Assembly: GCA_009761415.1 (NCBI GenBank)
Contig: QUOL01000011.1
Span: 1,054,001-1,118,000 of the forward strand
Reading direction: 5' to 3'
Origin: Sarcomyxa edulis
Taxonomy: Eukaryota; Basidiomycota; Agaricomycetes; Agaricales; Mycenaceae
Length of the DNA: 64,000 bases
Numbering within the stretch: position 1 is the first letter of the stretch; each line of letters begins with the position of its first letter. Both the position numbers and the translations under genes were made by a program. The notes below the pieces were generated by a model. That model searched no databases. It was given only the letters and a program-made list of their open reading frames with translations, and was not told the DNA's origin. Below are positions 1-64,000 of the stretch, in pieces.

Positions 1-321
1 TCTTTGAGCATGAATGGCGACGTTCGTTATATCTGATGACACACCCCCTGACCGCCAATTACCGTTCCATGCATGGATCTAATCTACGTGCACTAAATGA
101 GGCCCATCAGATATGACATTCGTTGCCGCACGTTGCTCGATGTACTATAGTTATTATCAATATTTTGTTTACCTATTTAACATGCTAACTTCATCATCAG
201 TCAGACCTATCATCTCCCTACACAACCCTCTGGGCTTCTCTTCCAGAAGGTGAGATGATTGCTCACTCTGTTCGATAAGGATCCTGACAATTTGATCCCT
301 ACAGGTTGGATAGTGAGCGCG

Positions 322-2105
322 ATGGGTCCTTCCCCCATGGACGTGAGCTAGCTTATCTAATTTTCCGAGTACAAGGATTGACACATATATTTTTCAGGAC
401 TCGCTGGGCCCTTCGAGCCGGACGCGTAGTCGAACCAGCTTCGGCCCTTACAATCTCACGTCGATGCTTCGTGCTAAGTACTCGGTCACCCCGATCCCAC
501 TCTCCGTTGGGGTGGACCTTTCCGATATTCTGAGGGACTCTGTCGAGGCAGAGAGCCGGAAGTTGGATGAGGATGGGGAGGATGCCGATGGTATAGAGAT
601 ATCCCCCGACCCCCTTCCACCACCTACCACCCCTCGTCCCCATCGTCGCCAACCCCTCCGTAAATGTACAGCTGCAGGTATTCCCTCACGCCCGCCGCAT
701 AGCCCTGTCACCGTCATCCAGGCTGCATCTGCAGCTGTGACTCATGCTGCTAGTTCAGCAAAGCGGTCGCTGGTTGAGAAAACTCGGTCTAAGCTTAGTT
801 CCAAATCTCGTCGAGCTAATATACGTGTTCAAGAAGCCCGCGCGCAACACGGAGGCCTTACCTACAGACCCAATCCCCGCACCAATCGAAAGCGTTTACT
901 CACGTCTATCACTACACCCATCAGCGCCCACGCCCTTCCACATAACCGCACTGGGTATACCGGCCGACGTGACCTCCCTGCTCAACAGGATGATCATGTC
1001 TATACCAGAGAGGAGCTGATCACGGAAGGGTTCCGTTTCGTAGATTGGGATGGACGGTGCGTCTTTCTTGTTTGATTATAGATCTGGGATGTTGATGTGA
1101 AGATAGTACACCACTAGTCATTGTCGATAGTGAGGACCGCATTATTGCAATTCTCGCTGGCCATCCGGACGATCCTCTCTGGATTCCTGTCATCAACGAT
1201 GGCTTCGAGTTCATGAAGGACCTTGGTGATTCGGGCGTGAAGGACAAGAAATTCAAGCCCGACGATGTTGACCATCGTCGAGGGAAGTTTGTTGCCTTTG
1301 CCTCGGGTGTTTCGTTCGGAGGAGGGCAGAGGGTACGTTGTATACTTATGACTGTGCGGAATGTATTACTGATGTCAGGGTAGATTCCAGGCAATCTAGT
1401 CCACACCAAGGCCCAGCGGGACATTCTGGACAAATTGCTAGACCATCCAACTATCATCCGCATTGCTGGTTTTCAAAGCAGTACGTCGTATTTTCTGTGG
1501 TGCTTTAACTGATGGTTGCTGATGCTACCAATGTAGGTATGCTTGCAGAATACTCACCGAAAACCTACGAGAAGGTCGTCACTCAGCTGACCAAGCTCTG
1601 GGACGTTCTGCCAAACTTGTTCCATAACTTCCACAACAGTGTCTTTCCAGCCGTGACGTTCAACCTCGGTCCACGTACCGTTGCGCTCAAACATCTTGAC
1701 ACCGGAAACGTTGCAGGTGGCTTGTGCGCCATCACACCTCTCGGCAATTTTGACGCGGACATCAGCGCTCATCTCGTTCTTTTTCCCTTCAAGCTGATGA
1801 TTCGTTTCCCATCTGGATCGACCGCTCTCATTCCCTCTGCAACCGTACACCACGGCAACACATCCCTGCAGCCTGGCGAAACGCGCTGCTCCATGACTCA
1901 GTACTGCGCGGGAGGTTTGTTTCGGTGGGTAGATTATGGATTCAAGACTGCGAAGAGTCTTTTGCAGGAACCTGGAGGGAAAGAGAAGAAGCGAGGGATT
2001 GATGGTGTGGATGGTAAGAGATGGAAGGAATCCCTTGGTTTGTTTTCGACACTCGGTAGTCTCACCGCTGACAGAAAGAGGGTGTTTCAGGTTCGTGGTA
2101 GTTAG
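322..2105 (+). CDS. TET/JBP-family 2-oxoglutarate/Fe(II) dioxygenase (copy 1)
   Basis: Predicted 5-methylcytosine (or thymine) dioxygenase of the fungal TET/JBP family, expected to act on DNA in the nucleus. My model has five exons (322-342, 398-1056, 1107-1332, 1384-1480, 1537-2105), all GT-AG, closing in frame at 523 aa. The N-terminal third is low-complexity, basic and Ser/Pro-rich. The C-terminal double-stranded beta-helix shows the metal-binding HxD as His-Leu-Asp in 'KHLDTGN', the distal His in 'VHHGNT' and the 2-oxoglutarate-binding Arg in 'GETRCSMTQY', so the active site looks complete. It aligns along its length with the second copy at 30770-32513, including 'DHRRGKF...GGGQR'. The start at 322 is the first ATG in frame with the two-step exon 1-2 junction; ATG 337 is also possible. 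Genes of this family are known to travel with KDZ and Plavaka transposons in basidiomycetes. The substrate is inferred from the family. Confidence 0.8.
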
Positions 2106-2183
2106 TTGTCTTGTCTTTTTTTTTAGACATAATTTTACGAAGCGAGGGCTATATTGCTATTTGCCTGCTCTGATCGTATAGCT

Positions 2184-2262
2184 GGGGTGGTGTAGTGGTT
2201 ATATTCATCTTTGGAAATACATTGTTAATGGGACGTTGAGAGTTCGATTCAAAGCATTGTCT
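2184..2262 (+). other. tRNA-like / SINE-like pol III promoter remnant
   Basis: A box-A-like string (TGGTGTAGTGGTTA) is followed about 50 bp later by a box-B-like string (GAGTTCGATTCA). These are the two internal RNA polymerase III promoter boxes. The flanking arms do not fold into a convincing cloverleaf, because the T-arm has mismatched pairs. A decayed tRNA or tRNA-derived SINE head is more likely than a working tRNA. The rest of the 2106-2430 gap shows nothing else I can name. Confidence 0.25.
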
Positions 2263-2429
2263 TTGGTATTAACTTCGTTTGCGGAATGGTTTCGTATTGT
2301 AGGCTGTTCAGCCTTTTTATTGTGATTGCAGGCTTGCGTTGAGAAATTTCCTCTAAGTCCCAGTTTTTTTAGTCTTCGGTCTGACCTTTTCTTTCTTCAC
2401 ACTGGTGGAGGTACATATCTGTATTTGGT

Positions 2430-3487
2430 TCATGTCTCGTAGTCTTCATCAGAATCTAAGCCGCTATCCTCTATACTACTGTCATCATCAACTGATATGC
2501 TGGCATCCGAATCTATCCCGTCCTCGCTACTGCTATCATTGACTCCCTTGGTGGCTACGCTAGTTCGGTAGCGACGGGGAATTCGTAGTAAGGGTTTATC
2601 AGGATCCATAGTTGCAATAAGGTAGTGTAGCTTGCGAACAAGAGTGGGCAGCCTGCAACAATCGATGTCACGACGACCGGTAGGCCTGTAGATGATGAAG
2701 GTATTGTTAACGAAATGTTGGGGGCTGAATATGTCAACTTCTGTCCAGCGCCCGCTCCAAGGTGAATATGCCATGTAGCCCATGTCTGCAAGACTCTCTG
2801 CTTCCATAAGATAGCCGTCGCAGGATGGGATAAAGCCTTCCGCGGATAGCCTTCCTTTCCATATCCTAGGTGTCCCACGACCGTACTACAACAAGGATCA
2901 GTAGAGGATATGGAAGAAAGTTGAGGGCGTACGGAATTGTAGATGGCAACCTTCACGTGGGGTGCTGCAAAACATGCAGGCAGATGGCAATTAGGATGCC
3001 CACATATCTTCATGTCCTATACCGCAGTAAGTACAAACAAATGTTGAATGAGACGATAAGACACATACCACAAGATCTGGGCTAGACCTCACAGCCAAGA
3101 CAAGGATCACCAAAGCCAAGAAGCTGGCTAGAGTAATAATGATCCAGAAAAACTGGAAATCGACGGAACCCGCAAAAGGTACAGCGCATGCAGTCACGGT
3201 TGTAACCAACAAGGCAGCCTGAGTTTTCCTGTGTGTGCTCTTCTCTTTATGAACAGTACATTCAGGATGTCCATGGTCATAGGTAGCTTCTACGGTGTTG
3301 TCGTTATATGGCTGCAGATTCTGAGTGAGGTTGGGCCATAGGCATTGTAAAATCGAATACATACTAGTGGATCATCATCGATATTGAGATAAATCAGATC
3401 GTTGCTGGTGAAGGCAGAATTTGTGTACTTGTATGTGGGCTGGTGGTAGCATAAGCAATTTTTCTTGTGGTAGGTCTGGTCTGACAT
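2430..3487 (-). CDS. Unknown multi-exon protein with membrane segments and acidic tail
   Basis: I do not recognise this gene. Reading the minus strand, an N-terminal exon (from ATG 3487) is followed by an exon with two hydrophobic stretches, around 'AALLVTTVTACAVPFAG' and 'FFWIIITLASFLALVILV' (about 3110-3240). One or two small exons come next, then a C-terminal exon ending in a Ser/Asp-rich acidic tail (to the stop at 2430). Introns with GTATGT donors are visible near 3364 and 3069. I could not make all junctions keep one frame, so the exon structure is unresolved; this could be two short genes or a decayed one. It lies on the opposite strand from the TET/JBP gene, tail to tail, and appears to belong to the same mobile region. 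No function is proposed. Confidence 0.4.
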
Positions 3488-3590
3488 GGGTGTAGGGCGA
3501 CGAAGATCAATCTGAAATTTTACCTGACATATATGTGTTGGGGGCCAATGTGGCGCACAAGGGAAAAAAATTGAGAAGTACTACTGCTGT

Positions 3591-4746
3591 CTACAAGGAA
3601 GGACCTGGCTTTTGTGATAGTACAGACTCGTAGTACGCAATCATTTTATCCTTTTCTTCGAGGGATGTCCTGTACTTTTTGAGCTCTGCATCCCCTTTAT
3701 CTTTCAATGCCTTCGCTTCCGCTTTTGCCTTTGCATACTGTTGCGCCAGCGTGAAGGCAGCGTCTCGCCGAGATTTGATAAGGGCTGTACACAGTTCACT
3801 AAATTGTGACGCGATATCCGTTAACTGCTCTGAAGCATCTCGACGGATGTTAGCGCTGGAGTAGTGAAGGAAAGGGTCGTTCGCGTGTGCATGTTGCCCT
3901 CCAACAAAAAGCCAACACCCCGTTTCATGGGCTACACGTTCACACTGCATGCAAGGATATCTTAAATGTGGATCACTGATTCAAGGACATAAAATCTCAT
4001 ACCCGTATCATTATTTTTGCCATTTCCCTTCCAAAACGAGCCGAAGCCAATGCAACTCTGGAATAGGGTGCACGGAGAGGAGTAGTTCGAACGACCTCTG
4101 AGAAAATACAGTCAGTCTGAGGAATATAAGACGGAAGAGTGAATGCAACGGACCCCAAGGCATGTTGCCACGCATGGAGCCTTCCACCACACCATATGGT
4201 TGGAAGCGATGTCCAGGTCGAATGCGGGAAGGGGTTTTTGGTGTTATATCTGAGTCTGTACTGTGATCAGAATCCTGGAAAGGATTCTCGGTATCGACAT
4301 TCTCGACATTCTCTGCATGCTCATTGGTACCGGAAGCCAGACTATCGACGGATGGGTAAGGAGGTGGTGTTCCATTTACGGGATTCCAATCTTGAGGAAA
4401 TTGTATGAGAGGTTGAACCGGATTCATTATCAATTGAGGGTCAATTAGACCAAATGATGTCGTGTCCAGCTAGGGAGCATAGATTTGAGAAACAGGAAAC
4501 TACTGTGAATGGAGGACATACTGCATTTTCGAGACCAGTTGATTGTTCTACTGGATGTTCTGGAGCAGTCGTTGCTTCCTGAGTAGCTGTCGAGGCATTG
4601 CTGATTTCGAGTTCCAATTGAGTGGGAGGTATAGTGTTTTTCTTCTTCCTGGGGTGGCGTCCGCGACATGTAGATAACAAGGGAGCTCCAGGGCACTGGC
4701 GACAGTGTCGTGGTTTCTTTGGTGAGACAGCTTTTGCTTTTGCCAT
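3591..4746 (-). CDS. Agaricomycete-type unknown protein with C-terminal coiled coil
   Basis: Four exons (4522-4746, 4154-4469, 4003-4097, 3591-3944) join with GT-AG introns into one 329-aa frame. The N-terminus is basic with clustered Cys ('RHCRQCPGAPLLSTCRGR'), which could bind a metal or nucleic acid. The centre is Pro/Ser/Asp-rich. Near the end comes 'RCERVAHETGCWLFVGGQ' with 'HYSSANIRRDA' shortly after, followed by a long Ala/Lys/Glu-rich segment ('YAKAKAEAKALKDKGDAELK') that should form a coiled coil. From memory, the CERxxxETGCW block is typical of a large family of uncharacterised Agaricomycete proteins often found among transposons; its function is unknown to me. The gene lies between the TET/JBP region and the motif array at 4.9-6.1 kb, which suggests it is cargo of the same element. 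Confidence 0.6.
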
Positions 4747-4889
4747 GAGAGTATGATGAAATGGATGCCAGAAAAACAAGATCAATCATTGGGTCTGCGA
4801 GCAAAAAATGCCACAGGTGGTTCCATGGAACTGCCCTGAGGCTACGGTGCTTGGGAACTGTGGAGACAGAAAGCATTGTGAACTTTAAA

Positions 4890-6125
4890 TCTAGTGCTGA
4901 GGAACCAGGTGAAGGGTAGTCTGAACGTAGTGGTTCTGAGAAACTGACATACCTGAAATGAAGGCTAACGGTGTGGGGGAACCATCAAATGTATTTTCAC
5001 AGATAACGGTGCTGGGAAACTGCATCGAGAGTTTTCAGACTGTGGTTCTGCGGAACGAGGTCACCTAAAATAAGGGGGTGCGGTGCTGCGAAACCGCTGA
5101 CAGTATATTCATGGAATATGGTGCTGGGGAACCAGGCCAATAGTTCGACGCGGTGGTTCTGGGACACCACTATATTTCAAATAAGAGTTAACGGTGCCGC
5201 GGAACCATCCAAAGGTATCTCCACAGGTAACGGTGCCAGGGAACTGCATCAAGAGTTTCAGACCATGGTTCTGCGGAACTGAGTCACCTAAAATAAAGTG
5301 GTGCGGTGCTGGGGAACCACCAACAGTATATTCAAGAGCTATGGTGCTGGGGAACCAGGCCAATAATTTGACGTGGTGGTTCTGGGACACCACTATATGT
5401 CAAATAAGAGTTAACGGTGCCGCGGAACCATCCAAAGGTATTTCCACAGGTAACGGTGCTGGGGAACCGCATTGACAGTTTTCAGACCGTGGTTCTGCAG
5501 AACTGAGTCACTTAAAATGAAGTGGTGCAGTGCTGCGAAACCGCCGACAGTATATTCATGGGATATGGTGCTGGGGAACTATATGTAAAATAAGAGTCAA
5601 TGGTGCAGGGGAACCATCAAATGTATTTTCGCAGCTAACGGTGCTGGAGAACCAGGTCAATATTTCTTAGGGACTAGTTCTGCAGAACTGGCTTACTTGG
5701 ATGGATTAGAGTGGTGCTGGGGAACCGCTGATAACATATTCACAGATCATGGTGCTCTAGAACCGTTCAAGTATCTAGTTTGACCCAGGGTGGTGCTGGA
5801 GAACTGGGCTCACTTCTATAATGCAACAGTTCTACGGAACTGACATATCTAGATGAAGTACAACAGGATCGGCGGTTCTGGAGCACTATCCCAGATAATC
5901 TTTCGAGCTATGGTGCTGGAGAACCGTCAGGAAATACTTTGATAGCCCGGTGTCGGGGAACCACCCACCTGAAATTAAGGCTGGCGGTGCTGAGGAACCA
6001 TCCAGACTTATTTGCTGGAATGTGGTTCTGAGGCACCGTCAAATAAATCTACGTAGATTCAGCATATTGGTTCTGAGGAACCACCCAAAACATTTTGCTG
6101 ATTGGTGGTGCTGGAGAACCACACG
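4890..6125. repeat. Array of GGTGCTGGGGAACC / GGTTCTGxGGAAC motifs
   Basis: About 1.2 kb with no gene, filled with roughly forty short imperfectly palindromic motifs, mostly GGTGCTGGGGAACC or GGTTCTGCGGAACT, spaced about 25-50 bp. Parts also form larger near-duplicate blocks: 5096-5290 and 5320-5500 share long stretches. A dense field of short motifs close to one end of a mobile region resembles the subterminal transposase-binding arrays of CACTA-like elements. That role is inferred. From 6126 to 6290 there is only AT-mixed sequence with a few GGTGGTRCG words. Confidence 0.75.
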
Positions 6126-6425
6126 TATATTGTCTAGTAGTAGTCATTAGAAGGGTCAATAGCAATGTTAACGAGTAACTGAAATGATGAATTTAGAGGT
6201 GGTGGTACGTGAGAATGTGAAAGGTGGTACGCGATGTAAGAGCAAAGTGGCACGAGTAGCGCAGTGTTAGGTGGTGCGTGTTATGTCCGCCGGGCGTTCA
6301 TCACTTAGGCCCCATAAGAGGCATCTAAGCATCCCGGGCCGCCATCCGTCCTACCACCGTCGAGTCAATGAATGAAAGCAGAATACATACAAAGCAGTGC
6401 AATAGATCTATCGAGTACTACCAAT

Positions 6426-6441
6426 CCTAACCCTAACCCTA
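6426..6441 (+). promoter_or_regulatory. Telomere-repeat-like CCCTAA motif, 3' of J-domain gene
   Basis: Two tandem copies of CCTAACC sit about 45 bp beyond the J-domain gene stop. The same place in unit 3 (54103-54119) keeps it. In unit 2 this is the point where the 20.4-kb element is inserted. Two copies are too few to be a telomere. A Tbf1/telobox-type protein-binding site is possible but unproven. Confidence 0.4.
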
Positions 6442-6482
6442 CTACTCCCAGTCCCACTACCAACTCAACACGACTACTAGAT

Positions 6483-8580
6483 CTAATGCCCGCCGTAACT
6501 ATAATGGAACTGGAACCCCCCCGGCCCACCACCACCATGCCCACCATGCTGCTGCTGCTGCTGGAAGAACTGCGCAAACGGATGAGCAGCCTGTCCAGCG
6601 AACGGTCCACCGGGTTGTTGCTCGTTTGGGTCGTCGCCGTTGTCGAAGCGTTGGCGGAGTTCTAGCCGGGGAGGAGGGGATGTGAGTATGAGTGAGGAAC
6701 GAGGAGGAGAACATGAATAGCTAAGGGGGGACTTGCCAGGATTCGAAAGCACCTCATACGCCTCGTTCAACGCAGCCATCTTCGCTTCGCTGCCGCCTTT
6801 GTCCGGGTGCGCTGTCATCACTGCTTTTCGGCTATTCATACCACATAGCACCATCGTACATTGTTTCGTTAGCTAGCAATAAACAACGTAGGAAGTAGGG
6901 TGGACACACGTACTAAGCCTTCTTAATCCCCCTAGCATCCGCATCTCGAGGCGCACCCAGGACTTTATAATAATCCTTCTGCCGGGACTGTTTCAACATC
7001 CTCTGGGCTCTCTGCAGTCGTTGGTGTACCTGCGTCGTATCATCGTCGTCAGTCCCCCTTCACCCCAACACCAATCATACTATGAACGCGACTTACATCC
7101 CGATCAACCCTCCCCCCAACCTCAAAAGCCCTCTCAAGCACCCTAACACCCTCCTCCCACTCCTCGTCCAACAACAACGCCTCTCCCCTCCCCACCAACC
7201 CATCCACGTCTTCGCTCGCTCCGTCCATACCAAGTAACATCTCACACCATTTCGCACCGCTTCGGATCGAGTTGAGCTTGATGTGCGATCGGCAGAGGGC
7301 GCGGAGGAGGAGGAGCCGGCGGGGGCTTGTGGTTAGTGGGTTTGGGAGTGGGATGTTGGGTGTGGTGCCGGGAGGGAGGAGTTGGGAAGGGGAGGTGTTA
7401 GCGCCCAACGCATCGTCGAACCGTCTCATCAAATCATCCCCCTTCCCCTTCCCCTTCCCCTTCCCCTCTCCCACAAGCAACTCCAGCACCCCCCTCCAAT
7501 CCTCCCTCCCCACCATCTCCTCAACCCTCCCAAACGCCTTATCGAACGACTTGACGAGTCGGTGTGCGGTGAGGCAGGGGGTGGAGTCTGGGTCTAGGTG
7601 GAGGCATTGTTTTAGGGTGTTCATTGCTGCGGATGGGGATGGAGAGGATGAGGAGGTGGGTGGGAGGAGGAAGTAGGAGAGTCGGAAGAGGCGGATTAGG
7701 GAGGGTGTTGTTGGGGGGGTTAGGTGTGTTAGTCGGCTGTTTCCATCCATCCGTTCATCAATTCGTTCGTTCGTCCATTAGCGAGTATTCAAACATGAAT
7801 TACTAGCGAGAACTCACGTCAAATCCCCAACAGCACCCTCAACATCCCCAGCCGCCAACGCACACTCCGCTCTCACCTCTCTCACTTCAATGCTATGACT
7901 CGCCACCTTCAGAGCCTGGGACGCACTCTCGGTACACGCTGTCCAGAGCTGGGCTTTGCGGGCTTGTGTGGCTTTTCGAGCGGCTTGTGAGGCGGCTGTT
8001 ATGTCTGCTAGGAGTTGCGCTGCACCCTGATCGTTGACGTTGTTGTTGTTATTGGTCTTCGCCTTCGTAGCCTGAGAGTACCGTGTAAGGGCATCCCGCG
8101 CCTCATCCCACCTCCCGTCTTTAGCGTGTATTCTCGCTTTCATGAGGAGCGCACCGTCGAATGACCCAGAGGTTAGTGAGAGGACTCGCTCGAAATCGTC
8201 GAGGGCGGGGGTGTGTCGGGAGAGGGAGAAGTAGGCGGTGGCGCGTTTGTAGTAGAGGAGGTAGTCTGTTGGGGATTGGTCTGGATTGTTCGTTCGTTAG
8301 CATGGTTTCGTTGGCGTGGTGAAGTTTGTTGGTGTGGTTGGGGGGTGGGGAGAGGGCAGTGGGGAGGGGAGAGTGTGGTTCATTAGTTTGGTGTAATCAG
8401 AGTAGATAAATAACACTGAATACTTACCTATAGCCTCTGAATAAACCCTCGCAGCTTCGTTGAACTGACCCGTAGAGAGGAGGAGGTTCGCTCTGTTGAT
8501 GAGTGGGAGGAGACCTGGTGGGTATAGACCACCGGACCCCCAGTCCCGGATTTGAGAACGGGGTCTGTGCACATAGACGG
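6483..8580 (-). CDS. TPR + J-domain co-chaperone, DNAJC3/p58IPK-like (unit 1)
   Basis: Hsp40-type co-chaperone that should stimulate an Hsp70 ATPase, with TPR repeats for client binding. The exons read in order: 'YPPGLLPLINRANLLLSTGQ' (about 8425-8575), TPR exons down to 7814, a TPR/low-complexity exon (7740-7098), 'KDYYKVLGAPRDADARG' (about 7028-6915), the exon with the essential HPD tripeptide ('MTAHPDKGGSE'), and a Gly/Gln-rich tail ending 'FHYSYGGH'. Family members are mostly ER-lumenal with a signal peptide. I cannot see one because the first exon is unresolved, with candidates between 8580 and 8890. The intron before 'ELRQRFDNGDDPN' starts with GC (GCAAGT), whereas units 2 and 3 have GT there. 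The architecture (TPRs first, J domain last) favours DNAJC3 over DNAJC7 or a plain DnaJ. All domains are in frame. Confidence 0.85.
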
Positions 8581-8601
8581 CTATGCGTGCGTCCTTGGAT
8601 C

Positions 8602-8612
8602 GTTAGGGTTAG
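8602..8612 (+). promoter_or_regulatory. Telobox-like TTAGGGTTAG near 5' end of J-domain gene (unit 1)
   Basis: GTTAGGGTTAG lies just upstream of the first recognised coding exon and recurs at 42651-42661 and 56253-56263 in the sister units. Tbf1-type factors bind TTAGGG words in fungal promoters. Here it may instead fall in a 5' intron or UTR, so the role is inferred. Confidence 0.4.
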
Positions 8613-8899
8613 GCAGCGATCGTGTATTGTATCCCACTGTGATATTCGATGAATCAGCATATCGATGGTTGAAAAAAAGACTATCGAACTTACCTTACAC
8701 GGGCCTCGATGGTGCTGTTCTGTGCTGGGGTGTACGACACGACATTGGGTGGTTATAGTTGCCGTTTTTCGACTGGGTTAGGGTAGGAATTGTGGGTGTA
8801 GATGTCGACGCTGGTACGTTGAGATCAAAGTGAGTCGTGGCTTGGCGTCTGGTCCGGCGTCTAAACTCGGCGTCTCTTTCGATCACGATCGCAGTAGAG

Positions 8900-10260
8900 C
8901 GGGTTCTAATCTCTCTCTTTCTTCCTCTCTCTTTTCAACCGACCCACGATAATCTCTCGTTCTCTCTCTCTCCAATCGACTCTCTTTCTCACCCGCGTCT
9001 TCCCTCAGCTTTCGACGTCTCCTTCTCCCCTCTACCTCTATGCCATTCGCACTAGGCCCACGATGCGACTAAATCGACGGCTTGGAGGTCTTCAAGTTGG
9101 GTCGATACGGGAGTAACGGGACACTAAAGGTAGGTACTCTTCATTCTCTATACTTTCTTCTTCCACTCGATGCTCATCGAAGAACGAGTGGGACAATGCA
9201 TGCAAGGTACGTCGCTGTCCGTCTTCGTCCCCGAAGCTACAGCTTCTTCCAAAGCCCTGGGTGAAGAATAAGAATGTACGAAAATATTGTAAGATGTACT
9301 TCGTACGCGTCTACCTACCTTTCTGACCGCTCAATATTCAAATACTCGGTACAATGCCTTCGTATACCCGCAACGAGGTACATGCAGAGTCGTCGATTAG
9401 GACTCGATGGACAGATGGCTAGAGGGCGGGACGGATAGACGAACAGAGAGACGGGCAGGAAGAACGACGGGCGGGTACTGCTGAACATACGAACAGACGG
9501 GAAGTTTGACGGAGGGACGTAGAGACGAATACCCAAACTAATGATATCAACCAGCGAAAAAGACGAGACCGGGCGACGAGAAGTAGATGTAAATCATACA
9601 CAATAAAATGATATTTCCGCGTGTGTATGATACATACATAGGCTACGTACTTGTACGAACCTCCCTACTACGTGCGTTCTGTACCCTCAAGTTCACGAGA
9701 AAATATACATAGATTAAGAGCCAGCCCACCTAATTCGAACGTCGACGACGCGTAAGTAAGACGATTAATTCGACATGAAAAGAACTCACGGCCAGATTTG
9801 AAGTATTACGGACCTAGCGTAGCTGCGAACGATGACGAGCGAAGGAAATCTGAGAGGAACGGCAGCGGATCTGGGCAGCGTGAAGAAATCACGGTCGGGG
9901 GATCTCGTTCTCCATCGTTTGTGTGAGCGAGGGAAGAGGTATCTTCGTGAGCTTGATTCAGACAGGATCTTCGAGTTTAACTAGTTAGTATTAGTATTGA
10001 GAGGATTATGACTTGACGAAGGTCTGGATCGACGAGAACTTACCCCGGGCATCTGAGAAAATCTACGGCACAAACACGTCTTGCTTCACCAGTCGCAGAA
10101 GTCGAGGGCGTATGCCATCTTACACCACCAAGCCTTTCGGACTACTCAAAAACCTCGGGTATTCACCTAAGAACGACGGAATGAACGTCGACGTCGAGGC
10201 CCTCATAACTCAGCAAATACTCACGGTCAGTAACACAGCCAACCCTCAAATCATACGATG
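8900..10260. other. Unit 1 gene-poor stretch with CT-rich and GACGG-rich segments
   Basis: About 8905-9050 is strongly pyrimidine-rich (CTCTCTTTC words), the likely divergent upstream region of the J-domain gene. A degenerate run of GACGG/ACAGAC words follows at about 9405-9530. Its counterparts at 43430-43560 and 57010-57190 differ in copy number. The rest has only short open frames that are not conserved in all three units. I see no gene I can support. Confidence 0.5.
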
Positions 10261-10294
10261 TTAACGAGGCGGCGCAAGCGAGGATAGAGTGGTA

Positions 10295-10347
10295 TGCAAT
10301 GAGGGGCTCTGCCCCTCATCGCACACTCGCGCTCGGCGTAGCCGAGC
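10295..10347 (+). repeat. Double hairpin element (unit 1)
   Basis: Two short palindromes lie 7 bp apart. The first (10295-10323) has 13-nt arms around ATGAGGGGC, loop TCT and one mismatch. The second (10331-10347) is a perfect GCTCGGC-GTA-GCCGAGC. Both recur without change in their core at 44290-44342 and 57938-57990 while flanking bases vary. Such paired GC-rich hairpins resemble mobile double-hairpin elements or RNA structures; neither is proven. Confidence 0.7.
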
Positions 10348-10591
10348 TAGAGGACTGAGTAATTAGCCGATGTGGCTTCGGAAGACGACTAGGTTAGAGG
10401 GATTTATCGATGAGTAGATTGAGACACGACGAGGATGGTGGTGGGCAGACGTACGGAGAAGACATTAGTATCCATTGTGGAGACGGCAGCGACGGGATCG
10501 AGGAAGTTTTCAGACGAGGAATGGGCGGCGGCGGCGACGACGACGGGGTTTGGAGGATAATGACGACGACGTCGAGGGTGGGGAATCTAAA

Positions 10592-11340
10592 TTAGCCGAG
10601 GAATGGGCCACGGCGGCGACGACGACTGGGTTTGGACGATAACGACGAGGACGTCGAGGGTGGGGAATTGAGACGCATGAGAGATCGATCTAGATAGCTG
10701 AACACATGGGAGAGGGTAGCGGCGCTGACAGCATCTGGGTGACAGGCTAGCGAAATAAGCATTGACGCAACGAGATTCGAATAAGTACGTACCGAATTGA
10801 CGACGACGACGATATTGTAAGAGAATTTACTTGAAGACAAATCTATCAACATTGATCAGAATGAGAGGAATGAGATACTCACCGTGCGGACGCGATACCA
10901 AGAATGAGAGACCCCTGGGAGGAGAGCGATGTGAGATGAGGGCTATGGGCACGTATCGGGAGACTACTTACAGCAGCGACGAGAACGATGGCTGGCTAGA
11001 AGGGAGGCGATGGATCAGTTGGGTATAGATGATTGACAGCTGAATGTTCACGTACCAAGACGAACGAGGATGTTGCCAGAACTACAGGGGAGGATGAGAA
11101 GAGTTAGTCAGGATACAACGACGACGAAATGAATAGATCACTCACGCAAGGTCGTCGGCCTCGAGAGTGAGGGGGACGGCGACGAGGAGGAAAGTGGGAT
11201 GAGAAAGTGGGAGGATGAAGTGGGAGGAAAGAACGAGATGAAGAAATTGGATAGAATCCGACCTGTCTTTATACACCTAAAAAGAGGCTCTGTTGTCAAT
11301 CCTAACAAAGCAACCAAACACTAGTAAGAATGGAGACTTA
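10592..11340 (-). CDS. Candidate small membrane protein gene with micro-exons (unit 1)
   Basis: The minus strand shows a chain of canonical introns (GTAAGT/GTACGT donors, CTNAC-type branch points, CAG/TAG acceptors) separating very short exons: 11056-11081 (26 nt), 10972-10995 (24 nt), a 32-nt exon, then a longer last exon whose frame ends '...KPSRRRRRGPFLG'. One frame reads a hydrophobic stretch, 'PAIVLVAAGSLILGIAS', across the micro-exon junction. Another stays open through 'FLLVAVPLTLEADDLA' to the end. I cannot decide between them. Counterparts are at 44654-45330 and 58230-58980; the last exon keeps its frame and stop in units 1 and 3. I do not recognise the protein. Confidence 0.35.
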
Positions 11341-11399
11341 CGTTTGCGAAAAAGATGCAATATCGGCTAAATTTTCCAGATAACATCTGAATCTCCCAA

Positions 11400-13300
11400 T
11401 CTTGCAGATCCGCGTGTGTGGCGCCGTGTGCGGTATCGACGGCTCTGGGCATGTATGGGCATCGTGACGCCGTGTACTTTCTGGTACGTCGTCCAATGGT
11501 GAGGGGGCAGTTGCGAATCCAACCGTCGACGGTTGGACACGATCCTGTCTACCTGCTAAACGTTGAAGCACCCTTACGACGGTACTCTAACTTTTCACTC
11601 ACCACTTTCCCCGTATCCCCACCTGTCAATACGAGGACGCGTCAGATGACGCGTCCTGAGCCTGCACCTCGTCAGCCTAGGTATGGACTTCACGGGCAAT
11701 GGAAGACCCCGCGCCGTGGGTCATAGGTAGGTCTAAATGGAAGTAAGTACGCACAGCGATCGTTCGACCGAAGGGCTAGACGAAAAACTCACCGGCGCAC
11801 TTGAGAATGGATAGCTTCTCAAAACTCGGGGACGCTGTGTGACATGTTCGGTGCACCTATTGAAGACTGCTCTCTTCTTGAGAGCGGGCTGTATGTAGAC
11901 GTGGTAGAGAGGGGATAACGACGAGAAAGAGGTCCCTGTACGCTGTGAGAAACGAGAAGAAGGAAGGAAACAACCCGAAAACACAAACCTCTTGATTACT
12001 GAGATTATCACTCTAAAAAACCACGATGCACGCCATTCCAGATTCTTCGTGACGAGTGACTGAAGGTTGCATTTGTCTAACGTGCTTCATCTCGAAGTTT
12101 TCGGAACTGGGGGCCATCCAATCGTAACCTACGTTTCCGGGTCTCGTTTGAGAGAGTGCCGATACTCTGGATGGAGGTGTCAAGCGATTGGTTACTGGGA
12201 ACTGAGTGAGAGGAACATACGATTTTGGGAATAGACAAAATATAGGCATGGATCTTGGCGGAGAGAGTCGACATATGATGTGATAGGTGAAAGGCTGAGG
12301 CAAGGTAAGCCAACGGCAGGAGAACGATTCGAACGAAATAGAGGCGGCTGATAAAGTAGACGGCGAAGAGACGACGTCGTGCACAACTCTCGCTCAGACG
12401 ATCAAGAGTTGTGCGCGGCGCCTGTAAGTGAGATCTCGGTCTTCAATAAACCTTCAGGAAGGGTCTTCCAATCGGTCTCAAGCAATACACGTCGGAATTA
12501 CCGCTCACGTACTCTTCGACTTGTAGTTTACTCTGGAAGGAATGAGGATTCCACAATCCAAGAATCGAGATAAGTGTGTACCCTAGAATAGAAATTGGAC
12601 GAGATTCTAAGTGGAGTTTGCCTTGGGGTGAAAGGCTGGAGAATGCATGATGACGAAAATCGCCATAAGATACTGAGCGAGAATCAAGAGGGAATGAAAG
12701 GTTGGGGGTAAGGATGTAGTGGTGGAGATGGACTCACGAAGTAAGCTTGTGATTTGAGACTCGTTCGTGTGAGACTCTCAATATTCCTGCAAGTCTTATC
12801 TTTGGATAATGTTGCGCATTCTGAGCCTGTCGAAAGGTGGAAGATGATGTGAAGAAGCTTTTGTCGATAGACGATGACTTGTTGTTTTCCAGCGGCGCCC
12901 GAGAGTTCTTTTGAATCAAATCATAGAGGGCTCTAATATAAGGATACCCGTGAGCTCAAACGGCGAAAAGCAGTCAACTTACCTCAACAATATGTACACC
13001 TCTTGAGGATGCTGTCTGGAAGATCTCGGAACGATGGGGATACTTTGAGATGGGAATGACTATCGGCGACTCGTCGAAGTCAAGTACAAGTTGGAAACTT
13101 GTGAGTTCAAGAGGCGTCGACTCGGAGAGTACGAGTTAGCTATACAGATGTATATGAGACGTGTAAATGAGTGCGAGAGGGTGGTTTCCGAGGAGACCAG
13201 GAAACGAATGTGGTGGATGGGTGCGAAGAGATTAGATTTGGAAAGTAATTAGCAGACGCGATCGAAATCATCTTCACTCTTGATCATGATTCTCACCCGG
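11400..13300. other. Unit 1 block of conserved open exons on both strands
   Basis: Short segments flanked by splice-like signals recur in all units. On the minus strand, 12736-12960 reads 'YPYIRALYDLIQKNSRAP...' and keeps frame despite a 3-bp length difference between units. Also minus, about 12450-12585 reads 'FQSKLQVEEYVSGNSDVYCL', open in units 1 and 3 but with a stop in unit 2. On the plus strand, about 13080-13252 reads 'EYELAIQMYMRRVNECERVV'. Palindromes are also present: GGACGCGTCA/TGACGCGTCC near 11635, and arms of GCACAACTCT near 12380. I cannot assemble these into named genes. Confidence 0.35.
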
Positions 13301-13339
13301 ACTGCTGCCACTTAGATCTCGCACACTCTACACGTCGAC

Positions 13340-14900
13340 ACTCTCTTATGGATTCCCCGATGAATTCAGACCAACATATCACCAAAAAATTGACATATTA
13401 CTCGAACAACTATGAATCTAATCTCGAAGAATATGAATCTACTCCGAGTCGCCCGTAAAACTTGGACTGGACCTCTCAAGCCTTCAAACTTCATGTGGCA
13501 GCATCCTTCCATCGAACGGAATTTTTGTGCATTAGACATCTCATTCAAGTGGAGGTATGTTGCATCCCTCCAATATCTGCACTGATAGTCTGGAATCCCG
13601 ACTTCTCGCTGACTTCTCGGCCATACTCAGTTGGTCACTGATTTCGTTGATACTCCTGGCACAACCGTCGACAAGACCTCCAGAGTCTCCTCCAACGTAT
13701 CCTACGGTGCAACTCTACGAAATGATACCTCGCGGTACTCGACACTCTATTCCAAGGGCTCTTGAGTCCAAATGTTGGTATGTCTTGTTCCTACCCATGA
13801 ACTCCGTCTTTACGGTGTTCAAATGTCATTCATACTGTTCTATCTGCGCAGAACATGTCACATAGGCTTTCCCCTCTCGTTATCGGACACAATACACGAC
13901 GTGGTATGTATATCAATCTCAGTCCTGCTCTTCGTCATGCCTCGAGAAACCCAAAGGTCTCCCTTCGTAGCTCGATGTCCGAGTCGTTGAGAAGACCACC
14001 AAAGTTCGATGTCTACGCCATTTGAGCATCTGTACGTTGTCCCCGGCTCGTCGGCGCTCCGCCTTAACTAATGTTCCTCGTCGTTTCTCCCTGCTCCTAC
14101 CCGGAAGTCCCATCTTGCCACTGCTGATCAGACTCGCTCGAGCTGATTGAGAGCTCAGGCTCTACCATAACGCGTCAGTATCCTGCTCGCCCTCACCTCA
14201 CGTCAAATAATCACTGTTCTTCAGCTCTGGTAACAGTCTCGTAAGTTTCGAAGCAATGGAAGGTGCTAATCCGGCGACACAAAAACTAGCGCACATGGCG
14301 ACTTATTTTCCTTCAGAGGAAGTGCCACGAGAAATATCGCAGTCATGCTGTAAGTGTCTAATCAATGACATCTCCTCGTTGCCTCCAAGTCTTTCCTTTT
14401 TCATCTTGACTGATCTTTCATCTTCTCGGCCGTACTTCGTGTCCCTGTCCTTGTCGTTTGCAGGCTAGTCAATACCAATTCTCTTCGATTTGACGCCGCT
14501 CCGAATCGGACCCTCGTGCGGATGTGAGCTCATCTCACCTGCCTCCCATGCTCGGCTAACCAATTCCGGTAAGTGAATCCGTCCATTACTCTTTGTCCCA
14601 ATGCAATCGTGCGTCACTGTTATGGCACGAGGCCTGAACTCTCCGTGGCTTCACATAGATGTTTCAGGTTTTTTTGGGTGCAGGGCCGTTTGTATCTCGC
14701 AATTGGCCGCAAACACCCAGATCTACCAGGACATTTTGGGAGCCGCTTTTATCATCATCAATCCATGTTTGTAGCATTTCCGATATCTATAATTTCTCCG
14801 CATGCGTTGAATATATGTCTGGCTTGGGAATCTGAAAGGAAAGACATATTGTGAGTTTATCCCTCTGCATAGTATCTAAATCAAGATCTTGACATTGTGT
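13340..14900 (+). other. Unit 1 candidate multi-exon gene, near-identical in unit 2
   Basis: Plus-strand exons separated by GTATGT/GTAAGT introns. One exon (about 13595-13780) stays open in all three units with a 3-bp in-frame difference in unit 3, and contains a hydrophobic 'LISLILLAQ' followed by a Pro-rich stretch. A second (14256-14349, 'MEGANPATQKLAHMATYF') begins at an ATG conserved in all units. The segment matches 47338-48900 almost base for base, whereas unit 3 is more diverged. Protein family unknown to me; coding status is inferred from frame conservation only. Confidence 0.35.
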
Positions 14901-16660
14901 CGATGACCCGAATATCATGCAGGGACAGGGGCCATGACACGTAACATTTGATTCTTTTGTCAGGCCCTGAATTCTAAGGTAAAATGGAATGGATTAGGTT
15001 CCTGATTAGGTGAGTCTTTTGTTGCTATGACTAAATTATCTGAGGAAGAACGACCGCATAGTTGGATGGCTATGCGATCAATCTCCCTCAGATCTATTAT
15101 TCAGATCTCTTGCAGCTGAAGCTTAGTTGACTATTTGTTTCCTCCTCAATCTAAGTTGTGAGTGTCCTGAGCAGTAGCATAACCATTGAGAACCTTGAGA
15201 TTTAAATGAGCCACTCATAATGAAAATAACTTGAGTAAGACTTGAGAGATTGAGGCAGACTGAAGGCATCATGGTACCAGCAAAAGTAGGTCCATGTGCA
15301 TGGCAAAATCCTGTCCCTGAGTGAGAAAGTGATCAGTGATGTAATTTCGCTTCACGGTGTCCGCGCAATACGCGAAGGAAGCTTCGGATTTAGGTTGTCG
15401 CTTTGGGCCGTTTTAGGTCATGCCGTACCCAGATCGACGGATCCGATATGATTTCAGCCATATGACGGAATGCTTGAATAGTATTAAAGCTCACTCACCA
15501 AGTGAATCATGGCCCACCTTCCTCCCCTTGCCCAAACTATGCCCGTTTATTTTCTCATCAAACGACTCTCAACTCCACCCCCTCATTCATCTCTCCATCA
15601 CCTCTACACATTGTATCACCAAAGGTATGTCAGGTATTCATTTTGTCCTGACATAGGCTGATTGTGTTGTGATCTCGCAGAGGCCGTGTGGGCTCGATTG
15701 CGATCGAGCTGTGATTATCGCGGGCGGTTGTTTGGCAGGAGCCTCGGGTTGCAAATATCGTACGTCCATTTTCGGATTTTCCAGTCACGTTCCTTTCCCA
15801 CTGACGCTTATCAGCGCTTAGCGATTATAGATTATCTTCGACAGTCCTGGCCTTATCTCCATTTCGTCGCGAGCACACTTACGCCTCAAATACCTGCGAT
15901 GCAAGATACGAAAACTCGGTCAATATCATTCCTCACACCCTCCGGCTCTTCCACAAAAGTCTCCAACTCAATCTGTCACCGAGTATCGTGATTCAAAGAA
16001 CAAATCAAAACTCGAGGCTTCATCGGTGGTGAAAAAGAGGGTGTAGTGGTCGAGAATGATAACGAGTCGGTTCGTTGTTGCTGCTGTTTAAGCTCCTTAT
16101 TTTTCGGACTAACCTTTGATCGTGATTTCAGGGAGACTTAGAGAGGCGGTCAGATCAGGTTCTGTAGGTCATCGACGGTAAGTCGACTCATATAAATTTT
16201 ACTTTGGCCTGGAGCTCACTGACAAGTCATTCCCAGTGCACAGTCTTGCACACAATACGAGAAACGCGTAGAGGGCACGGCGACATGATGCACACTCTGT
16301 CGTAGATCAAAGTCGTAGAAATGGGCTATAGGCTCGGTACGTATTCCCGTATATCTCTTGAGACTCACTGATACTCATGTCGCTCTATGTAGTGTCTATT
16401 AGATGCCGTATCTCGACGTCGATACCTCTCGAAACCTCGACTCAGCACCGTCCACAGATCCCGAAGTTCACTATCGAGTGAACTCTCTCCACCCCTTGGA
16501 AAACAGGGCTTGCCTCGTACATTGCAGAGCAACGCCGTTTTATCTTCAAGTCCGACAGCCACGTCATACCTTCTCGAATCCTTCGTTGGTCATTCTCGCG
16601 CTCCTGCTACAGACTCCCAAGGCAATCTGAACACGCGTCAGAGCCTCCTTCCCTCCATGT
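14900..16660 (+). other. Unit 1 intron-dense stretch, possible structured or decayed transcript
   Basis: Plus-strand splice signals recur in order: GTATGT near 15624, GTACGT near 15761, GTTCGT near 16069, GTAAGT near 16180 and GTACGT near 16338. The short exons between them cannot all be read in one frame. Several carry perfect hairpins, for example CGCATAG/CTATGCG near 15057 and GCTCGAT/ATCGAGC near 15692. The same order is present in unit 2 (about 48900-50650) and unit 3 (about 62560-64000). Either a non-coding spliced RNA or a decayed gene would explain this. Confidence 0.35.
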
Positions 16661-19450
16661 TCACCTTCGGCTATTCTATCCGATGGATTCTACCATCAGA
16701 ATCTTGGGATAGAGGCCTTGCGGCGAGCATCCTAGCACCTCTAGGATGAAATACACGCGTCAGCTAGTAGGAAATATGTTTCCTCGCTGCCACAATGTAT
16801 CAGGAGAGCGCAAAGTGTCCATCCTAGCTGTACAGAGTTGCTCTCCGGGCTCTGACCTCGTTTTTCAGTTTCACCTCACCTTCGCGTTCTCGCCTACCTA
16901 GTACGACAAGTTGTATCGCGCGGTACTCAACATTCAGGCTTCGTAGTGAGTAGTTTTACAATTCTTGATATAGACATTGTATGCTAATAGATGAACAAAG
17001 TCTCGACACCTCTTGTATTGACACGAGAGGGGAAGCGCCCTCACGCTCTGGTATGTCTAATTCTATGGTTTTCTTTCCTCTCCAGATTCTGATTCCATAT
17101 TCAGGCTTCCGCAGACTGCCACTCCACGATCTACCCTCGGCTAACTCACGCGCCAAAAAGCAAGGTCCAAAATCTGAGATTTTGGCCCCGTGGCGAGCGG
17201 CATCAAATCTCTAGGATAAATTATCGTGTTCCTCGACGATGTGAGAGCTTACGCACTGTCTCATTCGAAGTAAGAGGGCGCGTAGCGCCCTCGTCGTCTT
17301 GTCTAGCTAGTCATCATCATCCTATATCTACTCTCCCAAGTTCCAAAGTATTATCCCGAGTTGCTACAATCCTCGTTCCACTACCATCGACGTCCGCGCC
17401 GTCGGCTAACTCACGCCCTCAGAAATGTCGACAAAAATCTGAGATTTCGGCCCCGCGGCGAGCGGCGTCACACTTCTACGATAGGATATCGTGTTCATCG
17501 ATAACATCCAAGCTTACGCGCCGTCTTGTTTGGCGTAAGAGGGCGCGTAGCGCCCTTGACATCTTCGTATGTTTATTACAACCTTTCATGTCTCCCCCCA
17601 GACCCTAATATGATCTATAGCTCTTCGACAATCCTCGCTCGACCTCCCTACCCTCGGCTAACTTACGCGTCAGAAATCAAGGCCCAAAATCTGAGATTTC
17701 GGCCCCGCGGCGAGCGGCCACACGATCCTAGTATAAAGTATCGTGTTCATTGACAACTCGACAGCTTGTGGACCGTATAGCTTGGAGTAAGAGGGCGCGT
17801 AGCGCCCTCGCCCTCGACGTCTCGTATGTCTACTATGACGCTTCATCTCTCCTCCCAAATTCTAACTTGATATATAGCCTTCCGCCAATCGATGGTTAAC
17901 CTCTATCTACATCCCTACCCTCGGCTAACTTACACGTCAAAAATCAAGGCCCAAAATCTGAGATTCTGGCCCCGCGGCGAGCGGCTCCAACGATCTAGGA
18001 TAAAGCTCACGTCGTTGTCACCATCCAAATCCACGTAGTCCACTTGTCCTTCGAGTAGGAGTGAGAGGGCGCGAAGCGCCCTCAACCCCTCGTTCTCCAG
18101 CCCTCGTATGTGCATTCCACCTACGTATCTTCCACCACAAAATTCTAACTTGATATTCGGGCTTCCGGGAATCGCTGTCAGATGTCCCTCCTCACCCCAC
18201 CCTTCGGCTAACTTTCATGCCAGAAAACACGGCTCGAAATCCGAGATTTCGGCCCCGTGGCGAGCGGCTTCACGATTCTAGGATGAAGTCTCGTGTTGCC
18301 CAACGACGAGTTCAAGGCTTGTGTACTGTGTAGTGTGGAGTAAGAGGGCGCGTAGCGCCCTCGTCCTCATCGTCTCGTATGTCAATCATGACACTTCATC
18401 TGCCCTCTCACATTCTAATTTGATTTTTAGCCTTCCGCCAATCGATGTTTTACCTCCGTCCCCATCTCTCCTTTGGCCAATTCGCGCGCGTCAAAATACG
18501 GCCCAAGACTCGAGACGTTCTGCGCACCGAGGTATGTCTGTTTCTTTTGTTTTCTTATATCGTTTCACTCATCCATCTCTCCGTACAGTTTGATACTATC
18601 CCATAGATGTTACGTCTCTCCCCCAATATCTCAACCACGTATATCGACTTCCCGATATCGCCGTTCGTCTCCCCCATCGCGTTCCCTTTGGACGAAGAAA
18701 CCACGGTCGAAAATTCGAGATTCCGGCCTTGCGGCGAGCAATCTCGTGCTACTCTGGTATTCCACCAGTCGAACGACCAACAACGTTCGAGATCGTTCTC
18801 TTCTTCGGTACAGAGGGACCCAGAGTGCGGTAAGTCTGTTGCGATCCTCCCATATCCTCCTCTCATTCTGACTTGATATACAAGCTTCCGGGAATTGCTG
18901 TCACCGCATCAGCCTTGCGACCACCCTTCACGCACCCACCCCTATTCGATGTCAAGACAGGGAGTTCTCGAGTAGAACGAACGACGAACCTGAGCATTGT
19001 TCGTCGACTGCGCCCCCATACTGTTGTACGTTTGTTGATTCAAACATTCTTTTATTAAACTAATTTGATTTTAAAGCTTCCGGGTATCAATCTTCCACCT
19101 CTACCCTCAGGCGTAACACTGTGAAGATCCTTGTTGTACTGAGATGTCTTGAAGACGAACGAAGTTCTTGAGTGACATCTCCTCCAGCGTAGAATACCCA
19201 CAACACATCATCGCAAGTCTATTACATTCATCCAAACATCTAATCGACATTCTAACTCGATATTCAGGCTTCCGGCGATCGTTGTCTTAGCTCCATCCAC
19301 ATACACATGGCTACCCTTGGCGCGACTCGCTTGCAAGACTCGACGACCGAGAATTGGGATCTCGGCCTGCGGGGAGAAGTGTCGCTGGTGTGTTTCCATG
19401 TCCGAACTCGAGTTTCTTTTTCACTGACTTGCTTTGTAGACTCGAAGCAC
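16660..19450 (+). repeat. Array of about 265-bp hairpin modules (unit 1)
   Basis: Five well-preserved and several diverged modules. Each has a CTCGGCTAAC lead, a CCAAAATCTGAGATTTTGG-type hairpin, GGCCCCGCGGCGAGCGGC, a 'CTAGGATAAA' word and the hairpin GAGGGCGCGTAGCGCCCTC (17274, 17539, 17791, 18065, 18344; spacing 252-279 bp). Each ends in an intron-like segment running from GTATGT to TCTAACTTGATATNNAG. The module thus looks like a repeated exon plus intron, but the exon has no conserved reading frame. One stem shows a paired change: CAAAATC/GATTTTG in module 1 against CGAAATC/GATTTCG in module 5. A structured, spliced RNA is the simplest reading, inferred only. Confidence 0.6.
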
Positions 19451-19945
19451 AGCTCAATCTAGTTAAGTCGTTGCGAAGGTACACTGGCACTGTTGAGTCG
19501 TCACAAAGGTACTTTCTGTGTCTAATTTTTTTGTTTCGTACCACGATCTGACTTGACATTCAAGTTCCTGCGAACGCCGACATACGCATCGGCTAATTGG
19601 AGGGAGAACGAGGCCCTTCAAGTTCGTCGCGCGGTGGTATGTCCGCCGTACATGTCCGTAGCTTGCAACTCATTTCTCCCTGGTATATCTCGTAGCTAAC
19701 ACCCGCACGACTCGCCGCTGGACATCGAGATAGCGAACCCTCGGGAGGGGAAACCCTGGCAATTTTAAAACTAGCCGACAGTCCGTTTTGTAGATGCAGC
19801 TTTTTTTTGTTTGCGACTGTTTGTTTCTCTCGCGTACATCTATAGCTAGTACTCGTTATGCTAGTAGTTGTTATGTCCATCGCTCAGGCAACGCTAAGCT
19901 TCGAAGAGTATAACCACAAGAATGAAAACAAACAAGGATCACCAT

Positions 19946-20083
19946 AAAAGGCATCTAAGCAACCCGGGCCGTCATCCGCCCTATCACTTATTCCGACCGT
20001 CGAGTCAATGAATGAAAGCGGAATACATACAAAGCAGTGCAATAGATCTATCAACCACTACCACTACCAATCCTAACTAGGAT
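19946..20083. repeat. Head of segmental unit 2, cut off by the 20.4-kb insertion
   Basis: These 138 bp repeat the head of unit 1 (6305-6425) and stop at CCAATCCTAA, after which foreign sequence begins. The continuation, CCCTAACCCTACTACTCCC, is found at 40525. The two halves together give the sequence seen uninterrupted in unit 1. Confidence 0.9.
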
Positions 20084-20099
20084 TCATCAGCAAACCGGC
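20084..20099 (+). repeat. Left terminal inverted repeat of the composite element
   Basis: TCATCAGCAAACCGGC matches the inverse of 40509-40524 with one mismatch (CCGGC against CCAGC). Confidence 0.8.
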
Positions 20100-20500
20100 A
20101 ACTGGCTTTGAAGTGCTGCAGAGTACTGCATAGGGAGTTATAGAGCCAAAGTTCCCATAGAACGGGTCCTTGGGTTTATAGACCTCCGGAGTTCTGAATG
20201 TCATCTATGCAGTTCTACGAGACTTCCCCATAGTTTAGGCTTGTCTCTACAAAGATCTCCATAGGTATATCTCTTTGTTATGAATATCTTCGTAGCTGTA
20301 TCCTCTTACTATGGATGCCTCCATAGCTGTGTGTCTTCTCTATGGAGTTCTCCCAGTTTCTCCGGAGCATCCTCTGTAGTAGTACCCTAGTCGTAGTGAT
20401 ATGACTTTCCGTATCGCTCGAGATTCCAATAATCAGCAGATTTGATTCAAAAATGAGTACTATTAATGCTTCGTGTTATGCTATCATCCGCCCAGAGCCC
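20100..20500. repeat. Left subterminal region with CCATAG motifs
   Basis: No gene is seen. The stretch has repeated CCATAG/CTATGG words and a 20242-20263 block, GTCTCTACAAAGA plus CCATAG, that reappears inverted at 40329-40349. These are likely transposase-binding subterminal repeats by analogy with CACTA-like elements. Confidence 0.6.
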
Positions 20501-20532
20501 CAAAAAGTATATATGCAGTAAAGCAAACTGAT

Positions 20533-23500
20533 CTAATCGAGGACTACGCCGAGATTGTAATCCTCAGGCTCTCCTTGATGCTGAAGCCCCGAGCGAGAAC
20601 TGTACAGAAGAGTGAATCCCGTTGTCATGTTAGTATTGTTTCCAACAAAAGAAGACACTAGATATGCGTACGTTCCGTTGAGTGCCCATTGCTGTCGCGA
20701 TTCTAATAGCTTTGCTCCGTGGTAATCGTCTCTCTCGGTTCTCCTGATGAGTGACATAATAGCTTTCCAAATCCCTTCGTATTTCAGACGGTTGAATCGT
20801 TCCGTGATGTGTATGCCCGTACTCCACTCCTGTAGGCAGTGATTGAGCTAAAGACATGCGCCGGATAGCGAGAGGTAAGCAGCTGGGTCACGACGGCTAG
20901 AATGTGAGACTTACGCAAGTAGCGGCTAAGCAGAGCGCTCCACAGGGAAGGACCTTGAACTCGTTCGGGAACAGGATAGCGAGACCTTCTTGGTGGCCAT
21001 AATAGAATTCTGTGCAAAGATCGCGTAGAGCGGGATGTGCGAAGTTATTCGTTCGGTCCTGACAACGGTCAATAATGTAGTAGTAGTCAGCGAAGATAAA
21101 TAGATAAGAACCACAAGCGTACCTGTTCATCTTTACCATTCTGGAGGAAAGCCCCCTTGTCGAGGAGCTTCTTGACTTTCTTCACCGTGTAATTCAGCTT
21201 TTGTGCTGCGGTAAGGCCTTGCTTTTGCGTAAAGAGCTTATAATGGGCTGTCACCATGATACGAGCCTTTTCTTTGAGTCGAGAGCGGAATGCCGATCCT
21301 TCTTCGTACACCTGTGTCATAGCAACGGAGGACGGAAGAGTTCGTTGAGTGACACTAAGCTGCTGAGAGATTAGAGTTACGCACTAAGGTTTTCATATCT
21401 CGTTGATGATCTTCATAATAATCTGTAACAATAAGTTAGACGGCAGTGAGATCCGGGACTGTTGATAAGACACTTACTTGGCTCGACCATTCCGCCACCA
21501 TCCTCGTGCGCTGCCATAGCCTCGGTCAGACAATCAGCAGCGCGATTGATGTCCTTCTTAGGATGGGGAAAGCCAATCTCGGTAGCGACGACCAACCGGT
21601 ACTTTCTTTTTGCTGCTTCCAAAACATCGGTCCATTGACTTGGATAAAACTGGAGCTGGGTCGGTGTCCCTACTGCCGGACGAGAAGTCTTCGAGTGCCG
21701 TTTCGCCCTCTTCCTGACGGGATATGGCTCGGTGTCTGAGTCCCGGCCAGACTCGGAGTCGTCTTTCAAACCGTCGAGTTCATCAGCGCCGTGAGTTCCA
21801 TCCGCGCCGTGAGTTCCATCGGCGCGGTTAGAGCCATCTCCAGTGGTCTGTAAATCAGCAGATGCCTTGAGATGACCAACACCTGGAGGACGAGGTCCCC
21901 GATTTCGTTTGCGATGTTCCTGTAGAACATCGTCGCCGCTGTCGCTCTCACGGTACTCCAACTCATCTTGGTTCTCGTTGTTGCCCTGGCTGTCACGGTC
22001 TACTGACCCGGTCTGATTCTCACCATTGTCGTCGCTCTCATGATGTCTCGGCCCGGTCTGGTCCTCACCGTATCCAGGTTCGTACCATTTGGGCTGTAGC
22101 TTGAGAGTGAGGTCAGTCGAACGTTCAACGCAGCTAGTGGTCACTAACCGCCGCTAGACCATCACCATCAACACTCTTCTGAGCATTCGAGTCTAACAGG
22201 GACCACTTATAAGAAATTCGACATAAAAGAACAATCAGATGTACGTACCACCGCGTTTGCGCTTACTTCCAAAGCCGATGCTTGGGCGCGAATTTCTGAG
22301 GAACTCCATTGCGTTCCGCTCATCTTCATCATCAGAATGCTCATCTTCGAAGATGAATTGAAGTTAGTCAATCGAAATCCTGAATGGCTGCTACAACGCA
22401 CCTATGATCATATCGTCCAGCTCAGCCTCGGAAGCTTTGTTTGGACCGTACTTGTACTCTCCAAACTCTTCAGGATCATTGTAGAAATCCCGTCCTTCGA
22501 ATTCGGCAGAGCCCTCATAGTGGAATTTGCTAGGAGGTTCGTCATTGTAGTCATCGATATCGGTTGACTGGAGCTGGGTCTCGTCAGCCTTATGATCGTA
22601 GTTGTAGTTGGCATGACTCGGGGTCTGAGGGTGTTGAGAAACGGATGGTTGTGGAACCGATTGTTGAGAAGCAGGTTGTCGAGGTACGGATGGCCGTGGA
22701 ACAGGTTGTTGTGAAGAAGATTGTTGAGAAGAAGATTGTCGGGTAGCCGCTTCTCGAGGAACCGCTCCTTGAGAGACAGGTTGTCGAGGAGCCACTACCG
22801 TCGACGTGATGGCCTTGAAGAGCTGCGGAGTCACTTTCGCGGATGGCTTGATAGATAGAAGATCGGGGTCTATGGTTGGCGGTTGACGTTGGTTGAGGTT
22901 TCCACGACCAGACTTGGGGCTCGGATACTCGTTTGGTGCTTGTGACTTTGATTGTTTTTCTGTAGTCGGTCGTGACAGTTGAGAGTACCGTCTGCCAGTC
23001 TTGAGGTCTATGTAAGGGTGCATGTCTGCAGAATGAGAGTTCACCGCCTCAGACGTGGAACCAGAGGCGGTACGAATATCGCCTGGATTGAGGCCAAATC
23101 TACTACCGTCCCTAGCGCGCTGTAGCCTAGGACTTCGTGGTCCGTTCAAACTCGGCTCGGTTCCAGGAGGTACCATATACGTTACGGGAGCAGGAGCATC
23201 TTGCGTACCGGGAGGCAACTCCGATTTCTCAGCCGCTATATCCTGTACGCTCGCTCCCTTAAGTAAGTACAGACAGTAATAGAACAGTTCAGACGTACAG
23301 CCTTAGTTCGACGAGTCCTTTTGGCAGGGGGAGGAGGAGCCATAGGATTGACGGGAGCAGTACCGGGAATACCTTCGACACCGGTCTTTCTGGGGCGTGG
23401 AACGTGAGTAATCTTTTCGCTGAGACTCGCCATCCGTTCAACGTGTCCTCTGGTCCCGCGGGTAGAGCGTCGAGGTCGCTGACTTGCATTGGAAGGTCCT

Positions 23501-23617
23501 TCTATGGTGCTCGAAAATCACAGTTTTTCGATTCAAAAGGATTAATATCGTACCTTCGTTTTCCTCTTCAACTACAGGGTCCTTCGGAGCTGATTTACTG
23601 GACTTTTGTCGAGCCAT
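20533..23617 (-). CDS. DUF6532-like Agaricomycete protein
   Basis: Multi-exon gene. The start at 23617 (MARQKSSKSAPKDPV) is in a short basic first exon. The long N-terminal half is disordered, rich in Ser, Pro and Gln with 'SSQQSSSQQPVPRPSVPRQP', and then acidic. The C-terminal half fits the layout of DUF6532 proteins as I remember it: 'FYPSQWTDVLEAAKRKYRLV' with 'AADCLTEAM' after it, a helical 'KARIMVTAHYKLF' exon, a 'FAHPALRDLCTEFYYG' exon, and a last pair, 'EGIWKAIMSLIRR' and 'PEDYNLGVVLD' before the stop at 20533. The family is lineage-expanded in Agaricomycetes; its function is unknown to me. Introns of 50-70 bp are all GT-AG as far as I followed them. The gene reads outward toward the left end of the element. 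The assignment rests on pattern recall, not a profile search. Confidence 0.6.
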
Positions 23618-23839
23618 CGTGTGGGTGCATGGAGCAAGTAGGTAGATGTCGTTTGAGGATAGGATTTGAAGCGCCTAATGGCTGCCAGCGCATCCGCCTA
23701 GAGTGACGTAAATCTGGAAAATGTATACGATTTCGAGGTTAATATCAAGTCATTTGCAGACATATATCCTAGAGTGAGTACTAGATATTCGAGGGATACA
23801 ACTGCACATGGTTACAATAACATCCACCCAAGATCCCCG

Positions 23840-24582
23840 TCAATCCAACTTGACCCCAAGTACTCTCCCACCAATTTTGACATAGTAGTCATCTATCGAA
23901 GGGTTAAGAAAGTAGTATTAGATAGGTAACATAAGTATGCACTTACCTTTATACTGCTGAACATGAGTACGTACATCTTGACGGGGCCGTTTCAGAATAG
24001 AGAAGTGCCCACTCTTTCGCACCGAATGTCGAACCCTTCCAACGTAAAGATCGGCCTCGTCAAGACATCGTTTGGCCTCGTCTAGGGTTTGTTGCGCACG
24101 TTGGTGTCTGATGCGATAAAGCTTGGCCTGGAGTGCGGTCTCCTTGAGTTGACATTCTGCGAGTAGTCGTTGAGCATGGCATGTATCTCGTCTTGCATCG
24201 GCGACGTCAAGGACACATTTCGCTTCTTGGACAGTTCTGATAGGAGGAGCCTGGTAGTGTAGGATCTATGAGATATAAATCAGCGAAAAATCCACGTAGA
24301 GACTTACCTTGCTTTCGTCCCTCAAAAATGCAGTATCTGGGCTGATTGGTCTCCCAATTCCTGGGAGTTCGGCAGACATTCTGTAAGAATCAGAAGTAGG
24401 GGAGCCTTGTGAGCCTCAAAAGCAGCGGACAAGGCGATGAACTTACTGTAGTACAATTCCACGTTGGTATTCAGATGAAGATAAGACGATAAGACGAAAG
24501 GTGCGCCAAAGTCTGTTTGTAACTCCGCAATAACTCCGCCACCTCGCGTTGCCATCGTCTTCCTCGACGTCGAGGGTTCCAT
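23840..24582 (-). CDS. Small coiled-coil protein, unknown
   Basis: Four exons can be joined from ATG 24582: 'MEPSTSRKTMATRGGGVIAE...', 'MSAELPGIGRPISPDTAFL...', a long helical exon ('HAQRLLAECQLKETALQAKL'), and 'DDYYVKIGGRVLGVKLD' before the stop at 23840. Introns begin GTAAGT and end CAG or TAG. The product is about 190 aa with a heptad-like central helix. I do not recognise the family. It follows the DUF6532-like gene's strand and starts just left of an inverted repeat (24563-24672) whose partner lies just upstream of the Plavaka gene. Confidence 0.5.
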
Positions 24583-24672
24583 GTAGATAAATTATAATGT
24601 ACCCCGTATAAACCAGGGGTGCACGTTATGATGCGCCTATATCACTTACGTGCCCGAGACACTTTATAATGT
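24563..24672 (+). repeat. Inner inverted repeat, left copy
   Basis: About 110 bp repeated in inverse orientation at 36640-36755. In the core of 86 bp (from TAAATTATAATGTACCCC) I count 75 matches. Similarity fades outward through a shared CTCGACGTCG. It overlaps the start of the coiled-coil gene. It could be the terminal repeat of a nested KDZ/TET element or a duplicated promoter. From 24673 to 25025 there is a G-rich stretch with no gene seen. Confidence 0.7.
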
Positions 24673-25025
24673 GCACCTCAAATTTCCGGAATGGCTGCCG
24701 GGGATTCGGGGGGTGGAATTGGTGGTTGCTAGGGTAGCTGCTTGTGCACCGGGGATTGTTAGGCATGTCGGGGGTAATCCGGGAGGAGGGGGAGGACCTT
24801 CCGTCGCTTGGAATCTATTGCCCCCCCCAAATAATTATACACTTTCTTTTATGAGACTCATTGATAACATAATGCTCATTGAAAGATCCAGTACTAAGTA
24901 GATAGAGAAGGTAAAAGAAGCTAGCGCGACGGATTGCAGAAACAGCCGCAATGACGCGTCACTTTCGTGTTCTACCATTTTGTAGTATATTAGTAGGGGA
25001 AGAATTATCGCGTTAACAGGAAGCT

Positions 25026-27867
25026 TTACCTCTTGGTAGAAGTGCCCGAAATTCCAGGTCCCCCATCTTTGCGTCGAGAACGTCGAGATTTAGCAACGTC
25101 CCCGTGCGTGGTGGAATCTCCATCATCTGTGGCTTTTCTGAAAGAAAGGATCAAACGCAACGCCTCGCAGATTGAACAAGCGAAGAACGTACCTCTTCTT
25201 TGCAGAGCTCCCAGTAGCAGGCGTCTCGCAACCACGCATCTTCTCCAGCACCCATGCAACGTCCTCTGCAAGACCCTCCCACACACTATCCATACCGTCG
25301 CTGTATCTCCACCAGGCCAATGTAAGAAGAATAAGCATGATCCCACTAGTTCCCCCGTTGCTCAATGGCGCCCAGTTGGTAACGGTGCCGTCGGTATCAA
25401 ACGGTTGTCGACCTTTGGGTTGTACCTCTGTCCACCACAGCTGGCATTGGCCTCGAAAGTCTGGACTAACCGGCACATTATCCCAAGGACGACCGTTCTT
25501 CATCCAGTCGGAGACCTCAGGAGGTCGAGATGAGAGTGGGAGACGGCCAGCCCTTTCCTAGAACCATGAATCAGTCAGAGTCAACGAAGAATGGGAGGCT
25601 ACTCAACTGGAAAACCTCGAGACCTTTCAAAGAACACCCATGCCTTGAGGCAACGTGCCCAAATAGAGCCCCACTCCTTCCCTTCTGTAAAATAGTCAAA
25701 CGATCTGTTGAAGTGCTCAGGCCATCCAGATCTATCGATTGAGCGGCTCAAAGAGGCGATAGAACTTGAAGAATCCACAGAGAAATCCCCAGACTGTTCA
25801 GTTGGAGTGGAGGAGGATGATGCCTGCTGCTGTTGCAGCACCGACGATGTCTGTTGCTGATGCTGCTGGGACGACGTCTGCTGCGGTTCTTTTGGCGGCG
25901 AAACAGATCCAGGTCGAGATGGGAACGATTCGGCGCGTTGAGGGTGGGATGGCTGTCGATCTTGTCCTAGCAGTGGGGCGGATGCGCGTTGGACAGGGGA
26001 CAACTGACGAGCCGGGGACGATTGACGAGCCGGGGAGGATTGACGAGCCGGGGAAGATTGACGAGCCGGGGATGATTGACGAGCGGGGGAGGATTGACGA
26101 GCGGGGGAGGATTGACGAGCCGGGGAGGATTGACGAGCCGGGGAGGATTGACGAGCCGGGGAGGATTGACGAGCCGGGGAAGATTGACGAGCCGGGGATG
26201 ATTGACGAGCGGGGGAGGATTGACGAGCGGGGGAGGATTGACGAGCGGGGGAGGATTGACGAGCGGGGGAGGATTGACGAGCGGGGGAGGATTGACGCGC
26301 CGGTGGGGATTGGGGAGCAGGAGACGATTGGGGAGGAGAAGAAGTTTGAGGGTCGTGAGGAGGCCCCTGCATGCCCTCGAGAGGACCTCGAGGTAAATCA
26401 TCTCCATCTTCGTCAAGGGGGGGGAGCTCTGCACGTTGGCTCGTCGTCTGAGTGCGGTTGGCTTCGAGATTTAACAGCTTGGGATCAATCGATGCATCGC
26501 CGTTTGAACCAGAGGCCGGGCCGCTAGATGCACGTTCATTTGAGGGTGAATCAAAGCGTAAGGCGTGAGCAAAAGGGTCGACGATGGAGGTAAAGCTTCC
26601 AGATGTGGCGGTAGGGTCATTCTGCCCTTCTTGGCCGCTGAACGCGTGGGAGTACGCCATTTCTGGGGCCTTGTCTTGCAGGAAAACGCGGTCTTGACAC
26701 TGCTGTTTAGCTGAAAGGATGATTAGAGCCACGTACAACAGAAAGATGAACAGGAAGGGTACGTACTGAAAAGTGCACGCCCAAAGCGACAAAGCGACGA
26801 GATCGCATCCGTAAATCCAGCGTTATCGAACACAGGCCATATCTTATTGATCGCACAGTTGCTCGTATCAGAGTGGACACTATATAGGAAGTCATATCAG
26901 TAAGCAAAGCCCTACAACAAGAATATGATGAACAATCGTACCTTCGAACGGACACCTCGCCACCTTCAGAAGCAATCGGTCCAACCATGAGCAAGGTAAC
27001 GTGTAAACCGAATCTCTCTGCGATAGCATCCACGAGAGGCACGAGAACTTCGTCTCCAGACTCCAAGGCTCTGGAAGATGAAAATTCATAAATAAATCCT
27101 AGATAATATAACGAACGAGAGACATACCTATGATATTCCTCTGCGGATGACTCATGATGTGCCTTCCTGCGGGTTTTATATGCATCTGCAGCGTCTTGGT
27201 AATTCTTGTCAGCCTGAGCGACGATGTTGGATCTGAAACCCTCCGACTCTTCGTTCCACTTGCGAGCTATGAAGTCTCGACACATCGAAAGGCGTTCACT
27301 GTTGGGTACCGTGGACTTCGCGTCGTTCCATATCTCCTGGAACTCGAACTGCATGGGCCCCCCTTTGTAATAGAGCGAGGAATAGAGGTTGATAGGATTT
27401 TGACGGCGAGGGCGAGCGGGTGCGTCGGAAATGGATTTCAAAAAATCTGCGATAGCACTCTTGTCCGATTTTTTAGCAGTATACTTGTGGCGAAACCATT
27501 GTGCGAGTTTCTGCAGAGTAAGAAATAAGAAGCCTAATCTTAACTCTCGAAAAAGCAATAGACTCACAGGACGAAGATCTTTCAAAATTTGACGCCTTCT
27601 TTCCACTTCTACATCTGGAAGCCCGGGCGCGCTTACTACATTTCCCTCATCGTCTTCAGGTATAATGCCTCCTGCGACGTCCTGGTCAAAAGGTAGATCG
27701 AAACCGTATCTTTTTAAGAAGATGTGTGTGATGCGCGTGTAGAAAGCGCTTGGGTCCGCTTTTTGAGCCTCCAGAAATTCGTCCTTGAAGCTTTCCAGAA
27801 AAAGGGATTTTGTGCCTTGAAAAGAGCTCGAACGACCAGCGGGTTTGCCTGATTTTTTACGACCCAT
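25026..27867 (-). CDS. Large Agaricomycete-specific protein with ARQSSP hexapeptide repeats
   Basis: Multi-exon gene from ATG 27867 (MGRKKSGKPAGRSSSFQG) to the stop at 25026. Exons in order: an N-terminal domain ('FYTRITHIFLKRYGFDLPF'), 'QILKDLRP', a helical exon ('NLYSSLYYKGGPMQFEFQ'), 'FGLHVTLLMVGPIASEGGEV' followed by 'SVHSDTSNCAINKIWPVFD', then a long disordered exon with about 17 tandem ARQSSP-type hexapeptides. The C-terminal exons contain 'SIWARCLKAWVFFERS', 'WWTEVQPKGRQPF', 'APLSNGGTSGIMLILLTLA' and a basic tail. From memory this fits a large, uncharacterised Agaricomycete family with an N-terminal DNA-binding-like part and a C-terminal W-rich domain, common near transposons. Function unknown. 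Long plus-strand open frames over the repeat are shadows. Confidence 0.6.
26005..26310 (-). repeat. 18-bp minisatellite, 17 copies, coding ARQSSP
   Basis: Unit TGACGAGCCGGGGAGGAT with few variants. The variant order of copies 3-6 repeats at copies 10-13, which points to a seven-unit block duplication. It lies in frame within the large minus-strand protein. Confidence 0.95.
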
Positions 27868-27955
27868 AATAATGTGGACGAAATGTGAGTCAGCCACAAC
27901 CCAAATATATACAAAGAGTTGAAATTGCACTCGGTGCGGCTAGCATCGGCTATCG

Positions 27956-29191
27956 ATGTCCAAACCCAAGACTCTCATAACTCAAGATCTCGTCGGGCTC
28001 GACGAGCAGGAAGCAGCTTATCTGATAGCTGCCATATCAGACGATATACCATCCGAAGACGGTAAGTTATACTGATTTCATTTATATAAACTCTACCTAT
28101 GTAATCTAACAGATCAACCCAAAACGTCTACTCGAACCCGGCCTGTTTCGAGCATCAAAGACTCGACGAAATACAATGTAGATGGTGGATCTTCTCCTGG
28201 TATCTACGATGAATGGTAAGCCACCGTTCTATGAGATTTATCTTGGGCCCCGAGGTTCTGTTTCACAGGTATCAAGCTGGAGATGCTACCATTGGGAAAT
28301 CGGGCGTTACAGCGCGAGCATTCAAAGACTACTCCTCGACTCATACAGTTCGCGAGTCTTCCTATTCCCAGAATACCAAAAACCCAGACAACACATCGAC
28401 TCAAAGCGCTAGCAGTTTGAAACGCCCTCCAAGCTGGATCCCCCCATCTACGTCAACGTCTAGCATTGGTGGCAGCAGAAGTCGAGTAGCAGATCGAGCA
28501 CCCCCTTTTGTAGTTGTATTCAAGGGAACCGTTCCTGGTGTGTACGGCGACTGGTGCGTGGCCTAAACTTTGTGATCTTGAAAACCGGCTAACACGTTTC
28601 CAGGCCTAGCGTTCTCTCTGCGACTGAAGGTGTTGATGGGGCTTTTTTCGGCGAGTTCGATAGCCTTGAGGAAGCAAACACGGCGTGGCGGACTGCACTT
28701 CAAGGGAACGACTATGCAGTCCTAGATCGCAGCTCAATTTTTCCACGACGCGACGTCGAGCAGGGGGTCTTCGATGATGATGACCCCTTCTTTTCGTTAC
28801 CCTGGTCTGCGCCACCCTCCAGCCCAGATCCACCTGCGGCTTCAAACTCCCGCCATTCTCATACCGCACCTCCCCTCAAGAGCGTTCGAATCAAAGTAGA
28901 GCCAGACTCACCCACCCCCACCCCCACCCGTTCCAAACCCCCATCGTCGGTCAAGGGCAAGGGCAAAGGCTACACAGTTTTTCAGGGCATCAACCCCGGT
29001 GTCTACGAAACATGGTGCGTCATCATCGCCCTCTCTTTTAGGAAAAAACTAACAGAAATAGGGAAGAGGCGAAGGCCGAGACACACGGCGTTTCGGGAAA
29101 CCTCCACGAGTCGTTTGAGACCCTTGCTATCGCGCAACGTAAATTTGAATCTGCTCTTCAGGAGGGTAAAGTGAAGGAGCTTGGCAGATAA
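27956..29191 (+). CDS. Protein with three RNase H1 N-terminal / viroplasmin-like domains
   Basis: Five exons (27956-28061, 28113-28215, 28269-28553, 28604-29014, 29062-29191) give an in-frame 344-aa protein. The third domain is clear: 'YTVFQGINPGVYETW' then 'EEAKAETHGVSGNLHESF', the pattern of the RNase H1 N-terminal (hybrid-binding)/caulimovirus viroplasmin fold. The second, 'FVVVFKGTVPGVYGDW' with '...GVDGAFFGEFDSLEEAN', matches well. The first is reduced ('SPGIYDEW' plus a diverged tail). An intron interrupts the codon of the conserved Trp in all three domains. No RNase H catalytic domain is present, so it should bind RNA:DNA hybrids or double-stranded RNA without cutting; this is inferred from the family. 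It is divergent from the 25-27.9 kb gene, 88 bp apart. The charged linker includes 'KSVRIKVEPDSPTPT', a possible sumoylation site. Confidence 0.75.
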
Positions 29192-29321
29192 CCATTTTAT
29201 TTCGAATTGTATATTTCTTTTCAATACATTTGTTTTATTTGAGACATAGCCCTCCACGTGTGTTTGAGAACAAAACAAAATGGATCGATATATGGGGATA
29301 CAGAGCTAAGAGAGTTGCGAA

Positions 29322-29954
29322 CTAATACGACATGGATAGCTGAGGGCCGCAGGTAATGCCCAGAGCTTTGCATACCGCTCTCATCTCCTCCTTCTCCTTC
29401 TCCTTCATTTCGCGTCCCTCGTCCCTGCGTTTCCTATACATTATCGTGTTGGGAATGAAAGTACGAGCAGAAACAAACGCACTCACCTAAACCTATCCAG
29501 CTTTGCCTGCAAACGCAGACGCTCCCGGTTTCTGTTGATGAGGGAGGCAAAAATAATTTCAGCGAGTAGTAGTACACTATTGTGAGGGAGCATACCTTTC
29601 TCGCCAGCGAGCGTCGGCGGCCTTTCTCTGCTCCTTCTTCTGTTCAATTTTTTCTGGAGGCAATGCTCGTTGATTTTCTCTGGCCCTTGTGAGATTGAAG
29701 TCAGAATGTCAGTTGTTAACTAAATAGAAATGGGCAACGTACTTTGCTTGACGATCCCTTGCCTTCTCTCGCAGTACTCTCTGATTCCTGGAGTACGTCG
29801 TTCATATAAATCAATTGTAACGAGCAGTTGATGAGACCTACCTTTTGTAATAGACGGCAAGATTGGCAAGGCGCGAAATGCGCTTGTGGAACGCATCTGC
29901 GTTTTCGGAAGGGCCATCGGCATTGGGGGTTTCGTCGTCGTCGGACGCAGACAT
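29322..29954 (-). CDS. Small basic coiled-coil protein
   Basis: Five or so tiny exons from ATG 29954: 'MSASDDDETPNADGPSENAD', 'RISRLANLAVYYKR', 'NQRVLREKARDRQAK', 'RENQRALPPEKIEQKKEQRK' and onward, 'NRERLRLQAKLDRFR', ending 'ALGITCGPQLSMSY'. Introns are about 45-70 bp with GT-AG ends. The protein is very rich in Arg, Lys and Glu and should form one long charged helix. Similar YY..N..VREK..-type proteins are common unknowns in Agaricomycetes. A nucleic-acid or chromatin role is plausible from charge but unproven. The palindromic array begins only 27 bp upstream of the start codon, so it lies in the promoter or 5' UTR. Confidence 0.5.
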
Positions 29955-29980
29955 GTTCAATGTGTGAGTCAATGTGCTGG

Positions 29981-30225
29981 CGTGATGAGATTCGCGACTT
30001 CGTGAAATCAAGGGAGTCGCGAATCTCATCACGGTCTGGACCTGCGTGATGAGATTCGCGACTTCGTGGAATCAAGGGAGTCGCGAATCTCATCACGGTC
30101 TGGACCTGCGTGATGAGATTCGCGACTTCGTGAAATCAAGGGAGTCGCAAACCACGTCACGCAAGTCCAGACCGTGATGAGATTCGCGACTCCCTTGATT
30201 CCACGAAGTCGCGAATCTCATCACG
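29981..30225. repeat. Array of GTGATGAGATTCGCGACT hairpins
   Basis: The 18-mer GTGATGAGATTCGCGACT and its inverse alternate. Each pair forms a hairpin with about 20-bp arms and a 15-bp spacer (TTCGTGAAATCAAGG-like), joined by GGTCTGGACCTG. There are three direct copies at about 62-64-bp period and a fourth inverted. Every arm carries a TCGCGA core with CpG sites. It lies between the coiled-coil and TET/JBP genes. Confidence 0.9.
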
Positions 30226-30336
30226 GTATCGATGAAGAGGGGAAGGTATATACTAATATGATCTCTTTTGCAACTACTAGTACATTATTCTAATACAAAG
30301 AGGGTGTGTATTGTAGTGCTACACAAATTCCTGATA

Positions 30337-30704
30337 TATCATGTCTATACTCTATGAGTTGGTAGTGAGTCGCGAACCTCACCATGCATATTTCTCATAC
30401 ATTGGCATGGAGTCGCGAACATCACCATGCACATTTCTCATGCATTGGCATGGAGTCGCGAATCTCATCACGCCAGCGCAAAGCATGGTGATGTTCGCGA
30501 CTCCATGAAAGTCGCAAACCACGTCATGATAGCAACGGAGTCGCGAATCTCATCACGCCAGCGCAAAGCATGGTGATGTTCGCGACTCCATGCCAATGCA
30601 TGAGAAATGTGCATGGTGATGTTCGCGACTCCATGCCAATGTATGAGAAATATGCATGGTGAGGTTCGCGACTCACTACCAACTCATAGAGTATAGACAT
30701 GATA
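30337..30704. repeat. Long inverted repeat (368 bp) with the same TCGCGA motif
   Basis: The left arm from 30337 (TATCATGTCTATACTCTATG) is the exact inverse of the right arm ending at 30704 over more than 120 bp. The centre contains smaller palindromes (GGAGTCGCGAATCTCATCAC against GTGATGTTCGCGACTCC). If transcribed it would fold into a long double-stranded RNA. The 30226-30336 gap before it holds nothing recognisable. Confidence 0.9.
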
Positions 30705-30769
30705 CGATGTGTTCACGACTTTTTTTTACTATTATATTACACGCTGTGTCCCAATTGCAATGCTGGTAG

Positions 30770-32513
30770 CTACTTCAACAGGTCATCTAATCTAGAAAAC
30801 ATTCCAAGTCCCTCCTCCCATCGAGTCTTCTGATCTGCAGATCTCTTCCTCTTTTCTGCATCGCTAGCCTCTCTGTCAAATGCCAAATCGGACCGAAAAC
30901 CATTGTAGACGAAGCGAAACAGATGGCCTGAGCTATACTGCGTGAATGAGTAGCGCGTCTCCCCTGGTTGAATTCGTGTGTTTGAATGGCGTAGAAGTGC
31001 GGACGGTATGAGGATTGTCGAGCCTGGAGGAAAGCGAATTACTAACCCAAGATTCCAAAGGACGAGGTGGCCGCCGAGGTCTGGATTGAAACGACCAAGG
31101 GCTGTGATGGCACACCAGCCCCAGGCTAGATTAGCAGCGTCGATGTGAGGAAGTGTGGTGGTTTGGGGGCCAAAGTTAAACGTCGCTGCTGCGAAGACTC
31201 CTTTGGCAAAGTTGCGCTTGAGCTTTGAGTTCCACGATAGAAGTGCATCGAGGCCCGTTTGAAGAAAGAGGAACACATGAGGTGCGAATGCTGCAAGAAG
31301 GCCTTGGACAAGGCGTTAGATTAGCGTGCACAGGCTAAGGCGATCGCGTACATACAGTTTGCAAAGCCTGACATACGAATGAGCGCAGCATGAGCAAGGA
31401 GATTCAGAATGATAGCTTCGTTCGTCAAGGAGCTCTGGTCTAGATTGCGGGGCGTCTTCGAGGGATTAGCAATTAGCGCAATATTTGAGGAGGGGCTTAC
31501 TCGCTGGCCTCCGCCGTACGATATCCCCACTGCAACTGCTGCGAATGGTCCCCTACGATGATCTTTCTGATTTGGCGTGAAGCGGGCCTTTGCACCCGCT
31601 TCCTCAAAGGCTGTGGTGACGGGGTTGACCACATCGTTCTGCCATTTGGGATCTCGCGGCTGACCACCAAGCACTCCAACCACGCGACGGTCAGCGTCAA
31701 TTATAGGTCGCGAAGATCTAGTGTACGTCAGTACTTTACTTGCTTAGGTACCGGAGGGAACTCACTGTCCATCCCAATCGACAAGCCTCATCCCATACTC
31801 TGGCCCAAGTAGTTCAGAAACGTTTAGCAGACCCATCCCGCCTTCATATCGATGACCTATCCATGCAGACCCAGCAACAGGAATCGCTTTCAAGTCCAGC
31901 TTTGTCTCAATCGCGTCGGGTACAGATCTGGAGCGCCGAGTTAAGGCAACCTTCTTGAGTGAGTTTGCCTGAGAAGCAGCAGCAGCTTCGCGCGCCTTGT
32001 AACGAGACTCTCTCTTCCTTCTCGCCTTTTTTGAGAGGTGGGACCACTTTGCAGAGGGGGTTTGGTTCTCGTGGAAGAGGCCCTTCGGTATGGCGGCTTG
32101 TTTGTTGTCTTCAGCGCCTTTGGGGGTGGCGGTAGGTTCAGGCTCACCGTCAGACTCGTACGTGTCAAGCCCTGCCTCTTGATAAGCGTCGAGACTATCC
32201 TGAATACGGAATGGGAAGGCTCCCTCGATAGCGTCGTCGATGTCAAAGGTGAAGGGCGAGAAGGTAGCGCCCGATCGCGTGTTTCCTAATTAAGAAGCGA
32301 CGTCAGTCAACGTTCAAAGTAAGAGATGAGGCAGTAAGAATTGTAGCCCCAAGGTCAGGCCACTGTATTTGCAAAGGTGCAAGGGAATCAAAGGCATCGC
32401 CATAGCGCGTCTGCCTTTTCTGCAGATTCCAAGGTCGGACCCGCGTACTAAGGGCTTACGGAACGGCTGAAGGGTTTGAAAGATTTAATAAATGAGCGGA
32501 ACTTACGCTCCAT
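30770..32513 (-). CDS. TET/JBP-family 2-oxoglutarate/Fe(II) dioxygenase (copy 2)
   Basis: Same family as the gene at 322-2105. ATG 32513 opens a 7-nt coding exon joined over a long intron to 'NTRSGATFSPFTFDIDDAI'. Further exons contain 'GMRLVDWDGQ', 'DHRRGPF...GISYGGGQR' and 'RMSGFANC'. The catalytic exon shows the HxD motif as His-Ile-Asp in 'LPHIDAANL', a distal His in 'LRHSNT' and Arg in 'GETRYSFTQYSSG'. All metal- and cosubstrate-binding residues are present. The protein ends 'MFSRLDDLLK'. It is transcribed divergently from the KDZ transposase with 184 bp between start codons. Expected role: oxidation of 5-methylcytosine in DNA. The link to transposon regulation is inferred. The exact short exons between 31300 and 31760 are approximate. 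Confidence 0.8.
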
Positions 32514-32697
32514 TTCTACCAACTTTGCTCTTCGGCTCTGGGTGTGTTGAGCGACAATGGTGTGGCGAGCTTGAGGCTTTGAAGTTTTAGGCTGAGGGTG
32601 TACAAACGAGTGGCAACAACGCGCCAGTCACATCTGTGACTTGTACAGCGCAATCACGATCAACCAAGTTTTTCGACATCCAACACGCTCGTGGCTC
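32514..32697. promoter_or_regulatory. Putative bidirectional promoter between TET/JBP and KDZ genes
   Basis: The 184 bp between the two divergent start codons hold no other gene. I see no clear TATA box. Shared control of the two genes is inferred from spacing only. Confidence 0.5.
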
Positions 32698-35600
32698 ATG
32701 CCCTGCGACAGGAAGGACAAGGCCAAGAAGGCCAGGTCTCAACGGGGCATCTATATCCATAACCCTCCTCAACCTGTGGCCGTATCCACTGGCTCCCTCT
32801 CTCACACACGCCTTCACAAGCATCACACCCTTTTGCCCCCAGAGCCGGCTGTCGAGGCTGACAATGCCACCTCCGAAAATAATGGGATGGACCTCGACCC
32901 TCTTTACACCGTAGACGAGGAATTCAACGGCTCTACTATTCAACCCCCCCCTTGTGTATCCGGTATCAAGGTTAGGTCGAAAGCGAAGCGCTACAACAAC
33001 TCGGTGAGTTACAACCCCCTTATCCACCGTACGGCTCTTGACAAGATCTGCAGGATATGCCCCTTACTACCTGGATCAAGTATCGAGAGCAGTACCTCGA
33101 CACCAACCTTTCCCTCGAGGGTAGGGGTGCTCACGCTGACGGGTGCGTAGAGTGTGGAGAGGCGCTGCCCACCTATCGATGTCGTGACTGCCACGGGCGT
33201 AGTATGTATTGCAGGAGGTGTATTCTGGAGAGGCATGTGAATGAGCCTCTTCATGTCCTCGAGGTATGCGCCATTTTTATCCTATTTTCTCCAGATACTG
33301 ATTCTGTTCGTAGGTCTGGCAGAATGAATACTTCCAGAGGGTCACGCCTTCTGAAGAGGGACTCAGATTCCAGGTTGGACACGCAGTAGGTGGGCCTTGT
33401 CCACTGGCTCGCCGCGCCCACAAAAATTTTATGGTGTTTCATACAAACGGTATTCACTTCGTCAGCGTCGACTACTGCGGATGTTCCAATTCAGGTCCCG
33501 ACCGTCAACAGCTCATGGAAGTAGGATGGATGCCAGCCACGCCCCTTGAGCCTCAAACTTGCGCTACGATTCCCTGTATGCGCCATTTCCACACCATCAA
33601 CCTCCAAGGACGAGTCTCACCCTATGATTTCTACAAGACCCTCGAGCTCATGACGGATCCATTTGGATTTATGGACCTTCCGGTTAGTACTTTTGAGTAG
33701 CTCTTTTGAAGATCCATCTGACCGCGTCCTTTTAATCCACAGAACCGTCTATCCGCCTTCATGCTCCTTGTAAGGGAGTGGCGGCACATTAAGATGACGA
33801 AGAGGGCTGGTCGCGGCCATGATCCTTCAGGCATTGCTGGGACGTCGAGGGGAGAGTTGTCAATCCCTTGCCGCGCATGTCCACAGCCTGGAATAAATCT
33901 TCCTTCGGGATGGGAGAATGCACCACCGGAAATAAAGTAGGCAGCCTCCCTCCCAAAAGCTCATATTTGTGCACTGACTCATCTGTAGATGGATATATAC
34001 GCTGATTCTATCTCAAGACGCAAATTTTCGTTTGAAGGGACGGCTTCGCTCATCCGATGCCAAGGATCCTACTCTTGGGCCTGGTTGGGCGTACTTTGTC
34101 GCCAATGACGCCTACCTGGAGCATCTATCAAAGTACGTTGACCAAGATGAGGTACGGCGATTGTTCTGTCTACCTTGACAATTGCTTTACTGACGCGTTT
34201 AATCCTTTAGATCAGCCACTGCGTTGGATTCGCTGCTCTCTGGAAGGCGAACAGCAAGAAATCGAGAGGGCTGCGTGCGACTGGGGTAGGCTCTGTGAGT
34301 TGTGCGAGGCATGAGATGTTTCGAGCGAACGGTACAGGCGATTTGCAGAAGGGTGAAAGGTGCGCAGTTAGAAGCTTCTGTGTTTCTTGACGCTGACCAT
34401 TCTTCAGATATTGTAACATGGATTATCTATTTCTATCAAGCCTCGTCGGTACCCTTATCCTCTCGATCATTGCCTCCTACGATATCGCATGCCAGTGGTT
34501 CAAAAACTTCTGGTCCCGACACGCCGCCATGCCACCTGCAATTCAATTCAAAAAAATTCCACTCCTCTCCTTTAAAGTACCCAAGTTTCACCTTCCACCC
34601 CACATTCAAGCATGCCAGGCTCCCTTTTCATTCAATTTTACCAAAGGCGTTGGCAAGACGGACGGTGAGGCTCCGGAACGCAATTGGTCCTGGCTAAACT
34701 GTGCCGCGCGTTGTATCTCAGTCATGGGGCCTGGTGGACGGCAGGATACACTGGACGATTTCTGTGGGTTTTCCAACTGGAAGAAGGTGGTTGCCTTGGG
34801 TACGTCTTGCGCTAGTTTCTTCCACCACCCAATCTAAATATCTTCTGCAGGGGACTCGATGCTTCGCAAAATGGCCTTGGCAATTCCTCAAGCAATCCTT
34901 CACCGCCGCGCCTTTCACGCATTCACGGAGGGCCTCAAGTCAGAACATGCAGAGCAGTTGGTTGATTGGGAAAGGATGGTGAGGGAGTGGACCATCGATC
35001 ACACAAAGCCCAACCCTTATGAAGTTGCAGAGGACTGTAAGCCCATTCCCCTTGCATCTTGGCTCACGCTGACGTACTCCTTAGCCGTAACCATGGCGCA
35101 GATTAAACACCAGCTTTCCGAGGAGGAGAACGCTAGGGCCAGGGCAGGGGATGCGGCCCCTTCAGACGTTGGTCCCGCAGGTTTTATTTTAGCAGGGTTG
35201 GAGATTGAAGAGGCTCAGTAAGTAGCTATTCAACGAAAAACTCTACGCTTTGACTAACGCTAGCAACAGACACGTCCTGAAGGTCGACAGCCGAAAGCGA
35301 AAGCTAACGACGACGCAAGCTACTGCACTACAGGATCGACGTACTGCTCTGCTTCGCAAGATTCAAAAGTTCCGCGACGTCCAGGACGTGTACATGCCTG
35401 GTCTACGGCACTTCCTTGACCAAACGCAGGGGGACTTGGCAGAGCAAGAGCGCGACGCTCACTCTGAGAACCTCGCCATCCACCTCCCCTCTTCACTCTC
35501 CTCTGCAGATCGCGCCACCATCTGCGTTCCTGGTGTCGTCGACGTCGAGGATCGACTTCGCTATGGGGAGGCCTGTGAAGCTCTGGAGACTCTGCGTCGA

Positions 35601-36506
35601 CAGCTTCGAACACGTACCTTCACCACCAAATTCAAGGCAAAGCACGTTGTAGGACAGGGCGCCTATACGAGAACCCGAGTTCTACAGGATCAGATTGAGG
35701 CAAAGATTCGTGCAGCGCGTGCACGATACTGCGCTGCACGCGCTGCCCTTCTTGCGCTGAGAGGGCCGGGTGACTGGGAGGAAGTCCTACAGGTCCTGAA
35801 AGCAGAGGACGTTCGAGCTTTGAACGAACGGACCCTCACTGTAGAGGAGAAGGATGCAGAAGAACGAGCCAGACAACTCGCAGGCGTTGTTGACGGCGTG
35901 GACGACGAGGATCCAGATCGTAGTGTTGAAGTTAGGCCTATAGGAGTTGTAGAGATCGGGGAAGGTCGCAGGCAGCTGTCGTGGATTTGGTATAGGGTCT
36001 CAGCTGGAGAGGTCGAACGCGATGGCGCTGGCACTCTACACGAAGGTAGGAGTTTTTGTTTATTTATTTATCTGCCATTGCTAAATGCTACAGTTTCTAT
36101 CTATACAGGTATCCGTCTTGAATGGGCTAAGTGCCGAGCGCGTGCAGAACGCTGGCGTGAGGAGCTAATCCTGCTCGAAGAAGAAATGCGACGAGTTATA
36201 GAGTTTTGCAACTGGAAGGCTGCCTGGTGGGATGGACAAGCAGATCGCCGCTCAAATATGTCTCCGCACCTTCTTGAAGGGATTCGTGCATATGCAGCTG
36301 AGCAAGCTGCAACCGAAAGGAGGCTGGCTAGGGTATGGGCCCTAAAGTGGGATATGGTTCGTCAGAGGGCTCGCGTTGCTTTGGAGGCAGGTGCTTCGGA
36401 TGTAGCAGATGAATTGGAAGAAGTAGGACCAGAGATTGAGGTTGTATTACAGGCTGACGAGGATATAGGGGAGGAGGATTTTGCGGGGTACGAGGACGAC
36501 GATTGA
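32698..36506 (+). CDS. KDZ (Kyakuja-Dileera-Zisupton) transposase with CxC2 zinc domain
   Basis: Eleven exons (32698-33003, 33054-33263, 33314-33682, 33743-33936, 33989-34151, 34211-34359, 34408-34799, 34851-35036, 35085-35217, 35270-36045, 36109-36506) join in frame to 1091 aa with GT-AG introns. The CxC2-type zinc-binding region is visible: 'CVECGEALPTYRCRDC' then 'MYCRRCILERH', then 'VDYCGC'. The KDZ core follows, with 'GERYCNMDYLFLSS', 'ASYDIACQWFKNFW' (its Asp a likely catalytic residue) and 'DGEAPERNWSWLN'. The C-terminal 350 residues are helical and Glu/Arg-rich. No stops or frameshifts, so the gene may be active. The ATG at 32698 is the first in frame. KDZ transposases in basidiomycetes are often next to TET/JBP genes, as here. 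Confidence 0.92.
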
Positions 36507-36568
36507 AGTTTCTATTTTTAGTATTTTTAGTATTTTTAGTATTTTAAGCAGCTCCGGAGGGTAGCCAC

Positions 36569-36618
36569 AAAGGGAGATGCCCCGGGACTACTGTCAATGT
36601 CCCGGAGCATCTCCCTTT
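36569..36618 (+). terminator. Strong hairpin downstream of KDZ gene
   Basis: The arms AAAGGGAGATGCCCCGGGAC and GTCCCGGAGCATCTCCCTTT pair at 19 of 20 positions around a 10-nt loop, followed by a T-run. It sits 60 bp after the KDZ stop and a TAGTATTTT microsatellite. It may mark the 3' end of the transcript or an element end. Confidence 0.45.
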
Positions 36619-36639
36619 TTTCAGGATATGTTGTCCGGG

Positions 36640-36755
36640 ACACATTATAATGTGTCTCGAGCACACAAGTCATATAGGTACATCATAACGTGCACCACTG
36701 GATTTTATGGGGTACATTATAATTTAGGCTACTTGGACTGTTGCGACGTCGAGTC
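36640..36755 (-). repeat. Inner inverted repeat, right copy
   Basis: Inverse partner of 24563-24672. It lies 35 bp upstream of the Plavaka start codon, so it is in that gene's promoter. Confidence 0.7.
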
Positions 36756-36789
36756 ATTCGAGATTGTTGCTCACTATTGGCAGATCGCC

Positions 36790-39700
36790 ATGGCTCGCTG
36801 CCCACAATGCAGCAAAAACTTCAAAAATCAGGCAGCTGTTCTCAATCACATGAACCAGCCACTCGGATCCTGTCATTCATATCCCAAAGGACTCGTTAGA
36901 ATATCGGACATGCTACGCCAGCAGCAAAGCTCCTCACAGCGACAGAGAGGAGAAAACCAGCCGCCATCAGTGTCTGTTCCAGTACAAGGCTCCCCTCCCC
37001 ATGACGAAGATCAATCCAGGTCCACACATGTTGATAACGAGACCAACATCGATCCCATGGATGTCGATGAATCGGACATCGATCTCATGGATGTCGATAA
37101 GTCCGACACTGACGAAACCGATTCGAACTCTCACTCCGAGGCTACAGCTCCACAATATGTAGTTGAAGAATATCCTGGTGCCTCAAAAACCTATGGCTCA
37201 GGTCCGACATTCATGGAATCATTCGAGACTGATCCCTATGCCAGCGAGCGTGACGAGGTTCCATATTATCCGTTTTCCTCCAAGGAAGAATGGGAGGTTG
37301 CTTCGTTTCTCCTTCGCTCAAACTTGAGTATGTCCGCTATCGATGAATTCTTATCGTTGAATCTTGTGGTGAGTCAGATTTTTCTCTTTTTCCTCTCGCC
37401 TTTCATAGCTGAGGTTTTCTACAGGTCAATAAACTCCATCTGTCGTTTCGAACTGCAAAAGACTTGCGAGCGCGTATGGAGATCCTTCCCAAGGGCCCCG
37501 AGTGGAAGTGTAAACGAATTAGCACAGTCTATCCCACAAAACACGTTATCCGTCTCTTTTACCGCGATCCACTAGATTGCATCCAATCACTTCTCGAAAG
37601 TCCGCTCGTCAAAGACCACATTCATTTTTCTCCTCTACGTATTTTTAAGACCGCCGAGAAGCTTGTGCGAGTGTACAATGAATGGCTCACGGGCGACGTT
37701 GCATGGCGAATGCAGGTAGGACTCTCGTCCCCCTACAATCCGTGTTTTCTGACTTGTTATTATAGAGCAAACTACCCCCCGGTGCTACATTGCTCGGAAC
37801 CATCCTCTCCTCCGACAAAACTAACATCTCCGCAATGACCGGCAACCGTATTGCTCACCCCCTTCTCATCAGCATCGCTAACCTCGACATGGACTTTCTT
37901 ATGAAAGCCGCTCACCAAGCCTTTCTCTTACTCGCGCTTGTTCCCATTCCCATTTTTCTTCACCGTAAGAAAGAAGTCTGTAGTGTCTTGGAGTATCGGG
38001 TGTTTCACCAATGCCTCGACTTCATCCTTCAGCCTCTTAAAACCGCCGCACGTATAGGCATCATGATGTCCGACCCCTTAGGATCGACCCGATACTGTTT
38101 CACGCCATTCGCAGCTGCTATTATTGACACACCTGAGTCTGCCTTATATGCTGGTGTTGCTGGAAAGACTTCGTCAGTCACCACGGCGACCTATAAGGAG
38201 TTCGGCGACCGATTTCAGCATCCACCTCGAACCTCTGCATATACACTCAGAAAACTCAGAAAACTTCGTCGGAAGGTCCATCCGTGGGATATTGAGAAGT
38301 ATATCCGTGAGGCGAAGAAACTTCGTTTGAATGGTGTGCACTTACCATTCTGGAGAGATTGGTCGGGATCAGAACTACCCCTAGTCTACACACCAGAACC
38401 CCTTCACCACTGGCATAAATTCTTCTGGGACCACGAAGCGAAGTGGTGCATCCGTCTACTTGGCGCTGCCGAGATCGACTTTCGTTTTTCCATTTTGCAC
38501 CCTCATACAGGTTTTCGTCATTTCAAAGAAGGGATCTCGAAGCTGAAGCAAGTCACGGGGCGCGAACATCGTGATATTCAGCGCTATATCATCGCGGTCA
38601 TTGCCGGGGCAGCTCCCAAGGACTTCATCATCGCCGTTCGTGCACTCATGGAGTTCCGGTATCGCGGACAGGCTCCAGAGCATGACGATGCCGCTTTAGA
38701 TCGTATATCGAGCGCCTTGAGTGAGTTCCATGACCACAAGGCCGCCATTCTTACTGCGGGAGTCCGTGTTGGAAAAGCGAATCGCCCTATCAATAACTGG
38801 GAAATTCCGAAGCTAGAATTCATGCAGAGCGTTGTATCCAACATTCGAGGAAACGGAACCCCTATTAAATTCTCTGCAGATCGCACGGAAAATGCTCACA
38901 TCACAGAGATCAAAGACCCCGCCCGTGCAGGCAACAACCAGAATTACGAGGATCAAATCTGCCGCTTCCTCGACCGTCGCGAGAAATGCCGACGATTCGA
39001 TCTTGCAACAGCAATTCGTGATGCTGGCATCGATTTCGGAGAATCACCGACAGACGCTCAGACCGATGCTGCTGCCAATGTCGATGGATCTGACATCGAC
39101 GAGTCCGAAACGCAGATGGATAACGATGAAATGAGTAACGTTCACATATCCACCACATCCGCTCTTCTTGAGCTCATAAGTCCTGTCTCTGCCTCTACGG
39201 TCGGAAAGGCTAAGAGGGTTACTGTTGATTATTTTGGCTCAGCACTACGACTTCGTAGCGGCGACTATCCCCGTGCTCCTTTACCATTGCGAACGTTCGC
39301 TGATTCCACCAACACAACGGCCTTTCAGATCAACTCGCACTCGAGTCTCAAGATAACCCTCGTCGACGACGTTGCAACATTATATGGCATTACTGATCTT
39401 CGCTCTGCGCTCGCTGATTTTTTACACCGTGTCAAGACAGGGCTCAATGACCACACCATCGCGGGGCGCAGGGTCGCTCCTCAAGATGCGCCTTTGCCTT
39501 TCGATACTCTGCAGGTGTGGTCTACATTCCGAATCCAGTCAAAAACGTATCATCGACCCCACACTCTTCTCCCGCCTCAAACTATCAACGCGTTCCCACC
39601 ATCTGACCAAACCGAGTGGAAATTTGGCCGCTATGATCCGGTCATCATCAACACCGATTCTGCTTCGCGTTGGCCAGAGTCCGGCCTTACAGGTCCGTTT

Positions 39701-40133
39701 TTTTCACCGTTAATTGTGAACGAACATCCATTCTTATTGTCATATAGGTCATCTTGTTGCTCAGGTCTGCCTCGTCATGCGTGCTGTACCTCGACACGGC
39801 TGCAAGCCCGCTCCGGGGACAGATCAGTTTCTGTGCTACGCCCGGCGTTTCGAGGTTGTCCCGCAGCTCAATCCTCGTTTATCCAATGAACGAGGTCTGT
39901 ATCCAGACCCAATCACTGCATTCTATATCGTTAAACGTAGCCGACGCGCGGACGGAACTGCGATGGGTGACGTTGTTCCACTACATCAAGTGCGAGCCCT
40001 CGTAGAGTTGACGCCGTGTCTGGGGCAGAAGGCAAATCCTCAGTTGACGAAAGAAACAAGCATGCACCACTCTCAACAGTTCTATCTCGACAAATTCTTC
40101 GATAAAGAGCTGTTCTATGCTCTTGACGTGTAA
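36790..40133 (+). CDS. Plavaka-family transposase (CACTA/EnSpm-related)
   Basis: Four exons (36790-37368, 37425-37715, 37766-39692, 39748-40133) give an uninterrupted 1060-aa frame. The N-terminus is a C2H2-like finger, 'MARCPQCSKNFKNQAAVLNH', with a following Cys-His. A disordered acidic stretch with 'PMDVDESDIDLMDVD' comes next. The Plavaka core contains 'GTILSSDKTNISAMTGNR', 'PLLISIANLDMDF', 'MMSDPLGSTRYCFTP', 'GAAEIDFRFSILHPHTGFRH' and 'FKEGISKLKQVTGREHRD'. The C-terminal part ends 'FDKELFYALDV'. All blocks I associate with the family are present and in order, so it looks intact. It is the gene nearest the right terminal inverted repeat (390 bp) and is the best candidate for mobilising the 20.4-kb element. 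Start at 36790 gives the zinc finger at the very N-terminus, as usual for the family. Confidence 0.92.
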
Positions 40134-40508
40134 TTCTATCTCGGAGTCTGTTAGTAGTTTCGATTGAAATAAATGTTGAAATTTCGACCGTAAGTCTGAC
40201 TATCATAGTGACACTGCAAGTATTACTTCGAGTATCTGAACTTACTATCAAGGTGTACACCGAGTCTCTGAAGTTCCCTGTAGATACGCCTCAAATCTAT
40301 GTCGTTCTTTGTAGATACGTCTCAAATCTATGGCATTCTTTGTAGAGACCAGCCGAAGCTATGAAGTCCTTCGAAAATGTCGCATTTCTTTCCGAAACTT
40401 TGAGTGTATATGGATTTATGGATATTGTTATGTGTTCTATGCGATTTCTATAGATTCTATAGGTGTCTATGTCTCCAAGTATCTGCTATATATTTCTATG
40501 CGAAAAAA
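40134..40508. repeat. Right subterminal region with CTATGG/CATAG motifs
   Basis: No gene is seen. Two copies of a TCAAATCTATGNCNTTCTTTG-like block lie at about 40292-40345. Many ATAGA/CTATG words are present, and the inverse of the left-end GTCTCTACAAAGA motif is at 40337-40349. Confidence 0.6.
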
Positions 40509-40524
40509 GCTGGTTTGCTGATGA
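40509..40524 (-). repeat. Right terminal inverted repeat of the composite element
   Basis: GCTGGTTTGCTGATGA, inverse of the left end with one mismatch. The next base begins the unit 2 sequence CCCTAACCCTACTACTCCC. Confidence 0.8.
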
Positions 40525-40588
40525 CCCTAACCCTACTACTCCCAGTCCCAGTCCCAGTCCCACTACCAACTCAACACCACTACTAGAT

Positions 40589-42650
40589 TTAATGCCCGCC
40601 GTAACTATAATGGAACTGGAACCCCCCCGGCCCACCACCACCCCCACCATGCCCACCCCCATGCTGCTGCTGCTGGAAGAACTGCGCAAACGGATGAGCA
40701 GCCTGTCCAGCGAAGGGTCCACCGGGTTGTTGCTCGTTTGGGTCGTCGCCGTTGTCGAAGCGGTGGCGGAGTTCTAGCCGGGGAGTAGGGGATGTGAGGG
40801 TTAGTGGAAAAGAATTGGGAAAGGAAGTATAGACGAGATAGGACGGACCAGGATTCGAAAGCACCTCATACGCCTCGTTCAACGCAGCCATCTTCGCTTC
40901 GCTACCGCCTTTGTCAGGGTGTGCTGTCATCACTGCTTTTCGACTATTCGTACCATCGTTAGCTAGCCATAAATAATGTAGGAATGGATGGATACACGTA
41001 CTAAGCCTTCTTAATCCCCCTAGCATCCGCATCTCGAGGCGCACCCAGGACTTTGTAATAGTCCTTCTGCCGGGACTGTTTCAACATCCTCTGGGCTCTT
41101 TGTAGTCTCTGATGTACCTGCGTCGTATCATCGTCGTTAGTCCTGCCTCTACAACCAATAACACTGTGGCCTTACATCCCGATCAACCCTCCCCCCAACC
41201 TCAAAAGCCCTCTCCAGCACCCTAACCGCCTCCTCCCACCTTCCCCCCTCCTCCTCATCCAACAACAACGCCTCGCCCCTCCCCACCAACCCATCCACAT
41301 CTTCCCCCGCTCCGTCCATTCCCAGTAACATCTCACACCATTTCGCACCGCTTCGAATTGAGTTGAGCTTGATGTGCGATCGGCAGAGGGCGCGGAGGAG
41401 GAGGGTGCGCCGGGGGCTTGTGGTTAGTGGGTTTGGGAGGGGAATCGAGGCGGAGGGGGAAGGGAGGAGTTGGGAAGGAGAGGTGTTGGCACTCAACGCC
41501 TCATCGAACCGTCTCATCAAATCATTCCCTTTCCCCTTCCCTTCTCCCAACTGAACAACCCCCTTCCAATTCTCCTCTTGCAGTAGCTCCTCAACCCTCC
41601 CAAACGCCCTATCGAACGATTTAACGAGTCGGTGTGCGGTGAGGCACGGGGTGGAGTCTGGGTCTAGGTGGAGGCATTGTTTGAGGGTGTTCATCGCAGC
41701 GGATGGGGATGGAGAGGAGGAGGTGGTGGGTGGGAGGAGGAAGTAGGAGAGTCGGAAGTTGCGGATTAGGGAGGGTGTTGTTGGGGGGGTGAGGTGTGTT
41801 AGTCAGCTGTCGTCCCATCCGTCCATCATCAGCGCGTTTTCATTTCAACTTATACTAGACAAGAGAGGGAGGAAGGCGGGACTCACGTCAAATCCCCAAC
41901 AGCACCCTCAACATCGCCAGCCGCCAACGCACACTCCGCTCTCACCTCCCTCACTTCAACGCTATGACTCGCCACCTTCAGAGCCTGGGACGCACTCTCG
42001 GTACACGCCGTCCAGAGCTGAGCTTTCTTCGCCGCTAACGCCTTTTTAGCGGCCTTCTCCGCTTCCGACACGTCCACTAACAACCCCTCCGCTCCCGAAT
42101 CGACGGTGTTCGTGTTCTTCGCCTTTGAAGTATAAATGCTGAGGGCAGAACGAGCTTCGGCCCACTGCCCGTCTTTAGCGTGTATCCGGGCTTTCATGAG
42201 TAGCGCACCGTCGAACGACCCGGACCCGGATGTGAGGGAGAGGACTTTTTCGAAATCGTCGAGGGCGGGGGTGTGTCGGGAGAGAGAGAAGTAGGCGGTG
42301 GCGCGTTTGTAGTAGAGGAGGTAGTCTGTGGGGGATTGGTCTGCGGGCGAGTAGTTGGGTGGGAAGTTGGTTAGCGTGGTTTCGTTAGTGTGATTGGGGA
42401 GAGGGGAGTGGGGAGGGGAGAGTATAGTTCGTTAGTTTGGTGTAATTAGAGTAGATAAATAAAATTCAGTACTCACCTATAGCCTCAGAATAAACCCTCG
42501 CAGCCTCGTTAAACTGACCCGTGGAGAGGAGGAGGTTCGCTCTATTGATGAGTGGGAGCAGACCTGGTGGGTATAGACCACCAGACCCCCAGTCCCGGAT
42601 TAGAGAACGAGGTCTGTGCACGTAGACGGCTGAGTGTGCGTCCTTGGATC
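40589..42650 (-). CDS. TPR + J-domain co-chaperone, DNAJC3-like (unit 2)
   Basis: Same exon order as the unit 1 gene, with HPD intact ('MTAHPDKGGSE') and the tail ending 'FHYSYGGH'. Differences from unit 1: 'LLQEENWKGVVQLGEGKGK' replaces 'VGREDWRGVLELLVGEGK', the linker after the second TPR block is shorter, and the intron before 'ELRHRFDNG' begins with GT. No stops seen in the exons read. The first exon is unresolved. The 20.4-kb element ends only about 65 bp past its stop codon, so the 3' UTR or polyadenylation site has probably been replaced. Confidence 0.82.
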
Positions 42651-42661
42651 GTTAGGGTTAG
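42651..42661 (+). promoter_or_regulatory. Telobox-like GTTAGGGTTAG (unit 2)
   Basis: Same position relative to the J-domain gene as in unit 1. Confidence 0.4.
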
Positions 42662-42949
42662 AATGATCGTGCAAGTAACCTACTGCGAATATTCGATGAA
42701 TCAGCGCGTATCGATGGTTGAAAAAAAAACCTCGGACTTACGTTACACGAGCCTCGATGGCCCTGTCTTGTGCTGAGGTGTACGATACGACATTGGGTTG
42801 TTGATATTGCCGTTTATCGACTGGGATTGGGGAGGAATTGTGGGTGTAGATGTCGGGACTGGTACGTTGAGGTCAAAGGGAGTCGTGGCTTGGCGTCTGT
42901 CCGGCGTCTAAACTCGGCGTCTCTTTCGATCACGATCGCAGTCACAGCG

Positions 42950-44250
42950 GGATCTAATCTCTCTCTTTCTTCCTCTCTCTTTTCAACCGACCCACTCAGC
43001 CCCGTCTTCCCTCAACTTCCTACATCTCCTCCTCCCCTCTACCCCTATGCAATTCGCACTAGGCCCACGACGCGACTAAATCGATGGCTCGGAGTTCTTC
43101 AAGTTGGGTCGATACGGGACTCGGACACCAAACTTGAAGGTATGTACTCTGTATTCTCGATTCTTTATTCTTCCACTCGATGCTCATGGAGGAACAAGTG
43201 GGACGATGTATGCAAGGTACGTAGTTATCCTTTCTCGTCTCTGAAACTACAGCTTCTTGACTTCACCTGGATGAAGGATGAGAATGTACGAAAATATGGT
43301 GAGATGTATTTCGTACATCTCTACTCACTTTCTGACCGCTCGATATTAAGATACTCAGGACCATGGCCTTGTATACTCGCGACGAGATAAGTGCAGATCT
43401 GTTGATGAGGACTCGATAGGCAGATGGATAGACGGCGAGAGATGGACAGATGGACAGACAGGGAGTTGGACGGATGGACGGCGAGTTGGACGTATAGACG
43501 TGGAGTTGGACGGATGGATTGGGAGTTGGACAGAGAGAAGGAGACGGACAGACGGACACTCTGATCAATAATATCCACCAGCGAGAACGACGAGACCGGG
43601 CGACGAAATGTAGGTGTAGAGCAAACATAATAAAATGATATTTCCGCGTGTATGATACATACATAGGCTACGTACTTATAAGAACTGCCTTACTACGTGC
43701 CTTATCTATACCCTCGAGTCTAAGACAGAACATACATATATCAAAGAGACAGCCCACCTTATGTGAACTTCGACGACGCGTTAGTAAAGCGGTTAGTTTG
43801 AGATAAAAAGAACTCACGGGCAGATGTGAAGTATTAGGGACTTGGTCTAGCTGCGAACGATGATGAGCGAAGGTATCCTACGAGGGACGGCAGTGTATCT
43901 GGGCAGCGTGAATCACGGTCGGGAGGTCTCTTTCTCTATCGTTTGCGTGCGCGCGGTGGGAGGTATCTTCGAGAGCCCGATGCACACAAGATCTTCGAGG
44001 TTAAATTGTTAGTATCGAGAGGACTATATGACGGATCGAAGACAATTCACACTAAGCATCGAGAAAGATCTACAGCACAAACACATCTGGCTTTACCACT
44101 TGCAAGACGTCGAGTGCCTGTCACCTCAAGGCCTTTCGGAACACTCAAAAGCCTCGATTATTTACCTAGGAACGACGGACTCAACGTCGACATCGAGGAT
44201 CTCGAACTTGACAAATACTCACGGTTAGTATCACAGACAACTCTCGGACT
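42950..44250. other. Unit 2 gene-poor stretch
   Basis: Counterpart of 8900-10260: a CT-rich tract near 42957-43060 and a degenerate GACGG/TGGAC repeat (43430-43560) with about six related 24-bp blocks. I see no supportable gene. Confidence 0.5.
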
Positions 44251-44289
44251 ATACGATGTCAACGAAGCGCGAGCGAGGATAGAGTGGTA

Positions 44290-44342
44290 TGCAATGAGGG
44301 GCTCTGCCCCTCATCGCATACTCGCGCTCGGCGTAGCCGAGC
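44290..44342 (+). repeat. Double hairpin element (unit 2)
   Basis: Same two hairpins as at 10295-10347; their cores are unchanged. Confidence 0.7.
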
Positions 44343-44653
44343 TGAAGGACTGTGTAATTAGCCGAGGTAGCTTTGGAAGAGAACTAAGTTGGAAGAATCG
44401 GTCAATGACTAGATTGATAAACGATGGTGATGGTGAGTAGACTTACGAAAAAGACATCGGTATCCATCGTGAAAGGCAGCGACGGAATCGAGGAGTTTTT
44501 GAGCCGAGGAATGGGCGGCGGCGGCGGCGACGACTGGGTTTGGAGGATACCAACGACGACGTCGAGGGTGGGGAATCTAGCTGAGGAATGGGCGGCGGCG
44601 GAGACGACGACTGGGTTTGGAGGACAAGGACGACGACGTTGAGGGTGGGGAAT

Positions 44654-45330
44654 CTAGCGGAGAGATCGATATAGATAGTTGAAACCATGGAAGAGAGCAG
44701 CGGAGGTGACAACACCTGGGTTACAGGCCAGCGGGATAAGTAGTAATGCAACGAGATCTGAATACGTACGTACCGAATTGACGACGACGATGATATTGGA
44801 AGACCATCTGCTCGGAGACAAATCTATCAACATTGATTACAATGGGAGAAATGAGATACTCACTGTGCGGACGCGATACCAAGGATGAGAGACCCCTGGG
44901 AGGAGAGCTATGTGAGATGAGGGCTATGGACACGTATCGGGAGACTACTTACAGCAGCGACGAGCACGATGGCTGGCTAGAAGGGAGGTGGTGAATAGAG
45001 CGAGTATAGATGATTGCCAGCTGAATGTTAACGTACCAAGACGAACGAGGACGTTGCCAGAACTACAGGGTAGGATGAAACAAGTCAGTCAGGATACAAC
45101 GACCACGACGAACTTCATAGCTCACACACTCTAAGAGGTCGGTGTCGAGAGTAAGAAGGACGGCGAGGAGGAGGAGGAAAGAGGGATGAGAAAGTGGGAG
45201 GATGAAGTGGGAGGAAGAGAACGAGATGGAGAAAGTTACAAGAATCCGGCCTGTCTTTATACACCTAAAAAAGAGGCTCTGTTGTCAATCCTAACAAAGA
45301 AACCAAACACTGGTAAGAATGGAGACTTAC
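44654..45330 (-). CDS. Candidate small membrane protein gene with micro-exons (unit 2)
   Basis: Best-preserved copy for the hydrophobic frame. The reading 'FLLLLAVLLTLDTDLLE', 'FLATSSFVL', 'PAIVLVAAGSLILGIAS', 'FVSEQMVFQYHRRRQF', 'ALFHGFNYLYRSLR' stays open across 26- and 24-nt micro-exons with canonical splice signals, and ends at 44654. That would be a short protein with two membrane segments and a basic tail. Units 1 and 3 have stops or lost splice sites in this frame, so either only this copy works or my frame is wrong. Family unknown. Confidence 0.4.
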
Positions 45331-45399
45331 GTTTGCAAAAAAGATGCAATATCGGCTAAATTTCCCAGATAACATCTGGATCTCCCAATCTTGTAGATC

Positions 45400-48300
45400 C
45401 GCGTGTGTGGCGCCGTGTGCGGTATCGACGGCTCTGGACGTGTATGGACACCGCTGCACCGTGTACTTTCTGGTACGTCGTCCAATGATGAGGGGGCAGT
45501 TGCGATTTCAACCGTCAACGGTTGGACACGATCCTGTCTACCTGCTAAACGTTGAGACACCCTTACGACGGTACCCCAGCAGTACACTTACTCGGTTCCC
45601 CATATCCTCACCTGTCAATATCTGGACGCGTCATACGACGCGTCCTGGACCTGCATTTCGTCAGCCTGGTATGGAGTTCACAGGCAACTTGATGGAAGAC
45701 CACGCGCCGTGTTTCGGAGGTAGGTCTAGATGGAAGTAAGTACGCATAACGATCGTTCGAGCGAAAGGCTAGACGAAAAACTCACCGGCTGAAATGTAAA
45801 TGGACAGCTTCTTAGATCTCCGGGAATCTGTGTGACATGCTCGGTGCACCTATTGAGGACTGCTCTATTCTCGAGAGCGGGCTGTATGTAGACGTGGTAG
45901 AGAGGGGATAACGACGAGAAAGAGGTCTCTGGACGCTGTGAGAAACGACGAGAAGGAAAGAAACAAGCTGAAAACACAAACCTCTTGATTACTGGAGATT
46001 ATCACTGTAAAACACCACGATGCACGCCATTCCAGACTCTTCGTGACAAGCTACTGGAGGTTCCATCGTGCAACGCGATGTCTTCATCTCGAAACTTCGG
46101 CACTGACGGCCATCCAATCGTAACCTACGTTTCCGAGTCTCGTTTGAGAGATTGACGATACTTTGGACGGAGGTGTCAAGTGATCGGTTACGAGGATCTG
46201 AGTGAGAGGAACATACGATTCTGGGAATAGACAAAATATGTGCGTGGATCTTGGCGGAGAGAGTCGATGAGGTGCTGAGGTGAAAGGCTGCAGGTCGCGC
46301 AGTGATGAGACAAGGCAAGGGGAGCCAACGGCAGGAGAACGATTCAAACGAATAGAGGCGGCTGAAAGTAGACGGCGAAGAGACGACGTCGTGCACAACT
46401 CTCGCTCAGACCATCGAGAGTTGTGCGCGGCGCTTGTAAGTGAGATCTCGGTCTTCAATAAACCTTCAGGAAGGGTCTTCCAATCAGTCTCCAGCAATAT
46501 ACGTCGGAATTACCACTCACATACTCTTCAACTTGTAGTTTACTCTAGAAGGGATGAGGATTCCACAAATCAAGAATCGAGATAAATGTGTATCCTAGAA
46601 TAGAAATTGGACGAGATTCTCAGTGGAGTTTGCCTTGGGGTGAAAGGCTGGAGAATGCATGATGACGAAATTCGCCATAAGATACTGAGCGAGAATCAAG
46701 AGGGAATAAAAGGTTGGGGGTAAGGGTGTAGTGGTGGAGATGGACTCACGAAGTAGGCTTGTAATTTGAGACTCGTTCGTGTAAGACTCTCGATATTCCT
46801 GCAAGTCTGATCTTTGGATTATGTTGCGCATTCTGAGCCTGTCCAAAGGTGGAAGATGATGTGAAGAAGCTTTTGTCGATAGACGATGACTTGTTGTTTT
46901 GCGGCGCCCGAGAGTTCTTTTGAATCAAATCATAGAGGGCTCTAATATAAGGATACCCGTGAGCTCAAGCGGCGAACAGCAGTCAACTTACCTCAACAAT
47001 ATGTACACAATGCTGTCTGGAAGATCTCAGAACGATGTTGATACTTTGAGATGGGAATGACTATCGGCGACTCGTCGAAGTCAAGTACCAGTTGGAATCT
47101 TGTGAGTTCAAGAGGCGTCGACTCGGAGAGTACGAGTTAGCTATACAGATGTATATGAGACGTGTCAATGAGTGCGAGAGGGTGGTTTCCGGGGAGACGA
47201 GGAAACAAATGTGGTGGATGGGTGCGAAGATTAGATTTGGAAAGTAATTAGCAGACGCGATCGAAATCACCTTCACTCTTGATCATGATTCTCACCCGGA
47301 CTGCTGCCACTTAGATCTCGCACACTCTACACGTCGACACTCTCTTATGGATTCCCCGATGAATTCAGACCAACATATCACCAAAAAATTGACATATTAC
47401 TCGAACAACATGAATCTAATCTCGAAGAATATGAATCTACTCCGAGTCGCCCGTAAAACTTGGACTGGACCTCTCAAGCCTTCAAACTTCATGTGGCAGC
47501 ATCCTTCCATCGAACGGAATTTTTGTGCATTAGACATCTCATTCAAGTGGAGGTATGTTGCATCCCTCCAATATCTGCACTGATAGTCTGAAATCCCGAC
47601 TTCTCGCTGACTTCTCGGCCATACTCAGTTGGTCACTGATTTCGTTGATACTCCTGGCACAACCGTCGACAAGACCTCCAGAGTCTCCTCCAACGTATCC
47701 TACGGTGCAACTCTACGAAATGATACCTCGCGGTACTCGACACTCTATTCCAAGGGCTCTTGAGTCCAAATGTTGGTATGTCTTGTTCCTACCCATGAAC
47801 TCTGTCTTTACGGTGTTCAAATGACATTCATACTGTTCTATCTGCGCAGAACATGTCACATAGGCTTTCCCCTCTCGTTATCGGACACAATACACGACGT
47901 GGTATGTATATCAATCTCAGTCCTGCTCTTCGTCATGCCTCGAGAAACCCAAAGGTCTCCCTTCGTAGCTCGATGTCCGAGTCGTTGAGAAGACCACCAA
48001 AGTTCGATGTCTACGCCATTTGAGCATCTGTACGTTGTCCCCGGCTCGTCGGCGCTCCGCCTTAACTAATGTTCCTCGTCGTTTCTCCCTGCTCCTACCC
48101 GGAAGTCCCATCTTGCCACTGCTGATCAGACTCGCTCGAGCTGATTGAGAGCTCAGGCTCTACCATAACGCGTCAGTATCCTGCTCGCCCTCACCTCACG
48201 TCAAATAATCATCTGTTCTTCAGCTCTGGTAACAGTCTCGTAAGTTTCGAAGCAATGGAAGGTGCTAATCCGGCGACACAAAAACTAGCGCACATGGCGA

Positions 48301-50650
48301 CTTATTTTCCCTCAGAGGAAGTGCCACGAGAAATATCGCAGTCATGCTGTAAGTGTCTAATCAATGACATCTCCTCGTTGCCTCCAAGTCTTTCCTTTTT
48401 CATCTCGACTGATCTTTCATCTTCTCGGCCGTATCGTGTCCCTGTCCCTGTCGTTTACAGGCTAGTCACTACCAATTCTCTTCGATCTGACTCCGCTCCA
48501 AATCGGACCCTCGTGCGGATGTGAGCTCATCTCACCTGCCTCCCATGCTCGGCTAACCAATTCCGGTAAGTGAATCCGTCCATTACTCTTTGTCCCAATG
48601 CAATCGTGCGTCACTGTTATGGCACGAGGCTTGAACTCTCCGTGGCTTCACGTAGATGTTTCAGGTTTTTTTGGGTGCAGGGCCGTTTGTATCTTGCAAT
48701 TGGCCGCAAACACCCAGATCTACCGGGACACTTTGGGAGCCGCCTTGATCATCATCAATCCATGTTTGTATCATCTCCGATATCTATAATCTTCTCTGCA
48801 TGCGTTGAATATATGTCTGGCTTGGGAATCTGAAAGGAAAGACATATTGTGAGTCTATCCCTCTGCATAGTACCTAAATCAAGATCTTGACATTGTGTCA
48901 ATGACCCAAATATCGTGCAGGGACAGGGGGCCATGACACGTAGCATTTGATTCTTTTGTCAGGCCCTGAATTTTAAGGTAAAATGGAATGGATTAGGTTC
49001 CTGATTAGGTGAGTCTTTTGTTGCTATGACTAAATTATCTGAGGAAGAACGACCGCATAGTTGGATGGCTATGCGATCAATCTCCCTCAGATCTATTATT
49101 CAGATCTCTTGCAGCTGAAGCTTAGTTGACTATTTGTTTCCTCCTAAATCTAAGTCTTGAGTGTCCTGAGCAGTAGCATAACCATTGAGAACTTTGAGAT
49201 TTAAATGAGCCACTCATAATGAAAATACTTGAGTGAGACTTGAGGATTGAGGCAGACTGAAGGCATCATGGTACCAGCAAACTAGGTCCATGTGCATGAC
49301 AGAATACTGTCCCTGAATGAGAAACTGATCAGTGATGTAATTTCGCTTCACGGTGTCCGCGCAATACGCAAAGGAAGCTTCGGATTTAGGTTGTTGCTTT
49401 GGGCCGTTTTATGTCATGCCGGACCCAGATCGACGGATCCGATATGATTTCAGCCATATTACGGGATGCTTGAATAGTATTAAAGCTCACTTACCAAGTG
49501 AATAACGGTTCACCTTCCTCCCCTTGCCCAAACTATGCCCATTTATTTTCCCATCCAACGACTCTCAACTCCACCCCCTCATTCACCTCTACATCACCTC
49601 TGACCATTATATCACCAAAGGTATGTCAGGTATTCATTTTGTCTCGACATATGTTGAATGTGTTGTGATCTCGCAGAGGCCGTGTGGACTCGATTGCGAT
49701 CGAGCTGTGATTATCGCGGGCGGTTGTTTGGCAGGAGCCTCGGGTTGCAAATATCGTACGTCCATTTTCGGATTTTCCAGTCACGTTCATTTCCCACTCA
49801 CGCTTATCAGCGCTTAGCGCTTAGCACTTATCGATATCGATTATCTTCGACAGCCCTGCCAGTGGCCTTATCTCCATTTTGTCGCGATCACACCTACACT
49901 TGGATACCTGCGATGCAAGACGCAAAAGATCAGTCAATAGCATCCCTCACCCTTTGGCTCTTGCACGAAATCCAACTCGATCTGCCAGCGAGTATCAAGA
50001 TCCCCAAAGAACAACGTGCGTGAAACTCAAGGCTTCATCGGTGGGCATAGTGGTCAAGGATAATAACTTTGGTTCGTCCGGTCGCCTTTTCTTGGAACTA
50101 CATATCGTTTATACTAACCTTAGATCGCGATTTCAGGGAGATTTAAAGAGGTGGTCAGATCAGGGTCTGTAGGTCATCGACGGTAAGTCGACTCATATAA
50201 ATTTCACTTTGACCTGGAGCTCACTGACAAAGCGCCCCCAGTGCACAGTCTCGCAAACAAGAACAGAAACGCGTAGAGGGCACGGCGACATCGTTCACAC
50301 CGCGGCGTACATCAGAGTCATAGAAATGGACTATAGACTCTGTACGTGTTCCCGTCCCTCTCTTGAGAACCACTGATATTCATGTCGCTCTATGTAGGGT
50401 TCATTAGATGCCGATTCCGACGTCGATACCTCTCGAGACCTCGAATCAGCATCGTTCACAGATCCCGAACTTCACTATCGAGTTGAATCTCTCCCCCTCA
50501 AGCTCTTCTCGTACATCGCAGAGCAACGCCGCTCTATCGTTAAATCTCACAGCCACGCTCTCCCTTCTCCAATTCGTTGTACGCGAGATTATCGTCGTTC
50601 TCGCGCGACTCCCCAGGCAGCTTGGCACACGCGTCACACCTCCTACTCTC
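45400..50650. other. Unit 2 block of conserved exons of unknown genes
   Basis: Counterpart of 11400-16660. Features seen: the GGACGCGTC/GACGCGTCC palindrome near 45624, minus-strand open exons near 46560-46970, and plus-strand exons from 47338. In the minus exon near 46500-46590 the unit 1 frame '...FQSKLQVEEY' is broken by a C-to-T stop (CAG to TAG). 47300-48900 is almost identical to unit 1, while 45730-47300 is almost identical to unit 3. Confidence 0.4.
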
Positions 50651-50659
50651 CATGTTCTC

Positions 50660-53430
50660 CTTCGGCTATTTTGCCCGATGGATTATACCATCAGAGTCTG
50701 GGATAGAGGCCTTGCGGCGAGCATCCTAGCACTTCTAGGATAAAATACACGTGTTGGTATGTAGGAAATATGTTTCCTCGCTGCCACGATGTCTCAGGAG
50801 ATCACGAAGCGTCCACCACATTTAGTATGTCCATCCTAGCTGTATAAACTTCCTCTCCGGATTCTAACCTCGGTTTTTAGCTTCACCTCACCGCGCGTCG
50901 TCGCCTACCTAGTGCAACGAGTCTTATCGCCCAGTTCTCGACATTCAGGCTTTGTAGTGAGTAGTCTCACAATTCTTAATATCTAAATCGTGTGTTGACA
51001 GATGAACAAGGTCTTGGCACGTCTTGTATCGACACAAGAGGGGAAGCGCCGTCTTACTCTGGTATGTCTTAGTTCTATGGTTTTCTTTCCTCTCCAGATT
51101 CTGAATCGATATTCGGGCTTCCGCAGACTGCCCTCCCACCATCTACCCTCGGCTAACTCACGCGCCAAAAAGCAAGGTCGAAAATCTGAGATTTTGGCCC
51201 CGCGGCGAGCGGCATCAAATCTCTAGGATAAATTATCGTGTTCCTCGACGACGTGAGAGCTTACGCGTTGTCTCATTCGGAGTAAGAGGGCGTGTAGCGC
51301 CCTCGTCGTCTTATCTAGCTATCATACTCCTCTATCTACCGTCCCAAGTTCCAAGTTGTTACACAGAGTCGCGACAATCCTCGTTCCAACCCCATCGACG
51401 TCTGCACCTTCGGCTAACTAATGTCCCCATACATATCGACAAATATTTGAGACTTCGGCCCCGCGGCGAGCGGCCCCACACTTCTAGGATAAGATATCGT
51501 GTTCATCGACTCGGACAACATCCGAGCTTACGCGCTGTCTTGTTTGGGGTAAGAGGGCGCGTAGCGCCCTTGACATCTTCGTAGGTTTATCACAACCTTT
51601 CATGTCTCCCCCTAGACCCTAATAGGATCTATATATAGTTTTACGACAATCCTCGCTCGACCTCCCTACCCTCGGCTAACTTACGCGTCAAAAAGCCAGG
51701 CCAAAAATCTGAGATTTCGGCCCCGCGGCGAGCGGCCACACGATCCTAGGATAAAACATCGTGTCCACCAACAACTCCAAAGCTTGTGTAGTGTGGAGTA
51801 AGAGGGCGCGTAGCGCCCTCGTCGTCTCGTAAGTCTATCATGACACTTCATCTGTCCTCCCAAATTCAAACTTGATATACAGCCTTCCGCCAATCGATGT
51901 TGCATCTCTACCTACATACCTACCCTCGGCTAACTCACGCGCCAAAAAGCGAGGCCCAAAATCTGAGATTTCGGCCCCGCGGCGAGCGGCTCCAACGATC
52001 TAGGATAAGGCCTACGTCGTTGTCACCATCCACATCCACGTAGTCCACTTGTCCTTTGAGTAGGACTGAGAGGGCGCGGAGCGCCCTCAACCCCTCGTTC
52101 TCCAGCCCTCGTATGTGCATTCCACCCACGTATCTTCCACCCCCAAAATTCCAACTTGATATTCGGGCTTCCGGGAATCGCTGTCACCAGTCCCTCCTCA
52201 ATCCAACCTTCGGCTAACTTTCATGCCAGAAAACACGGCCAAAAATCTGGGATTCCGGCCCCGCGGCGAGCGGTGTCACGGTTCTAGGATGAAGTCTCGT
52301 GTTGCCCAACGACGAGTTCAAGGCTTGTGTACTGTGTAGTGTGGAGTAAGAGGGCGCGTAGCGCCCTCGCCCTCGTCTCGTATGTCTCTCATGACTATTA
52401 ATCTTTCCTCCCACATTCTAACTTGATATCTAGCCTTCCGCCAATTGATGTTCTACCTCCGTCCCAATCTCTCCTTTGGCCTATTCACGCGCGTCAAAAC
52501 ATGGTCGAAGATTTGAGACTTCTCGTGCATCGAAGTATGTCTCTCTCTCTTGTTTTATCATGTCCCTTCACTCATACATGTCTCTGTACAGTTTGATACT
52601 GTCGCATAGACGTCGTACATCTCCCCCAACATCCCAACTCTATATATCAGCTTCCGGATATCGCCGTCCCTCTCTCCCCATCGCGTTCCTTTCGGACGAA
52701 GAAAACACGGTCGAAACTTTGAGATTTCGGCCTTGCGGCGAGCAATCTCGTCCTACTCCGGTATCCCACGAGTTGAACGATCAACGACGTTCGAGATCGT
52801 TCTCTTCTTTGGTACAGAGGGACCCAGAGTGCGGTAAGTCCATTGTGATCCTCCCATATCCTCCTCCCATTCTGACTTGATATCTAAGCTCCCGGACATC
52901 GCTGTCACCGCTTCAGGCTCGAGACGATCCTTCACGCGCCCGAACTCGACGTCAAGAAAGGAAGTTCTCGAGTAGAACGAAGGACGAGCGAGAGCCTTGT
53001 TCGTCGATTGCGCCTCTATACTATTGTACGTCTGTCAGTTCAGATATTCTTTTGCTAAGCTAATTCGATTTTAAAGCTTCCGGGTATTGATCTTCCACCT
53101 CCACCCTCTTAGCCTTGCCGCGAACATCCTCGTGGTCCCTTCAAGACATCTCAGGAGTCCTGAGATGTCTCGAAGACGAACGAAGTTCTCGATTGACATC
53201 TCCTCCAGCGTAGAGTACCCACAACGCGTTGTCGTAAGTCTATTACAATCATCTAACCATCCTCTCGACATTCTAACGCGTTACTCAGGCTTCCGGCCAT
53301 CGTTATTTCAGCTCTATATGCGTGGCTACCCGTGGCGCGACTCCGAGTCGCTCGCAAGACTCGAAGACCAAACATTGACATTGAGATCTCGGCCTTGCGG
53401 CGAGCAGTATCGTTACTGGTATGTTTCCAT
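50660..53430 (+). repeat. Array of hairpin modules (unit 2)
   Basis: Five copies of the GAGGGCGC-GTA-GCGCCCTC hairpin at 51285, 51553, 51802, 52070 and 52350, at the same spacing as in unit 1, each followed by a GTATGT...CTTGATATNNAG intron-like segment in most modules. Changes within the stems are mainly wobble or loop changes (GAGGGCGT opposite GCGCCCTC at 51285; loop GGA at 52070). More diverged modules follow to 53.4 kb. Confidence 0.6.
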
Positions 53431-54177
53431 ATCCTGACTCAAGTTTCGTTTTTCACTGACTTGCTTTTCTAGAGTCGAAGCACAGCGCAATCTAGTTAAG
53501 TTGTTGTGAAGGTACACTGGCGCTGTTTAGTCATCACAAAGGTACGTTCAGTCTATTTCTATGTTTCCTACCACGATCTGACCCGATATACAAGTTCTCG
53601 CGCACGCCGTCATCGGCTAATTTGGCCCTTCAAGTTCGTCGTGCGGTGGTATGTCCGCCTTACAAGTTCGTAGTTCGCAACTCATTTCCCCAAGGACATG
53701 CATTCCCTGGCTCTGGTGTATCTCGCAGCTAACACCCGCACGACTCGCCGCTGGATATCGAGATAGCGAACCCTCGGGAGGGGAAACCCTGGCAATTTTG
53801 AAACTAGCCGACAGTCCGTTTTGTAGATGCAGCTTTTTTTTGTTTGCAACTGTTTGTTTCTCTCGCGTACTCGTTATGCTAGTAGTTGTTATGTCCATCG
53901 CTCAGGCAACGCGAAGCTTCGAAGAGTATAACCACAAGAATGAATGAAAACAAACAAGCATCACCATAAAAGGCATCTAACCATCCCGGGCCGCTATCCG
54001 TCCTATCACTTCCCACCGTCGCGTCGCGTCGAGTAAATGAAAGCAGAATACATACAAAGCAATATCAATGCAATAAATCTATCAAACACTACCACTACCA
54101 ATGCTAACCCTAACCCTACTAGTCCCAGTCCCAGTCCCAGTCCCAGTCCCACTACCAACTCAACACCACTACTAGAT

Positions 54178-56240
54178 TTAATGCCCGCCGTAACTATAAT
54201 GGAACTGGAACCCCCCCGGCCCACCACCACCCCCATGTCCCCCACCATGCTGCTGCTGCTGCTGGAAGAACTGCGCAAACGGATGAGCAGCCTGTCCAGC
54301 GAATGGTCCACCGGGTTGTTGCTCGTTGGGGTCGTCGCCGTTGTCGAATCGTTGGCGGAGTTCTAGCCGGGGAGTAGGGGATGTGAGGGTTAGTGGAATG
54401 GGGAAGGGAATATAGACGAGATAGGACGGACCAGGATTCGAAAGCACCTCATACGCCTCGTTCAACGCAGCCATCTTCGCTTCGCTACCGCCTTTGTCGG
54501 GGTGCGCTGTCATCACTGCTTTTCGGCTACCACATAACACCATCGTACACATTAGCTAGCAATCAACGATATAGGATGGATGGACGTACTAAGCCTTCTT
54601 AATCCCCCTAGCATCCGCATCTCGAGGCGCACCCAGGACTTTATAATAGTCTTTCTGCCGGGACTGTTTCAACATCCGCTGGGCTCTTTGTAATCGTTGA
54701 TGTACCTGCGTCGTCGTCAGTTCCACCTACAACAACCAATACGAATGAAGTAGATGGTCTTACATCCCGATCAACCCTCCCCCCAACCTCAAAAGCCCTC
54801 TCAAGCACCTTAACCGCCTCCTCCCACCTTCCCCCCTCCGAGTCATCCAACAACAACGCCTCTCCCCTCCCCACCAACCCATCCACATCCTCCCCCGCTC
54901 CGTCCATACCAAGTAACATCTCACACCACTTCGCACCGCTTCGGATTGAGTTGAGCTTGATGTGCGATCGGCAGAGGGCGCGGAGGAGGAGGATGCGCCG
55001 GGGGCTTGTGGTGTGTGGGTTTGGGAGGGGGGTGCTAGGAGAGGCGGTGGGAGGGAGGAGTTGGGAAGGAGAGGTGTTGGCAACCAACGCCTCATCGAAC
55101 CGTCTCATCAACTCGTTCGCCTTCCCCTTCCCCTCTCCCAACTGCACAACCCCCTTCCAATTCTCCTCTTGCAGTAGCTCCTCAACCCTCCCAAACGCCT
55201 TATCGAACGACTTGACGAGTCGGTGTGCGGTGAGGCACGGGGTAGAGTCTGGGTCTAGGTGGAGGCATTGTTTTAGGGTGTTCATGGCAGCGGATGGGGA
55301 TGGAGAGGAGGAGGAGGTGGGTGGGAGGAGGAAGTAGGAGAGTCGGAAGATGCGGATTAGGGAGGGTGTTGTTGGGGGGGTTAGGTGTGTTAGTCGGCTG
55401 TCGTCCCGTCCAATTCGTTCGTTCGTTCGTTCATCCATTCAACCACCATTTAGTAAGTTGTACTTAACCCGAAGTACTAGCGAGGACTCACGTCAAATCC
55501 CCAACAGCACCCTCAACATCCCCAGCCGCCAACGCACACTCCGCTCTCACCTCCCTCACTTCAACGCTATGACTCGCCACCTTCAGAGCCTGCGACGCAC
55601 TCTCGGTACACGCTGTCCAGAGCTGGGCTTTCTTCGCCGCTAACGCCTTTTTAGCAGCCTTCTCCGCTTCCGACACATCCACCAACAACCCCTCCGCTCC
55701 GGAATCGACGGCGTTGGTCTTCGCCTTGGAGGTGTAAAGACTGAGGGCGGAACGAGCTTCGGCCCACTGCCCGTCTTTAGCGTGTATCCGCGCTTTCATG
55801 AGGAGCGCACCGTCGAATGACCCGGACCCGGAGGTGAGGGAGAGGACCCTTTCGAAATCGTCGAGGGCGGGGGTGTGTCGCGAGAGGGAGAAGTAGGCGG
55901 TGGCGCGTTTGTAGTAGAGGAGGTAGTCTGTTGGGGATTGTTCTGGATTGTTCGTTCGTTAGCATGGTTTCGTTGGCGTGGTGAAGTTCGGTAGTATGAT
56001 TGGGGCAGAGTGGGGAGAGTAGAGGGAGTAGAGTTCGTTAGTTTAGTGTAGTTAGAGTAGATATATAGCATCTACTACTCACCTATAGCCTCAGAATAAA
56101 CCCTGGCAGCCTCGTTAAACTGACCTGTGGAGAGGAGGAGGTTCGCTCTGTTGATAAGTGGGAGCAGACCTGGTGGGTTTAGACCACCGGTCCCCCAGTC
56201 CCGGATTTGAGAACGGGGTCTGTGCACGGAGTGTGCGTCC
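54178..56240 (-). CDS. TPR + J-domain co-chaperone, DNAJC3-like (unit 3)
   Basis: Third copy with the same exon layout, ending 'FHYSYGGH' at 54178. The HPD motif and the 'KDYYKVLGAPRDADARG' exon are intact. It is closer to unit 2 than to unit 1 in the middle exons ('LLQEENWKGVVQLGEGKGK', 'SGAEGLLVDVSEAEKAAKK'). It uses a GT donor before 'ELRQRFDNGDDPN'. No stops seen in the exons read; first exon unresolved. Three apparently intact tandem copies may raise dosage of one chaperone. Confidence 0.82.
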
Positions 56241-56252
56241 TTGGATCGTTCG

Positions 56253-56263
56253 CGTTAGGGTTA
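56253..56263 (+). promoter_or_regulatory. Telobox-like GTTAGGGTTAC (unit 3)
   Basis: Same position as in units 1 and 2, with the last base changed. Confidence 0.35.
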
Positions 56264-56559
56264 CGATCGTGCAAGTATCCCACTGCGATATTCGATAACT
56301 CAGCGGGTATCGATGGTTGAAAAAAAGCAATCGGACTTACGTTACACGAGCATCGATGGCGCTGTTCTGTGCTGAGGTGTACGATACGACATTGGGTGGT
56401 TGAAAGTGCCGTTTTTCGACTGGGTTTGGGGAGGATTCGTGGGTTGAGATGGCGAGACTGGTACGTTGAGATCAAAGTGAGTCGTGGCTTGGCGTCTGGT
56501 CCGGCGTCTAAACTCGGCGTCTCTTTCGATCACGATCGCAGTCACAGCGGAATCTAATC

Positions 56560-57930
56560 TCTTTCTCTCTCTTCAATCGACACTCTCAGCCGCGTCTTCC
56601 CTCGACTTTCTACTTCTCCTCCTCCCCTCTACCTCTATGCAGGTCGCACTAGGTTCACGACACGACTCAATCGACGGCTTGGAGGTCTTGGAAGTTGGGT
56701 CGAATCTCGATACGGGACACCAAAGGTATGTAAGTACTCTCTATTCTCTATTCTCGATTCTTCCACTCAACGCCCACTGAGGAACGAGTGGGACAATACA
56801 CGCAAGGTACGTCGTTGCTTGTCCTCGTCCACTCCCAAAGCTACAGCTTCTGTCAATTCAATTGGGTGAAGGATGAGAATGTACGAAGATACGGAGGGAT
56901 GTACTTCGTACATTGCTACTTACCTTTCTGACAGCTCTATGATTTAGATACTCGGAACTATGGCCTTGTGTACTTGCGACGAGGTAAATGCAGAGTTGTC
57001 GATGACGACTCGATGGACAGATGGCTAGAAGGCGAGATGGTTAGACAGACAGAGAGACGGGCAGGAAGACAGACGGCGAGTTGGATAGACGGCGAGTTGG
57101 ACGGACAGGAAGAGAGACGGACAGATAGTAGTGGACATACGGAAGGACGGGTAGAGAGACGGAGAGACTTAGAGACTTAGAGACGGACACTCAAGTTGAT
57201 GATATCAAGCAGCGAAAAGAACGAGACCGGGCGACGAGATTATGTAGAGATAGAGCAAACATAAAAAAATGATATTTTCGTGTGTAACATACATACATAG
57301 GCTACATATGTGAGACCCTCCCTCAAACTACTACGTGCGTTCTGTACCCTCGACTCTGAGAAAGAATATACATAGATTAAAGAGACAACCACCTAAATTG
57401 AACGTCGACGACGCATTAGTAAAACGGTTAGTTCGACATGAAAAGGACTCACGGCAGATTTGCAGCATCAGGGACTCAGCGTAGCTGCGAACGATGACGA
57501 GCGAAGGAAATCTAAGAGGGACGGCAGTGTATCTGGCCAGCGTGAAGAAATCACGCTCGGGAGATCTCGTTCTCCATCGTTTGTGTGTGCGAGGGGGAAG
57601 GTATTATCGAGAGCCTGATTACTACAAGATCTTCGAGGCTATCTAATTAGTATTGAGAGGGTTATATGACTTGAAGGAAGAAGTCTGAATCGACGACAAC
57701 TTACCCTGGGCATGGGGACAGCTCTACGGCAGACGCGTCTTACTTCTCCACTTGCAAGAAGTCGAGGGTCTATGTCACACGGCCTTCCGGAGTACTCAAA
57801 AGCCTCGATCATTCACCTAGGAACGACGGAATCAACGTCAACGTCGAAGATCTCGTAACTCACCAAATACTGTCAGTAACACAGACAACTCTCATATCAT
57901 ACGATGTCAACGAGACGCGAGCGAGAATAG
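56560..57930. other. Unit 3 gene-poor stretch
   Basis: Counterpart of 8900-10260, with a longer degenerate GACGG/ACAGA repeat (57010-57190). No gene I can support. Confidence 0.5.
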
Positions 57931-57937
57931 AGTGGTA

Positions 57938-57990
57938 TGCAATGAGGGGCTCTGCCCCTCATCGCACACTCGCGCTCGGCGTAGCCGAGC
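57938..57990 (+). repeat. Double hairpin element (unit 3)
   Basis: Same two hairpins as in units 1 and 2. Confidence 0.7.
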
Positions 57991-58229
57991 TGGAGGACTG
58001 AGTAATTAGCCGAGGTGGCTTCGAAGGAGAACTGAGTTGGAAGAATCTATTAATGCGTAGATTGATACGCGATGTTGGTGGTGAGCAGACTTACGGAGAA
58101 GACAGTAGTATCCAGCGTGAAAGGCAGCGACGCAATCGAGGAGGTTTTCAGACGAGGAATGGGCGGCGGCGGCGACGACGACTGGGTTTAGAAGATGACG
58201 ACGACGACGTCGAGGGTAGGGAATTCAAA

Positions 58230-58980
58230 TCAGCCGAGGATTGGGCGGCGGCAGCGACAACGCCTAGGTTTGAAGGACAACGACGTCGTCGAGAGTGGGT
58301 GATCTATCCGCATGAGAGATCGACGGAGATGACTGAACACATGGGAGAGGGTAGCGGTGGTGAACAACTGGGTAGCAGGACAAGTAGTAATGCAACGAGA
58401 TCTGAATACGTACGTACCGAATTGACGATGATGACGATATCGGAAGACGATCTACTGGAAGACAAATCTATCAACATTGATCAGAATGAGAGGAATGAAA
58501 TACTCACCGTGCGGACGCGGTACCAAGAAAGCGAGACCCCTAGAAAGCGAGATTAGGGCGGTGTGAGATGAGGGCTATGGTACACGTACTCGAAGAGAAT
58601 ATTTACAACATCGACGAGCACGATGGCGAGGTGGTGAATGAATTGAGTATAGATGATTGACAGCTGAATGTTCACGTACCAAGACGAACGATAATGTTGC
58701 CAGAACTACAGGGGAGGATGAGAAAAGTCGGTCAGGATACACCGACTACGATGAACTGAATAGCTCACTCACTCGATGTAGTCGGCGTCGAGAGTGAGGG
58801 GGACAGTGACGAGGAGGAAAGAGGGAAGATGAAGTGGGAGGATGAAGTGGGAGGATGAAGTGGGATGAGAAAGTGGGAGGAGAGAACGAGATGGAGAAAT
58901 TTGGAAGAATCCAGCCTGTCTTTATACACCTAAAAAGAGGCTCTGTTGTCAATCCTAACAAAGCAACCAAACACTGGTAA
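58230..58980 (-). pseudogene. Decayed copy of the micro-exon gene (unit 3)
   Basis: The exon order is recognisable, but the stretch holding the acceptor (CCTTCTAG in unit 2) and the first bases of the 24-nt exon is deleted, so that exon cannot be spliced normally. The last exon still keeps the unit 1 frame ('...RRCRCRRPILG' in place of '...RRRRRGPFLG'). Confidence 0.4.
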
Positions 58981-58999
58981 GAATGGAGACTTACGTTTT

Positions 59000-61900
59000 C
59001 GAAAAAAGATGCAATATCGGCTAAGAATCTGAATCTCCCCAATCTTGCAGATCCGCGTGTGTGGCGCCGTGTGCGGTATCGACGGCTCTGGGCATGTATG
59101 GGCATTGCGACACCGTGTACTTTCTGGTGCGTCGTCCAATGGTGATGGGGCAGTTGCGATTCCGACCGTCGATGGTCGTACTCAATCCTGGAGTCTGTGT
59201 GATACTTGCTAAACGTTCAGTCACCCTTACGACGGTACCCCAGCAGTACGCTTACTCAGTTCCCCGTATCCCCACCTGTCAATACGAGGACGCGTCATAC
59301 GGCGCGCCCTGAGCCTGCACCTCGTCAGCCTAGTATGGAGTTCACGGGCAACTTGAATGGAAGACCCCGCGCCGTGTTTCGGAGGTAGGTCTAGATGGAC
59401 GTAAGTACGCATAACGATCGTTCGAGCGAAAGGCTAGACGAAAAACTCACCGGCTGAAATGTAAATGGATAGCTTCTTAGATCTCCGGGAATCTGTGTGA
59501 CATGCTCGGTGCACCTATTGAGGACTGCTCTATTCTCGAGAGCGGGCTGTATGTAGACGTGGTAGAGAGGGGATAACGACGAGAAAGAGGTCCCTGAACG
59601 CTGTGAGAAACGACGAGAAGGAAAGAAACAAGCTGAAAACACAAACCTCTTGATGACTGGAGATTATCATCGTAAAACACCACAATACATGCCATCCCAG
59701 ACTCTTCGTGACGAGTTACTGGAGGTTCCATCGTGCAACGCGCTGTCTTCATCTCGAAACTTTCGGCACTGACGGCGGTCCAATCGTATCCTACGTTTCC
59801 GGGTCTCGTTTGAGAGAGTGACGATACTCTGGACGGAGGGGTCAAGCAATTGGTTACGAGGATCTGATTGAGAGGAACATACGATTTTGGGAATAGACAA
59901 AATATGTGCGTGGATCTTGGCGGAGAGAGTCGATGAGGTGCTGAGGTGAAAGGCTGCAGGTCGCGCAGTGATGAGACAAGGCAAGGGGAGCCAACGGCAG
60001 GAGAACGATTCGAACGACTAGAGGCGGCTGATAAAGTAGACGGCGAAGAGACGACGTCGTGCACAACTCTCGCTCAGACCATCGAGAGTTGTGCGCGGCG
60101 CTTGTAAGTGAGATCTCGGTCTTCAATAAACCTTCAGGAAGGGTCTTCCAATCGGTCTCAAGCAATATACGTCGGAATTACCACTCACATACTCTTCGAC
60201 TTGTAGTTTACTCTGGAAGGGATGAGGATTCCACGAATCAAGAATCGAGATAAGTGTGTACCCTAGAATAGAAATTGGACGAGATTCTAAGTGGAGTTTG
60301 CCTTGGGGTGAAAGGCTGGAGAATGCGTGATGACGAAATTTGCCATAAGATACTGAGCGAGAATCAAGAGAGAATAAAAGGTTGGGGGTAAGGGTGTAGT
60401 GGTGGAGATGGACTCACGAAGTAGGCTTGTAATTCGAGACTCGTTCGTGTAAGACTCGCGATATTCCTGCAAGTCTGATCTTTGGATTATGTTGCGCATT
60501 CTGAGCCTGTCCAAAGGTGAAAGATGATGTGAAGAAGCTTTTGTCGATAGACGATGACTTGTTGTTTTGCGGCGCCCGAGAGTTCTTTTGAATCAAATCA
60601 TAGAGGGCTCTAATATAAGGATACCCGTGAGCTCAAGCGGCGAACAGCAGTCAACTTACCTCAACAATATGTACACAATGCTGTCTGGAAGATCTCGGAA
60701 CGATGATGAGATGGGAATGACTATCGGCGACTCGTCGAAGTCAAGTACCAGTTGGAATCTTGTGAGTTCAAGAGGCGTCGACTCGGAGAGTACGAGTTAG
60801 CTATACAGATGTATGTGAGACGTGTCAATGAGTGCGAGAGGGTGGTTTCCGGGGAGACGAGGAAACAAATGTGGTGGATGGGTGCGAAGATTAGATTTGG
60901 AAAGTAATTAGCAGACGCGATCGAAATCACCTTCACTCTTGATCATGATTCTCACCCGGACTGCTGCCACTTAGATCTCGCACACTCTACACGTCGACAC
61001 TCTCTTATGGATTCCCCGATGAATTCAGACCAACATATCACCAAAAAATTGACATATTACTCGAACAACTATGAGTCTAGTCTCGAAGAATATGAATCCA
61101 CTCCGAGTCGCCCGTAAAACTTGGACTGGACCTCTCAAGCCTTCAAGCTCCATGTGGCAGCATCCTTCCATCGAACGGAATTTTTGTGCATTAGACATCT
61201 TATTCAAGTGGAGGTATGTTGCATCCCTTTAATATACGCACTGATAGTCTCGAATCCCGACTTCTCGCTGACTTCTCGGTCATACTCTGGTCACTGATTT
61301 CGTTGATACTCCTGGCACAACCGCCGACAAGACCTCCAGAGTCTCTTCCGACGTACCCTACGGTGCAACCCCACGAAATGATACCTCGCGGTACTCGACA
61401 CCCAATTCCGAAGACTCTCAAGTCAAAATTCTGGTACGTCTTGTTCTATCACCCACAAATCTCGTCTTTATGGTGTTCAAATGACATTCATACCGTTCTA
61501 TCTGCGCAGGACATGGCACAGAAGTATGCCCCTTTCTGTCATCCCAGAATCTGTCCTGCAGAATACACGACGTGGTATGTATATCGATCTCAATCCTACT
61601 CTTCGTCACGCCTCGAGAAACTCAAGGGTCTTCTCCGTAGCTCGTTATCATTGACAAGGCCACCAAAGTTTGCTGTCTACACCATTCGAGCATCTGTACG
61701 TTGTCTCTGACTTGTCGGCACTCCGTTTTAACTCATATTCATCGTTGTGTCTCTCTGCTCCTACCCGGAAGTCCCATCTTGCCACTGCTGACCAGACTCG
61801 CTCGAGCTGATTGAGAGCTCAGGCTCTACCATAACACTGCGCGTCAGATCCTTCTCATCCTCACCTCACGTCAAATAATCATATTTTTTTTTTCAGCTTT

Positions 61901-64000
61901 GGTAATAGTCTCGTAAGTTTCGAAGCAATGAAAGGTGCTAATCCGGCGACACGGAAACTAGCGCACATGGCAACTTATTTTCCCTCGGAAGAAGTGCCAC
62001 GAGAAATATCGCAAGCATGCTCTAAGTGTCTAATCAATGTCATTTTCTCGTTGCCTCCAAGGCTTTCCTTTTTCATCTCCGAGTCAACTGATCTCTCATC
62101 CCTCTCGGCTGTATTTCTTGTCCCTGTCCCTGTCGTTTACAGGCTAGTCACTACCAATTCTCTTCGATCTGACTCCGCTCCGAATCGGACCCTCGTGCGG
62201 ATGTGAGCTCATCTCACCTGCCTCCCATGCTCGGCTAACCAATTCCGGTAAGTGAATCCGTCCATTACTCTTTGTCCCAATGCAATCGTGCGTCACTGTT
62301 ATGGCACGAGGCTTGAACTCTCCGTGGCTTCACGTAGATGTTTCAGGTTTTTTTGGGTGCAGGGCCGTTTGTATCTCGCAATTGGCCGCAAACACCCAGA
62401 TCTACCGGGACACTTTGGGAGGCGCCTTGATCATCATCAATCCATGTTTGTATCATCTCCGATATCTATAATCTTCTCTGCATGCGTTGAATATATGTCT
62501 GGCTTGGGAATCTGAAAGGAAAGACATATTGTGAGTCTATCCCTCTGCATAGTATCTAAATCAAGATCTTGACATTGTGTCGATGACCCGAATATCATGC
62601 AGGGACAGGGGCCATGACACGTAACATTTGATTCTTTTGTCAGGCCCTGAATTTTAAGGTAAAATGGAATGGATTAGGTTCCTGATTAGGTGAGTCTTTT
62701 GTTGCTATGACTAAATTATCTGAGGAAGAACGACCGCATAGTTGGATGGCTATGCGATCAATCTCCCTCAGATCTATTATTCAGATCTCTTGCAGTTGAA
62801 GCTTAGTTGACTATTTGTTTCCTCCTCAATCTAAGTTGTGAGTGTCCTGAGCAGTAGCATAACCATTGAGAACTTTGAGATTTAAATGAGCCACTCATAA
62901 TGAAAATAACTTGAGTAAGACTTGAGAGATTGAGGCAGACTGAAGGCAACATGGACACCAGCAAAAGTAGGTCCATGTGCATGACAGAATACTGTCCCTG
63001 AGTGAGAAAGTGATCAGTGATGTAATTTCGCTTCACGGTGTCCGTGCAATACGCGAAGGAAGCTTCGGATTTAGGATGTCGCTTTGGGCCGTTTTAGGTC
63101 ATGCCGGACCCAGATGGACGGATCCGATATGATTTCAGCCATATGACGGGATGCTTGAATAGTATTAAAGCTCACTCACCAAGTGAATCATGGCCCACCT
63201 TCCTCCCCTTGCCCAAACTATGCCCGTTTATTTTCCCATCAAACGACTCTCAACTCCACCCCCTCATTCATCTCTCCATCACATCTACACATTGTATCAC
63301 CAAAGGTATGTCAGGTATTCATTCTGTCCCAACATATGCTGAATGTGTTGTGATCTCGCAGAGGCCGTGTGGGCTCGATTGCGATCGAGCTGTGATTATC
63401 GCGGGCGGTTGTTTGGCAGGAGCCTCAGGTTGCAAATATCGTACGTCCATTTTCGGATTTTCCAGTCACGTTCATTTCCCACTGACGCTTATCAGCGCTT
63501 AGCGCTTATCGATTATCTTCGACAGTCTGCCAGTGGCCTTATCTCCATTTCGTCGCGATCACACCTACGCTCGAATACCTGCGATGCAAGACGCAAAAGC
63601 TCAGTCAATATCATTCCTCACACCCTTCGGCTCTCGCGCTTCCAACTCGATCTGTCACCGAGTATCGAGATCCAAAGAACAAAGTGATTCGCAAGGCTGC
63701 ATCGATAGTGAAACAGAGGGCGTAGTGGTTGATGATAACGATTCGGTTCGTCGTCGCTTTTAAACTACATATTTTTCGGACTAACCTTTGGTTGTGATTC
63801 CAGGGAGAGTTAGAGAGGCGGTCAGATCGGGGTCTGTAGATAATTGACGGTAAGTCGACTCAGATAAAATTTACTTTGGCCAGGAGCTCACTGATAAGTC
63901 ACCCCTAGTGCATAGTCTCGCACACCGTGAGAGAAACGCGTAGAGGGCACGGCAAAATGATTCGCATCCTGGCGTACTTCAAAGTCATAGAAATGGACTG
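59000..64000. other. Unit 3 block of conserved exons of unknown genes
   Basis: Counterpart of 11400-16800. The minus exons near 60230-60640 keep the open frames seen in unit 1. The plus exon near 61250-61430 has a 3-bp in-frame deletion relative to units 1 and 2 ('VILWSLISLILLAQ'). 61480-61720 has diverged strongly from the other units. From about 62500 on, the sequence is closer to unit 1 than to unit 2. Confidence 0.4.

Follow-up and report, generated by a model that had tools for sequence, protein, structure and literature searches.

The locus considered here lies in a stretch of 64,000 nucleotides from Sarcomyxa edulis (contig QUOL01000011.1, positions 1,054,001 to 1,118,000; hereafter the window), in which an insertion of about 20 kb interrupts a tandem segmental array. 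The question it raises is whether this insertion is one giant cargo-bearing transposon, as a preliminary description had it, or the product of separate insertions. We compared it with the rest of the genome (35.6 Mb in 40 contigs; C-numbers below denote loci in this same genome), and the comparison leaves little doubt that the insertion consists of nested transposons, with a Kyakuja-like KDZ element residing inside a PlavakaB-type element. What seemed a giant cargo transposon would thereby become two transposons of known kinds, one nested in the other, with the boundaries of both available from a single genome.

Insertion site and outer termini

The units of the segmental array are about 13.6 kb long (6446-20077, 40552-54108 and 54141-64000), with main alignments at 86-88% identity and some pieces at about 80%. 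They begin near a DnaJ/TPR-like gene, for which the top database match was 56% identical, and their junctions carry the telomere-like repeat CCCTAACCCTA. Two junctions are present without the insert, one at 6420-6450 reading CCAATCCTAACCCTAACCCTACTACTCCC and the other at 54090-54130 being the same except for two substitutions, so the insertion is real when judged against them. The empty site previously claimed for the window holds as regards uninterrupted junctions, but the empty sites are paralogues located where tandem units meet and not an empty allele.

The inverted ends reported at 20084 and 40524 were confirmed, with the 13-mer TCATCAGCAAACC matching exactly at 20084-20096 on the forward strand and, inverted, at 40512-40524 on the reverse strand. 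This terminal repeat had 11 matches genome-wide against one for its reversed control, and the end core CATCAGCAAACC had 46 against four. Under the rule published for PlavakaB, the limits of the outer element are CATCAG at 20085 and CTGATG at 40523, and its termini CATCAGCAAACC..GGTTTGCTGATG have the form 5'-CATCA..TGATG-3'. As for the inverted subterminal motifs described earlier, an inverted-repeat scan of the window did recover the 13-mer pair GTCTCTACAAAGA at 20243 and 40338, but by itself this pair does not exceed chance because the same scan gives many unrelated pairs of 12-14 bases.

Comparison of the junctions by eye suggests a 2-bp target duplication AC, with copies at 20076-20077 and 40524-40525, which appears only when seven extra bases at the left junction are set aside. 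These unexplained bases (TAGGATT, 20078-20084) follow the left AC, are partly an inverted copy of the adjoining ATCCTA and resemble filler DNA. Matching 2-bp duplications were present in five of the nine outer pairs with flanks compared, a chance match being expected arithmetically in about 1 in 16, and no direct match was seen in the remaining pairs, namely that of the window, one on C23, and those on C11 and C4.

Copies of the outer element

Genome searches, for which the leftmost 397 bp and rightmost 385 bp served as queries, identified two copies possessing both ends, C10:39980-48347 (8,368 bp) and C9:123231-131478 (8,248 bp). Alignments to these copies divide the outer element of the window into a left part that begins with the CATCAG end and stops at the inner insertion (20085-24571) and a right part running up to the CTGATG end (36744-40523), both on the forward strand. 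Positions 20085-24575 matched C10:39980-44580 at 85.6% identity and positions 36744-40523 matched C10:44570-48347 at 83.4%; the C9 copy aligned to the left side in three pieces at 72-73% and to the right side in one piece (36790-40524) at 81.9%. Both copies match the window on either side of a 12.17-kb inner block and never across it. On C10 the matched ranges have 11 bp in common, which is what a target duplication predicts. On removal of 24572-36743 and one repeat copy, the outer element of the window measures 8,262 bp and is 86.2% identical to the C10 copy, to which it aligns gaplessly at the join, and 78.1% identical to the C9 copy.

Boundaries and relatives of the inner element

The preliminary description placed all genes inside one pair of ends and overlooked a second pair further inside, which lies at 24572 and 36743 and has a target-site repeat to itself. 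The Kyakuja-like KDZ element with a TET/JBP-fold gene that these ends delimit lies on the forward strand and is 12,172 bp long (or occupies 24575-36743 if the duplication is of 10 bp). It is flanked by direct copies of CGACGTC at 24565-24571 and 36744-36750, with 10 bp in all, CGACGTCGAG, common to both flanks. Target-site duplications, which had been suggested as a check, are thus of ambiguous length at the inner element and, at the outer element of the window, appear only with the seven extra bases set aside.

A relative of 12,408 bp at C10:404834-417241 is flanked by CAACAGA and likewise shares 10 bp between its flanks (CAACAGAGAG), and its termini are related to those of the window element (GAGGCTTCC..GGACTGTTG against GAGGGTTCC..GGACTGTTG). 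Since 10 bp are shared in both full copies, the duplication is of either 7 or 10 bp. The right-end motif ACTTGGACTGTTG had six exact matches in the genome against none for the control. Three further sites of this motif (two on C1 and one on C36) were considered as KDZ right ends and rejected, being devoid of the AT-rich subterminal block; they look like chance matches, and the length of the duplication hence rests on the two full copies. A genome search with the left-terminus pattern matched C10 only, since that pattern does not fit the copy in the window. A third relative, at C16, has the TET gene, the KDZ gene and the right end in common with the window; its left end was not found at that locus, and genes A and B had no clear match there among the matches listed.

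The C10 relative keeps the gene order A, B, C, TET, KDZ. Identity to the window proteins was 53% for A (residues 1-283, the first half), 37% for part of B, 57% for nearly all of TET and 65% for most of KDZ, and the recurrence of these four genes implies that they are part of this KDZ family, as opposed to cargo that a composite had picked up. Gene C, at 42% over 31 residues only, is a candidate member of this family on thin sequence resemblance.

Proposed nested insertion and alternative explanations

We propose that an element of the PlavakaB type, about 8.26 kb in length and with at least two genes (DUF6532 and the Plavaka transposase), inserted at the junction of two tandem units, and that a 12.17-kb KDZ element, with at most three accessory genes in addition to that of the TET/JBP-fold dioxygenase, inserted into this element, duplicating 7-10 bp. 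Nesting means that the outer element existed before the inner insertion. The two elements have separate ends, transposases and relatives, and a separate cut-and-paste reaction should move each of them, each transposase presumably cutting the ends assigned to it; the dioxygenase may counter cytosine methylation of the element. The direct observations behind this proposal are the boundaries seen for each element, the absence of the block from other outer copies, the direct repeat, the gene order conserved in the inner relative, and the low dN/dS of the two outer genes between copies. It is nothing unusual for a transposon of one known kind to insert into one of another.

The spacing of the outer ends bears on whether the nest has also travelled as a whole. 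A count of neighbouring exact ends in this genome gave, beside two wider pairs at 39 kb and 632 kb, 13 convergent pairs up to 20.5 kb apart: the window pair at 20.4 kb, two at 8.2-8.4 kb, one at 3.3 kb and nine at 1.36-1.90 kb. The nine short pairs, which have the same ends and are located on C4, C5, C11, C14, C23, C36 and C39, presumably represent non-autonomous elements derived from this Plavaka family. The search for the ends at the same spacing elsewhere in the genome, proposed at the outset, came back empty, with 20.4 kb found in none of the 12 other pairs of this count, so nothing shows that the nest moved as a unit. A history in which the nest formed first and Plavaka afterwards carried it whole to its present site accords with the intact ends and the complete Plavaka model, and which step came first cannot be read from the sequence. 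We regard it as unlikely, given that no second exact-end pair at 20.4 kb was among those found in the genome and that the inner insertion, whose 3' boundary precedes the Plavaka start codon (36790) by 46 bp, probably disturbs the promoter.

The idea of a single large composite, whose Plavaka ends would move KDZ and TET jointly with other cargo and whose short copies would be deletion derivatives, draws on the same intact outer ends and on complete gene models for both transposases, and Plavaka could in principle carry the whole. It is however very improbable, and we reject it as the origin of the locus: the C10 and C9 outer copies are without the repeat-bounded KDZ/TET block, the C10 copy retains one copy of the repeat, the block has an independent 12.4-kb relative with its own flanking repeat, and the long spacing occurs in one of 13 convergent pairs. 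That the outer ends stem from unrelated short elements with 20 kb of host sequence between them, a notion to which the nine short pairs lend a precedent, is refuted for practical purposes by the C10 and C9 copies, which carry both ends and match the left and right parts of the window over nearly their whole length.

Gene content of the two elements

The nested reading assigns the genes to two elements. All were modelled with a simple splice-and-codon model without transcripts, in which introns can be routed around stops, and their splice sites are accordingly predicted ones. The presence of a Plavaka transposase (PF18759), a KDZ transposase (PF18758 with CxC2) and a TET-fold dioxygenase in the insert was borne out. 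The number of additional genes had been overstated, as four were modelled (DUF6532, A, B and C) in place of at least five, and the frames described as open are so within intron-containing models only, which are free to avoid stops.

In the outer element, the DUF6532 gene (20533-22309, reverse strand) was modelled with eight exons and 444 aa, with an uncertain 5' end (PF20149, 3.5e-42), and the Plavaka transposase gene (36790-40133, forward strand) with four exons and 1060 aa (PF18759, 1.2e-87, the match spanning profile positions 1-325 of 325 in a scan of the first 679 residues). Both have low dN/dS between copies: for DUF6532, dN was 0.031 and dS 0.254 against C10, with 0.116 and 0.853 against C9; for Plavaka, the corresponding values were 0.047 and 0.663 against C10 and 0.058 and 0.665 against C9. 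The projected codons of both genes in the C10 and C9 copies contained no in-frame stops, and the frame breaks comprised a 1-base gap in the C10 Plavaka gene and a 1-base insertion in the C9 DUF6532 gene. The dS values against C10 are unequal between the two genes (20533-22309 and 36790-40133), which may reflect exchange between copies. A further open frame of 303 aa on the reverse strand (22391-23302), without a Pfam match and outside the DUF6532 model, is either a further exon or a third gene. No TET gene was found in the outer parts of the nest.

In the inner element, gene A (25798-27867, reverse strand) has an uncertain 3' end owing to 18-bp repeats, the array of which lies within the gene at 25996-26330. 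No Pfam family was detected in the 314 residues scanned, and a search depending on shared exact words gave three database relatives. Gene B (28231-29191, forward strand) encodes a protein with an RNase H1 N-terminal (Cauli_VI) domain (PF01693, 5e-15), and gene C (29577-29954, reverse strand), a weak model, would encode a small basic protein. A palindromic satellite with exact inverted arms of 37 and 74 bases (29976-30704) separates gene C from the TET/JBP-fold 2-oxoglutarate dioxygenase gene (30770-32397, reverse strand; five exons, 456 aa), which is also found in the C10 relative. The KDZ transposase with a CxC2 cluster (32698-36506, forward strand; 11 exons, 1057 aa) was recognised by its domain matches (PF18758, 1.3e-39; PF18803 (CxC2), 3e-37; first 540 residues scanned).

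The dioxygenase and its possible significance

The structure model of a homologue of the dioxygenase (P0001) matched CcTet, NgTET1 and TET2 in fold comparison, and the TET-like fold combined with the HxD..H iron-binding residues identifies the protein as a dioxygenase of this type. PDB sequence searches with the protein and with its alignment gave no TET among the matches listed, fold comparison alone having given TET; NCBIfam gave no match for the main exon, and the top database match was 43% identical. The protein carries the TET2-like HxDxxN, and at CcTet positions 331 and 337, assigned by spacing from HxD and not by superposition, Asn and Cys occur in the window protein and in 33 of 33 homologues. 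Published AG-type Kyakuja enzymes keep Gly/Ser and Asp at these two positions, and neither was found in the window protein.

We tentatively suggest, as a possibility less likely than not to hold in full, that the locus is a snapshot of TET passing between superfamilies, a TET-bearing KDZ element being caught inside intact PlavakaB ends, and that the dioxygenase belongs to a TET lineage borne by KDZ elements and separate from the published AG and PE types, its TET2-like active-site Asn predicting oxidation of 5mC but not of 6mA. With intact PlavakaB ends and a complete Plavaka gene around the KDZ element, Plavaka could carry TET away. Later loss of the KDZ ends would then leave a TET+ Plavaka, and the nesting would be a concrete first step of TET transfer between transposon superfamilies, a process termed passive in a passage of Kojima 2025 (PMC12730594). 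The Asn/Cys enzyme would likewise offer a relative of CcTet that is open to testing and for which another range of substrates is expected.

Comparison with published transposons

In passages of Kojima 2025 (PMC12730594), PlavakaB is described with CATCA..TGATG termini and target duplications of 2-3 bp; for TET+ Kyakuja, the duplications are 7 bp long and the termini CA..TG. The outer element resembles the former in its termini and its Plavaka transposase, and five of nine pairs, not directly including that of the window, have matching 2-bp duplications; it differs in having a DUF6532 gene, which those passages do not mention, and in that TET sits in the nested element. Excerpts of other reports name DUF6532 beside KDZ and Plavaka domains in Ganoderma, and give KDZ and Plavaka as about half of the DNA elements in the Marasmius oreades genome. 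The word 'nested' is absent from the text of PMC12730594, and none of the publications listed by a literature word search combines Kyakuja, Plavaka and nested.

The inner element shares with TET+ Kyakuja, as described in the same passages, a KDZ transposase, a TET/JBP-fold gene, a flanking repeat of at least 7 bp and a 3' TG. Unlike it, both full copies begin with GAGG/GG and not CA, the flanking repeat extends to 10 bp, genes A, B and C are additional, and the dioxygenase departs from the AG type at two diagnostic positions. Compared with CcTet of Coprinopsis cinerea (8jkk, 7w5p, 7vpn), the dioxygenase is 12% identical and has Asn for Gly331 and Cys for Asp337, as placed by spacing from HxD. 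By these sequence features the outer element fits a PlavakaB-type transposon and the inner one a TET-bearing Kyakuja-like transposon, both of them known kinds according to the passages of PMC12730594.
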